A stretch of DNA of 64,000 nucleotides from Isoetes taiwanensis (taxonomy: Eukaryota > Streptophyta > Lycopodiopsida > Isoetales > Isoetaceae). The stretch spans positions 184,001 to 248,000 of the forward strand of contig JAJEKV010000185.1 of the NCBI GenBank assembly GCA_021234155.1, written 5' to 3'. Positions 1 to 64,000 of this stretch are shown here, piece after piece. The translations under genes and the position numbers were made by a program. Position 1 is the stretch's first letter; the number at the start of each line of letters is the position of its first letter. Under the pieces are notes generated by a model, which saw only the letters and a program-made list of their open reading frames with translations, searched no databases and was not told the DNA's origin.

Positions 1-24
1 ATGATGATGATGATGATGATGATG
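1..24. repeat. (ATG)n microsatellite
   Basis: Eight perfect ATG units open the window. The tract may continue to the left of the window. Confidence 0.95.
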
Positions 25-227
25 GCCAAATCAAAATAAGGCTCTACCGTATTACATATTCTTATAAATAAACATAAAAACACCACATACTTTAACTTTT
101 ATGACAAATATATCTTAAGCCATCATTATAAAAAAGAAATCTTCTATTATAGCAAATATATGGCATGATAGCCTCAAAACATATTCATAATAAAGTAGCT
201 AAAACAATAGTTTTCAAAACATTAATT

Positions 228-626
228 TCATGACAATGCTTTAACTAGTAGAACTAAAATCATTTTCAGCAGTAGCAATGAGCACCTCATTCTCATTATC
301 ATCATTACCTTCTTCAACATCAATTTCTTCATCCTCACAATGTTCACACCATCCAAACTAATAGCAAAGCTTTCCAACCTGTCCTTAGTTGCATCATCAA
401 TTAAAAAACAATCGTATGATCCTTTCCCCTTTCCAAGCAAGTGGGCTCTCACTCTATCTGTTCCACTAGTCTTCTCTTTCTTGCAATATCTACAACACCA
501 CTTTCTGGCACCACCAGTTGTAGGTGGAACACCAACAAGATCCACTTCATCCCACCATTTAGATGCATCACGCTTAAACTTGGCTCTCTTTGGCATGAGA
601 GCTCTGTGCTCTGCTTCTTCTTCCAT
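228..626 (-). pseudogene. BED-type zinc finger N-terminus of a hAT-like transposase, truncated
   Basis: The minus-strand reading frame starts at 626. It carries a plant BED finger: a WWDEV motif near residue 24, CRYC (two metal ligands) near residue 45, and a distal His near residue 62 (RAHLLG) followed by Cys in YDC near residue 73. BED fingers bind DNA and sit at the N-terminus of plant hAT transposases and of host proteins derived from them. After about residue 95 the frame turns into low-complexity Met/Leu/Lys sequence, which suggests a frameshift or decay. No hAT dimerisation domain is present nearby. It could also be the first exon of a domesticated BED protein, but the absence of any following exon makes a truncated transposon more likely. 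Confidence 0.7.
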
Positions 627-1209
627 TTAACTAAAGAGCAATAAACAAAACAAATGCACGAAAATCAATCAAATGCTAGTTTTGCTTCAGCTCTATGAGT
701 ATGAATGAAATAAATAAACGCAGAAGAACATAGCTTAAGAATGATTCAATCAATGTACTGTTATGTGGCAGCAAATGAACTTCAGTTCTCCCTAGCTGGC
801 TGATTTTCAACAATGATACAGACATCTACTACCTATTCTAATGAAGAAGAAGAAAAGAAGGGGCGTTTTGCTTGCTGGAACTGGAAGGGCTGCGTTGCTA
901 CTTGCTTCTCCTCCTCTGCTGACCAAAACTGAATCGAGCTATTTACGTGCATTGTATGGCGGCCCTTTCGGGTAGAAACAAAAAGAGAGGAGAAGGGCTT
1001 TACTACTTTTATTCTGAAAGAATATCAGAGGACCCAACCTACCAAAATCAAAATTTGCAAAAGTAAAAGTGAAAAAAAAAAAAAAAAAAAAAGGTGAAGG
1101 AAATGGTCAAAACAAATTTTATAGTTGGGAACAACGTGAGTAACACACATATTTGGAACAGGAACAAAAGTTCCCGGAACATGGCATGCCCTGGAACGTG
1201 TTTGAAACC

Positions 1210-1234
1210 GGAACGGCGTTCGGAACGCCGTTCC
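1210..1234. repeat. Perfect 12 bp palindrome with 1 bp centre
   Basis: GGAACGGCGTTC is followed by one G and then its exact reverse complement GAACGCCGTTCC. It lies in a stretch where GGAAC/GTTCC recurs several times (1155-1235). Confidence 0.95.
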
Positions 1235-1248
1235 CAGTAACCATGAGT

Positions 1249-1349
1249 TGAAGTAGGGGTAGAAATTGATCCCTGAAATTGGGAAGATTTATGGTTACTT
1301 GAAGCAGGGGAAAAATTGATCCCTAAAATTGGGAAGATCGATGGTTACT
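1249..1349. repeat. 51 bp tandem duplication
   Basis: Two adjacent copies beginning TGAAG(T/C)AGGGG and ending ATGGTTACT, separated by a few substitutions. No function is apparent. Confidence 0.9.
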
Positions 1350-1784
1350 AGTTCATGGATTTTGCTGTGATGCTTGTAAATTAGTTCATGGTTTCCTGTA
1401 TGCTTAATTTAAGGCTTACTAGTAAACGTGTGCCTGGCGTTGTCGGGCTAATATCCTGACATATATCTTACTTAGCCTTTAACATCCATATGTGCAACTT
1501 CCGCCAACAGCACGTCTTGATATTCGCAAGAATGGACATTATTTGCTTTTGTTATTATTTTTGTTTTTGAAATTGTCTAATGATAGTATCGTCAACGTAT
1601 TAATTGGCATTTATGGATTTCAGTGGAGAAAACAATGCTTTATAAGGAATGTCGGGGTAGTTAAACCTACCTCCAATGACAAAAATTTGGAAAGACGAAT
1701 CCAAAGTGACGCTCAAAATATCACTCTTAGAAGTAGTTAAGAACATCAAAAGAATATGTATCAAAATAACAGGGCATTCCCGGG

Positions 1785-2605
1785 GGGGTCTGATATGGAT
1801 GTAAAAAAAACAATTCCAGAAATCATAGGCCATATATCTCTAAAACAATTGAATGATTGTTATAAAAAAAAAAACGTAGATTTAAAATAAAAAATAATCA
1901 TATTAGCTCACTGGATATATTGGTTAAAGTACTCTTATTAGGACATTGAGTTATTTTGATAGAGGTTCGAGCCTCCATATCTTAGGCAAAGCCATATAGA
2001 GGTTCGATATTCCCTCAAAACCTTAGGCGAAATCATATTTCATAGTTCAAAATCATAGGTGCCTCCAATCATAAATGACTATAAACGAAACGAGAGGTGC
2101 CCAGAGGCCCCAACATACGATCTGGGACAATAAGAACGACGAATCTAATGACTCTGATAGTCCAGGGTGCACCTCGTTTAGAATATGTAGCAAAATAATT
2201 GGGGGTTCCAGGGGGATCTGATATGGATGTAAAAAAAACAATTTCTAAATCTATAGACCATATATCTCTAAAACAATTGAATGGGTTGTTATAAAAAAAA
2301 ACATAGATTCAAGATAAAAAATAATCACATTAGCTTACTGGATATATTGGTTAAAGTAGTCTTATTAGGACATTGAGTTATTTTGATAGAGGTTCGAGCC
2401 CTTTATTTCATATTCTAAAATCTTAGGCAAAGCCATATATAGACGTATTTCATATTTCAAAATCATAGGCGCTTCCAATCATAAATGACTATAAGCGAAA
2501 TAAGAGGTGCCCAGGGGTCCCAACATACGATCTGGGTTGTAGGATCGACGAATCCGACGACTGTGGTAGTCCAAGGTGCACCTCGTTTAGAATATGTAGA
2601 AAATA
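1785..2605 (+). repeat. tRNA-like (SINE-like) sequence, tandem dimer, copy 1
   Basis: Two units with a period of about 427 bp. Each unit has a match to RNA polymerase III box A (TAGCTCACTGG at 1904; TAGCTTACTGG at 2331) and, exactly 60 bases later, box B (GGTTCGAGCC at 1964 and 2391). The D-arm-like stretch with GGTTAAAGT and the T-arm-like box resemble the 5' head of a tRNA-derived SINE. The spacing is longer than in an ordinary tRNA gene and no acceptor stem pairs, so this is not a functional tRNA. Each unit also carries a conserved stretch ending GGTGCACCTCGTTTAGAATATGTAG. Confidence 0.5.
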
Positions 2606-2802
2606 GATACATACTTCTCCAACAGATAACATCTTAGACGGGGTAAAAGTGAGATGGATGGGTGAGTCATTGATTCGAACTGCCCATGATGTCTTACGGC
2701 TATCAAGCACATGAGACATCTCATCCTAAAGGTAGGCCATATAATGGAATCAGATACCACCTCAGGAAGGAACGATTTGTAGTCAATAACTTGTTTCTGT
2801 AG

Positions 2803-3941
2803 AAAAAGTCCAATGGATTGCCTGCTGGGTTTTTAAACCTTGTAAGAAGGTGTAAAGAAGAAAGGCAAAAGCTTAAAGCACAAGCAGAAGGTCAAGCAGC
2901 TCTAGCTGCATCAGCTAATGATCTTGAGAGTTTCTATCTTTTCAATCAAGATGCATTATATAAAATCGTAGTTGGAGACCGCAGGTTATTGAAACAAGTA
3001 ATTCAACCACGTAACTTCACATTATGCATAGATGATATACCTTATGGCTTCAAGATAAAGGATAGTCGTTTTGATGACAAGGCTTTTACTTGGAAGGAGG
3101 TGCAGGTATTTCTGGAAAGATCTAAAGAGGTCACCACCTCCTCCTATTGGAGAGTAATTTTATTTCATTCGGATGTTCAAACAATGTCTGTGATAAAGCC
3201 ACCGTCTACAATATGCAATGCTGGTTTTGAGAGTTGCGTGTGGTAAGTTCAAACTTATCTTCATTTTAAAATGTACCGTTCACTTTTCTGATTTTCAGTT
3301 CTTGCAGGATAAAAACAAATGTTAAAGGCAATGGCAGTGGAGCTCGTCTAGTTAGTAAGTTGGAGCATCTCCATATTGGATATTATAGTGTTGATGGTAA
3401 AAGGAGTATGCAGCAGTACAACACAACAGTGTTTTGTTATCCAGCTGTGCTTCAAAAGTTGAAAGATCCTCAGAGACAGGGACAAATAGTGTCACATTAT
3501 CAAAAGCCCCAGAAGTTAATTTCTAAGCTTATTAGTTGGTTTTCAAGACCGGTGGTGGAGTCTTTGGATGCATTTTCTGGATCAGGGACAACTGCAGTTT
3601 GTGCCCTTAAGAAAGGACGAAATGTTATCTCCGTTGATATTGATCCAGATAATGTTAGTTTTATAAAAACAAGAATAAGTTCTTGTGAGTCCTTGCCTGA
3701 TGAAAATCAGGAGTTAGGCGACAAAAGCTTTAGTGGAACTCTAACAGAAACTTTCTCTGAAATTTAGCCACCACCTAGTGGTAGGTCTGATGACGAGGTT
3801 GTTTTTGCAGAGCTTGATCCTGCTCTTGGTAATTCTGAAGAAACTCCTAAGGCTTCATCAACAATTCCTTTGGTAAACATTGGCCTTGAAAAGGAGAAAG
3901 AGAAGAATGGAACTGATGAAGAAGAGCCCATTGATTACTGA
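2803..3941 (+). pseudogene. Beta-class N4/N6 DNA methyltransferase-like gene fragment, copy 1
   Basis: Two exons, 2803-3242 and 3308-3767, flank a 65 bp intron with GT (3243) and TTCTTGCAG. Splicing restores one frame across a Trp codon. Motifs follow the beta-class order. First comes a degenerate catalytic motif IV, DIPYG (family consensus D/S/N-P-P-Y/F/W), with FDDKAF after it. Then comes the QKP element before the binding region. Last is motif I, DAFSGSGTTAV, followed by VDIDPDN, which together form the AdoMet pocket. Such enzymes methylate cytosine N4 or adenine N6 in DNA and are mostly bacterial, with scattered eukaryotic recruits. A stop at 3765-3767 is followed in frame by 57 acidic codons ending at 3941. 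Copy 2 shares this stop, so it predates the duplication. No upstream exon is recognisable. The Ile replacing the first Pro of motif IV may abolish catalysis. The methyltransferase fold assignment is firm, but the target base is unknown. Confidence 0.75.
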
Positions 3942-4794
3942 AGTAGTTTAACATTTGCTTGAGACACGAAGTTTAAGAACTCCTTTTAAATTGCCATTTC
4001 TTTGGTAGTCGTTTTACTATTTTGTCATTTGCTTGGGATATGAAGTTTAAGAACTACTTATTGTGAATTAATTTGTCATTTCTTTGGTGATTGTTGTTTT
4101 CCTTTAGTAACATGCTTGTGATTTTTTTGTTTTAAAAATTATGTTATGCTTTTAATTGAATAATTCTTAAACTTTATATTACTTGTCAGTCATCTTTCAA
4201 CTAGTAGAAGCTTGAAATTGATAATTTTTATTCGTTATTGTTTGATTCCTACTCTTTAAAAAGAAAAGTGAGAAGAACAATCATTTAATCCTAATAAACT
4301 ATTGGAACTAGGCTGCTCCTCCTGAAGATTGTTCCTGATACCAGAACATTCAACAACATAGCAAAAAACGTCTTAAATTAAACGCACTTATTTTAAAAGT
4401 GCATTTAAAAGATTCCTTAAAAAAAATTGAATGAAGTTAGAAAAAGGCTCGTTTTTTCAAGACTTTTAATTGTTAATGCATGGCAGTATAAATTTGAGCA
4501 CTTTTTAGTATATTTTAATCATTGCACGAAATTACTGATAAATAGAAGCTTAAAATTAGGCATTTTTAGTATGCTTTTTCTATCTACATGATCATTCCAA
4601 TAAAGAACATCTTATGACATAGCAACTTTTAGAAGATTTTCGATAATGCATGAAGTTGCTAAAGAAAAATAGCATTGACAAAGGATCTTAAAGCGCATTC
4701 ATCTGTATTAAAACTTCATTTGTAGAGTTACAAGCATGCAATCGAATCATTCATCTTTAAGATTACTTAATTTGTTCACTTATAATCAAATAAT
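3942..4794. other. AT-rich stretch downstream of methyltransferase-like gene, copy 1
   Basis: No coding region is recognised. The stretch is AT-rich with short repeated phrases (for example TTTGCTTG.GA.A.GAAGTTTAAGAACT at about 3955 and 4027). It is probably an intron or 3' sequence. It is present nearly unchanged in copy 2 (13411-14262). Confidence 0.6.
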
Positions 4795-4800
4795 CGAAGT

Positions 4801-5700
4801 GTTAGTCTCTTCCCTGTTAATCTGATCCTTGATCCAAATGGTCAGATTGTTGCAGAAGAATGTGATGATGGCAAATGTATGGGTATAACAACAAAGGGAT
4901 CTCGAACGAGACCTTTGATGCTTGAAAGTAATACTTCAAATTTGCCGCCTATGGTCTTTACTCTCTCTTGTCCAGATGCAGACCTACTATCCAATGGAGA
5001 GGTGACACGTTTGCAACCAATCTTGGATCTGCTACCGACCACGCAGTCAACATTGACTGCTCCGAAAGCAGCTTTGACCACCACTCAGCTAGCTCTGATC
5101 ACTACCCAGTCAGCATCATCTACTCCCAAGTCAGCTTTGACCACCATCTAGTCAGCTCTGTTTGCTCAAGTGGAGGTCTTAGCCTCAGACATTGACATCT
5201 CAGCACAGAAGCTTATGCAAAATGAAGTAGCAAACTTTGATATAGATCTCTACAAATACAAGGTAGCAGTTATGAAGATGTCAGAAATACCAAGTGAAGT
5301 CCTCCCCTCTAGTTGTAGATGGAATGAGTGAGGTGGCAGACGTAGTGCGTGGCAATGTTCAGGTCCTTGTTAATGAAGTAAGTGAGGTGATTTGCAGCCA
5401 AGATCAAGCCCTGAAAGAGCTGGCAGATGTAATGTGTGGCGATGTTCAGGCCCTTGTTAAGGAGGTAAGTGAGGTGGCAGTTGCGATTTGAAGCCAAAAT
5501 TAGGCCCTGGAAATGGCTGGTGGTGAGGAGGTTGGTGTTACAAACTCCTCTCTTAGTGGACTGAAAAAGAAAAAGGGGAAGCAACAGCAGAAGAAAGTGC
5601 CTTTTGTTCCGGGAGTAATTGCTAAGATTCTCTATGAACATTTTCTTTCTGAAACTAATCATAAGGGAAAGAAAGTATGAAGCATTTAGTGCTTATGTTA
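4801..5700 (+). pseudogene. Unidentified coding remnant, copy 1
   Basis: A reading frame runs from about 4801 through 5151 (LILDPNGQIVAEECDDGKC, then a Thr/Ala/Ser-rich repeat of TT(A/Q) motifs). It continues after a TAG at 5149-5151 to about 5330. Further pieces are two near-repeats of a Val/Asp/Glu-rich stretch (5320-5490; VADVV.GNVQ-type) and a basic stretch of Lys and Gln followed by VPFVPGVIAKILYEHF (about 5515-5660). I do not recognise the family. The position just downstream of the methyltransferase-like exons, in both copies, suggests later exons of the same gene. That is inference. Confidence 0.4.
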
Positions 5701-5889
5701 TACCTATAGTGGGAGCCTTATCCCATATGCTGCATATAAGTCTTTTTGAGCGATTGCTGGGAGTCTTTTCTCTAAAATGAGGTAAGCCTTTTGTTCCCAG
5801 CTCGTACTTATACTTTTGCTCACTGGTATTATGCATCTTATATAATCTGCTAAGGGCCACAACATGTACGTCAATAACAATTGTTAGAA

Positions 5890-6211
5890 GGGTGAAAGCA
5901 TGCTAGGGTGTACCATCTAAAGTACTTTTTAGGGAGTGCGAAACTACCCAGAAAAGTACCCAGCACTGGGTACTGGGAACTTGCATAAATGCTGCAATAA
6001 ATAATAAGTTTGAGAGTTAATCTATTTATATTAGTCTCTAATAGTATTGTTATCCTCTAATACTATAGATTGACATGTTACTGACCTTCAATTCAAAAAT
6101 TTTCAATCAATTTTAATGGAAAGAAAAAATAGAAAGTACCAGTTTTAAAAGTACCCAGTGTAGGTACTTTTGAGGGTTCCAAAAGTGGTACACCGTAGCA
6201 TGCTTTTACCC
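5890..6211. mobile_element. 322 bp MITE, private to copy 1
   Basis: The ends GGGTGAAAGCATGCTAGGGT and, in reverse complement, GGGTAAAAGCATGCTACGGT form long imperfect terminal inverted repeats that continue inward (AAAGTAC(C/T) and GGGTAC.. hairpins). The sequence is absent from the corresponding place in copy 2 (near 15350). Flanking direct repeats are AGAA at 5886-5889 and 6212-6215. If the first five element bases are counted as target, the repeat is the 9 bp AGAAGGGTG at 5886-5894 and 6212-6220. A 9 bp duplication would point to the Mutator superfamily. No coding capacity is present. Confidence 0.85.
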
Positions 6212-6220
6212 AGAAGGGTG

Positions 6221-7111
6221 CTTGTAATTGGAAATCTTGGTTTATGGCACCATGTGTATAGTACTCATGGTGTTGGTCTCTATTATGTACCATGTGACAG
6301 TAAAAACATGACCAACAATGATCAAAAGGTTGGCATAGTAAACAAAATTGTAATGGAAAAATCTAAGGAGTTGGGAAATGGTGTAGTTTCCCTGCCTTCT
6401 CCATGTGGAAAGGCCTATCAGATGGGAAAAGAGGTAGCTGGCCAGAATGATCATAGGAAGATAAGAGGCAAAACAGTGAGAGAATACCGATCAAATACTC
6501 CGACAGATTTGGCAAACAAGAGAGCAGTAATGAGTGACATGTTTTGCCGTGCATTTTGGTATGATCCAGCAAGTACGGCTGATGCAGATGTTGAAAATGC
6601 TAATGCTTTTCCAATCAATGTCATGTTGTTGTACCAATCAATATCTGCAAAAAATGACATTACAATTGATCACAGTCGCCCTTTTAGTCCAAACAATGGA
6701 ACAAGGATTCCTAAGTCATGGTTTAAATTCTCCCGTTTCAAAAAACAAGTAAAGAATTATGATACTTGGGCTTTTATTATGCAAAATATTGGGATAGCCA
6801 TCATGCAAAATATTGGGATATTGGCCATGGGAAATAAGGAACTCAAAACATGTCCAGGTGATATACAATTAATAACTTAGGTGGGCAAAAGGTCTCTTGG
6901 GTTTCGTGGGGCAGGGACTTCCATGCATTATTGGCAAGGTAGTGGGCTACCTAAATCTCCACACAATGGGTTGAATGTTACTCCTACTCTAGAAACACCA
7001 ATGGGGGGTAACGCTTGGAGGACTGCTGCGCCCCGTGTGGGATTAAGGACAACTTCAACATGTAATTTGGCCGCAACTACGACAAGAACTTGGAGAGAAT
7101 TGGAAGCATAA
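6221..7111 (+). pseudogene. Unidentified coding remnant, copy 1
   Basis: A long frame of about 220 residues runs to a stop at 6880 and a second one from 6881 to 7111. It starts inside the MITE only by chance. True homology to copy 2 begins just after the MITE at about 6221 (VIGNLGLWHHVYSTHGVG). Landmarks are a Lys/Arg-rich stretch KIRGKTVREYRSN, FCRAFWYDP and PKSWFKFSRFKKQVKNYD. A 24 bp in-frame repeat near 6778-6828 gives IMQNIGIAIMQNIGI. I do not recognise the family. The frame is maintained in copy 2 with few changes, so it was probably coding before the duplication. Confidence 0.4.
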
Positions 7112-7480
7112 GGGGATTCTATTCATTTTTCAAATGCCATCAGGATTGGATTTTAAACAGTGTACAGTAATGGTTTATGACCTGTCCGACACTCGTCATG
7201 ATGTTGGATGGCGAATCTTCGTCTTCAGTGGAGTTTTCTCCCAAGTTCTTGTTGCTTGAAATTGGCTGCGATCTCCATGTAATATCTAAGCCTGGATGCA
7301 GATGGTTAGCCCTATAGTTATCCAGGGGTAAGGAAGACTGGGATGGCAGCTTTCTAGTACAAGCCCGATACTTATAAGTCACATTAAACTTTGTGATAAT
7401 TCTTTCTATCAATTCCATTTGGGGACATCCTATACAAATTTCTATATACTAATACATATTCTCTATACATAGAGTTCACA
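7112..7480. other. Spacer before LINE 3' end, copy 1
   Basis: No coding region is recognised. The stretch is shared with copy 2 (16241-16604). It may be the 3' part of the preceding gene or degraded LINE sequence. Confidence 0.5.
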
Positions 7481-7489
7481 AGCCTATGC

Positions 7490-8175
7490 ATCTTGTCAAT
7501 GATGATATCCTTCCGCCATCCACTAAGTGGTCCCTTCAGCTCTCACCTCCTAGTTGGAGACATATGGGCTTGGGCTTGGAATAAACTACTCCATCCTAAG
7601 GTGGTTGTGCTTTGGTGGCAGATTCTTCACAAGTGCCCTCGTGTGAATGTGCTTGTCCACATATTTGATCCTCGAGTGTCAGCACTCTGCCCACTGTGCA
7701 TGCAAAGGGACGAGACCATTGAGCATTGTTTCTTTTTATGTGATCATCTCCAGCCTGTTTGGTCTTGGCTGCTTTCTCTTTTTCATGTGACAAAGTCGGC
7801 AAAGTCTTTAGCGACTATTTATCAGAATATTTGGAATAAGTTGCGGAGCCAAGCATTTCATTTAACATCAGGATGGTTGTTGTGGTCCATCTGGAAGCGC
7901 AGAAGATTGTGTATCTTTCAGGGTTTGGATATTCCTTCTGCAGTTATCCTCCGGGCCGCACGCAAGCGAATCGCTAAGGCCTATCATTGTTCTATGCTTG
8001 CTCCTGCCAAGCGACAGTTGATATTTGAGTCCTATTTGAGTGTGTTGTCTTATGCATAGGCCGGTGGTTCTACTTAGTGGATCATGATTATCCTCTGAGA
8101 TTTTATTCCCTGCCTCGCATTTGTATCCGGCTTCGGCTTAGAGTTTCAATAAAGTTTGTCGCTCTTCAAAAGAAG
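7490..8175 (+). mobile_element. LINE 3' end with zf-RVT domain, copy 1
   Basis: The frame to the stop at 8059 encodes the C-terminal zinc-binding domain found after plant LINE reverse transcriptases (zf-RVT). It shows PKVVVLWWQILH, then CPLC, then ETIEHCFFLC, then VWSW. The expected C-x2-C...H-x4-C ligands are all present. It ends AYHC....IFESYLSVLSYA. The 3' UTR ends AATAAAGTTTGTCGCTCTTC followed by an A/G tail (to about 8187). A related 3' end with a proper A-rich tail lies at 39436-39716. Endonuclease and RT domains are missing, so this is a 5'-truncated insertion. Confidence 0.85.
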
Positions 8176-8436
8176 GGGGGGGGGTTAAACAATGTTTGAT
8201 TCTAGATCCTTCCAATATTCGCAAGAATGGACATTATTTGCTTTTTGTTATTATTTTTGTTATTGAAATTGTCTAATGATAGTATCGTCAATGTATTAAT
8301 TGGCATTTATGGATTTCAGTGGAGAACACAATGCTTTATAAGGAATGTCGGGGCAGTTAAACCTACCTCCAATGACAAAAATTTGGAAAGACGAATCCAA
8401 AAGTGACGCTCAAAATATCACTCTTAGAAGTAGTTA

Positions 8437-9290
8437 AGAACATCGAAAGAATATGTAGCAAAATAACAGGGCGTTCCCGGGGGGGGGGGTCTGATATGGA
8501 TGTAAAAAAAACAATTCTTGAAATCATAGGCCATATATTTCTAAAACAATTGAATGATTGTTATAAAAAAAAAAACGTAGATTTAAGATAAAAAATAATC
8601 ATATTAGCTCACTGGATATATTGGTTAAAGTACTCTTATTAGGACATTGAGTTATTTTGATAGAGGTTCGAGCCTCCGTATTTTAAATTCTAAAATCTTA
8701 GGCAAAGCCATATAGAGGTTCGATATTCCCTCAAAACCTTAGGCGAAATCATATTTCATAGTTCAAAATCATAGGTGCCTCCAATCATAAATGATTATAA
8801 ACGAAACGAGAGGTGCCCAGGATCTGGGTATAGGATCGACGAATCTAATGACTCTGATAGTCCAGGTGCACCTCGTTTAGAATATGTAGCAAAATAATTG
8901 GGGGTTCCTGGGGGATCTGATATGGATGTAAAAAAAACAATTTCTAAATCTATAGACCATATATCTCTAAAACAATTGAATGGGTTGTTATAAAAAAAAA
9001 CATAGATTCAAGATAAAAAATAATCACATTAGCTTACTGATATATTGGTTAAAGTAGTCTTATTAGGACATTGAGTTATTTTGATAGAGGTTCGAGCCCT
9101 TTATTTCATATTCTAAAATCTTAGGCAAAGCCATATATAGATGTTCGATATTCCCTAAAATCTTAGGCAAAATCATTATTTCATATTTCAAAATCATAGG
9201 CGCTTCCAATCATAAATGACTATAAGCGAAATAAGAGGTGCCCAGGGGTCCCAACATACGATCTGGGTTGTAGGATCGACGAATCCGACG
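8437..9290 (+). repeat. tRNA-like (SINE-like) dimer, copy 2
   Basis: Counterpart of the copy 1 dimer. Box A-like sequences are at 8605 and 9030, and box B-like GGTTCGAGCC is at 8665 and 9089. The spacing of 60 and 59 bases is retained. The second unit is interrupted at 9290 by the hAT-type insertion and resumes at 12027. Confidence 0.5.
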
Positions 9291-12034
9291 CAGGGATAGG
9301 TTCTATACGTATAAAATTCAAATTCCTGACGTATAAAGTCAAAAAATACGTATTTTTTAATAAAATACGTATTTAACGTATAAAAACCCTCGCCGGGAGG
9401 AAAAAAAAAAACGCCGAAAAACAACGCGAAAGCGTCATTGAAAACTTTTTGGCGTCGCAAAAAAAACCGCGTCGCCGAATGCAAAAACTTTTTTCGACGC
9501 AGCGAAACCTTCCAGATCGCTAGCGTCTGTGAAGTATTTTTACAGACGCGATCTGAGAATTTCCGCGTCTGAAATTCAAAAAAAATAATTAAATCTGGTA
9601 AAAAATATATATATTTTTTTTTTTTTTTTGTATTTTACAGACTGTGAATTCTTTCAGATCGCGTCTGTGAAAATACTTCAACGTCTGCTAGCTAAAAAGT
9701 TTCGTGATATCTTGAAAAAAAAACCTTTAGATCGTCGAGATAGACTTCAATCCTACATTTAACCTTTTCAAGGAAAACTTGATTCAATAAGCGACCTAAG
9801 TACCAAACCGGTGACATTTAGTACAAAGCCATGATCCGGTTATCATTTAATAAAGACACCAAAAGTAATATAGAAGACAATAGTAGTGACAAATTATCGA
9901 AAGTGAAGAATGATCGCAAAGAAACTTTAGATATGACACGAGAACGTGTTCAACTCAACTCACATTTTAGCTTTATAATAAGCTATAACTGAAAGGATTT
10001 AGTCAAAAAATAGCCTCTCAGCTTTACATTTTGAAAGAGAATAGATTTTGAGAATTGATCAAGTCCAATCAACAAGAATTAGACCCTGAATTTCGTCAAT
10101 CTTCCATTACAAAACATAGCAGGGAGTAGAAGTTCCTGTTACCTGCAGTAGAACCAGAGGACAGTTAGCCAAGAACATGGGTAAAAGCCTAAGCTACTAG
10201 CAGGTGTCATAAGAGCTTCTAGGTTTATGCCCCTTCACCCTGCTTGTTTTACAAACAAATGTGGGGAATGGTCAGCATATATATCCATACTGTCTATAAG
10301 AGCCCATCAGACTCAATGGTCTTATTGCTAACAAGCTGGTAACAGTCCAAAGAATAAAGCCTTGCAATAAAACAAAGCACAGAATATTACATAGAGTAGG
10401 TAGTTCAATACGGGTCACACATAGTGTGCAGAAATCCAAGAGGTGCAAATAGCACATGCAAGTTATGAGATCCAAACCCAGAAATATGACTATGGTTTTA
10501 CATTATTCAGTCAAAGCCGAAAGTATATGCAAAGATGAATTTACTTAAGATCTATAGTAATATAAGCTTATAACCATCACCTTCAACTCAATTTGAAGTA
10601 ATATGTATCACTTAAGCCATGCATAACCGTCAATACTCAATAATCTTAAGCAAATTGTCTTATTGTCCAACACATGCTGAATGCTTATTTCTATTTTATT
10701 TAACAGCCTTGTACTCAACCTATTTAAGATGCTTAAAGCAGCCAGGAAACAGTACATACACAAGAGTACACTGGCCCTGCTATTGTATAATGATAATTTC
10801 AATCTAGTTGTAGACAATAAGTAAACCTTTTCAGAGATCTACCATTTCTTAAGCACTTTGCAAACTCAATAGGAAAATATATTCATAACAAGGCAGGGTC
10901 TAAGAGAAGCCTATCATTATTTGTGTTTAAGGCCAGTTAAATCAATAAGATACAAAGCATTATCTAGTCAAACCTGAGGGTTGTGCTCCTGGTTGTTTGA
11001 CTTGCTTTGAATTTCGTCATGCCCTTGTATTTTCCATGATATTTTTGTTGACGGTAGCATCTGCACTGGTTGCACCATCGCCAGCTTACTGCTTATCTAG
11101 CCAATAGGGCTTATTGCTCATTTTACCTCCAAAATTGGAAGAGCTTCTTCCGACTAGCATCTGCTATTTCCTGCTGAGCCTATCTCTTCGTGGTAGACAA
11201 GTTTAGGCCGCCTACCTTTCTGCCATGCTTTTTCCGGAAGCCATACTACTTCCCTAAATTGCGGATCATGTAATATTCAACAGACAAGATGCCAAATACA
11301 TAGCGAAAGATCCAAGTTACCGACAGTTCTTAACCTAAGAACACCAAGCCGCAAACAGGACACGTCTCCAGCATTTTCTATAACTGAAATCATACTTTTC
11401 AAAAAATATCATTGTGTACCTTTCGTTCACGTATTGCTGCAGGCCATATCTTTATTCTGGCCGCTTATTCCATCAAGTTCGCCCTAGTTGGAGCTCATCG
11501 GTATCTTTAGGTTAAGTGAGTTTCACAATTAGTAATTTCCTTATTTTAATAATCCAATATGTTTATTCCACTTAAGTGTACCATATCTAGATCACAAAAC
11601 CATAGCTCATTAGCATTTTATTAACATCATATGGCCTCACCTGGCAGTTTCTTTCCATAAACCAAGGGGATGTTCCCAACTAAGGCCCCATATACTGAGC
11701 AATTTCAAGTTGACAGACTTGTAGAAATTAAACCAAAGCTATTTAGCTCTACCTTTATGACAATTAATAATATTCGGCTTAGAAAGTTTATGAATATTCC
11801 TATTAGAGTTCACGTCACCTTGACGTTTAATCATATCAATTGAAAGACTTACTTAATATGCAGTTCAGCTTAAATGCTATAGGTAGTTCACCAAGATGGC
11901 CATGTAAAGCTGGAAATTTTTTTGCCATATTGTTTACGCTTTATATACCAAGAAATATGTGTCAGATCATACAATTCATAATATGATTCGTGATAAAAAC
12001 ATACAAAGGTATTGAACCTATCCCTGATCCGACG
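9283..12034. mobile_element. 2.7 kb non-autonomous hAT-type transposon with 8 bp target duplication
   Basis: The element proper is 9291-12026 (2736 bp). It is flanked by the 8 bp direct repeat ATCCGACG (9283-9290 and 12027-12034), which occurs once at the empty site in copy 1 (near 2551). The ends read CAGGGATAGGTTC and its exact reverse complement. With one mismatch the inverted repeat extends to about 18 bp. A CAGGG start and an 8 bp duplication are the hallmarks of the hAT superfamily. The left subterminal region is rich in ACGTATA/AATACGTATT repeats. No transposase motif is seen in any frame, so it needs an enzyme from elsewhere. From about 9700 to 12000 the interior shows no recognisable gene and may be captured non-coding DNA. 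Confidence 0.95.
9515..9705. repeat. Imperfect inverted repeat inside the hAT-type element
   Basis: GCTAGCGTCTGTGAAGTATT with TACAGACGCGATCTGA (9519-9556) recurs in reverse complement at about 9643-9692, around an AT-rich centre with a poly-T run. It could fold into a hairpin with arms of about 40 bp. Confidence 0.8.
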
Positions 12035-12277
12035 ACTGTGGTAGTCCAAGGTGCACCTCGTTTAGAATATGTAGAAAATAGATACATAATTCTCCAACAT
12101 ATAACATCTTAGACGGGGTAAAAGTGAGATGGATGGGTGAGTCATTGATTCGAACTGCCCATGATGTCTTACGGCTATCAAGCACGTGAGACATCTCATT
12201 CTAAAAGTAGGCCATATAATGGAATCAGATACCACCTTAGGAAGGAACGATTTGTAGTCAATAACTTGTTTCTGTAG

Positions 12278-13410
12278 AAAAAGTCCAATGGATTGCCTGC
12301 TGGGTTTTTAAACCTTGTAAGAAGGTGTAAAGAAGAAAGGCAAAAGCTTAAAGCACAAGGTATATCAAGGTGTACTCTAGTCAGATCGCCTAATGATCTT
12401 GAGAGTTTCTATCTTTTCAATCAAGATGCATTATATAAAATCGTAGTTGGAGACCGCAGGTTATTGAAACAAGTAATTCAACCACGTAACTTCACATTAT
12501 GCATAGATGATATACCTTATGGCTTCAAGATAAAGGATAGTCGTTTTGATGACAAGGCTTTTACTTGGAAGGAGGTGCGTATTTCGAAAGATCTAAAGAG
12601 GTCACCACCTCCTCCTATTGGAGAGTAATTTTATTTCATTCGGATGTTCAAACAATGTCTGTGATAAAGCCACCGTCTACAATATGCAATGCTGGTTTTG
12701 AGAGTTGCCTGTGGTAAGTTCAAACTTATCTTCATTTTAAAATGTACCGTTCACTTTTCTGATTTTCAGTTCTTGCAGGATAAAAACAAATGTTAAAGGC
12801 AATGGCAGTGGAGCTCGTCTAGTTAGTAAGTTGGAGCATCTCCATATTGGATATTATAGTGTTGATGGTAAAAGGAGTATGCAGCAGTACAACACAACAG
12901 TGTTTTGTTATCCAGCTGTGCTTCAAAAGTTGAAAGATCCTCAGAGACAGGGACAAATAGTGTCACATTATCAAAAGCCCCGTGTTAATTTCTAAGCTTA
13001 TTAGTTGGTTTTCAAGACCAGGTGATCAAGGTCTTTGGATGCATTTTTCCGATCGTGGACAATCAGCAGCTTTGTGCCCTTAAGAAAGGACGAAATGTTA
13101 TCTCCTGATATTGATCCGGATAATGTTAGTTTTAAAAACAAGAATAAGTTCTTGTGAGTCCTTGCCTGATGAAAATCAGGAGTTAGGCGACAAAAGCTTT
13201 AGTGGAACTCTAACAGAAACTTTCTCTGAAATTTAGCCACCACCTAGTGGTAGGTCTGATGACGAGGTTGTTTTTGCAGAGCTTGATCCTGCTACTGTAA
13301 TTCCTGAAGAAACTCCTAAGGCTTCATCAACAATTCCTTTGGTAAACATTGGCCTTGAAAAGGAGAAAGAGAAGAATGGAACTGATGAAGAAGAGCCCAT
13401 TGATTACTGA
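12278..13410 (+). pseudogene. Beta-class N4/N6 DNA methyltransferase-like gene fragment, copy 2 (decayed)
   Basis: Duplicate of the gene at 2803-3941. The DIPYG motif IV region survives, but a one-base loss after it shifts the frame and gives a stop at 12626-12628. The QKP element and motif I region (around 12978-13090) are altered by clustered substitutions and small indels, so the GSGTT glycine loop is no longer encoded. The intron and its splice sites are retained (around 12715-12779). The acidic C-terminal stretch ends at 13410. This copy cannot encode an AdoMet-binding enzyme. Confidence 0.75.
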
Positions 13411-14262
13411 AGTAGTTTAACATTTGCTTGAGACACGAAGTTTAAGAACTCCTTTTAAATTGCCATTTCTTTGGTAGTCGTTTTACTATTTTGTCATTTG
13501 CTTGGGATATGAAGTTTAAGAACTACTTATTGTGAATTAATTTGTCATTTCTTTGGTGATTGTTGTTTTCCTTTAGTAACATGCTTGTGATTTTTTTTTT
13601 TAAAATTATGTTATGCCTTTAATTGAATAATTCTTAAACTTTTATATTACTTGTCACCATCTTTCAACTAGTAGAAGCTTGAAATTGATAATTTTTATTC
13701 GTTATTGTTTGATTCCTACTCTTTAAAAAGAAAAGTGAGAAGAACAATCATTTAATCCTAATAAACTATTGGAACTAGGCTGCTCCTCCTGAAGATTGTT
13801 CCTGATACCAGAACATTCAACAACATAGCAAAAAACGTCTTAAATTAAACGCACTTATTTTAAAAGTGCATTTAAAAGATTCCTTAAAAAAAAATTCAAT
13901 GAAGTTAGAAAAAGGCTCTTTTTTTCAAGACTTTTAATTATTAATGCATGGCAGTATAAATTTGAGCACTTTTTAGTATGTTTTAATCATTGCACGAAAT
14001 TACTGATAAATAGAAGCTTAAAATTAGGCATTTTTAGTATGCTTTTTCTATCTACATGATCATTCCAATAAAGAACATCTTACGACATAGCAACTTTTAG
14101 AAGATTTTCGATAATGCATGAAGTTGCTAAAGAAAAATAGCATTGACAAAGGATCTTAAAGCACATTCATCTGTATTAAAACTTCATTTGTAGAGTTACA
14201 AGCATGCAATCGAATCATTCATCTTTAAGATTACTTAATTTGTTCACTTATAATCAAATAAT

Positions 14263-15170
14263 CGAAGTGTTAGTCTCTTCCCTGTTAATCTGATCCTTGA
14301 TCCAAATGGTCAGATTGTTGCAGAAGAATGTGATGATGACAAATGTATGGGTATAACAACAAACGGATCTCGAACGAGACCTTTGATGCTTGAAAGTAAT
14401 ACTTCAAATTCGCCCCCTATGGTCTTTACTCTCTCTTGTCCAGATGCAGACCTACTACCCAATGGAGAGGTGACACGTTTGCAACCAATCTTGGATCTGC
14501 TACCGACCACGCAGTCAACATTGACTGCTCCGAAAGCAGCTTTGACCACCACTCAGCCAGCTCTGATCACTACCCAGTCAGCATCATCTACTCCCAAGTC
14601 AGCTTTGACCACCATCTAGTCAGCTCTGTTTGCTCAAGTGGAGGTCTTAGCCTCAGACATTGACATCTCAGCACAGAAGCTTATGCAAAATGAAGTAGCA
14701 AACTTTGATATAGATCTCTACAAATACAAGGTAGCAGTTATGAAGATGTCAGAAATACCAAGTGAAGTCCTCCCCTCTAGTTGTAGATGGAATGAGTGAG
14801 GTGGCAGATGTAGTGTGTGGCAATGTTCAGGCCCTTGTTAATGAAGTAAGTGAGGTGGCAGTTGCAATTTGCAGCCAAGATCAGGCCCCCAAAGAGTCAG
14901 ATGTAATGTGTGGCGATGTTCGTGCCCTTGTTAAGGAGGTAAGTGAGGTGGCAGTTGCGATTTGAAGCCAAAATTAGGCCCTGGAAATGGCTGATGGTGA
15001 GGAGGTTGGTGTTACAAACTCCTCTCTTAGTGGACTGAAAAAGAAAAAGGGGAAGCAACAGCAGAAGAAAGTGCCTTTTGTTCCGGGAGTAATTGCTAAG
15101 ATTCTCTATGAACATTTTCTTTCTGAAACTAATCATAAGGGAAAGAAAGTATGAAGCATTTAGTGCTTAT
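14263..15170 (+). pseudogene. Unidentified coding remnant, copy 2
   Basis: Counterpart of the remnant at 4801-5700, with the same Thr/Ala-rich frame, the same TAG (14617-14619) and the same Lys/Gln-rich stretch near 15040. The Val/Asp/Glu-rich repeat differs by small indels. Nothing identifies its function. Confidence 0.4.
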
Positions 15171-15352
15171 GTTATACCTATAGTGGGAGCCTTATCCCAT
15201 ATGCTGCATATAAGTCTTTTTGAGCGATTGCTGGGAGTCTTTTCTCTAAAATGAGGTAAGCCTTTTGTTCCCAGCTCGTACTTATACTTTTGCTCACGGG
15301 AATTATGCATCTTATATAATCTGCTAAGGGCCACAACATGTATGTCAATAGC

Positions 15353-16240
15353 TTGTAATTGGAAATCTTGGTTTATGGCACCATGTGTATAGTACTCATG
15401 GTGTTGGTCTCTATTATGTACTATGTGACAGTAAAAACATGACCAACAATGATCAAAAGGTTGGCATAGTAAACAAAATTGTAATGGAAAAATCTAAGGA
15501 ATTGGGAAATGGTGTAGTTTCCCTGCCTTCTCCATGTGGAAAGGCCTATCAGATGGGAAAAGAGGTAGCTGGCCAGAATGATCATAGGAAGATAAGAGGC
15601 AAAACAGTGAGAGAATACCGATCAAATACTCCGACAGATTTGGCAAACAAGAGAGCAGTAATGAGTGACATGTTTTGCCGTGCATTTTGGTATGATCCAG
15701 CAAGTATGGCTGATGCAGATGTTGAAAATGCTAATGCTTTTCCAATCAATATCATGTTGTTGTACCAATCAATATCTGCAAAAAATGACATTACAATTGA
15801 TCACCGTCGCCCTTTTAGTCCAAACAATGGAACAAGGATTCCTAAGTCATGGTTTAAATTCTCCCGTTTCAAAAAACAAGTAAAGAATTATGATACTTGG
15901 GCTTTTATTATGCAAAATATTGGGATAGCCATCATGCAAAATATTGGGATATTGGCCATGGAAAATAAGGAACTCAAAAACATGTCCAGTGATATACAAT
16001 TAATAACTTAGGTGGGCAAAAGGTCTCTTGGGTTTCGTAAAGGTGGACTTCCATGCATTATTGGCAAGGTAGTGGGCTACCTAAATCTCCACACAATGGG
16101 TTGAATGTTACTCCTACTCTAGAAACACCAATGGGGGTAACGCTTGAGGACCCGCCTGGCAGTAATAAGGATTAAGGACAACTTCAACATGGAATTTGGC
16201 AAGAACTACGACAAGAACTTGATAGAATTGGAAGCATAAG
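15353..16240 (+). pseudogene. Unidentified coding remnant, copy 2
   Basis: Counterpart of 6221-7111. The first frame (from about 15353 to a stop at 16011) is almost identical to copy 1 and keeps the 24 bp internal repeat. The second part (16012-16240) is broken by clustered differences, for example where copy 1 reads GGCAGGGACTTCC and copy 2 reads AAAGGTGGACTTCC. Confidence 0.4.
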
Positions 16241-16604
16241 GGGATTCTATTCATTTTTCAAATGCCATCGATTGGATTTTAAAATTAATGCAAGAATGGT
16301 TTATGACCTGTCCGACATTTGTCATGATGTTGGATGGCGGATCTTCGTCTTCAGTGGAGTTTTCTCCTAAGTTCTTGTTGCTTGAAATTGGCTGCGATCT
16401 CCATGTAATATCTAAGCCTGGATGCAGATGGTTAGCCCTATAGTTATCCAGGGGTAAGGAAGACTGGGATGGCAGCTTTCTAGTACAAGTTTGATACTTA
16501 TAACTCACATTCGCTTTGTGATAATTCTTTCTATCAATTCCATTTGGGGACATCCTATACAAATTTCTATATACTAATACATATTCTCTATACATAGAGT
16601 TCAC

Positions 16605-17290
16605 AAGCCTATGCAGCTTGTCAATGATGATATCCTTCCGCCATCCACTAAGTGGTCCCTTCAGCTCTCACCTCCTAGTTGGAGACATATGGGCTTGGGC
16701 TTGGAATAAACTACTCCATCCTAAGGTGGTTGTGCTTTGGTGGCAGATTCTTGACAGATGCTCTCGTGTGATCCTCGAGTGTCAGCACTCTGCCCACTGT
16801 GCACGCAAAGGGACGAGACCATTGAGCATTGTTTCTTTTTATGTGATCATCTCCAGCCTGTTTGGTCTTGGCTGCTTTCTCTTTTTCATGTGACAAGTCA
16901 GCAAGTGTTGCTGACAATTTATCAGGATACTTGGAATAAGTTGCGGAGCCAAGCATTTCATTTAACATCAGGATGGTTGTTGTGGTCCATCTGGAAGCGC
17001 AGAAGATTGTGTATCTTTCAGGGTTTGGATATTCCTTTTCCGCAGCTATCCTCCGGGGACGCATGCGCCGTAATCGCTAAGGCCTATCATTGTTCTATGC
17101 TTGCTCCCCGCCAAACGATTTTGATATTTGAGTCCTATTTGAGTGTGTTGTCTTATGCATAGGCTGGTGGTTCTACTTAATGGATCATGATTATCCTCTG
17201 AGATTTTATTCCTGCCTCCTCGCATTTGTATCCGGTTCCGCTTAGAGTTTCAATAAAGTTTGTCGCTCTTCAAAAGAAAGAGGGAGGGGG
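16605..17290 (+). mobile_element. LINE 3' end with zf-RVT domain, copy 2
   Basis: Counterpart of 7490-8175. Relative to copy 1 a stretch of about 21 bp has been lost around 16765, which shifts the frame before the CPLC motif. The rest of the zf-RVT domain (ETIEHCFFLC) lies in the frame 16758-17162. The 3' tail is a G/A-rich run (17274-17305). Confidence 0.85.
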
Positions 17291-17341
17291 GAGGGGGGAA
17301 GGGGGTTTAAACAATGTTTGATTCTAGATCCTTCCAATATT

Positions 17342-17549
17342 GCCAATCGCACTTGGGAAAGAGCTAGAGGCCAGTATAAAAGCTATAGAAGAGGAAGAGA
17401 CTCGAGGGGTCGCTATTAGATATAAGACCATATGGTATGAGGTTGATCATGAAATCTTTAAATGTTTCTTTAGACCAGCAGAGCAAAGAGGAGGCAAAAA
17501 TTAAATCCTTGGTCACGGACAATTATGAGGGGTTGTCCAAAAAGGATCC
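17342..17549 (+). pseudogene. LINE ORF2 linker region, left half of a split LINE
   Basis: The frame reads LGKELEASIKAIEEEETRGV, then RYKTIWYEVDHEIFKCFF, then (after a one-base shift) SLVTDNYEGLSKKD. This is the spacer between endonuclease and reverse transcriptase of plant LINEs, where the sequence leads up to (D/N)..G and then the RT domain. The frame stops at the left end of the 20.5 kb element. It is continued in the same frame at 38054-38399, with the TE removed. The left limit coincides with the end of the tandem duplication. Confidence 0.7.
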
Positions 17550-17577
17550 GGTCTAAGTTAGATATTGGGGTACAAAA
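17550..17577 (+). repeat. Left terminal inverted repeat of 20.5 kb element
   Basis: 28 bp, identical to the reverse complement of 38021-38048. It is followed by a GC-rich stretch (17578-17660). Confidence 0.9.
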
Positions 17578-17879
17578 GCACCCGCCCGACGCTGGGCCGC
17601 TGCGGTTTGGTCCACTGCGTGCTTGGAGGTGCTTGGAGAGCCGGAACGCTGATGATCCGCTTTTAGCAAATTGCTTCCTGATCGATGATATGGCTACCCG
17701 CAAAATCAAATTGATGAGAATCAATTTGGCGGGTTGTTGTGAGATGGCATGGAGAGTGAATAGATTTGGCAATGGCGGAAGCATGATCCGTGTTGTACCC
17801 TCAACGAGAATTTTCTTTGTGCAAAGACGGTTTCTCAGACAACACAATTCTATGCACAACACGATTCTAAATGGATCAA

Positions 17880-19575
17880 TCAAAGATCGATTTAGATGAA
17901 GAAAAGCGACTTCAAATTTTCCGGGAAATTCAAGCCGAGAGAAGAAGGCAATCTAGACAGAGGAAAAGAGATAGGGAGAGGGAGAAAGAAAATATCCAAA
18001 ATCAAGTTGACAAATGGGCTTGAGTGCGAGAAGGCTTTCAAGAATTGTCCAAGAATTTGGACGATTATTTCAATAATATCACAAAGCCTTTGAAAGAAGG
18101 GGATAAGGCAATCGGTGCCGTGAAGAGAGTGAAGAAGAAATTGCCACCGAGGTGGATTTTGTTGATCATGATCAAAGCAAGGTCATGAAGAATGTAATTA
18201 GAAATGTTCAAGAGACACTCAATCAGCAAAAGAAACTAAGGAAGACAGATATAATGCAAGCAAGAAAGTCCACATTGCAAATGGTATCTTCAACAAAGAA
18301 ACAAACCAACCAAATTTAGCTGCACCTCCTTCATGTATCAAGAAAATCATTTGTTGCAAAAGAACCGTAAGAAGAGTAATGGCGTGACAAGAATGTGGTC
18401 CGTGGGTCAATGTTTTCAAGGAAAAAGATCAGATGCAATAACTCGATGAGGTTAAGAATTTTTTACAAGTTCGACAGAAAACACAAGAGTCTCACCATAC
18501 AGAAGCATGTGAGAAAGTTTGTTACAAAAAGATGGTGAAAAAATTGATCATCCAATACAACCGCTTGAAATTTCTCGTAATTATTATGCTTTATATGTTT
18601 TACCGCTTTGTTCTCGCTTTTACTATATTGCTGCTTTTAATTTTTTTTTTGAACTCAGATTTCTTTTGTTTATAGTTGCAATTTTACATGGCATTCAAAA
18701 AGGAATTCAATGAAATGAAGATTTCACAAACAAGACATTTGAATTGCTTTGGCCATCTTTTGTGAGGCATTTAAAAAGAAAGAGAGACCTGTTGCGCCAA
18801 TATCACATGCACTTTGAGTATGTGATGCAAGCACTCAACAAAATCGAGCATGATCCAAATGGGGTGCACAAAGAATGCAATTGTAATTGTGCCGCTTGTG
18901 GTGATGGTAACTTCAGAGTGCCAAGAACCATGTTTATAAATCCACTAGTGATTTTTGGAGGCAAATGGTCTGCCCTAAAGAAGAAGATGAAGAATGGCAC
19001 AAACATCAATGTCTCAGCTTGGCATGCAAAGATTGTGGGCTGAAAAGGTACTCTTAAGTTTGTCTTTTCAATGTTATGAAAGATATTAATGCCAAAGAAC
19101 TTTAATTGTGGTGTTATAAACAGTTTGCTTTTTTGTCCTAAGGAGAAGATAGAAACCGGATTACAAAGTGGAGGGAAACAGGTTTGAAAAGGTATTCTGC
19201 TTGGTTTAATTAAATTGTGCTCGTTTAACATTCTTTTTAAACAAACCGCAAACCCACAAAATGTTCATGGTCTGAAATCAGCAAGAAGTTGGATACATGA
19301 AGGAGACTACCAAGAAAAAAATGGGAGGGAGGAAACCAGCCAAAGTAACAAGACTTGCATACAAGAACGAGAGTCTGCCCGAGTTCATGAAGCATGCCAA
19401 CAAGACAATGGTACAATTTGTCACACACAATTATGTGGCACACTGGCAGGCAAAGCAATTCAGGACGTGTCACACTCACCCCGGTTTTTGGTCCACTGTT
19501 GAAAACATCAGTTTTGGTAGGTCTACATGTCCTGTTTTCAAAGAATCCTACATGTGGATTTGTGAAGGTATGGTT
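17880..19575 (+). pseudogene. DDE-type transposase-like gene, N-terminal part, frameshifted
   Basis: Coding pieces in all three frames read in order. First is a charged coiled coil (EEKRLQIFREIQAERRR, from 17890). Then LSKNLDDYFNNITKPLKEGD (18039), KRSDAIT and TRVSP-like stretches (18430-18500), and FVRHLKRKRDLLRQYHMHF with CNCNCAAC (18744-19043). Next comes W..HQC....CKDCG (about 19000-19045), then, after short introns, ESLPEFMKHANKTMVQFVTH with HWQAKQF (19297-19500). The order KRSDAxx, cysteine cluster, L-x-x-F-x-x-H-x-x-x-A-x-W-Q is that of a transposase-like family I know mainly from animal genomes, whose C-terminal half carries a DG-K...HGKG block. That half is found at 33150-33528 here. 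Many stops and shifts show decay. Confidence 0.55.
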
Positions 19576-19639
19576 TTGTTCGATAATGGTGTTCTTTTTT
19601 CAGTGGACTAAAACTTCCACTGTTGTTTTGTAGTTTCTT

Positions 19640-20180
19640 CTATTGTGACATGTCATTTTATAATACAATCCACTGTAGGAAAGAGTACTTGAATTTCTAC
19701 ATGTCTAATAATTCTATTGTCACATGTCTTTATAGATGTAGGAAAGAATATTTGATTCTCTACATGTCCTATACTTCCATTCACATGTCTTTATAGTAGT
19801 AGGACGTAGTACTTTATTTGCTAAGGCATTGTAGGAAAGAATACATGAATTACTTACATGTGTAATACTTCTATTGTCACATGTCTTTATAGAAGCCTGA
19901 AAAGAATACTTGATTCTCTACATGTCATATGCTTCCATGTCACATGTCTTTATAGTAGTAGGACAGAGTACTTTATTTGCTTAAGGCATTGTAGGAAAGA
20001 ATACATGAATTACGACATGTGTAACACTTCTATTCTCACATGTCTTTATAGAAGTAGGAAAGAGTACTTGATTCTCTACATGTCCTATCCTTCCATATCA
20101 CGGGTCTTTATAGTGGTAGGACGAGTACTTGATTTGCTACATGTGATGCACGGCACGATCACATGTTCTTATACTAGTAT
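19640..20180. repeat. Degenerate tandem repeat, about 55-70 bp units in a 165 bp higher-order period
   Basis: Units share TCACATGTCTTTATAG, TAGGA(A/C)AGA(A/G)TAC and CTACATGTCCTAT. The block TAAGGCATTGTAGGAAAGAA recurs at about 19824 and 19982. It begins within the presumed intron after the N-terminal transposase exons and adjoins the minisatellite array. Confidence 0.85.
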
Positions 20181-20240
20181 TCCATGTAACACAAGTTACT
20201 TCAACTACTTCAATTACTTAACACCTATTTTTGCATAACG

Positions 20241-21786
20241 TGGGCACCAACATGCCAAGGTGGCTCTAACATGCCACCTAGGCTCAAACATGCCAAGGTG
20301 GCTCCAACATGCCACCTAGGCTCCAACATGACAAAATGGCTCAAACATGCCACCTAGGCTCCAACGTGCTCCAAATATGCCACGCAGCTCCAACATGCCA
20401 CCTATGCTCCAACTTGCCAAGGTGGCTCAAATATGCCACACGGGCTCCAAACATGCCACCTAGGCTCCAACATTCCTAGGTGGCTCAAACATGCCACATA
20501 GGCTCAAACATGCCATGTGCTCACTTAGGTTCCAACATGCCAAGGTGGCTCCAACATGCCACCTAGGCTCAAACATGCCAAGGTGGCTCAAACATGCCAC
20601 CCAGGCTCCCCAACATGCCACCTAGGCTCAAACATGCCAGGTGCTCAAACATGCCAAGGTGGCTCAAACATGCCACCCAGGGCTCCAACATGCCACCTAG
20701 GCTCAAACATGCCAAGGTGGCTCAAACATGCCACGGGCTCCACCATGCCACCTAGCTCTCCAACATGCCAAGGTGGCTCACAACATGCCACCTAGGCTTA
20801 AATATGCCAAGTTGGCTCAAACATGCCACCTAGGTCTCCAACATGCCACCGCGTGGCTCTAACCCCGCCACCTAGGCTCAAACATGCCACATGGGCTCCA
20901 ACATGCCACGCGCCAAGGTGGCTCCAACATGCCACCCAGGCTCCAACATGCTCAAACATGCCACGCTGGCTCTAACATGCCACCTATGCTCCAACTTGCC
21001 AAAGTGGCTCAAATATGCCACGTGGGCTCCAACATGCCAAGGTGGCTCAAGCATGCCACACAGCCCCAACATGCCACCCAGGCTCTAACATGGCAAGGTG
21101 GCTCAAACATGCCACGTGGTCTCCAACATGCCACCTAGGCTCCAACATGCCAAGGTGGCTCCAACATGCCAAGGTGGCTCAAACATGCCACCTAGGCTCC
21201 AACGCGCTCAAACATGCCAAGGTGGCTCAAACATGCCACGTGGGCCCAACATGCCAAGGTGGCTCAAACATGCCACCCAGGCTCAAACATGCCAAGGTGG
21301 TTCCCACACGCCAAGGTGGCTCCAACATGCCACCTAGGCTCAAACATGCCAAGGTGGCTCAAACATGCCACCCAGGGCCGCAACATGACAAAATGGCTCA
21401 AACATGCCACCCAGGCTCCAACGCGGCTCAAACATGCCACGCGGCTCCAACATACCACCCATGTCTAACTTGCCAAGGTGGCTCAAATATGCCACGCGGC
21501 TCCAACATGCCACCTAGGCTCCAACATTCCTAGGTGGCTCAAACATGCCATCTAGGTTTCCAACATGCCACCCGTGCTCAAACATGCCGTGGCTCAAACA
21601 TGCCAAGGTGGGTTTCAAACATGCCACCTAGGCTCCAACATGCCAAGGTGGCTCAAACATGCCACGTGGACTCCATAATGCCACGTGGGCTCCAACATGC
21701 CAAGGTGGCTCCAACATGCCATGCAGGCTCCAACATGCCAAGGTGGCTCAGGCATGCCACCTAGTCTCAAGCATGCCACCTAGGCA
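20241..21786 (+). repeat. 19 bp minisatellite array 1 (forward)
   Basis: Around 80 units of about 19 bp, such as GGCTCAAACATGCCAAGGT and GGCTCCAACATGCCACCTA. The core GGCTC(A/C)AACATGCCA is well kept. The last four bases vary between AGGT, CCTA, CGTG, CCCA, CGCG and others. All three forward frames are nearly stop-free, which produces long artificial reading frames rich in MPPRLKHAK-type text. They are not genes. Confidence 0.97.
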
Positions 21787-21930
21787 CCCCAAGTGGTGAC
21801 ATGCCATGCCAAGTAAGCAAGGTCAAGTTTTGACTAGGTTAAAAACCAAAGATGTCCATCTTTGGTCTTTTTTCATTGGGTGATGTTGGCAAATTTTAGG
21901 TGACATGGCTAGATGATGGTGACATGGACC
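21781..21930 (+). repeat. Left arm of 150 bp inverted repeat
   Basis: The sequence from CACCCCAAGTGGTGACATGC through GATGTCCATCTTTGGTC to GGCTAGATGATGGTGACATG pairs with 24337-24485 in reverse complement at high identity. The arms separate array 1 from the 0.82 kb repeats. Confidence 0.9.
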
Positions 21931-21994
21931 TTGGATGTGTCCGCAAACACCGCGTGCACCTCGACGGCTGCCCCTTTCTTGTGAAGGGAGTTCC

Positions 21995-24025
21995 GAAAGG
22001 TATATATGTTGGTGCATTTTCTTCATGATGCAAAGGCCATGTCGCACATCCCGCCAAGATTTCACCTTTTTCGAGACCCGGATTTTTATCCGCTTTTTCT
22101 TTGTGTTTATGCTCCGGAAATTCATAATTAATGCATGGGGCAGGGAAAAATCCTGGTTTTCAGCCAGCTGGCTTGCCAAGGGCCCCGAGAGTATAGGAAA
22201 ATCCCCGTATTTTTGGATGAGTTTTAGACCCTCGATTTTTATTGGGATGGCTGCCGCTGGCCCCGACAAGGTTTAGACCACGCTTTCATTTCGATTTTGG
22301 GGCATGGAGGAGGCCCCGATTGGCGATCCGACCGCAGGCCGTCCCCGAATCCGGGAAATTACCCTAGGGGACAAGTTCCACGGCGAAGTTTTCCTGTGGA
22401 TCAATCACTTACCCCTCACTAGAGGTATTCAAAGATCCACCTCCATGCCAATTGACTACAAGTGTGTAGTAAACGCCTACTTTGGCTTTCTTGGAGAGGG
22501 GTGGTCTTCCCCACGAGACTTGGTCCCCTAGGTAATGGGGATGTTCCGGTCCATTGGGAGCCAGCTTCTCGGTTCCTAGAGTGGGGTCCAGCCTACCGCC
22601 CCCCCACTTGGACTAGCCTCATGAGAACAAGATACTTGGGGTTCACCCCAGGGCCCTGGTAGAAGATTGAAGTGAGAATAGCAGCACTAGGACTGCTAGG
22701 TGGTATACATGTGACCACGGGAGAAGCAAAGCTAGCTCCACTACCTAGTAGGACGCTACCGGTCCCTGGGTCTCCTAAGGGGGTTGGCTCTCGCCCTCAT
22801 GCCTCTCGCTTGTGCTTCTATTGCCTGGCAGATTTTCTTATGCGGTGCAAAGCCATGCCGCACATCCCCGCCAAGATTTCACCTTTTTCGAGACCCGAAT
22901 TTTTATCCAGGCTTTTTTTGTGTTTATGTCTCGAAATTCATAATTAATGCATGGGGCAGGGAAAAATCCTGGTTTTCAGCCAGCTGGCTTGTCAAGGGGC
23001 CCCGAGAGTATAGGAAAATCCCCGGGATTCGGATGCGCTTTAGACCCTCGATTTTTGATTGGGATGGCCACCGCTGGCCTTGACAAAGTTTAGACCACGC
23101 TTTTTTTGGGGCATGGAGGAGGCCCCCGATTGGCGATCCGACCTCGCCACAGCCGTCTTAACGGCTAAATTACCCTAGGGGACAAGTTCCACTATGAAGT
23201 TTTCCCTGGGGATCAATCACTTACCCCCACTAGGAGGTATTCATCATCCACCTCCTTGCCAATTGACTACAAGTGTGTAGTAAACTAATCTACTTTGGCG
23301 CTTTTTTGAGGGGGTGGTCTTCATTTACCTAAACTTGGTCCCCAGGTAATGGGGATGTTCCGGTCCATTGGCGAGCCAGCCTTGCCTCCTGAGTGGGGAT
23401 CCACCCAGCCCTCAAATTTCAAATTTTGGATTAGCCTCGCAAGAACAAGATACTTGGGGTTCACCCCGAGGCCCCGTAGAAGATTGAAGTGACAATAGGA
23501 GCACTAGGACTGCTAGGTGGTATACATGTGACCACGGAGAAGAAAAGCTAGCTCCACCGTCCAAGAGGGACGCCATCGACCCTGTGGGCCTCCCGGAAGG
23601 GGTTGGCTCGAAGCTCGCCCCATGCCTCCGCTTGTGCTTCTATTGTCTCTGCATTTTCTCTTGGCGGTGCAGCCCATGTTGCATATCCCCGCCAAGATTT
23701 CACCTTTTTCGAGACCCGGATTTTTATCCGTCAGGTTTTTTTTGTGTTTATGCACCGGAAATTCATAATTAATGCATGGGCGGGGAAAAAATCCTGATTT
23801 TCAGCCAGCTGGCTTGCCAAGTGGCCGCGAGCATACAGAAAATCCCCGTATTTTCGGGTGAGCTTTAGACCCTCGATTTTTGATTGGGATGGCCACCGCT
23901 GGGTTCCGACAGGTTTAGACCACGCTTTTTATTTTGGGGCATGGAGGAGGCCCCGGATTGGCGATCCGACCTTCCATGTCATCCGAACGCCGAAATTACC
24001 CTAGGGGACAAGTTCCACGCCCTCT
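21995..24025 (+). repeat. Three tandem copies of a 0.82 kb unit
   Basis: The anchor CCGCCAAGATTTCACCTTTT occurs at 22051, 22868 and 23689 (spacing 817 and 821 bp). Each unit contains AAATTCATAATTAATGCATG, CAGCCAGCTGGCTTG(C/T)CAAG and CCCTCGATTTTT. The region then encodes, in the first copy, GDKFHGEVFLWINHLP and YKCVVNAYFGFLGEGWSS (22304-22531). The second copy keeps recognisable but broken versions, and the third copy is truncated at about 24025. I do not recognise the protein. A diverged fourth copy lies at 25025-25290. Confidence 0.85.
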
Positions 24026-24336
24026 TGATCGAGGGAGAGCATCCCTCAATGTAAATCCTACCAAACCCTAGGGTTTGGTAGGGTTTACATCTCGAAAGGC
24101 CAAGACTTGAGACTAACACATCCGAAACTTTGCATGGAGTTCTCTCAGGTATGCTCTAGGGACCATGCCCCGAGATGGGGTCGAATCCCCTCACAAGAAC
24201 ATGTCGATCCGATGGGGTCACTCCTTCATCGAAAGGGGCTTGTGAGTTCTCCAAGATCCTTCTATTCTATCCCTTGCCAAACTCCTCTACAAAAAATTTC
24301 AAAGGTTATCATATTTCTTGCATAAAGTCCTAGTCA
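24026..24336. other. Unique spacer with a short palindrome
   Basis: It contains CCAAACCCTA next to TAGGGTTTGG (24062-24081), a perfect inverted repeat. No coding region is recognised. Confidence 0.6.
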
Positions 24337-24485
24337 CGCCACCACCATCTAGCCATGTCACCCAAAATTTGCCAACATCACCCAATGAAAAGACCAAAGA
24401 TGGACATCTTTTCATTTTTGGCCTAGTCAAAACTTGGCCTTGCTTACTTGACATGCCATGTCACCACTTGAGTGCCTAGGTGGCA
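24337..24485 (-). repeat. Right arm of 150 bp inverted repeat
   Basis: Reverse complement of 21781-21930, ending in CACTTGAGTGCCTAGGTGG, which runs straight into the reversed minisatellite array 2. Confidence 0.9.
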
Positions 24486-24766
24486 TGCTTGAGCCTAGGT
24501 GGCATGTTGGAGCCACCTTGGCATGTTGGAGCCTAGGTGGCATGTTGGAGCCTAGGTGGCATGCTGGAGCTCACGAGGCATGTTGGAGCCTAGTTGGCAT
24601 GTTGGAGCCTACGCGGCATGTTGAAGCCCGTGGGCATGTTGGAGCCTAGGTGGCATATTTGAGCCACCTTGGCATGCTTGAGCCTAGGTGGCATGTTGAA
24701 GCCAACTTGGCATGTTGGAGCTCAAAGGGCATGTTGCGCCCGTGGCATGTTATAGCCTAGGTGGCC
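24470..24766 (-). repeat. 19 bp minisatellite array 2 (reverse)
   Basis: About 15 units of the same 19 bp repeat as array 1 but in the opposite orientation, written on the plus strand as TTGGCATGTTGGAGCCTAGG and variants. The array and the 150 bp arm next to it mirror the left side. Confidence 0.95.
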
Positions 24767-25671
24767 GCACCCCCGTGAGACCTTGACATCACAAAGGTTA
24801 CCGAGGCGTGCTTTCCTACCAAAGCTCCTCCGGGAGGGCAAATGCCAATGCCTCCCTTCCCGGAACCCGTTTCCCTATCCCACCGCTGAATTCTCCATTC
24901 AAGTAACTTGCTTCGAAAGCAGTTCAAAAAATTCAAGATCCGTCCCCGAGAACACATTAAAGCGCCAAAGTGTCCCGGCAAATAACCGTAGAAACCCAAG
25001 TATTGTGTCGTTCGGGCAGTACAAAGGCTCCTGAATGGAGATTTGACTTCGCCATGTCGTCCAAAAATAAATAAATTACCACTCGGGGACCAGGTTACAT
25101 GGTCATTTTTTTGCAGCAAAAGAAACACTAAACCCTCTACATGGCAAGATTCGCACCCCTCCGCTAAGGCCAATTCACTACTTAACGTGTTGGACATGAG
25201 CTACTTTGGCGCTTCCGGAGCAGGGGTGGTCTTATGCCCACGAAATTTGGTCTCCAAGGTAATGTCGGTGTTTCGAGTCCATATATGAGTCGATCACGCC
25301 CGGTGGGAGAGTTGCCCGTCCCAGGGCGTGGACCTTCCAGAGAGGACCTTTGGGTCCAACTTCTTCCTCGAAGGTTTTAGGGCTCCATCTTCCGCATCAA
25401 TGCCCTCCCACTACCTCATGACATTGTGCAAGATCCCGTCCAATTTGACTAGGGTATGGCCTCCAAAAACGTAAACCCCGTTGTTGCCGTGTTATTGTAG
25501 GGTTTACGCTATGGAGGTCGAGTTTTATTCAGTTGCACTTGAGACATGGCCGAGAAGTCGCAGCTTGAAAACTCCCGCAATAGGAAGTGACGGAATGGGG
25601 TTTGGATTTATCCTTTCTCCCAATGTGGCAATTAGAAATCAAGAGCACCTTTTGGTAAGAATAAAAATTGT
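24767..25671. other. Spacer with a diverged fourth 0.82 kb-type unit
   Basis: At 25025-25290 the sequence follows the 0.82 kb unit: GGGGACCAGGTTACATGG, TACTTTGGCGCTTCCGGAGC, and a frame with YFGASGAGVV that parallels YFGFLGEGWS of copy 1. The rest shows no recognised gene. Confidence 0.6.
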
Positions 25672-25958
25672 TTGGGATCATTCGGGATGGCTAATAGATC
25701 CAAACTCATTATTTCAGTTGACATGGTTCCAGATGCATGTTTAGAAAAGGTGCACCTAATTATCTAAAAAGCGACCACGTTTTGGCCTCCAAAACATAAA
25801 CCCTACAATAACCTAGCAACACACGTGGTTTACATTTCTCGGAGGCCAAAACACTACCGCTTTCTTGATAACTAGGTGCATCTTTTCTAAACATAGTCTT
25901 GAGCCAAGGCAAATAAATAACAGAGTTTAGAACTATTGGCCATCCCGAATGATCCCAA
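25672..25958. repeat. Large palindrome, arms about 130 bp
   Basis: The left arm begins TTGGGATCATTCGGGATGGC and contains TTTAGAAAAGGTGCACCTA and TTTTGGCCTCC. The right arm ends with the reverse complement of the same landmarks. The loop is about 20 bases near 25815. It lies directly before minisatellite array 3. Confidence 0.9.
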
Positions 25959-28900
25959 ATGCCACCTAGGCTCAAACATGCCAAATGCCATCTAGGCTCC
26001 AAATGCCACCTAGGCTCAAGCATGCCAAGGTGGCTCAAACATGCCACGCAGCTCCAACATGCCACCTACACTCTAACATGCCAAGGTGTCTTAAACATGC
26101 CAAGATGGCATGCCACCTAGGCTCAAAGATGCCACGTGGATCCAACATGCCAATGCCAGGCCTCAAATGCCACCTAGGCTCAAGCATGCCAAGGTGGCTC
26201 AAACATGCCAAGGTGGCTCAAACATGCCACATGGGCTCCAACATGCCGCCTAGGCTCCAACATGCCAAGGTGGCTCAAACATGCCATGTCGGCTCCAAGA
26301 TTGCCACCTAGGCTCAAACATGCCAATGTGGCTCAAACATGCCATCTCGGGCTCCAACATGCCACTTAGGCTCAAACACACCAAGGTGGCTCAAGCATGA
26401 CACCTAGGTTCCCAACATGCCACCTAGGCTCCAACATGCCAAGGTGGCTCAAACATGCCATCTAGGCTCCAAGATGCCACCTAGAATCCAATGTGCCACC
26501 TAGGCTCCAATATGCCACCTAGGCTCAAACATGCCAACATTCCACCTAGGCTCAAACATGCCAAATGCCACCTAGGCTCAAACATGCCAAATGCCACCTA
26601 GGCTCCAAATGCCATCTAGGCTCCAATATGCCATCTAGGCTCAAACATGCCAACATGCCAAGGTGGCTCGACATGCCACCTAGGCTCCAATATGCCACCT
26701 AGGCTCAAACATGCCAACATTCCACCTAGGCTCAAACATGCCAAATGCCACCTAGGCTCCAAATGCCAAGGTGGCTCAAACATGCCACCAGACTCCAACA
26801 TGCCACCTACACTCTAACATGCCAAGGTGTCTCAAACATGCCAAGATGGCATGCCACCTAGGCTCAAAGATGCCACGTGGATCCAACATGCCAACTAGGC
26901 TCCAAATGCCACCTAGCCTCAAGCATGCCAATGTGGCTCAAACATGCCACTTATTTGGGAAAAGGAAGAAATGGGCCACACAAAAAAATGTGGGAAGAGA
27001 GAAGAAAAAAAAGGGCATGGAAACAGGGGAAAGAAAAAATAGGAAGGGCTTAGAAAAAGATGAAAAGGGAAGAGAAAAAAAGCCTATCGAAAAAAAAAGA
27101 AATGGGAAGGAAAAGGGAAAGGGAAAGGGGAAAAGGGTGTCTCAAACATGCCAAGATGGCATGCCACCTAGGCTCAAAGATGCCACGTGGATTCCAACAT
27201 GCCAACTAGGCTCCAACATGCCACCTAGGCTCAAACATGCCACCTAGGCTCCAACATGCCACCCAGGCTCAAACATGCCAAGGTCACGCCACCCAGGCTC
27301 CAACATGCCAAGGTGGCTCAAACATGCCACATGTGCTCCAACATGCCACCTAGGCTCAAACATGCCAATGTGGCTCAAACATGCCATGGGTCTAACATGC
27401 CACTTAGGCTCAAACATGCCAAGGTGGCTCAAGCCACACACCTAGGTTCCAACATGCCACCTAGGGTCCAACATGCCAAGGTGGCTCAAACATGCCACCT
27501 AGGCTCCAAGATGCCACCCGAATCCAATGTGCCACCTAGGCTCCAACATGCCACCTAGGCTCAAATATGCCAACATGCCATCTAGGCCCAAACATGCTAA
27601 CATGACACCTATGTCTCCAACATGCCACCTAGGGTCAAACATGCCAAGGTGGAGCAAACATGGCGTGATGGATCCAACATGCCACCTAGGCTCCAACATG
27701 CCACCTAACATGCCAAGGTGGCTCAAACATGTCACATGAGCTCCAACATGCCACCTAGGCTCCAACATGCCATCTAGCTCAAACATGCCATGCGGCTTCC
27801 AACTTGCCACTTAAACTCTAACATGCCAAGGTGGCCACCTACGCCAAACATGCCACCTTTGTTCCAACATAGCAAGGTGGTTCAAACATGCCACCTAGGC
27901 TCAAGCATGCCAAGGTGCTTCAAACATGCAACGGGGGACCCAACATGCCACCTAGGATCTAACATGCCAAGGTGGCTCAAACATGCCATCTTCGGGCCCA
28001 ACATGCCACCTAAACTCCATCATGCCACCTAGGCTCAAACATGCCACCTAGTCTCCAACATGCCACCTAGGCTCAAACATGCCAAGGTGGCTCAAACATG
28101 CCACGCAGCTCCAACATGCCACCTAAACTTTAACATGTCAAGGTGTCTCAAACATGCCAAGATGGCATGCCACCTAGGCTCAAAGATGCCACGGGTTCCA
28201 ACTTGCCACCTAGGCTCAAACATGCCAACTAGGCTCAAACATGCCAAGGTCACACCACCTAGTCTCCAACATGCCAAGGTGGCTCAAACATGCCACGTGT
28301 GCTCCAACATGCCACCTAGGGTCAAACATGCCAATGTGGCTCAAACATGCCATGCGAGGCTCCAACATGCCATTTTACGCCAAACATGCCAAGGTGGCTC
28401 CAAGCATCGACACCTAGGTTCCAACATGCCATCTAGGCTCCAACATGCCAAGGTGGCTCAAACATGCCACCTAGGCTCCAAGATGCCACCTAGAATCCAA
28501 TGGGCCACCTAGGCTCCAACATGCCACCTAGGCTCAAACATGCCAACATGCCACCTAGAGTCAAATATGCCAACATGCCATCTAGGCTCAAACATGCCGA
28601 CATGACACCTATGCTCCAACATGCCACCTAGGCTCAAACATGCCAAGGTGGCTCAAACATGGCAAGATGGATCCAACATGCCACCAAGGCTACAACATGC
28701 CACCTAACATGCCAAGGTGGCTCAAACATGTCACATGAGCTCCAACATGCCACTTTAATATGCCAAGGTGGCTCAAACATGCCACACGGCTTCCAACTTG
28801 CCGCTTAAACTCAAAACATGCCAAGGTGGCTCAAACTTGCCACCTATGCTCCAACATGGCAAGTTGGCTCAAACATGCCACCTAGGCTCCAACATGCCAC

Positions 28901-29585
28901 ATAGACTCCAACTTGCCACCTAGGCCCAAGTATGCCAAGGTGGTTCAAACATGCAACGCGGGCCCCAACATGCCACCTAGGTTTCAATATGCCAAGGTGG
29001 CTCAAACACGCCACCTTCGCCCAACATGCCACCTAAACTCCATCATGCCACCTAGGCTAAAAACATGCCATCTAGGCTCCAACATGCCACCTAGGGTCAA
29101 ACATGCCAAGGTGGCTCAAACATGCCACCTAGGCTCAAACATGCCACGCGGGGCTCAAACATGCCAAGGTGGCTCAAACATGCCACGGGCTCAAACATGC
29201 TAATGGGCTCTAATATGCCATCTAGGCTCCAAGATGCCACCTAGATTCCAACATGCCACCTAGGCTCAAGCATGCCAAGTTGGCTCCAAACATGCCACAT
29301 GGGCTTCAACATGCCAAGGTGGCACAAACATGCCAAGATGGCTCAAACACGCCACCTAGGTTCCAACATGCCACCCAGGGCTCAAACATGCCACGGTGCT
29401 CAACATGCCACCTAGGCTCAAACATGCCAAGGTGGCTCAAACATGCCACCTAGGCTCCAACATGCCAAGTTGGCTCAAACATGCCACCCAGGGCACCAAC
29501 GCCACCTAGGATCAAACATGCCAAGGTGGCTCAAACACGCCACCCAGGGCTCCAACATGCACCTAGGCTCAAATATGCCACGGGC
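25959..29585 (+). repeat. 19 bp minisatellite array 3 (forward)
   Basis: About 180 units of the same 19 bp repeat as arrays 1 and 2, forward orientation, interrupted by a purine tract at 26950-27137. Internal higher-order repeats are visible. For example, the block from 27140-28000 is repeated with changes at 28080-28800. It includes recurring 8-10 bp shortened units (CATGCCAAATGCCACCTAGG). Reading frames in it are repeat artefacts. Confidence 0.97.
26950..27137. repeat. Purine-rich tract inside array 3
   Basis: About 190 bp that is almost entirely A and G on the plus strand, with runs such as GGAAAGGGAAAGGG. It breaks the 19 bp array abruptly on both sides. Such tracts can form intramolecular triplexes. 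Whether this one does is unknown. Confidence 0.9.
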
Positions 29586-30102
29586 ACTCATCGCTCCACC
29601 TTCTTTAGAAAAATGCCTCGCAATGCAAACACGACACCAAGCATGCATGCCTATGCATTGCTTTTGGATGAGGCATAAAGGGGCTAGAATATAACAGACT
29701 TAAGCTCACCAGGCTTCTTTGCCCTCCGCTTATGCTTCTCATTCCAAACTTCATTCTTCTCGGTTGCACAACACAAAACATGGATCGATTGTGCATTGAT
29801 ATTGGAGAGCCATGGTTGAAGGAGATGGGGAGGCTAATTTCATGGCTTTTCTAATTTCGTGGACCGTTGATGCAAAATTTTACAGATCCAACGGTTGGAA
29901 ACAATATCAAGTGACATGGCGAAAGCAATGTGGACACCTTAGAATTCAAAAATCTAGCACCTTGAGCCTCGCTAAATAAATAAATAAATAAAATTAAAAC
30001 AAAAAAAAGAAAAAACTAATAGGTGGTCTCTATTTTCCTTAGAATAAAAGCACCCATTAATCAAAAAATAATATTTTTATGCACGCAGCGTGGTAAACGC
30101 GC

Positions 30103-30188
30103 ATTTTACTCAATGGCCAAAATGATCAAAAGATTTTACTCAATGGCCAAGATGAACCGCATTTTACTCAATGGCCAAAATGAATCGT
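30103..30188. repeat. Triple 28-30 bp tandem repeat
   Basis: ATTTTACTCAATGGCCAA occurs at 30103, 30133 and 30161 with similar flanks (AATGATC, GATGAACC, AATGAATC). Confidence 0.9.
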
Positions 30189-32174
30189 AAAGATCTTGAT
30201 CCATGTCCTATGCTCTTATTGGTTCTCAAACTTAATGGTTGAGATTGAGGGCTGAGATCAACGCACGATTGAAGGCTTAGAATGAGTTTTTGGCCTAGTT
30301 TTGGAGGAACAGATGGCTATGGCGATGGGAAGGGTTTCGCCAAGAAGCTTTTTTGTATGGTCAGTGGCGATGGGAAGGGTTTCGGCCGCTGGCTATGGCG
30401 GCCCCGATGGAAGAAATTCACGGAAAAAGCATAGCAAATGTTTTTTGGAAGAGCTGGAGGAATTGAACCTCCGGGCGTGGTGGCCTCACCAATGCCACCT
30501 CCTCAAGCATTTTACAACCCGGAATCGTAGCCATGGATCATCCGGGCTGGCGATAAGGCTTGAGGTAAGGTTATATTATTTATTCTTCTGCAAAGCTTTT
30601 TCTTGTTCAACATTCTATTCTTGCTTTTGTTCTCTAGCTATGGTGACGATGACGCAAATCCGGCAGTGCTCTTGAACGCAAGCCAAGGGAACATTGATCC
30701 CTTATTTTTCTTGTCCAGCTTGAGTTTTAAAGCACTCTTTTATGGTGTTTGAAGGCGTTGTTTCTAGGATCCAAATGGATAGCATGAAACTAGTGGCGAT
30801 AAGATCTTTTGGGGCCCCGGTTGAATCATTATTTCGGTTTTTTTTTTTCTATCTGACCGACATTTTCATTTACAGGGTTCCTCTGAACAGTAGCAATGGC
30901 CAGAGCTTCATTCCTCCACGGATTTAAAATCTCTGTATGGGACGATCCAAAAGAATATTAGATGTTGCTGTTTTTAAGCAGGCAAAGTAAGAAAACTGCA
31001 CTCTGTCAAATAAGTATTTGCAAGCTTGAAATTATTTGCTCATCTCCACCTTGATTTTTTATATTTAGGAAGTATGAACTTTAGCCTTCGCAAGGGCGGG
31101 CACATATCAAATGCTTCACTGTTTTCAAAAGCGGTAAGAAACTATAAACTTCCCAGTTTTCCGGATTATATTATATATCTCTATTCTTTTTTTTTGCCGG
31201 GGTTTTTGCTATAGTTCAAAGCTTCGATAAGGGATTTCTACTCCTATTTCAGTTCGTCTAGATTTGTTGCTTCTATGACTTTGTTGATCTTTCCTTCTCC
31301 CTCTTCCCATATGCCTAGTTCCTATACCCAGGTTATTTAGCTTTAATTTGACTCTTATACTATCTCATTTATGTGTCGGGGTAGTTCAAAACCATAAAAG
31401 CTTCTTGCTCTACTAAGCCTTGCATTTGGTCCAACATCATTGTGCTTGATAAAGGTAGAGGATAAGCAAGCGGTGGAATTGCCTAGCCCATGTTTTTAGT
31501 ACATTGTTACTCCCATGGTGCCTATATGAACATCATCTTCAATTACGAGTAATTTATGTTCTTGTTCTTAACTTTTTTTTTGTTTCTCAGGTCTTACAAG
31601 GTTATGCCGCAAATAGAAGATCCAGTTCCAAGTCATCAAATATTGTCACACTGCTGTTTATGATGCAAAATAAAAAATAAATTGTATTAAAGAAGAACAT
31701 ATGATCTTGTGTTCACTTTTTTTTAAATAATATTAAAGATTTGATCATATTGTCTCTCTGTGTATAATTAAGAATGTATGTTCATAAGGCATGGACACTA
31801 AATGAAAATGTCGCATCACGAAATATGTAACAGAATCTAAAAGTGTGAAGAATACAATACCAAGAAAGACATGTGCAAAAGAAAAAAAACAATACACTTT
31901 TTCCAAACAACATTTCATAACATCAATGTGCTTTTAAATAAAAACATTAGAAACCACAATGCTTTTATCTGTAGCATTGTTTCTCGTGTAGTATTGCTTT
32001 GTTTACATGTTTAATTTTTTTTTTTTTTTTTTTTTAACGTGTGGTGTTTCAAATTTTAACACAAAAATGAAAGGCCATGTGTGTTTTTATTTTTTTTTTT
32101 TTGGCAACAACAACACTTGGAAATAATAGCCACTTTAAAGGAATGGTGTGTCTATTTTCTAATAACTACATATT

Positions 32175-32580
32175 GTATCGAGGAAAACAACATTTGGAAA
32201 CAACAAATATCTTTTAAATAATATATGTGGATTCATGAAAACTACACGATATTATTTTTTAGGAAAACAACGCCAATTTAGAAAAACTACAAGTAGAGGA
32301 AAAAAAAATACACATAGAAAAGGAAATTACCTATATTTTTATGAGGGAAAACAATAATGGAAAACAATGGCACCTTTTAAAAACTACATATGGAGACAAA
32401 ATATCAACATATAGAAAATTGGAAACATTTGAATACAACAATTATTTTTAAAATAATACATATGAATTTCTTGAAAATTACATATCCTTTTTTGGGAAAA
32501 ACAATGTCAATTTAAAAACTACAAGTGGAGAAAACAAAACAACACATATTGAAAAGGAAAAAAAAACAACTTTTTTTTTG
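32175..32580. repeat. Diverged AT-rich tandem duplication, period about 255 bp
   Basis: The landmarks ACAACAA.TAT.TTTTAAA, GAAAA.TACA..ATA, GCCAATTTAGAAAAACTACA/GTCAATTTAAAAACTACA and AAGTGGAG recur in order in both halves, at low identity. Confidence 0.6.
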
Positions 32581-33149
32581 GTTTTTCGCGTACTAATATT
32601 TAAACCTACATGTGTTTTTGAAGATAAATAACGCCAGTAGCTCCTCAAAAAACGTAAAAACTACACGCCGAAAAAGTTCTGGTAAAAACAACAACAAAAA
32701 AAAGGACACGCTTGACAAAAACAAAAAAGTGCCAAAACCACCGTGGATTTTTGCCAAAACCACTTTGCTCTTTTGTGCAAATCCGGATAAATGGGCCACG
32801 TGGACTTTGGGGCCATTTTGGTGTTGTTTTTGGCATAAAACAACACTTCCGCACAAGTAAAAAACAACCGTGGACCAAAATTCGGTCGGTGTGTGTTTGG
32901 ATACCTTTCCGAAGATGCAATTGTCTCTCAGAATTGACTTTGCTGAAAATTACAGCTTTAAAATTCGAGGGAGGCACAATCTTGCCAATCGGCACCTGAC
33001 CAAAATTCTCAATTCCCGTTCATATCACATATAGACATGCAACCCAAGCCGAGATAGAGGAGATGGAAGTTAAAGAGGCAGAGCAAAGAGAAGCAGAGGG
33101 ATAAGTGAAAAAGAAAGAAGAAGACAAGTCAGAGATCATCAACACAAAT

Positions 33150-34290
33150 CGGAGGAGAATTATAAAGGAAGTGCAATTTTATATTTCAGATGACAGGGAG
33201 CATAGTCCTGAGTTTGTACAACATTGCTTGAAAGTACATGCCGACCGGCTTAGAGCACGTTAACATTGAGTACAAGAAACATATTTTTTGGAGTGATGGT
33301 TGCACATCCCGCTTTAAAGGAGCAAGGCCTTTCCGGTATTTAGGAAGGAACTATGTGTGTAGTGGAGGAATTGAGTATGAGTGGAATTTCTTTGCTTCTC
33401 ATGGCAAAGGAGAACATGATGGACAAGGTGCAATATTGAAAAGGGTTTTGGCAAGAGAGCAATTGAAGTATGAGTCCTCGAAATTGGAGCGTGCCAAAGA
33501 CATTGTCGATTTCATGAACCGTACATGATGAACAATCCACCGCACTTCATATAAGAAGGTAAATTCTTTTTTTTTCTTATATTTTTCTTATTGAAGTTGC
33601 ATGAATCGTTTTATATTGCAGTTCTTTTGGCATATTGATCCCCAAAATGTAGACAACTGAAAGGAAGGAGTGGAAAACACTATGTGGGAGCTCTAAACTT
33701 CATTGCATCGACCATGTGACAAAAAGAACCCCGCAAAAGTTGCTTACGATGCCTCTCTTGCTATTGTTCCTATTGCTTTCATGGTAAAAGGGATTACTTG
33801 CACTAACAAAGCACGTTTGGGGAGCATGGCTCACAAAGAATCGAAACCAAAGGTTGCTTGAAGAAACATCCACAAAGAATTAGTCGAGGAAGAAGAAGAA
33901 GATGAAGAAGAAGAAGATGAAGAAGTAGATTACCTTAGTTCTCTTCTAGAAGTTGGAGATAACTTTGTCAGTAAATGCACATCCGGAAGATGAAGAGGGA
34001 GTTGACTTTTATGTTCTTAGGTGTACGAGACTAAACACACATTGTTAGATGCATATGAAGATGCTTGGGGTACTGCATTTGGTGTAGGAGAAGTTATAGT
34101 TTCCGCCATTACTACAAAGCAAACGGATGCACTCCAATTTGAGTTGCTATTGGACAAGCCAGTTGCTAGTTTGTATAGCCACCTTGTCAGACAGGTGAAG
34201 TTTGATATGGAGAATCTTGGTAACAACATTTTCAAGATGAGTGAAGAGACATGCCAAAAAGTTATGGCATCCCTTCCAGTAGAGTGCTAA
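33150..34290 (+). pseudogene. DDE-type transposase-like gene, C-terminal part, frameshifted
   Basis: The frame reads VQFYISDDREHSPEFVQHC (33169-33240). After a one-base shift it reads FWSDGCTSRFKGARPFRYL, then W.FFASHGKGEHDGQGAILKR (33238-33528). The conserved SDG...K, HGKG and DG.GA.K block is the signature of the catalytic core of this transposase-like family. Downstream are an acidic run of Glu/Asp (33885-33935) and a frame ending at 34290 (TLLDAYEDAWGTAFGVGEVI). It continues the N-terminal half at 17880-19575. About 13.5 kb of repeats lie between the two, most likely inserted in an intron. The identification is from motif pattern only. Confidence 0.6.
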
Positions 34291-34854
34291 TTCTGCTGCC
34301 CTTTTTTTCTGCTTTTGCTTCAAGAAGTAGTTGAGTTTTTTAGATGTACAATCGGCTCTTTCCCCGCCATATTCTTTCTTATATTCTTTATAATTAGTTA
34401 TCAATGAAAACTAACAAATTCTTTCTTTTGCACAAATGTTCCTTGTCCTCACAGCTTTAAAAGAAAAGCTCAGATGGGTCTGCTTTTCATACTTATGCTT
34501 TGTCTGCTTACATGCTTTATGTTTTCAGTTAACTATTACAGACTTGATGAACTTCTGGAAAACAGACTTGATGGACATGGAAAACAGATTGAAAGTTTAC
34601 AAGTGTACACAAGTGTAGGTAAATGCCTGAAACATTGGATTTACATTAATATCCGTTTCTGTTACAAAAGTGTACAGCTATGTACTCATATCCAGTATTC
34701 ACAAAAAAACAGCTGTTATAACTTAAGTTACATCTTAAGTTACATGAAGTTCTTAAAGTCCAGTATCTTCAATGTTCTCAAAGTCAGCATCTTCAATGTG
34801 GGTCTGATCTTGTGTTATTTCTTCTCTTGCGGTTTCCTCCCCGTTTATCGGTAT

Positions 34855-35686
34855 TTATGCAATGGCGGTCTGATCAGTAGCTTCAATGTGTTCAGTATCA
34901 GTATGGAGAATCTGTGTTATGTCTTCTTTTGCATGTTCATCCAATTTTTCAACACCAACAATAGCTTTCACCAATTGCATGCTTCCCTCAATTGCTACTC
35001 TCCATCTTGCAAGTTCTTTCAAGTGGTCAACAGTAAGATTGAGTATGTTGATGTCTACTTCCTTGACCACATCAACATGAAGCTGCTGGTGCAACCACTT
35101 TTGAGGATTCTTTGAATGAAGCCAAGTGTGCAAACATGCTTTAAGGTAGTTGAATACCTTATCATTTTCTTCATTGTCAAAGCTCTCAACTATTAAACAT
35201 GTGTCCTGCGGTGGGGACAAGAAAGTCTTGTACAAAGAGTCATCCACAAGCACAACATCCCATACATCATTAAAAGTCGTGTAAACTTTGACAATTGGCT
35301 TCATAAATACAGGTTTGGTTGCATTGCCTGAAACATAAAGGCATTGCCTCACACTCATTCGACCCCATATGAATTTGAATTTAGCAATGTAGTGTCTTTG
35401 GCGGAATCTTTATTAAGGATTTGTATGATGTTGTGCTTCATCATGCTAGACCAAATCCCAACTTCAAATCTTTCAAAACTCCAATCCAAGAACTCTTGTA
35501 AAAAAGGTCTGCAAATAACCACTTTTCCTGGGCATGTAATGCTTCTTGAGCCCCGGTGGAATTTTTTAATCTTGCTCCTTTTTGGAAGGTGTTGACTAAA
35601 ACTCCATTAATGTCTAAGATGACAAGTTTTTTCTTTTCTAAATCCTCTCTAACATTCATAAGAAAAAGAATCTTAAACATCAACAT
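34855..35686 (-). pseudogene. FCP1/NIF-type HAD phosphatase-like gene, frameshifted
   Basis: Three minus-strand frames read in order as one FCP1-homology domain. KKKLVILDINGVLV (about 35620-35580) is HAD motif I. RPFLQEFLDWSFERFEVG with IWSSMMKH (about 35510-35430) is the region around motif II. After a shift, FIWGRMSVRQC (about 35380) and KPVF.KPIVKVY lead to VVLVDDSLYKTFL (about 35250), the VDD of motif IV. Classical motif I is DxDxT/V, but here the second Asp is Asn (DIN), as in a divergent plant subgroup, so phosphatase activity is doubtful. FCP1 domains dephosphorylate serine in proteins such as the RNA polymerase II C-terminal tail. The stop is at about 34855. Shifts near 35540 and 35400 make it a pseudogene unless short introns remove them. 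It lies inside the 20.5 kb element. Confidence 0.75.
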
Positions 35687-35854
35687 GACAACAATTAAAG
35701 AATTATAGAAATTACAATATTAAAACAGAAAACAGAATTAAAGGTTACAGTGATTAATTAAAGAAAACCAAATTACATTCAAACAATGTTCTCAAACAAC
35801 ATAAAACAAGTAAAACAGTATTTCACATACACCACAATATGTTATGTTCTGAAA

Positions 35855-36511
35855 CTAACTCAATGACTTGATATACTGAGAAACAGAACCTGAACTACCA
35901 TTTAACATTTTCAAAATAATATCAACTTGATCACCTATTTGCTTTGGTGCTTGAGGTGGCAAAACTTCTTTGAGGGTCTCCCAATCTTCTTTTTGTTCTT
36001 TTGTTGTTGCTACCTCCATTTCAACCGCTGCTTCACCCTTATCCTTATCTTTCTCAACAAAGATCTTCAAAGAATCTGCAAGGCAAGAACATCATCTTCA
36101 TTTGCTTGTTCTTCATCATCAAGCTTTGAACATCTACAGCGCAGCCGATAGAACTTTCTCCTCAGTTTGCACTCCTCAACCTGGTCTTTATGCCAATTGC
36201 GGGAACCTTTTGCACAACCAGTTGTTCATAATATTCTTCCGAACCGCTCTCAACAACACATGAACGCGTTTATCCTTTTTTTTTCTTTGGCCCCTTACTA
36301 AAAAATTTGAATTCTGAACTTTGCCGCTTAGAACACAAATCAATTTAAATGAGATTAAGTTAGTTAAAACACAAATAAGAAATATCAAAGTCTTACCTTC
36401 TCGCAAAGCTTCTACGACTTTCCTTCTTCGGACTTGGTGACACTTGAGCTGATCACAAGATGATACAACATTTTTGGTGACTCGTAGTGTGAAGCAACAA
36501 AGCTTACCCAC
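35855..36511 (-). pseudogene. Unidentified charged protein, exon-like pieces
   Basis: Minus-strand pieces are RVTKNVVSSCDQLKCHQVRR with VVEALREG (about 36495-36400) and VVESGSEEYYEQLVVQ (about 36255-36205). Next is CKLRRKFYRLRCRCSKLDDE (about 36175-36110). After a TTGCCTTGCAG acceptor-like site comes SLKIFVEKDKDKGEAAVEME, then KQIGDQVDIILKML, ending at 35855. GTAAGAC at about 36395 could be a donor. No family is recognised. It lies directly downstream of the coiled-coil/RING frames and may be the 3' part of that gene. Confidence 0.35.
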
Positions 36512-36615
36512 AGTGCTTTATTAAATAATAAAGCGGTGAAGCCATAGGTGAAGCTCTGGGTGTAACAAGACCGGAAAACTTATCAGGTGAAGCAAATGCA
36601 CTACTAGTGCCTACC

Positions 36616-37754
36616 TCAAATGCAATCGGCTGAATCACGCAAGTCTTCTTCACCTGCAACCTCTAGACCAAGTTCCACAAAAACTTCCCTGGGAACTTCC
36701 TTCAAGCACCTGAAGCATGTCTTCTTTTCATACAAAAGCATGCAGCATGCCAAGTGATAGACATGTTCACATGGTAATGCCATACTCAATTTATATTTTG
36801 GATTGAAGACCAATCCACATGCAGCACATGCATCTTCCATGAAACCAGGCAACCTGCTTTTCATAGTTATGATAGACATTTTTGATATATCTGAGTCCAT
36901 CAATTGTCAATTCCAGTGAAGTTTTTAATCTTTCCTTCTTTTCCTTCTCCTGTAATGCTTCAACACTAACCTTTGGAAGGCAAGCCTCCAGTTTAGAGCA
37001 AAAATATATTTCACCACTTATTTTTGCCTTTAACTCTTCAATCTGCTTCAGGTCTCCATCATTCTTGTCTGCTTTGGCATTCAAAGCAGACAACTCATTC
37101 TCCATTCTTGCTATCTCGTTCCTTCCAAGCTCAATCATCCTCTCTTCCCTTGCTAAAGAGTTCTTATCTACCTCAATGGTACTAATTATTTTTACCGGAT
37201 CGGTTAATACAGTTTTGTAAATCTGTTTCCAACTTACTAACCTCCTCTTCAATCAAAGAAATGTTGAAACTTAAATTGGAAACAGAAAACTCAGAAGACT
37301 GGCCTGCTTTCCCCTTAAATTCAAGTTGAGGTGTTGATCTGCCTGAAGCTACAGGTGTACTTTGGCATGAAGGAACTGTATTTTTGATCCTTTTAACATC
37401 TTCTTTTTTAACATCAATGTCATCCCTTTTTCTCCTGGACCAAACATTAACCTGTTTCTTGTAAGCATCCCAATCAACCCTATGAGCCTCAGGGTTATGC
37501 TCTGCCCGACTACAGTTTTCCCATGCAAATGATAATGCTACTAGCTTCCTCAATTCATTATTCGGGACACCTCCATCTCCATACAAGAAATCGATCAAGC
37601 CATCCAATTTCTGCTTCAAATAAGGGCGAACAAAGTAGATTTTGATTTTGCCTGAAACCATTGGCTCAGACCAAACACTGTTCCAGTCATCTGTAGTAAC
37701 ATTTTCCGCAAGCCATTTCAGCTTTTGCTGTGGGATGATTCCTTCACCAGCCAT
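36616..37754 (-). pseudogene. Coiled-coil RING-like zinc protein, two frameshifts
   Basis: A start at 37754 (MAGEGIIPQQKLKW) is preferred over the upstream Met because the sequence before it is hydrophobic and unlike a protein N-terminus. The first 140 residues form an unknown domain (LIDFLYGDGGVPNNELRKLV). They are followed by a Lys/Arg-rich patch and a coiled coil (SLIEEEVSKLETDLQN continuing in the next frame with EERMIELGRNEIARMENELS). The C-terminus is RING-like: CAAC, then PCEHVYHLACC, then CFRC (36830-36690). This arrangement would bind two zinc ions and is typical of E3 ubiquitin ligases. Frame changes near 37195 and 36905 join overlapping frames without a gap, so each is consistent with a single-base indel. 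It sits inside the 20.5 kb element on the strand opposite to the transposase remnants. Confidence 0.6.
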
Positions 37755-38020
37755 GAGAAAAGAAGATAGTTTAAAAAAAAGTAGCAAGAAACAAAGAGGT
37801 CGGAGCAAGCGCCTTGAAGAGGATGATTCAATTTGTAAAATGCCGGAATCGAAGTGCAATCGAGGAGCAAATTGGCCTGTACAATTCAATTAGTAACAAT
37901 GGGCACGAATACTTACACCTCTGACAATCAAAATCATTGTTCGCCGAAAAGGCGCGGAAATCGAAAAGGTGCGTCCGGGCACTGCTTCGCGTGCTTTCTC
38001 CGCTTCCGCTTCTCGCGCTT

Positions 38021-38048
38021 TTTTGTACCCCAATATCTAACTTAGACC
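38021..38048 (-). repeat. Right terminal inverted repeat of 20.5 kb element
   Basis: Exact reverse complement of 17550-17577. It is preceded by GC-rich sequence (37955-38020). The next base (C at 38049) and ATCC (38050-38053) mark the likely element/target boundary. Confidence 0.9.
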
Positions 38049-38053
38049 CATCC

Positions 38054-38399
38054 CCTCCCAAATGACTATTATAGTTGATGCTCTGAGTGGCTTCCCTCTT
38101 TGAGGCAAGGCTAGCTAGTGACTGAGGAAGAAAATGAGCTTCTACTTCAAGAGCCTCGAGATGTAGAAATCTACAAGACTCTATGCTCTTTAGCTTCTGG
38201 TAAGTCCCTAGGACCTGATGGATTCCCTCCAGAATTCTATGTAGAATTTTGGAATATACTTGGGCCATTCTTTATTGCTGCAATCAAGGGAGCATGGGCA
38301 GCCCAATACCTTCACCAAGCCCTAGCAACTGGCTTTATCTCTTTGATTCCAAAAGTCAGTAAGCCCCAGGTGCTAAATGAATGGAGACCAATGGCATGA
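38054..38399 (+). pseudogene. LINE reverse transcriptase N-terminal part, right half of the split LINE
   Basis: It continues the frame of 17342-17549 after the 20.5 kb element. The sequence reads VTEEENELLLQEPRDVEIYK, then GKSLGPDGFPPEFYVEFW, then TGFISLIPKVSKP with EWRPMA. This is the start of the LINE RT domain (consensus GKSPGPDGFP.EFY..FW and ..LIPK.......D.RPI). The RT catalytic YADD is missing because the sequence is cut at about 38399. Stops at about 38082 and 38115 show decay. Confidence 0.85.
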
Positions 38400-38479
38400 T
38401 AATATCAATATAAATTATAAAAGACATTACAAAGAAGAAAACAATTAATATAGGTTTGTCATGCGTGACAAAAGTTGCT
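38400..38479. repeat. Short piece with CACTA-type subterminal motif
   Basis: AT-rich sequence containing TTTGTCATGCGTGACAAAA, matching the palindromic subterminal motif at 39720-39960. It may be the other flank of the CACTA remnant, separated from it by the LINE pieces. Confidence 0.4.
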
Positions 38480-39435
38480 TTTATGGTCAATCTGGAAGAG
38501 AAGAATAGAATAGAATAGAATATGATTTTATCGTCCACGGAGACCAACTGCCCTATGGGACCCAAGTACAAAGAGAGAGCAGCAGCGATACTACCGTGAT
38601 TAAAAACCTCCGCCCGAAGGGTTTTCGGGAAAAACCTTAGTAGCAATAAGGATCTTTGACATACCGCACAGCTTATATACATAATCACAAGTACGGTGAG
38701 GTTAATGTCTGACGGGGGGCATAACCGAAGTCCGCCAGATCCATTACCTCCCTGGAGGTAATGATCCCAACAAGCCTCTGAGGCCGTGCTCGGTAGCTCA
38801 TGCAAGGCCGGATGGGGCACAACTAACCGAGCATACCGAGCCCGGATATGCTTCGATACACGGACGGCCCGGAGGGCGTGACTTTCATCCTCAATGGCTC
38901 GTTGACAAAGGCATTGGCGACTCTACCCCTCATGCGGCTCCCGAATCCATCTCCCCCGCTCTCTATGCGGAGGTGGTGTGCACTGTGCAAATGGAAGCAA
39001 TCACCCTGCGCTTTTTCATGGGTAGATGGGTGCGTGAGTAGTGGTGTGGGCCCTCGTGAGCATGGGATTAACTCGGCTGTCGATAATTTGCCACCTTGAC
39101 ATGTGACCGGTGGCCTCTCGATCCCAAAGCTTGGCCATGAAGCAAGTATCCAAGTATTTGCTTCAAGGCGGTAGCGTTCTTCCGGTGTATGCACCGGTCC
39201 ACATCCGTGCCTGCACATTCCATAGCGAACCACTGGGCTTGCTTGTCTTTCCAAAGAAGCTTTGAGTCGCTCCGGGCCCATCGCCACTGCCAAAGCAAGG
39301 TTGGGCAGCCGGGCTTCATCCATAGCCACCACCTTCTGGAAGTAAATAAGGTGACGTTCTAGCGCAGCCCTCTGTAATGGAAGGAAGCCTGTCTCCTGAA
39401 GCAAGATCTGATATGGGACCGTGGATTCACTCCTT
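38480..39435 (-). mobile_element. LINE fragment (second family) with simple-repeat tail
   Basis: On the minus strand the sequence starts near 39435 in coding sequence (QILLQETGFLPLQRAALERH). It passes a zinc-domain remnant reading WIREPHEG and AIEDESHAL and ends in a 3' UTR finishing GTGGACGATAAAATC followed by (ATTCT)n at 38499-38520. The same UTR and tail occur at 47020-47286. The tail of short repeats rather than poly-A distinguishes it from the LINE at 39436-39716. Several frame breaks are present. Confidence 0.7.
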
Positions 39436-39716
39436 ATCTTTAAGGGCGTAGATACTGCAGATGAGATTGTTCTTCAGTGGGCGCAAAATAAAATTGTTAT
39501 GGCTTACAATTGTTCTTCTCTTGATCAAGAGAAGAAAGTACTGATCTGGCATACTTACCTTCAGATTCATTCTTTTGCATAGGCAGGTAGTTGTGCTCAG
39601 TTGGATCGGTTTGTCCACTGGGGTTATAATCCTGTCTTTGCATTTTATGTTGCTCTGGTTTTTAGTTGGTGAATAAAGCTTGTCGTCCTTCAAAAAAAAA
39701 AAAACAAAACAAAACA
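39436..39716 (+). mobile_element. LINE 3' end with A-rich tail
   Basis: The coding end KIVMAYNCSSLDQEKKV....YLQIHSFA stops at about 39582 and is homologous to the C-terminus of the LINE ends at 8059 and 17162. The 3' UTR finishes AATAAAGCTTGTCGTCCTTC, followed by poly-A with CAAAA repeats (39691-39719). It is probably the 3' end of the same LINE whose RT part is at 38054-38399, with the middle lost or replaced. Confidence 0.8.
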
Positions 39717-39981
39717 AAAGTAAAAAGTCATGCGTGATAAATTTATATTTGTCACGAGTTACAAACTTAAATTTGTCATGAGTGACAAACTCAAGTATAT
39801 GTCACGTGTGACAAACATAAATTTATCACGAGTGACAAAGTTATTTATATATCATGCATTGCAAATGGTTTCATGTTTGTCACGAGTGAGAAAAGTCATT
39901 TGTCATGACAATAATAGAATAATAATATAGTGTATTTTTTGTGACAAAAAGCGTGACAAACAAGGGTTATCTCTACTAGTG
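39717..39981. mobile_element. CACTA transposon right end with palindromic subterminal repeats
   Basis: The terminus reads CTACTAGTG at 39973-39981, the reverse complement of CACTAGTAG, typical of plant CACTA ends. Inside are at least five palindromic motifs of the type TTTGTCACGAGTGACAAA (39751-39905), the expected binding-site clusters of a TNPA-like protein. No left end with matching CACTAGTAGAGATAACCC is seen in the window. Confidence 0.75.
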
Positions 39982-40150
39982 CTTTGTCACGCTATGTAAC
40001 AACGGTAACCTTCTCTGAGGCTATAAGGATAAGAATTGAAACCAGGATATGAGTTTTTTGGGTCGGAACTATGACTCAGTCAAAAACAGGAAATGAGAGC
40101 CTTAGACAAATTTGATTTTTGGTTTGCCAAAGCCGGATTCTTGGTTCAAA

Positions 40151-40815
40151 TGATGGGATTTGTTAGTAAATAATCTTAGGAATATCAACTTATATTATCA
40201 ATGCCAAGCCTCAACCATAACAAGTTCAATTTAAAACTTGTACATGAATTACACAATGAATTCCTATTGCTAAAGCTTATTACTTATAGCAATAAGGTAA
40301 GTGAATGCACTGAAATATTTCAAACCATTACAAATACAAGGTTTTCTTTCGAGAGCTCAGGCATCCATTTCGAATGGATCCGTCTTCAGAAAAATGCCCC
40401 ATATACTTCACCATCACAGCATACATTTTATAGATTGATTAATCGGCACCAACTCATGTAGAATCGGCACCCATTTCGCCTCCGGCTTCGTCATTCTAAG
40501 ATTAGTTGAGCAAGCTATTTGAACAGCATTTGACCGCGAAGACTCAATGGTTAACAATAAGGTTTAACCATTTAAATATAACCATTGAACTTTCAACCTT
40601 AATAAGAATCATAGGTTCCCTTAATATTAACCTTAGGAACCTTAGGTCTTGTGATCTCGAACCTTAGGTTTCGCTATGTCCAGCTGAATAACCATTGTCT
40701 TTGATGCCTTTGAGCTTTATAAATCTTGTTCAACCAATTAATCCTTCTGTGCTCATTGTAACCAACTGTCACTGTGAAAATATTTTGTTATTATAATATG
40801 AACATTAACTCTTCA
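40151..40815 (-). repeat. 3' LTR of the Copia element (665 bp)
   Basis: It differs from the 5' LTR mainly by two extra stretches. One of about 40 bp follows TGATGGGATTTGT (40164-40206) and one of about 65 bp contains GGCATCCATTTCGAATGGATCC (40358-40420, itself with an ATCCATTTCGAATGGAT palindrome). The remainder is nearly identical. Confidence 0.95.
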
Positions 40816-40830
40816 CTCTCCCTTTATATT
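40816..40830 (-). promoter_or_regulatory. Polypurine tract of the Copia element
   Basis: On the minus strand AAAGGGAGAG stands immediately before the TGAAGAG start of the 3' LTR, the site for plus-strand DNA priming. Confidence 0.85.
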
Positions 40831-40908
40831 ATAATCCCTGCAATTTATCTTATCTCTTAACTGACTGTATTTGATCTCTGTCAAGGGTTTAGTAAGAATA
40901 TCAACCAA

Positions 40909-42882
40909 TTATTGTCCTGTATATATGTACTGAACCTGTATAACATTTCTGTTTACCAAATCCCTAATGAAGTGCATCTCCAACTCTATATACTTAGTTC
41001 TTTCATGCAATATAGGGTTCTTTGTCAATGCTATACAACTTGTACTATCTGAGTTTAAGATCAAAGGATCTTTTTGATTCATTCCCAGCTCATTTAACAG
41101 CCTCCTGCTCCATATAATTTCCTTACCTGCTAGTGTTGTAGCTGAAGATTCAGCTTCTGCTGAAGATAGTGCAATAGCATGTTGTTTTTTACACTTCCAT
41201 GAAATTGGACTACCTCCCAACATTAAAATGAAACCAGAGGTGGATTTTCTTTCATCAAGATCACCACCCCAATCTGAGTCACATTAGCTTTGTAATTCTA
41301 GATTTTCTGAGTCAAATCTAATACCATAATCAATAGTCCCTTTGAGATATCTAACCACTCTTTTTGCAGCTTGCCAATGCATTGTTCCATAATTGTGACA
41401 GTATCTGCTCAAAATGTTTACTGCATATGAAATATCTGGCCTAGTAAAATTAGCCAAAAAGAGAAAACAACCAACTAATTCTCGATAAGGCAATTTTTCA
41501 GCTCCTAGCTTCTCCTTTTCAGTTTTTGGACTATCTTCATTTGACAATTTGTTCCCTGGTACCATAGGTGTCTTGACAGCCTTGCATTCTTCCATCCTAA
41601 ATCTTTTCAATACTCCAGCTATGTTCAGCCCTTGGGAAAGTGTCATAGTTTTCATGTTTCTATCTCTGCAAACTTCTATGCCTAAGAATCTTTTTAATTC
41701 TCCCAAGTCTGTCATTTTGAATCTCTTCTTCAAGATATCTTTATATCTCTGCAGTATGAACAAATTGCTACTGACCATTATGTTATCAACATACAATGCA
41801 ATGTAGCAGAAATCTGAACCTTCCTTAAACAAATATAGGTTGCCATCATCCTTTAGTTTATGAAATCCTTGTTCCTTAAGGTAATTATCCATGCATATAT
41901 ACCATTGTCTGGGTGATTGTTTTAACCCATATACAACCCTTTTCAACTTCCATACTTTATCTCTCCCTTGCTCAAAGCCAGGGGGCTGTTTCATGTAAAT
42001 ATCTTCTTCTAATTTGGCATTGAGAAAGGCTGTGGTGACATTCATATGGTGTACTTCAAGATCCTTAGCATTTGCCATTGCTAATAACATCCTTATGCTC
42101 GCCATTTTTAATATGGGAGAAAAGGTGTCTTCATAATCAATTCCCTTTTTTTGAGTGAAGCATTGTGCAACTAATCTGGCTTTATATTTCACAGAATGCT
42201 CTTTTGTTCCCTGTTTGATCTTATAAATCCATTTGCGCCCTATTGCTTTCCTCCCTTCAGGCAAATCAGCTAACTCAAATGTCTCAGTGCCCTTAAATGC
42301 ATTCAGTTCTTCTTCCATAGCTATTTTCCATTTTTTTGAATCATTTCCTTTTATTGCCTCATCAAAGGTCTTAGGCACTTCAAAATCTATCATGGCTAGT
42401 ATCTCAATCAAGTTTATTTCAGTAGAATTTTGTTTTAGTCTCCTACTTTTTCCAGATGCATCTCTTCCATATAATTTAGAATTTACCTTTGCTTCATCTT
42501 GTAGAATTTGAATGCCTCTTCTTCTTCCATGTTGCACATTTGCATTTGTGTCCTGTAGTACTTCTTCACTTTTTCCTTGATTAGAGGCATCTTCATCTGC
42601 GTGTGCATCAATTGCTTCAAGCCCCTGCAAGTTAATAGAGTTAGTATCACTGTCATCATCTGCATCAATGATATCTGTATTTTCCTTTTGCCTCTTTTCT
42701 TGCTTTTGCTTTGCTGCAGTAACAAATGTCTTATGGTCCTTGTAAACTTGATATTCGTCAAAGATTACATCCTTGCTGATCATTATTTTTTTCTTGGTGG
42801 GATCAAACATTCTATAGGCCTTTGATTGCTCATCATATCCCCCTTTTGATGCCTCTATTCTTGCAGTATTTTTTGAACTCAA
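40909..42882 (-). pseudogene. Copia integrase C-terminus, reverse transcriptase and RNase H
   Basis: The frame 42882-41284 carries the RT: KWKIAMEEELNAFKGTETFE, RKWIYKIKQ, YKARLVAQ, DTFSPI, TTAFLNAKLEEDIYMKQPPG, GLKQSPRQWY and the catalytic ALYVDNIMV. Here YVDD has become YVDN, which should inactivate polymerisation. The RNase H part follows after a stop (41281-41283) in the next frame (41223-40909): WKCKKQ..ALSSAEAES, then DSTSCIALTKNP. Together with the frame break this shows an inactive copy. The RT yields cDNA from the element RNA in living copies. Confidence 0.93.
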
Positions 42883-43976
42883 TAGAAATAAACTCTCCTC
42901 CTCTGTCAGAGCTTAAGCACTTAATTCTTTTCCCAGTCTCGAGCTCTATTTCTGTTAAAAAAAATTTAAATGCTTCAAAAGCCTCATCTTTTGTTTTCAA
43001 GCATGCAATTTTGGTCCTTCGACTAAAGTCATCAATAAAGGTAATAAAATACCTTTTCCCCCCAATACTCCTCACATTAAGAGGTCCACAAAGGTCTGTA
43101 TGCACAATATCCAGAATTCCTTTTGTTCTTTTCTGTGATTTTTTGAAAGGTAGTCTTGTGTGTTTTCCCATCATGCATCCATAGCAGCTCCTGATGTTTT
43201 CTTTACATTCTCTTGCTTCAATTAATCCCTGTTTAACCATCAGTTCAATGTTTTTATTGCTGACATGACATAATCTTTGATGCCAAGTGCTGATATCAGT
43301 TGCCATAATAGCATTTACTGTTGGCAGACAATTATTATCTAATCCAAAAAGATTCCCAAACTCTTTTTCCAAAAAACTTGATTTCATTATCCAATAAGAT
43401 AGTACATTGTGACCTGTCAAAATTGACAGTATATCCCATATCTACTAGTTGACTGATGGAAATTAGATTCCTAACTAAACTTGGTACACACAAGACATCC
43501 TTTAACTCTACTGCTTTGCCTTCCAAATCAAATATCTCCAAAACCCCAGCACATTGTACACTTTGAAGCTTTCCATTTCCAAGTTTGACAAATCCCCTCC
43601 TCCCTTCATCTTTACTTTTTAATAGCTTTGCTGAACCTGTCACTATTTTCTCTGCTCCACTATCTAAAATCAATAGATCATTTGAGGTATTAGTTTCTTT
43701 ACTAGAGATAGCACAAGTTTCAGAGATGTTTACCTCAGCATCCTCATCTTCCTCACTTGTTTCTTCTTCTTCTACTTCTTGAGTCAAATTCACTGTTGAG
43801 CTTTGTCTTTTAATTTCTTTTCCTCGACCTTTGTATGATCCCTTTCCTTTGTTACCTTTCCCCCTTTTGCTGCTGGCACACCTATTTGCAAAGTGACCCA
43901 TACCCCCACAATTATAACATTCCACTTCCTTTAGTTTAGGGCATTCAAATGACCTTATGCCTTGCAGTGATAGCAA
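42833..43976 (-). pseudogene. Copia nucleocapsid knuckle, protease and integrase
   Basis: Two overlapping frames. The first (43976-43335) has the zinc knuckle CYNCGGMGHFANRC and the aspartic protease LILDSGA. The second (43420-42833) has the GAG-pre-integrase segment WHQRLCHVSNKNIELM, CYGCMMGK, then integrase DLCGPL.....RYFITFIDD and SDRGGEF, with the first two Asp and the Glu-region partly visible. A one-base shift near 43380 separates them. Confidence 0.93.
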
Positions 43977-44700
43977 GGGCCAATTTGTCCCCTTCCTTTA
44001 ATTTCATTTGCATTATTTCCTCTATACTTTCCTTTTGCCGTAAATAGAACCTCTACATTATCATTATCAGAGTCAGATAGTACCTTATGCTGCTCAAATT
44101 CTGTCCTGATCATTTCTTCTGCTGCTTCCCTAGTCTTGGCTACATTCCTAATTAATGTAGCCAATTGTTTATTTCCTGCCACAGCTCTAGCCGCATGCAA
44201 TAGTTTCTTTTGTTCAGTCAAGAATACTCCAGCACCCTCCAAATCTGCCACTATGTTATCAAACTTTGAAAAAAACTTAGTAAGATCATCATCTTCCTTA
44301 AGTCTTAATTTCCTAAGTTCCTTATCAAGGATGTCAATTTGAGAGGACGATTTTTCTTCAAAGTGTTTCAACAGATATTTCCATATTTCTGCTGGGGACT
44401 TTCCCCTTACTTTAAGCAATATTGAAGCTCCTACCTTGCTAGTTAATATAGCATAAGCTTCTTTGATCTTGGCCAGTTCCTTGCCTCCTGAACTTTCCCC
44501 TTCAGTTGCACCACAGAAGAGCTGCTCTCCCTTCTTCCTGCAACCACACTTGAGGAGCCATTAGAATCATCTAAGAGTTCCCATAAATTTTCATTTTCCA
44601 ACACATTTTTCATCTGCTCCTTCCAGATCTGGAATCCAGGGCCACCTTCATACACTTTAATTGCACTTAAAAGTGATGCTCCAAAATGGCTGGACATTGT
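43955..44700 (-). pseudogene. Copia gag
   Basis: Two frames: 44700-44443 (N-terminal, FQIWKEQMKNVLENENLWEL typical of the Copia gag family) and 44419-43955 (UBN2-type central part, with DILDKELRKLRLKEDDDLTK and YHCKA at the end). A stop and shift lie near 44430. Confidence 0.9.
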
Positions 44701-44701
44701 T

Positions 44702-44722
44702 AATCCTGTGCTTTGATACCAC
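44702..44722 (-). promoter_or_regulatory. Primer-binding site of the Copia element
   Basis: Minus-strand TGGTATCAAAGCACAGG, matching the 3' end of initiator methionine tRNA with a change from TGGTATCAGAGC, one base from the 5' LTR. Confidence 0.85.
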
Positions 44723-45298
44723 TGATGGGATCTTGTCTGAGCCTCAACCATAACAAGTTCAATTTAAAACTTGTACATGAATTACACAATGAATTCCTAT
44801 TGCTAAAACTTATTACTTATAGCAATAAGGTAAGTGAATGCACTGAAATATTTCAAACCATTACAAATACAAGGTTTTCTTTCGAACCATCACAGTATAC
44901 ATTTTATAAATTGATTAATCGGCACCGACTCATGTAGAATCGACACCCATTTTAAGCCTCAAAAGGGCCGTCATTCTAAGATTAATCAGGCAAAGCTTGT
45001 TTTGAACGACATTTGACCGCAAAGACTCAATGGTTAACAATAAGGTTTAACCATTTAAATATAACCATTGAACTTTCAACCTTAGTAAGAATCGTAGGTT
45101 CCCTTAATGTTAACCTTAGGAACCTTAGGTCTTGTGATCTCGAACCTTAGGTTTCACTATGTCCAGCTGAATAACCATTGTCTTTGATGCCTTTGAGCTT
45201 TATAAATCCTGTTCAACCAATTAATCCTTCTGTGCTCATTGTAACCAACTGCCACTGTGAAAATATTTTGTTATTATAATATGAACATTAACTCTTCA
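44723..45298 (-). repeat. 5' LTR of the Copia element (576 bp)
   Basis: TGATGGGATCTTGTCTGAGC to AACATTAACTCTTCA. It is shorter than the other LTR by the two stretches described there. Confidence 0.95.
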
Positions 45299-45303
45299 TC
45301 AAA

Positions 45304-46620
45304 TCCTCATGGGTTCTTTGTAGTTATTAAGCGATCTTGTTTTTTTGTCTATCATCAGCTTGTTTGAGCTTGTCTATGTTTGCCATCACATATCTAGTAG
45401 GAATAGAAGGGGCTTCTCATAACAAGTGTTTTATTTTTGGGACATAGAACCTTGGAAATATGGCAGACATGGAGTTTTGAAAAGACCAAAGCATTCAGCT
45501 ATAATTTATAGAAAAATTGCCTCCCCCCCTAAAAAACATCGCAGGAAAGCATTTTCTTGCCTTTTGCTGTAACTTTGAACAGCTTAGGTAGAAGGTATTC
45601 ATACAGTTATGGTATTTGTAGCAAGAAGATAGATTTTTCCTCTTAATAACTTTATCATATTTGAGCCAAGAAGGCCATAATGTATTGGAGTTGGAAACGC
45701 TCGGCGATTCACTTCAAAATAAACTCAATCCCCCGGTATACTTTCCTTGCTCAGACAACCATACATAGATTCGTGAGACTTGCCTTGAAATGTCAACCAG
45801 AGCCCACGATCGAAGGGATTCCAGCTTATGGGGATGCTTCCTATATAACGAGGAAATAGATACCAAAATAATAAGCATGCTTTTAATTGTTGCCAGTGGC
45901 GCGGTGGCCTAGCACTGCTTATGGTATCAGAGCTTTCTTTGAATTTAGGTTGATGAATCCAATTTGAGGATTGCAGAATGCATGCAATATAGCACTAATT
46001 CATTATTTAGATAAAAAGGCAGGATTTCGAGAATTTTGAAAGGACCCTTCCAAGTCCACCACAAGTGAAAAGTGGTTCAAACTTTAATTCAAACTCGTCC
46101 CGCCCAATGTGGTAGGGACAATTTAAATTTTAAATAAGAAAGGTAAAAATAATACCTAAATACATTTGGCAGCAGCCATGTCGCTTGGCGATCAAGAGCT
46201 CTGAGCTCCGAGCTCGACGCTCAAACAGGAGGTCATCGGCCATAGCCTAATTGCTATAGCCAGGTCGCTATAGCCCCTTAAAAAGTTCATATAATAGTCT
46301 TCTATAATAAAGAAGATCGCAGTGGCAATTTCTCCAACCTTTTTGCATGTTTTTTCTTGACTAATGAGGTCCGCATGGATGGCATGTAGCAATTTATATG
46401 GGCACGACAACCTATTTCAAGTCAAACGAGATTCCAAATTTCTCTGACTAATGAAATTTTGCATAATATGGGCATTGGAAATTAGGTGGTTTCTGATGAA
46501 TTAATGATTGTTCGAGGGAAAACCTTTGGCAGTAATAAGTATGTTGACAAATTGTATAATGAGAAATTAGTGCACAATTCAAGACTGTCCCGAAGGACAT
46601 ATTTGAGTGCGCGTATGCAT
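45304..46620. other. Stretch without a recognised gene
   Basis: No coding region is recognised. A PBS-like TGGTATCAGAGC at 45922-45933 suggests a worn LTR-element remnant, but no LTR pair was found. AT-rich. Confidence 0.5.
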
Positions 46621-46945
46621 GACCTGTTGAAGTTATGGTCCTAATAAGCCCACAGAGGGCGTATCTAATATCACATGTAGCGGCTAACTAAAGATACCAT
46701 GCCCGGCTATGATCAAATGCCGGACAAGTTTAAAGGGCATGGCATTCATTCTCAATGGCTCCCAGTTGGCAATACAGACAGATCATGTCCTCGCTTGCCT
46801 CCCGGATCCATCCGCATAGGTGCACATCATCTCCGCATTGCGACAGGGAGATCGATTGGGGAACCATGGTAGGATAGGCTCCATAGATGCTGTCAAATAT
46901 GTGTCGTTGAAGCTGAATGCCATACCCTACAAGAATGTCCAACAT
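46620..46945 (-). mobile_element. LINE 3' coding fragment, minus strand
   Basis: The minus-strand frame reads LCGWIREASEDMICLYCQLG then AIENECHAL, the zinc domain of the same LINE family as 38480-39435. Plus-strand GGCATGGCATTCATTCTCAATGGCTC parallels the corresponding stretch there at 38873-38902. It meets a plus-strand fragment of the same family head to head. Confidence 0.65.
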
Positions 46946-47288
46946 ATGACCAAATTCGGGCGTGCTATGCTGAGTTGGTCAGGTCTGGCTAGCTGCTACA
47001 CATTCTAATCAGCGCGACCTCAATCTGGATGCTGAGATCATACCTCCAGGAGGTAATGGATCTGGGGGACCAACTCTGTCCCCGGACATACACATGACTT
47101 GAATCTGTCTTGTTTCATATGTATACTTGTACAATTTGACAATATTCTTATTAATGTTTCCCTCAAAAACCTTTCGAGGGGCAGGGGTCCTTTAACTCGG
47201 ACAATAATAGGTCTGTTGCACTCTCTCTTTTGGGCCCCATAGGCCGATTGATCTCTGTGGACGATAAAAGCCTATTCTATTCTATAAA
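46860..47288 (+). mobile_element. LINE 3' end with simple-repeat tail, plus strand
   Basis: The coding end reads CHTLQECPTYDQIRACYAEL (from 46918). It is followed by a 3' UTR with ACCTCCAGGAGGTAATGG, CAAAAACCTTTCGAGGGGC and the final GTGGACGATAAAAGCC and (TATTC)n. The UTR matches the minus-strand fragment at 38480-38770. Confidence 0.75.
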
Positions 47289-48283
47289 CTACACTCATTT
47301 AGTTTCTTTTATAAGCAAGCAAGAAGATGCTTAAGGTCTTATGTGATTAAAATGTATTCTCGGATAATTTACTAGAATGCTGATGGTGGAAAATGGGTTT
47401 CAATACATCAAAGCTTTTAGGGAGAAAAAAAAAAAAGTTTTATGGGCTTAATAGGACCCGCATATGGAGATGTGCAAAACACTGATTTTGGTGTGAGAAG
47501 CAGGGGAGTTTTTTATTAGAACCTATTATATATTCATGAGGTTGTGGGTTGTTCCTTTCTAACAAGGTTTGCATAGCCAATTGAAATCATTGAAATGGGT
47601 GTTCATGGTACTATCATTCCTTAGGTAGGGCGTTGAAATCCCTAGGCCTGTAATTTGAAGTCTCGCTTTTCCAGAGATTGTTCAGGGCAGGCAATTTCTT
47701 CTTGCGTTCTTGCTCTTATGGGACTTGCAGGTGCCCCTTTTTTTGGGGGGCGCATAGCTAAGGATGAAGGTGGTGTATAGATGGTGGTGGACGGAGATTG
47801 AAGGCCTAGTCTTGTGGAAATAAGGTGCATAGATCTTGTGTAGTGAAGTCATGGAGGCTTGATCGTTTGTTCGATTTCTTAACATAGCCTATTTCTTGTT
47901 GCACAGTCCAAATTTTTTCTTACAATTTGAGATTTCTTTTGCAAAGCTGTGAAGGGGTTCTTTTGCCTTGTGATTTTAGTATGCACCTAGGCCTCTCTCA
48001 TAGAAAATCTTGTTACTGGAGTCTCTGCTTATTCTGTTAGCCTATTCTATTATTGGGGGTTTCGACTTGCAGGGTAGCACTTAATCGCTCTTGAATTGCT
48101 GTTTGAAGCCATGGTATGTTGGTTATGGATATGCTAGCTTATATGGCTGTGCTTTGACTTATATACTTCAATTTGCATACAATGACATGTAGATTGTTTT
48201 AATACAATTTTAAATCTGTAAGTAATATTTGATTTGTATCCTGGGGTGGAAAATCTAGTTTGACCCATTAAAAATTTTAGCAG

Positions 48284-48520
48284 ACCGTGAAGAGCGTAAG
48301 AGGAAATATGTGAATAGATATAATATGCATCAATGGCTAAGGGTGCATCCCCATTACGCTCATATGTGAATAGATATAATATGCATCAATGGCTAAGGGT
48401 GCATCCCCATTACGCTCAACTGGTACCTGTGACACCTTGCAAGTTACAGGCACCGAAGAAGCGTTCCCATTCTGCAACCGGACCGGAGTTCGATTTTGCT
48501 GATATAGCACAAGCCTAGAA
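48284..48520 (+). pseudogene. Candidate terminal exon of an unknown gene, broken by a 56 bp duplication
   Basis: After an acceptor-like ATTTTAGCAG the frame reads DREERKRKYVNRYNMHQWLR and VHPHYA. The 56 bp repeat (48306-48361 again at 48362-48417) then shifts the frame. From the second copy it reads on through LVPVTPCKLQAPKKRSHSAT to FADIAQA and a stop at 48516-48518. Without one repeat the exon would be continuous. The family is unknown. Confidence 0.4.
48306..48418. repeat. 56 bp perfect tandem duplication
   Basis: ATATGTGAATAGATATAATA to CCATTACGCTC occurs twice in immediate succession without differences, so the duplication is recent or an assembly artefact. Confidence 0.95.
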
Positions 48521-48574
48521 CTCTAATTCAGATTTTGAAACCTTCTGAATACCCTAAATCAGAACTGAGTTTGC

Positions 48575-48738
48575 CCTCTAGGAATATTTCGTTTGTCCTC
48601 TTCTTGATTTCATTTGTCATCTCCCTAATTTCTGTCAAAACTGGCTAAAACGTTTGTCCTCTAGGAATATTTCGTTTGTCCTCTTCTTGATTTCATTTGT
48701 CATCTTCCTAGTTTCTGTCAAAACGGGATAAAACGCAT
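48575..48738. repeat. 83 bp tandem duplication
   Basis: CCTCTAGGAATATTTCGTTT occurs at 48575 and 48658. The copies differ at a few positions (CTCCCTAA/CTTCCTAG, ACTGGCT/ACGGGAT). Confidence 0.92.
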
Positions 48739-49398
48739 CACAGGTGCAATAGGAATGGTGGTCTTCACAAACCAGTAACTGGGACTGTAAAATTGTTGCA
48801 TAAAATTGGGGATACGCCCTAAGAATGAGTAATAAAGAGAAACGAACGATAAAAAAGACCCATAGTTTATTTTACTTTATGAAAGTCTATGTCACATACT
48901 TTTACTTACTAGAGAGGGAAAGTTGGGGCAGAGAAAAAAACTCCACAGCTACATTTACTTGTAAAAATATAGCTTTAAAGGTCTAACTGCAACCTTTTGT
49001 ATTTTTTAAAGCTTGTAACCATGGCTAAACCATTGAATTGTCACATATAAACAATGAATACACCAAAAACATATAAACAATGAATACACTAAAATGTGCA
49101 AATACATGCACAAGCCAGTGGTTCGATGAAGCCAGAGCCTGAACCTGATAAGCTCCGGCGAACGAAGCACGTGCAGCTAAATCATATGCAATGGCAGCTA
49201 CAGCACATGCAATGGCCACAACCAAAAAGCGAGATTCAGAGGTAGAAGCAACAATAGAAGTGGATGCACACAAATCTCCAAGGATGAACAGAAATGGAAG
49301 AGGAATGAAAGCTGAATGATCGATTCTTCCTGCTCTGGATGCAGACAGTAAGCTTTTGAATCACAAACCAGGAAGTAAGCCTTGCATTTCTTCTGGCT

Positions 49399-49518
49399 AT
49401 GGCAGATACGAAGAAACCAGTTTTTCTGGAACCGAAGCTCAAAGAGCAGCCCTGTGACCCAACTCGATTTCTAAATGAAGCAGCTATGTCAGAAGACCTT
49501 GTGGCGGAAGGTTTTTAA
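49399..49518 (+). CDS. 39-codon open frame, hypothetical
   Basis: The frame starts MADTKKPVFLEPKLKEQP, is hydrophilic and acidic at the C-terminus (MSEDLVAEGF) and ends TAA. It looks more like protein than its surroundings, but no partner exon or family is recognised. It may be chance. Confidence 0.2.
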   Translation: MADTKKPVFLEPKLKEQPCDPTRFLNEAAMSEDLVAEGF

Positions 49519-50294
49519 ACTAAGACCCTGTGCCAAAAACCTAGACTTGCCATAACATTTGCTCTGCTCTACTCCACGCAACAAATCTTTTGCGCTGCCA
49601 AAGACGGCCAGAGGTAGCCGGATTAGAGAATCCTTGGACAGTTTGGGTCTGAAGGATGCCAGAGCTAGCCGGATTAGAGAATGCAAAGGAAACCCATGTG
49701 ACTCTCTAAAAATAAACCTTCGAACTTACACCTAATAAAAACAGAAACAAAAACAAAAAACATCAAGAAACCTCCCCAACCTTTAAAAAACCGATGGATA
49801 TCATCTATAGCAAACCTTATCATTTGATTTCTTTTATAAGCAAGCAATTAATGCCTTCTTGATGTACAAGAATAAACCCATAAGTTCACGAAGTCAACTT
49901 GAGAGCCAACTAGGCAGGAGACTTGGAGAATATCATAAACATGTTATGTGAACCTCCAAATCAAAGCCATCCTCTATCTTTGGCAACGCTCTAGGCATAA
50001 TCCATTCCCAAATGTCTTCTATGCAGTTCAACCATCTTTAAACATTCAAGTTGCTACAGAAAGAAGATTTTGTTATTGATTGTCAGTCTATAGCTATTCA
50101 GCTAAACAAATCGTTTCCAAATCTACAGAAGGATGAAAGAATAAACAAATCCTTCTCCTTCCTTGCTACCAAAGGTTAAGTGCATGCCTGTTGGCCGTCT
50201 GTTGCATGATGATCCGATGCTGTAATACATGCAGATCCTCATCATCCTTTTGGTAAACCATAAACGCAGAAACAAACAGAATATGAAAAGGCAT

Positions 50295-51103
50295 TCAATG
50301 AACCAACAAGGCTATAAGTACATAAGAATAAAAATAAAAACTACTAAACCTGCTGAGTATCAATTTCCTGCTCATCCACACCCTCATCCATGGTTCCAGA
50401 TTTTTGAGTATTGAAGCGGCCACAAAGCGTTCAAACAGCAAGTGACTATTAATAAACTCCTGATGCTGATGTACACTTTGACGGTTCTGAAAGCAAAAAA
50501 AACAGAGGCCAAAAGAGGCCTTTGAAGGTCCAACTCGGCATTCTTCACACCAAAATTTAGCTCCAAAAATGAGCTCATGGCAATGGTCACAGGATAGCTT
50601 AGAATCGAGAGCATAGAGAATAGTGATCAAACCCCAAAATCAACATACCCAGTGCGATTTTCATCCAGCAAAGGAAAGATCTTGGAGAGTTGGACATCCG
50701 GGATAGCTTGGTGAAGAGCTGGGAGAGAAACTCCGGCGTCATGCGGGAAGTCGCCGAAGCCATGTCGGGCGAGATACTCTGCCTGGTTAGGGTTGTCCTC
50801 AAAGGACAAGCGGGCAATCTGACGGAGCTCTTCGACTAGGGGATTTTTCCAATTAGAAAGGGGAGCCCCTAAACTCGAAAATGAAGGGCCATAGGTTTGA
50901 TATGTAGGTTGAGGCCTAGGATGGGTTGGAGGGGTGTACGGTGCACAAATTGGTGGGTATTGTGATGGATTTGGAGGGTATGGATCTGAGATAGCTTCAT
51001 CCCTAACCTCTGGATAAGCGCGTGGATTTGCTACATCTGGATCCATTGTTGATCCTCCTCCAGAATGAGGCCTACACCATGAGAATTCAGATCCCTCTTC
51101 CAT
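50295..51103 (-). pseudogene. EF-hand and ZZ-like zinc-binding protein of a plant family, one-base frameshift
   Basis: The probable start is Met at 51046 (MDPDVANPRAYPEV) or 51103. The N-terminal part is rich in Pro and Tyr. Then VEELRQIARLSFEDN and one recognisable EF-hand-like loop LDENRTGYVDF (about 50675-50645). At the run of four T at about 50641-50644 the frame breaks. With one more T it would continue WGLITILYALDSKL, matching the conserved EF-hand-to-zinc linker of the family. The zinc part in the next frame reads CDHCHELIFGAKFWCEEC, then FGLCFFCF, then HQHQEF (50590-50450). Plant relatives bind Ca2+ and zinc, with functions poorly known. The break may be a real pseudogene lesion, a short homopolymer error, or RNA-level correction. 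The gene is otherwise well conserved. Confidence 0.7.
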
Positions 51104-51660
51104 TCCCCTTCCTCAACAATGTGTCGCCGTAATTTTATAGCTATAGCTAGGTAGTTCCAGCTCGTCGTCTCTGGATGCTAAATATGCTCTTCCCTTCTAG
51201 TCCAGACCTGAGACTGTTGCTAAAAATGCTCTTCTCTTCTAGTCCAGATCTGAGAGCACAACTGTTCTGTAGTCAAGGGTGCAAATACGGAAAAGCAAAG
51301 AAAAATATAGAAGACAAATATTTAAACTAATGTCATGGCACAACATGACTACTTGGTCATGTATGCACATTGTTATGAATTAGTTGACCTGAAGGCACAT
51401 TCTCGTAATTTAATCATCGGAAAGAAAGTCATACTATTTTCCTTAAAATTCCCATAAGCCAAGGGCCTTCGTATATATGTATTAGATGAAAATGCCCTTA
51501 TGGGTCCATGTAAGGGGCGAGGTGCAAGGCTTGGTAGTGAACAATCACATAAAAGCCCACAAGTACATTTTATAAAACATAAAATGGACTTTTGTTGAAC
51601 TTACGTGAAAGTGTAATTTGGTAAAAATTTCAACAAAAGTTACTTTATGCTTCTATCTTA

Positions 51661-52391
51661 TAAAAGTATGGGAAATTTACCAAAATAACCTTAATTGTTG
51701 ACTTAATTCCCAAAAAGCCCTTCGTATTTCTGAAATTCCCAAAATGCCCTTAATTCTTAAGTATTTTTCCAAATAGCCCCTTGTAATTTAAAAATCACCA
51801 AAAGCTAGAGATAAACCTATCATTCTAATGCTTGTATAAAAATCGTATTGAAGGGGAAGCTTTGTGGGCTTCTTGTGCAGAAGCTGCTTTATACCTATAC
51901 ATGTTACTTGTAGAGCTCATTTTGCTATTTATATGATGTCCGTATCTATCCTCCAAATATTGAATTTCTTGAAAATAATGAATAGCTACCTCCTGCAACA
52001 TGTCATCCTCCTGGTAGTTCTAAAAGAAAACGGGATAGGGCAGAAGGCAGAGATTGAAAAAAGCGTATGTACAAGTGCACACGTTGTGGTAATGTCAGGC
52101 ATAATGAAGGCAGCTGCAGAAATTCTATTTGACATTTCTGTTGCATATTTTTATCATAATGATTTTTGAAATTTATTTTCCAAATTATTGTCATCTGTAA
52201 GAACCACTTCCTCTTAGAAAATGATCTTCTATTGTAAATATGTATTTTTTTTTGTGATTTTTAAATTACAAGGGGCTATTTGGGAAAATAGTTAAGAATT
52301 AAGGACATTTTGGGAATTTCAAAAATACAAAGGGCTTTTTGGGAATTAAGTCAACAATTAAGGTTATTTTGGTAAATTTCCCTAAAAGTAT
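51661..52391. mobile_element. 713 bp deleted MULE with 9 bp target duplication
   Basis: The element is 51670-52382. The direct repeat TAAAAGTAT flanks it at 51661-51669 and 52383-52391. The terminal inverted repeats start GGGAAATTTACCAAAATAAC and pair over about 140 bp. A 9 bp duplication and G-starting long TIRs fit Mutator-like elements. The core keeps a piece of the transposase C-terminus: a PPATCHPPGSSKRKR linker and the zinc knuckle KCTRCGNVRHNEGSC (about 51990-52125), in frame except for stops. It is therefore an internal-deletion derivative of an autonomous MULE. Confidence 0.93.
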
Positions 52392-52938
52392 TATATAAAA
52401 GCTTTTATTATATTTGATTAATTCAATAGAAGTAGAAAGATTTTGCAAAAGCGCTTTCTAATAAGAGTAGAAGTAGATAAAATAAGATTTTTAATGTCCA
52501 CGGGAAGCTCAAAGGCTTATGGGACGGAAATGCATGCAAAAAGGCGAGAGCCCTGCTGGAACTCCGGGGCCATGCCCCATAATAAGAACAGAAAAGCAAT
52601 ACACATATCCAAGATCATAAAACAAGAGCAAATGAAATGGAAAGCCACACATGAGGAAAACAACTAGAAGTAACCCAACCAGGGGTTTTGAGGCCACTGG
52701 TCCAAAGTAAGTGCTCGTCCCCTCGATACACTACCCATTTCTTTTGAAGCCTCGCCTGGCGGACCTTATATAGCTCCTCATATCGTCTGGTTAACTAAAC
52801 TGGGGAGAGGTCCTCTTGCACGGAGAAGTGGGTACCCTTAAGGTGACTCCATGCTGTAGCACATATAGCCTATCCTCTGACACTGAAAACAATACTAGAA
52901 AATGGTGTGGTTGGTCTGGTCTATCTGCACCCAAACCA
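52392..52938. other. Stretch without a recognised gene
   Basis: Nothing is recognised. It could be degraded LTR or internal Copia sequence, since a Copia fragment follows directly. Confidence 0.5.
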
Positions 52939-53680
52939 TCATCCAATTAACGCGTGCTTCCCTAGTAAACATCCTTCACAAATATGGTTGTCATCATTTA
53001 CAATTAGCCCCTTCTTAATCATATAATGTATATTGTTCATATGAGTGTGGCTTAGCCTTTCATGCCATTTCCTGGCGATAACAAGATTTATGTTTCCCTC
53101 AATATTAATTTTGTCAAGTGCAAATAAATTGCCTACTCTCTTTGCCAAAAACTTTAATTCATTGCCAAAGAAAATGTTACAATGAGTTTTCTCAAAGCAT
53201 ACTTTGTACCCTAGGTCAACTAACTGATTAACAGAAATTAAATTTCTGATAATAGAGGGTACACACAAAACATTCTTAAGCTCTACAGGCTTTCCAGTTA
53301 AATCATAGATCTCCAACATTCCAGCTTCTTCTACTTGCTGCAAATTTCCATCTCCAAGTTGTATGTAGCTTGAACTTTTCTTTGTCTTGTTCTTAAGATG
53401 ACTTGCTTGCTTGATTACACATCTCTCAGCTCTTGAATCTAGAACAAGCAAGTTGTTTTTATCCTTAGTCTCATTGATAGGGAAGGCATTGAAATATTCT
53501 TTACTTACCTCTTCATTTTCGTCTAATTCCTCCTTCTCTGTAGTGCATATTTCCTTTGTCAAGTTCACTGCTAATGTGTTTCTCCCTCTTCCTCTTCCCC
53601 TATTGTTGAATCTTCCTCTGATATTTCCTTTAGAATCACCTTTGCCTCTTCCTTTTGCAAAGTCCTCTGGCTAAGAAGGG
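52939..53680 (-). pseudogene. Copia fragment: protease and GAG-pre-integrase
   Basis: The minus-strand frame begins near 53674 with an Arg/Gly-rich stretch (RGRFNNRGRGRGRN) and an acidic linker. The protease motif is LLVLDSRAERCV, where DSGA has become DSRA, which should inactivate it. Next come LCVPSIIRNLISVNQLVDLG, WHERLSHTHMNNIHYM and CEGCLLGKH. It is homologous to the Copia element at 40151-45298 but belongs to a different lineage (about half the residues differ by eye). RT and LTRs are absent. Confidence 0.9.
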
Positions 53681-53960
53681 TGCCCATGGAGTCAAACGTG
53701 AAGTCTAACAATGCCAAAAATATTGTTCCATCAGTAAGTTACATTCGCATTTCCTTTCCATCTCCTAGAAAAATAAAATAACTCGTTGATTATTTTACAT
53801 AGGTTTTCTTTTCTATCATTTAATGTTTGTCCTTGTGATGTTGGTATCGTCATATCATTGCCAGATACAGTCACAGATTGTTCAATTATTGCATTACTTT
53901 GATGAAACCATTTTCTTTTATGTGGTTCAAAAACCATTTGTGTCTTATATTGGGCTGCAG

Positions 53961-55349
53961 TTGCGTGCAGCTGCCAAAGATGATCGAGATGTGATGGAGA
54001 AAGGATTAAAGGCTCTTTTGGCATATGTGCGTGCATACAAGGAGCATATTTGCACATTCATTTTTAGGTATTTTGTTTTCTTTCATTCAACAATTTGCAT
54101 CAAATTCATTTAAACAAACTAAACCACTTCAAGGCATCAAACTAAACCACTTAAAGGCTGCACAATCATTTTTATGTATTTTATCTTCTTTCACTTGACA
54201 ATTTGCATCCATTTTGTTACAGTGATTTAAACTACTTCAAGGCTTTAAACTTACCTGGTTGTAGGTGTGATCTTCCAAACCGTACTTCTCTTGACCTTTG
54301 CCTTAACTTCTTTATTATATCATTTATAACTGAGCATACTCTTCTAGTTGTCCATTTAGGCCATATTGTTAACAGGAAATAATGTTTGACCAAAACTTCC
54401 GTTGCGAACTTCATGCCACTTAACTTAATCAGGAGTCATTTCTTATTTAAGACCTTATAACTGTGCATACTCTTCTAGTTGTCCATTTAGGCCATATTGT
54501 CAACACGAAATATTGTTTGACCAAAACTTGCATTGCAAACTTCATGCCACTTAATCAAGAGACATTTCTTATTTGAGATTGTTTGCACAGCATTTGCGAA
54601 ATAAACATTTTGCATGATGGGGATCATGTTATGTATTAGCCTATTTGATGTTGCTAAAATCTTTTGAATTTCCTCTGGAATATCTTGTTCTATAGGTGGA
54701 AAGAATTGGAGCTTGGCAGAGTTGCAATGGATTATGGTTTACTACAGCTACTGTCAATGCCAGAGCTTAAGCGTGGTTGTTTCTCAAGAGAGCATTTCGT
54801 TGCTGCTGATGTTGGTGTAGCCTCCAGAAAATACAAGTACGTGATATTACATTTATTTGAATGTTTTTGAAAGTGTTTGTTTATAGCTGTTGTTTTAATG
54901 TTTACGTTAGGAGCAAAGCCCGTGAAAAGGAGAGGAAGAAGAAGCAGCTCCTTAAACAGGAGAAAATAGCTGGGATGTCTCTAGAGAAAGAAGTTTTAAA
55001 GATAGTTGTTGAAACGAATGCTCTGGAAAACTCATCCAAGCAGCTTAAACCAAAAAGGCGGAGAAACAAGAGAAACCATGATGATGAGGAGATAGATAAT
55101 GATTATCGTTTACTAAAGAAGCTAAAGAAAGGAACCATTACTGAAAATGAATTTGACAAGTTGACTGGAGTAGAAGATTCATTAGAAGACTGCAGACCAG
55201 AGCAATCAAAGGTGATACATGATGAATGTCATTCTCGAAGAAGGGAAAGAAAAAAAAATTATTGTTTAGCAAGAAAAACTACGAGTGCAACTGCAAAAAA
55301 CGAGGAAAAGATAGCAGTGAAAGGACAACCAAGGCAAGTCTATATATAA
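53961..55349 (+). pseudogene. Last exons of a DEAD-box RNA helicase gene (RH18/DDX55 type), 5' part absent
   Basis: Exons 53961-54067, 54696-54836 and 54911-55349 are joined by canonical introns (AG|GTATTT...TATAG|GTGG and AA|GTACGT...TTAG|GAGC), all in one frame. They encode [20 protein letters not shown], then [20 protein letters not shown], then GLLQLLSMPE. A Lys/Arg-rich tail follows with KAREKERKKKQLLK and YRLLKKLKKGTITENEFDKL. This is the C-terminal extension of the Spb4/DDX55 helicases (plant RH18), which act in 60S ribosome assembly in the nucleolus. The helicase core exons (DEAD, SAT, HRxGR) are not found upstream, where a Copia fragment and the MULE lie. Either they are outside the window or this is a truncated copy. 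Splice sites and frames are intact. Confidence 0.8.
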
Positions 55350-55750
55350 TGGGCCCCGTAGGTTTTGCAAAGGTAATGCAGTTGTTCCAAAAGTTTTAAG
55401 TAATTTAGCTAATTCGCAATACAATAAGCTTTTTTTAAGGTTGCCTTCTGAGAATGAATTTGACAAGTTGACTGGAGCAGAAGATTTGTTAGAAGACTGT
55501 AGACCAGAGCAATCAAAGATGCATTGTGAATGCCATTCTTAGAAGAAGAGAAAGAAAGAGAGATTATTCTTCAGCAAGCAAAAATCCAAGTGCAACAGGG
55601 TGCAAAAAAGGAGTGAAAGCAGTGAAAGGACAACTAAGTCATATACATATAAATATTGGGAATCGAGTATTTGTTTTGTAACAATGTTCCAAAAAAGTTT
55701 TTAAGTAATTTAGTTAATTCTGCTGAACATATTAGCTTTTTTTAAAGGTG
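55141..55750. repeat. 307 bp tandem duplication of the helicase terminal exon end
   Basis: AATGAATTTGACAAGTTGAC occurs at 55146 and 55453, and the sequence through the stop and 3' UTR (GTTCCAAAAGTTTTAAGTAA) is repeated. The second copy reads ENEFDKLTGAEDLLEDCRPE and ends earlier, with indels. Confidence 0.9.
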
Positions 55751-56595
55751 GCCCGTTGCCTTTTGAATGGTGTGGTTTTGGTTTTGTTTGGAGTTGTAGT
55801 TTAGGTCGACGTTGTTTTTGGTGGTGCTTTTGATTGTGGGGAACATGTCTTTAAACATCGAGGAGCTCTAAATGACTACGCAATATAAGATGTGTCTTTG
55901 CAAAGCTATAGTAGAGAATTAGTTCGATTTATTAAATGATGGAATTCTAGTGAATGACTGAAATTTGTTGTCCAATTAAAAGATTTTGTATTGTTCTAAT
56001 AGTACCCTCTTTTTCTTATTTTACCTAATTTTTTCTTGACATGATCACGCTAGCCATTTAAAACTGAACTAAAATGGTCCTAATGATGTCATTTGAAGTA
56101 AAATAAACTTGTTTTTGTGAAATAGCTATTGGAAAGGCATTTTAAGGATTTATAGATGATCTTTGAACTATAGTTGGGCAATAATCGTTACTCTCTTTTC
56201 TTGCACGTCGACATCAAATGCCTTAAACTTTGGGTTGGAATGGCAATGGCACTGTGAAATCTGCCCAATGCCTTAAACTTCGGGTTGGAATGGCACCCTT
56301 GAAATCTGCACGCTAAAAGCTTCAAAAGGAATGGTCTAGGACATCTAAAATTTATAAGAATCTTGGAGAATGTAAAGGGATGTTTAGAGAATTGTTTAGA
56401 ATGTTGTAGCATTCAAGGGAATAGTTGGACAATCTCTAATTTTGGGATATCTTAAGGGAATTCATGACATCTAGGGGAAATGCGCTATAGGTCATTCTGC
56501 TGTGCCATGTGGTCAAAAGTGAAAGAAGTTTCATTTGGAAGATGTAACAAAAATGCACCTTCCTTACACCTTCTCACCATACTTCAAGGGTCGAG
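55751..56595. other. Stretch without a recognised gene
   Basis: Nothing is recognised apart from a short tandem repeat ATGCCTTAAACTT(T/C)GGGTTGGAATGGCA (56219 and 56270). It ends at the CACTA left terminus. Confidence 0.5.
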
Positions 56596-57000
56596 CACTA
56601 CTAGAGAACGGGCTATTAGCGACGTCGGTTTGCGACGTATGGCAAATGTCGACGTTGCAAAATAATCGCGCGTTCTTAAAAGGTTCGCTAAGATTTTTTC
56701 ACAACGTCGCATGTGCGACGTGTCACGTCGCATTACAAACGTTCAAGCAGACGTCGCAATGGCCTACGTTGCAACAGCAATGCACCATGTCGGAACTGCA
56801 ATGCGCCACGTCATATGGGCAACGTGTAACATCGTTTATACAATGCGACGTCGCATATGAAACGTCCGACGTAGTTCATGCGACGCCACGTTGCATGTGC
56901 GACGTGACACTTGTATGGTCAACGTCTAATGTAACACATGCGACGTCACGTCGAAGGTGCGACGTCGTGTACGTTTTATGTGCGACGTCATGTCTGATAC
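56596..57000. promoter_or_regulatory. CACTA subterminal repeat array
   Basis: Repeated TGCGACGT/ACGTCGCA motifs, several paired back to back as TGCGACGTCGCA (56853). Typical binding sites for the element-encoded accessory protein. Confidence 0.85.
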
Positions 57001-57083
57001 GTTATTTTTAGTAAAACCCTAATAAAAACCCGAGACCTATTTTCTATTGTATGCTTGGCTTGCGCCTAGAAGAGCCTTCTATT

Positions 57084-60000
57084 AATGGATGATAGCGTTG
57101 CTCCGATTCGTGCTGATCGTCGTGTATAACGTACTTTGAGGATTATAGAGGATGTTAGCAGAAGAGAGCCACAAGATGAGATTCCCCTTTTACCGGTAAG
57201 AATTCATTGCTTTTAGTTAGTACATTCATGCCAAAGTAACTATCACTTTTTCTATGAATACTAGACCGATAAGATCATGTGTGATTGCAAACGATGTGTG
57301 GGTCAAAAGAGGCGCTTCAGATCAATCGTCACGGATCATCTCATTAAATGGGGAAGACATGAAGCTCCAACTAGATCAGATGCTCGTGCTGGACATGAGG
57401 TGCTTATCCAAACTCTAGTTTATGTATGATTTTAGTTACAGCGTAGAATTTAAGTTACCTTCTCTTGTAGGTCATTCAACCTGACCCACGGGTTCTCAAC
57501 CCCAAGTACAGGAAAGCTTTAGAAAGTGCAATGAGAGAAGAACAAGAAACACTAGAGGGTGCTCCCTCTTCTTCAGAGTTTCGTGGCGAGGACCCAATGA
57601 TGGATATGTTAGAAGCTCTTAATCCCGATGTTGATTTGGATGATTTAGAATACAAGGAAGATGTTGGTGATGGAGGACAGACACATGACTATTATGGTAA
57701 TGATCCCATGATGGTGGAGGCAGAGACAAATCTATTTCCAGGCTCTCAAACATCAAGATTGTCTGCTTGCTTGTTAATTCTCACTTTACAAACGAAGTAT
57801 GGATGGAGCAACACAAGTGTGTCTGTCCTTTTAAGGTATGCAACTTAACTAATTTGTTTGTTGATTAGTATGGGCTTTTCTTTACTATTATCAATAATTG
57901 TTATATGTTGGACTCGTCTTCATGGTCATTTATCATATTGGTTATGTAGGTTATTGCACGAGAAGATCCTTCCAGAAGGGAATAGTTTACCCAGTCATCG
58001 AGATGATGTGAAGAAGATTATTCAGGCAACTGGCCTTGGTTACAAGAGCATTCATGCATGTCCAAATGATTGCATGATCTTCTATCCTCCTGAAACATTT
58101 AGCAAAACTACGCATTGTATGGTGTGCAATGCCTCTAGGTACAAAAATGATATGCAAGGTAAGAACGCATTCAGAGAAGATGGTTCGCCATTTCCCATTG
58201 CTTCCAAGGCTGAAGATGATGTCTCGGTGCAAATCATTAGCTAGCCTCATGGACTTCACAGCGACAAATGCATCTACTGATGACATAATATGACTTCCAA
58301 GTGATAGTGTTGCATGGAAGCATGTAGATAAGACATGGCCTGAATTTGGGAATGAACCACGCAATGTTCGCTTTGTTGGCTAACATGGAGTGAACCCTTT
58401 TGGAAGGCAGTCCACATCATGGTCTACATGGCCTGTATTGCTAGTAAACTACAATATACCTCCATGGTTACTAATGAAGAGCGGGCATATCATATTGTCC
58501 TTTTCCTGGGAAAAAGAAACCAAGCAACTTGGATGTATACCTCAAGATCGTGGTGGATGAGTTGTTAAGCTTATGGAACGTGGGGATTCATGTTTATGAT
58601 GCACATAAAGAGGAGTCTTTTACACTTCGAGGTATCCTACTATGGACTATGCATGACTATCCCGACTAGCGAGAGTGTTCGTGTTTTATCAGATCGGGCC
58701 ATAATGCATGCATGATATGTGGGGAAAATCTAGCTTCTCGTCGCTCTCCACATCTAAATAAGGTGGTGTATGAGGGTTTTAGAAAATATCTGCCGCTTAC
58801 ACATCCCCTTTGACAAGATCGTGTACATTTTAATGGCAAGCAGGACATTACACCTCCTCCTAAAAGATTAACTATTCAGAGATGGGATAACGCAAATGAA
58901 AAGAAAATTCATGGGATGAGAAGGAAATCAGTTTTTTATGAACTCCCGTATTGGACTGGCCTTTTGATTCAACACCTTCTTGATCCGATGCACATTTTCA
59001 AGAATGTGGGAAACTCTTTATGGAGGCATTTATTTGGTGAGAAAGACACGGCAAGTGCAAGGATGGATCTCAAGTTGACAAATACAAAGAAGAAAGCATG
59101 GCTCGATAATGAAGGCTATGCTCCAAATGCGGCTTGGGTTCTTAGTAAGGTTGATCAAAGGGGAGTCCTTGAAGATCTCAAAATCCTTCGCACCCCAACT
59201 GATTTCATGCACTCCTTACACGGAGCATTTTCATCCACTGGGGAGCTTACAGGTCTCAAGTCTCACGATTGGCACAAGCTTCTTCATGTAAGCATTTCTT
59301 TAACTATGATGTATGACAAGCATTATGTTTGATATTTCCTTTTACTGTGTTCAATATGTAGTTCTTTATGCCATTGTCTTTGAGGGTGCTTTAAGTACAG
59401 GCCCTTTTAGAAGCGATATGTACACTATCGAAGGTTATAAGGTAAATGCAATTGCATATATTTGTTTTACTTATTTGATTCTATGAACCATTTCTAAAAT
59501 TTATTGCTAAAAATCTTGTAGATGGATTTCACAAAAGCAGATCCCAAGGCATGAGATAGACGAGATGAAGATGAAGATGGTTGAGGCATGTTGTTTGTTA
59601 GAGAAAGAATTTCCTACAAGCTTTCTGGACATCCAGCCTCATCTTTTAGTGCATCTTGTGGAAGAGATTGAACTTGCAGGGACCGTCCATGCCGGGTGGA
59701 TGTTCTTTGTGGAAAGGTTTATGAAGGTCTTAAAAGATATGGTGTGTCAGAGGGCACGTCCAGAGGGCAGCATGGCTGAAGGGTGGTTAGCACGAGAATC
59801 TTTACTTTATATGACAGAGTTCATCATTGACTTGCATCCAGGAGCTCCTCGACTATGGAAAGATGAAGAAGAGGAGAAGAATGTGGGTATCGTGACTGAG
59901 GGTAATGGCATCCAGAAGGTATTTACTCCAGAAGCTCAAGCTAAAATAAATAATTTTTTGCTTTACAATGCCAAGGAGATGGAGAAATGGCTTGCCCCAT

Positions 60001-60950
60001 ATGAGGATGAAAAGAAAGAAAGAGAGCAAAAAAGAAAATCGCGGAGACAATTAAATCGACGAGGTCCATTTCCAGTTGGATATGAATGCTTTCCAGATAG
60101 GATGACACAAGATTGGGTACGCAATGCAATGCATGACACGATTAATGAAGGTGAATTGGTTACCTCAGTTGAATTGAAAGGTCACATGCACAAGGGGTTA
60201 TGAAGCAGGTATGTAAATATAGTTACATCTCTAAATATCATTTATCAATGGGAGCTAGTTACTTATTTTCTTGTTATGTGCAGTTCCAATCTTATTCCTC
60301 TATGTGGTGGAATGGTACCCACTATCGAGTACACAATGTTGACAAGAACAGAAAGACGTTTGATTGTGGAATTATAACATCGTTTGAGATGGAGTTCCAA
60401 TCAAGTGTAGTAGATCGTGTCGAGCTCATCATGCACGTTATTGACTGGGTTGGCACATTGAAAACCATCATGGAAGTTGATGTCGGTGGTGACTTTAAGA
60501 CCATTGTGTTTGATGTCGATTGGTTTGATCTGCAACTTAGAGGCCCAAGACCAACTGTAAGAAATGACATCAGTGGTTTCTTTGTTGTTAACTCCACAAA
60601 ATCATATCGTGGCTCTGAAACACTTGTTTTTCCCGAGAAATTGTGAACAAAGTTGGTTCAAGTGCTATGGATTCGCTTCTAAATAGCAATCTAAATGACA
60701 ATTATTTTGCGGGTTTTTCTTCATGCCTGATCGGAGTGATAGTGATTGGTGGTTTGTCATACAATCTTCACCGAGGTCTCGTCATTATTTTTCAAGGAGC
60801 CCACAGTGGGAAGAAAGCATGAGAGTAGATGAGGAACCCTCGATACTTTTGAACATGCAACTTTGCCCGAGGACGAGCACAGAGAAGACACCGAAAGCAG
60901 AGATAACTTCGAAATCAGCTTATGACACCGATGGAAATGATAGTTGATAT
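57084..60950 (+). pseudogene. tnp2-type CACTA transposase with DUF4218 and DUF4216 regions, decayed
   Basis: Pieces in order. MCDCKRCVGQKRRFRSIVTD with HLIKWGRHE (57275-57365) is the transposase-associated zinc segment. An acidic region follows (57531-57730). Tnp2 comes next: CPNDCMIFYPP (58060), STWPVLLVNYNIPPWLLMK (58427), LDVYLKIVVDELLSLWNVG (58525) and LRGILLWTMHDYP (58630). The core continues with FYELPYWTGLLIQHLLDPMH (58930) and LKSHDWHKLLH (59255). DUF4218 is LLEKEFPTSFLDIQPHLLVH and ARPEGSMAEGWLARE (59590-59800). DUF4216 is WWNGTHYRVH, VVDRVELIMHVIDW and DVDWFDLQLRG, then PDRSDSDWWFVI (60305-60760). The enzyme cuts CACTA ends. Stops and shifts between 58240 and 58920 and at 59330-59560 show that this copy is inactive, although some gaps are introns. 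Confidence 0.88.
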
Positions 60951-63059
60951 TTGACTGGAGATAGAAGATGGATGGAGAAGATGATAATATTTGCACGGAT
61001 GCTTTTTTTCTTATAGGAGTCTATGCTTTTAGTTGAAGTGTATGTGTTTATGAACAATTGTAGTGTATGCATTTGTGAAGGATATATGTTCTTGATTCAA
61101 GGATATTGTCACTTTCATACCCCATGCATCCCGTCATACCCCATGCATCTAGGTAAGTTCTAGAAAGCTCATATAGAAGTTTGACACTATGAGAATGCCC
61201 TTGACCATGGAGAATAAAATATATTTAGCAATTTTAGGAACAATTTTATATTTAACAATAACCTTGTGCACAATCACATGCATTTTGGGATGATTGCACC
61301 CCCTAGGCAAAGCAATCTTAGCCATAATCTATAATCGCCCCTAGTAACTCTTACCAAGAAGTAATATTTCTTAGTTTAATATTTTAACAACTAACCAACC
61401 TTTGGGCACCAACCTTCTAATAGCACCGAAAAATTCCTATGTTGGTAGACGATTTAATGATCAAATTTCCAATTGTTTTGTAATGGTGGAAAATACGAAA
61501 GACCAGATTGTAGGTTCTGGATTGTGAAAAGAAGCGGGAAGATTGTTTGCGACCTCCTCGCCGCTACTCCGACGACTGTCCTCCTCTCCGACCTCTTCTC
61601 TGCAATATAGTGCACTGTTTGTAAGTTTCAAACTGTTTCTTCCTGCTTTTTCTTTGTAACTATTCTCGCTCGAAGCTTGTATCGTGTATTTCATTCTGGG
61701 GGGGGAAGCCATTCGATTTATAATAATACCTGGAGCTACTGGACAAACCTCCAAAGCACCACCAAAGGTATTCTTGAATATGCAGAATTTTGTTTGAGCT
61801 GTCACCGATTTGTTTTGGGGTCACCGATTTGTTTGAGCTGGGCCGATTTTTGTTGGATGAAAACTATCCCGATTTACGAAGATAGAAGCACCGATTTCTG
61901 AAACCTGTCACCGATTTTTGTTGGATGAAAACTTTTCCAGAATACGAAGATAGAAGCATCTGAGTGAGATGAAAACATTAGGCTTAAATCCGCCTAACTT
62001 CTGCTACTGCAACACAGGTTCTGTGTCCTTGAAACTCTGCTTCCATTTGTAATGCGATTCTCGAGTCCTTGAGGTATTAAGATATTAGGCTGCCTATCAT
62101 CATGTCCAGAATTCGCCCAAAAGTAACAGACCCATTCACGGTTTCTGAACAGACCCATTCACGGTTTAGTTTTGCGGACCCATTCGAAATTTGATTTCAA
62201 GCTCTTGCTTTCATTTCCTGCCATAGCCGGACCTCTGGTTACCTTTTCCGAATGGCTGTCGAATCCATGCTTATCCATCCCAGCCAATCCATGCTTGTCG
62301 ATCCCAGCCACTGCTTTGATTGATTTTGACGATTTACAAGCTTAGAACCCACCCCGTTCTGCGAAAAAACCTTTTGTGGATTTGGATGTGAAGCCCTCCC
62401 TGTAAACAGGTCAGTCTATATATAACAAGCTAATTGTTCTCGATTGGCCTTAGATTCAGTTTCGAGTTCAAGGTCAATTCTTGTATTAAGCAATATTTTG
62501 TAGTTCCCAATTCAATTTACAAAGGTAAGAAAAGTCCAACTTCTGTATCTGACACAGAATTGAAGCAGAGAGCAAACCCTTCCCACAGCAACCAAGAATA
62601 TTATTATAATATTCTGATATAATATTCTCTTTAATATTCTCTTTATTCATTATATTCTGATATAATATTGAATTTGTATTCCTTTGCAAGGCATCTTTTC
62701 TGTTTTTACATCAAGCATTCCTTGTAAATTAGATGGGCGGCTTCATTGTGTTGCTTGTAGCGGGTGCGATACTCTATGGCTCCAATCATTGTTCATTATG
62801 GAGTGTTATTATGGGGATGCTCGTCTTTGGTATGAACTTTACGCAAAATATTTAGTTGCTTTCTTTGTGCATTTTAACTTGACGCATGCATGTCTCAGCA
62901 GGTTTAGGGTCATTCCTGTGGTCTCTTCTCTTTCCACTTGAAGCTCAAGCTGCTGGAGCTCGTCACCAACGTGGTATTCATGTTTATGTTTATTTTATTT
63001 TACTCGCATATCATGTCATGAAATTGTTAAAATTATTTTGTTAAAATGCTCGTTTATGT
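60951..63059. other. CACTA interior between the two genes
   Basis: No coding region is recognised. It contains a tandem repeat (61796-61952) and an AT-rich repeat ATATTCTGATATAATATT (62609 and 62652). A polypyrimidine/GGGGGG stretch is at 61700. Confidence 0.5.
61796..61952. repeat. CACCGATTT-type tandem repeat
   Basis: TTTTTGTTGGATGAAAACT and ACGAAGATAGAAGCA occur twice, about 70 bp apart, with several TCACCGATTT phrases. Confidence 0.85.
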
Positions 63060-64000
63060 CTAGAACATCAAAAAGGGAGCTCAAGAAGACCGTCTCCATG
63101 CAACAATAGATCTGATGACAATACTCTAGGTTTATTTATGAATTTCTTGCTAGCCACTTTTTTTTTATATTTAAAAATTGTGGAATATAAATTTAGAGGG
63201 CCACGCAAGACCTCAAAGAAATCAAGCACTACCTCAAAGCGATGCTCGAGTTAGGAGAGTAAGGAGTGATCGATCGGAGGACCATACTCCAGGTTTTTTA
63301 TGATATTCTTTTAAGCTATTTATTTGTGTTGTAACATATTTTACAAATTTTAGAATGCACTTTCCAGGGCATCAAGAAACACCTTTAAGCAATCAACCAC
63401 TACCAGAAGGCAATGAGCCACCACTTCAAGGCAATCAACCAGCACCAGTACAAAGCAATCAACCACCTGCTTGTTTGGCCACACTCACTCCTGAGATGAT
63501 AAGTCAAGTTGTGGCATATGTTTTAGCTTCTCAACCACAAAATCAAGGATCTGACGCTTCAAGGCGTAGCAGCGATGCTAGTATACATGAAAGAGGCAGT
63601 CGCAGGAGGGATAGCTCGCACTTGCATGTCCCAAGGAATCTTGAAAAAGACTTTAGGCAGTAAGAGTTTACTTAGCATTCATTTTATTTATGTTGTTTTT
63701 AATGCATGCAATTTGATGAAAGATTTTTTTTTGTTAGTCTTTTTCTCTTCATTCTTAAAAATCTATGATGCATAGTGCATTATCGATTTACTTTTTTTTT
63801 TGAATTTGAATAGCAATTTCTTTACCACTAATATTTTCTAAGGATGTTTTGTGTCTCTTTTATTAGGAGTAAATCAAAAAGAGCACTACCAAGGAATGAC
63901 AACCCACATCGTCAGAAGAGGCGGGAGGTTCGAGATAAGGAAGAGATGGTGGTTAAGACTGCACCAAACAAATTGAAGGATGGCCCTAAGTTTACTGAGT
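63060..64000 (+). pseudogene. Second CACTA gene (TNPA-like), partial, cut by window end
   Basis: The best piece, 63355-63663, is rich in Pro, Gln and Asn (three repeats of NQP) and contains LTPEMISQVVAYVLASQPQN and a Ser/Arg-rich stretch ending at a GTAAG-type donor (63661-63666). A further exon starts near 63867 (RSKSKRALPRNDNPHRQKRR). The position after tnp2 and the composition fit the accessory protein that binds the subterminal repeats. No specific domain is recognised. Confidence 0.5.

Follow-up and report, generated by a model that had tools for sequence, protein, structure and literature searches.

The locus

The window, by which we mean the whole stretch of 64,000 nucleotides analysed here (Isoetes taiwanensis, assembly GCA_021234155.1, contig JAJEKV010000185.1, positions 184,001 to 248,000 of the forward strand), contains a LINE copy interrupted by some 20.5 kb of other DNA. 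Within this interval lie the two parts of a transposase pseudogene (gene 1) on the plus strand, a 13.4-kb stretch between them, and a second gene (gene 2) on the minus strand, the whole being bounded by terminal inverted repeats (TIRs) and target-site duplications (TSDs) (Table 1). An Rfam search of the window returned nothing at the gathering score.

Table 1. Features at the interrupted LINE, in order of position
Feature	Position	Strand	Basis or remark
LINE, left part (linker before reverse transcriptase)	17342..17549	+	from 17485 on, matches 39/39 places across the junction
Left TSD ATCC, outer element	17546..17549	.	4-bp TSD from sister copies
Left TIR, outer element	17550..17577	+	28 bp exact; family TIR 29 bp, terminal G absent
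Transposase pseudogene, 5' part (basic N-terminus, zinc-chelating region, to ...QFRTC)	17871..19470	+	tblastn with relatives ends at 19470; family sequence
TGT, left copy, nested TSD	19468..19470	.	flanks CACAC terminus
Nested CACTA-like element	19471..32893	+	ends, TSD, absence from 11/11 sister copies
TGT, right copy, nested TSD	32894..32896	.	tblastn block edge and terminus
Transposase pseudogene, 3' part (DFAENYSF, ISDD..H, SDG, HGKGEHDG, CxCxxC, C-terminal domain to stop)	32894..34287	+	alignment with relatives
Gene 2, NIF/FCP1-type phosphatase domain, broken, motif I DxNG	34858..35719	-	PF03031 E 2.7e-14, stitched pieces
Gene 2, RING-like finger	36619..36906	-	zf-RING_2 E 0.0021, under Pfam cut-off
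Gene 2, N-terminal part, with a coiled coil predicted by eye	36794..37754	-	first ATG of frame at 37754
Right TIR, outer element	38021..38048	-	29 bp counting C38049
Right TSD ATCC, outer element	38050..38053	.	sister copies
LINE, right part (reverse transcriptase start)	38054..38399	+	human L1 ORF2p match; joined-site search

Ends, target duplication and size of the outer element

The exact 28-bp inverted repeats already recognised in the sequence-only reading are confirmed at both ends of the interval and have no further occurrence in the window. Exact inverted-repeat pairs of at least 20 bp number 134 in the window, of which eight do not lie wholly within the satellite region at 20-29.7 kb; one of the eight is the 28-bp TIR, the others being three poly-A/T pairs, two readings of a single palindrome and two parts of a single repeat at 51.7-52.4 kb.

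When the 1.66-Gb host genome was searched with the first 151 bases of the element (best 40 of 302 candidates scored) and with its last 301 bases (best 40 of 275), facing pairs of the terminus, whose absence had been named earlier as grounds for refutation, were found elsewhere, and the best other copy among the 40 scored with the last 301 bases has an identity that rounds to 100%. Sixteen copies have both ends, 13 from 20 left-end stretches of ~10 kb and three from four further stretches, and 14 of the 16 carry identical 4-bp target duplications (12 of the 13, the exception being L014, together with L037 and L038; at L039 one base of four differs, and L040 has a single end). L018 and L037 share their flanks and are treated as one site. 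The duplications of the sister copies read CTAT, CATT, TATA, ATAG, AATA, GAAT, CCCA, ACTT, ATGA, TTAC, TTTG, GTTG and ATTA.

Since the TIR in these sister copies is 29 bp long, beginning GGG (GGGTCTAAG...), with 4-bp duplications outside it, the duplication in the window is read as ATCC, the left TIR lacking its terminal (first) G and the right TIR having its full 29 bp with C38049 included. The flanking ATC(C) repeats noticed earlier thus represent a real target duplication of four bases; a 3-bp duplication, ATC, combined with one TIR mismatch was dropped once the sister copies were read.

Without the nested insert the outer element in the window measures 7,073 bp (TIR to TIR, on the 28-bp reckoning), and eight sister copies range from 7,053 to 7,142 bp. 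The other eight two-ended copies measure 6,832, 6,286, 4,285, 3,651, 3,494, 3,441, 3,257 and 270 bp; those below 5 kb, six in number, look non-autonomous since they resemble the window copy at their ends only. Pairwise identity among ten long copies and the window copy is 87.6-97.5%. The family bounded by these TIRs is a cut-and-paste TIR DNA transposon with long copies of ~7.1 kb, as is apparent from facing TIRs with fixed-length duplications at many sites, a transposase of DDE/D RNase H-fold type and a restored empty site. That the interval holds a genuine TIR transposon, with both halves of its own transposase gene inside it, therefore stands as first read from the sequence; the copy in the window is itself dead.

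The interrupted LINE

The empty site was reconstructed as a query of 236 nt, with its left end at 17440, in which both flanks are joined by one ATCC. Forty of 112 candidate places in the host genome were scored, the fortieth being the window's own right flank, and all 39 others are LINE places that cross the joined site at the junction 110|111, from which it follows that a single LINE copy received the interval in a single insertion; the earlier proposal, made on the reading frame, is thus confirmed by independent means. These matches begin at query base 46 (17485), have an identity of 86-90% and are of equal length in query and hit in 36 of the 39 cases; query bases 1-47 are also matched at two LINE places. 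The reverse transcriptase start matches human L1 ORF2p (E 6.7e-4), the match being confined to the right flank.

A second element within the transposase gene

Transposase relatives align by tblastn to the window until 19470 and resume at 32894, and for one of them, P0001, both alignment blocks share a single residue, a cysteine coded TGT. The 13,423 bp between these points are flanked by TGT on each side and have termini beginning CACAC, with an imperfect TIR of ~28 bp sharing TTTTGGTCCAC, whose score of 28 was reached by 2 of 4909 random pairs. On removal of the insert the transposase frame continues as QFRTCLDTFPKMQLSLRIDFAENYSF. The insert is lacking in every one of the 11 sister copies that span the site (L009, L014, L018, L019, L021, L022, L025 and L037-L040). 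Searched in the host genome, its left end gave 1040 first-look candidates and its right end 1116. The 40 left-end places scored, the window's own included, all have a rounded identity of 100%, and the 39 other right-end places scored have 88-90%; five facing pairs of these ends elsewhere span 7.5 to 15.4 kb, each with equal 3-bp duplications.

By its ends the insert is CACTA-like, the 3-bp duplication and a TIR starting CAC, as in CACTA (En/Spm) elements, being found both in the window and in all five facing pairs. It differs from CACTA elements in that its TIR reads CACAC rather than CACTA, in its large body of 19-bp minisatellite arrays, and in being blank to Pfam in the parts scanned, where a six-frame scan of 21800-24440, 24780-25950 and 29590-32893 gave no family, and hence no transposase, at E<=0.01.

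The alternative that would preserve a single 20.5-kb transposon, as first proposed, is that its transposase gene holds a 13.4-kb intron filled with minisatellite. The interval does sit within the transposase gene, and other, short introns with GT..AG borders seem to be present there by eye, but the borders of the supposed giant intron are a duplicated TGT codon beside CACAC TIRs, the same ends occur at more than 1000 first-look candidate places, with 3-bp duplications in 5/5 facing pairs, and the 11 uninterrupted sister copies refute it, leaving such an intron with practically no probability. Since the 13.4 kb belong to a second element, the outer element is of ~7.1 kb, a size ordinary for a DNA transposon, and the claim of one giant element falls.

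The transposase

What the window holds of gene 1 is a disrupted copy; the enzyme is of predicted DDD type and has moss and animal relatives, and its exon has 144 matches in the host genome. A structural model of one relative resembles retroviral integrases and Mos1. The D of the HGKG..DG motif, for which a catalytic role is predicted, is invariant in the eight rows of alignment A4, whereas the preceding E is not. Uncharacterised transposase-like proteins of wasp, beetle, tunicate, fly and butterfly have DFAEN, S....H, SDG..QFK and HGKG in common with gene 1, the first two blocks being invariant and the last two invariant or nearly so. The motif set had been taken to be mainly animal, but these animal proteins sit outside a 13-row clade of the window family and moss, and the closer relatives are moss P0093 (Ceratodon) and further sequences. 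A viral or prokaryotic origin was considered and rejected: pattern searches matched 62 stretches in viral contigs and 74 in GTDB contigs, with no confirmed relative in either.

The second gene and its pairing with the transposase

Gene 2 starts at 37754 and extends along the minus strand as far as about 34858. Its NIF/FCP1-type domain scores 53.6 and 53.3 bits against PF03031, the cut-off being 21.8. The catalytic motif of NIF/FCP1 phosphatases is DxDx(T/V), and gene 2 departs from it in motif I, which reads DINGV in L021 and L025 and DLNGV in the diverged loci L051 and L052; with a DxNG motif, little or no phosphatase activity is predicted. The RING-like cysteines and histidines are retained in the diverged subfamily L051. 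The NIF exon has 137 host-genome matches, among them open frames of ~300 amino acids at 87-100% identity and of 253 amino acids at 66-68%, and some sister copies have an open NIF frame of 303 amino acids. The stitched whole of gene 2 found no homologue among 7991 scored candidates.

In the 7.1-kb family the two genes are convergent, each starting ~300 bp inside its end of the element, and gene 2 is found in the sister copies of full length as well as in subfamilies that have diverged. A transposase lies within 15 kb of the NIF domain at 52 of the 122 places compared, in convergent orientation at 50 of the 52, as against a chance expectation of ~0.002 per place. The NIF identity over the linked places ranges from 100 to 42%, with linkage at 29/52 places of 80-100% identity, 16/43 of 60-79% and 7/27 of 40-59%. 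The diverged loci L051 (68%) and L052 (43%) have both genes, the stretches fetched ending inside the transposase, and each matches all three parts of gene 2 (N-terminal, coil/RING and NIF); at the gene-2 end of L051, 24 TIR bases are kept exactly.

Both genes are under selection between subfamilies. For L021 or L025 against L051, dN/dS is 0.22-0.23 in the NIF part, 0.19-0.25 in the coil/RING part and 0.18-0.20 in the transposase, and towards L052 it is 0.33-0.35 for NIF and 0.11-0.12 for the transposase. The close copies L021 and L025, compared with each other, give higher values (NIF 0.81, coil/RING 0.46, transposase 0.42), as expected of decaying copies. Codon-position bias among close copies shows no third-position excess in the transposase and NIF exons (control: 20, 33, 23), and a slight one in the coil/RING and N-terminal parts.

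FCP1/NIF domains are common in host proteins, and the nearest PDB sequence to that of gene 2 is UBLCP1 (E 3.8e-4), both of which would suit the idea that the RING and FCP1 regions are pieces of host genes captured as passenger cargo. We consider this improbable, since all but two of the 52 linked places have the convergent arrangement with the transposase over so wide a range of NIF identity, two diverged loci match all three parts of gene 2 jointly, and dN/dS between subfamilies is ~0.2. Taken together, the convergent pairing, the dN/dS values and the diverged loci indicate that gene 2 has long accompanied the transposase under selection and is not cargo acquired at this locus. Of the earlier description, therefore, the domains hold, the RING below its Pfam cut-off, and their status as cargo gives way to that of a convergent second gene. 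An ancient capture of a RING/FCP1 gene, retained since, is possible. As to function, we lean on balance towards a mobilisation or host-interaction factor, whose most likely targets would be silencing, transcription or protein turnover in the host.

Relation to Sola and other superfamilies

Two convergent genes, each starting near one end, are also the layout of MuDR and other two-gene plant DNA transposons. Mutator elements differ from the outer family in having TSDs of 7-12 bp and TIRs that can exceed 300 bp, according to the portion of PMC10741241 that deals with them, and gene 1 has no Pfam transposase match. Other superfamilies, among them KDZ, Zator, Academ, Kolobok and Ginger, were considered as candidates on general grounds.

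That the outer family is Sola-like is a fairly probable assignment, made by comparing its 4-bp duplication, as found in the sister copies, and its predicted DDD pattern with published descriptions. In the relevant section of PMC10741241, Sola elements have a DDD transposase, 4-bp duplications and lengths mostly of 2-9 kb, and occur in Physcomitrella, being uncommon in flowering plants; a table in PMC9033089 includes Physcomitrella Sola1 and Capsicum, a passage of PMC6786969 mentions SOLA elements for Azolla, and one of PMC3627910 gives the duplications of Sola2 as 4-bp and AT-rich. Compared by such excerpted descriptions, Sola1/2/3 resemble the outer family in duplication length, size, possession of TIRs and, as predicted for gene 1, a DDD-type transposase, and differ in that the descriptions, as excerpted, mention no second gene with RING-like and NIF/FCP1 domains. 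A literature search for a DNA transposon with a RING/FCP1-type second gene likewise gave none among the matches listed.

One could instead place the transposase lineage in a superfamily of its own, separate from Sola. None of the 10 and 9 relatives scanned reaches a Pfam cut-off, DUF7869 touches one of them (P0069) just under its cut-off, and no paper combining 'HGKG' and 'transposase' emerged from the literature search; yet the 4-bp duplication, the predicted DDD pattern, the size and the presence in moss (P0093 Ceratodon) all agree with the account of Sola in that section of PMC10741241, and we regard a separate superfamily as rather unlikely.

Nesting history and implications

We read the interval as three nested mobile elements, namely a LINE, a ~7.1-kb transposon and a 13.4-kb CACTA-like element, and put the probability of this anatomy jointly with a DDD cut-and-paste mechanism at roughly 0.9. 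The LINE copy would have been entered first by the ~7.1-kb transposon (29-bp TIR GGGTCTAAGTTAGATATTGGGGTACAAAA, 4-bp target duplication), the CACTA-like element with its TGT duplication entering the transposase gene later. Gene 1 would act as a DDD-type transposase of RNase H fold, binding to the TIRs, cutting the element out and inserting it elsewhere across a stagger of four bases. The protein of gene 2 combines a predicted coiled coil with a RING-like finger and a phosphatase-like domain of NIF/FCP1 type.

The nest is a warning that nesting can make a transposon look 'giant'. Plant DNA transposons have few second genes, mudrB and VANC being examples, and these have been informative on escape from silencing; a transposase paired with a second protein of RING-like and phosphatase-like type is unusual among cut-and-paste elements. 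A bolder and less probable reading is a plant transposon lineage, be it a superfamily or a deep subfamily, whose transposase would always come with an obligate partner, an element-encoded RING-like/FCP1-like protein that may counter host silencing or modify the transcription machinery for movement. The diverged subfamilies with open frames within one genome make the role of this partner testable, and its conservation, if true, would suggest that transposition is controlled through ubiquitin or in a Pol II-CTD-like manner.

The nested family and the outer element's sister copies

A genome search with the ends of the CACTA-like element that splits the outer element's transposase gene gave more than 1000 first-look candidate places, and at those scored the two ends are asymmetric. 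All 40 of the 40 places scored for the left 230 bp, the window's own among them, show an identity that rounds to 100%, whereas at the 39 others scored for the right end that end is just 88-90% identical to the one in the window. Judged from these sequences, the family has probably undergone a recent burst. The nested element also carries 19-bp minisatellite arrays. Open frames in the window and at L051:1209-1835, the latter beside a diverged sister of the outer element, are taken by us, on inspection by eye, to resemble the DUF4218 part of a CACTA transposase.

Among the sister copies of the outer element, five (L013, L017, L020, L027 and L028) are derivatives of 3.3-4.3 kb, whose similarity to the window copy is confined to their ends, 200-380 bp on the left and 50-65 bp on the right; they differ from it in their middles and, in three cases, bear the variant TIR GGCGTAAG at one end. 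The 500-bp block at element positions 5001-5500 of the window copy is 83-89% identical to all ten sister copies, the blocks on either side being 89-98% identical; this dip would reflect local divergence or conversion.

Other repeats in the window

The window holds a pair of long repeated stretches, probably a duplicated or nested retroelement; an element flanked by direct repeats, presumably Copia-like, with minus-strand frames of zinc knuckle and GAG-pre-integrase appearance between them; and an inverted repeat that appears to be a MITE-like or foldback element.

Repeats and related features by window position
Feature	Position	Details
CACTA-like element	19471-32893	13,423 bp
Minisatellite arrays	20237-21783, 24474-24765, 25955-29581	CTCCAACATGCCACCTAGG type; both orientations
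DUF4218-like frame	59511-60200	
Identity dip	about 35976-36475	
Long repeat pair	2552-6519, 12027-15650	spacing mostly ~9.47 kb; 96-100% identity in listed pieces
Direct repeat	40518-45298	298 nt, 97%; copies 4,483 bp apart
Inverted repeat	51670-52382	134-bp arms, 96% complementary, 445 bp apart
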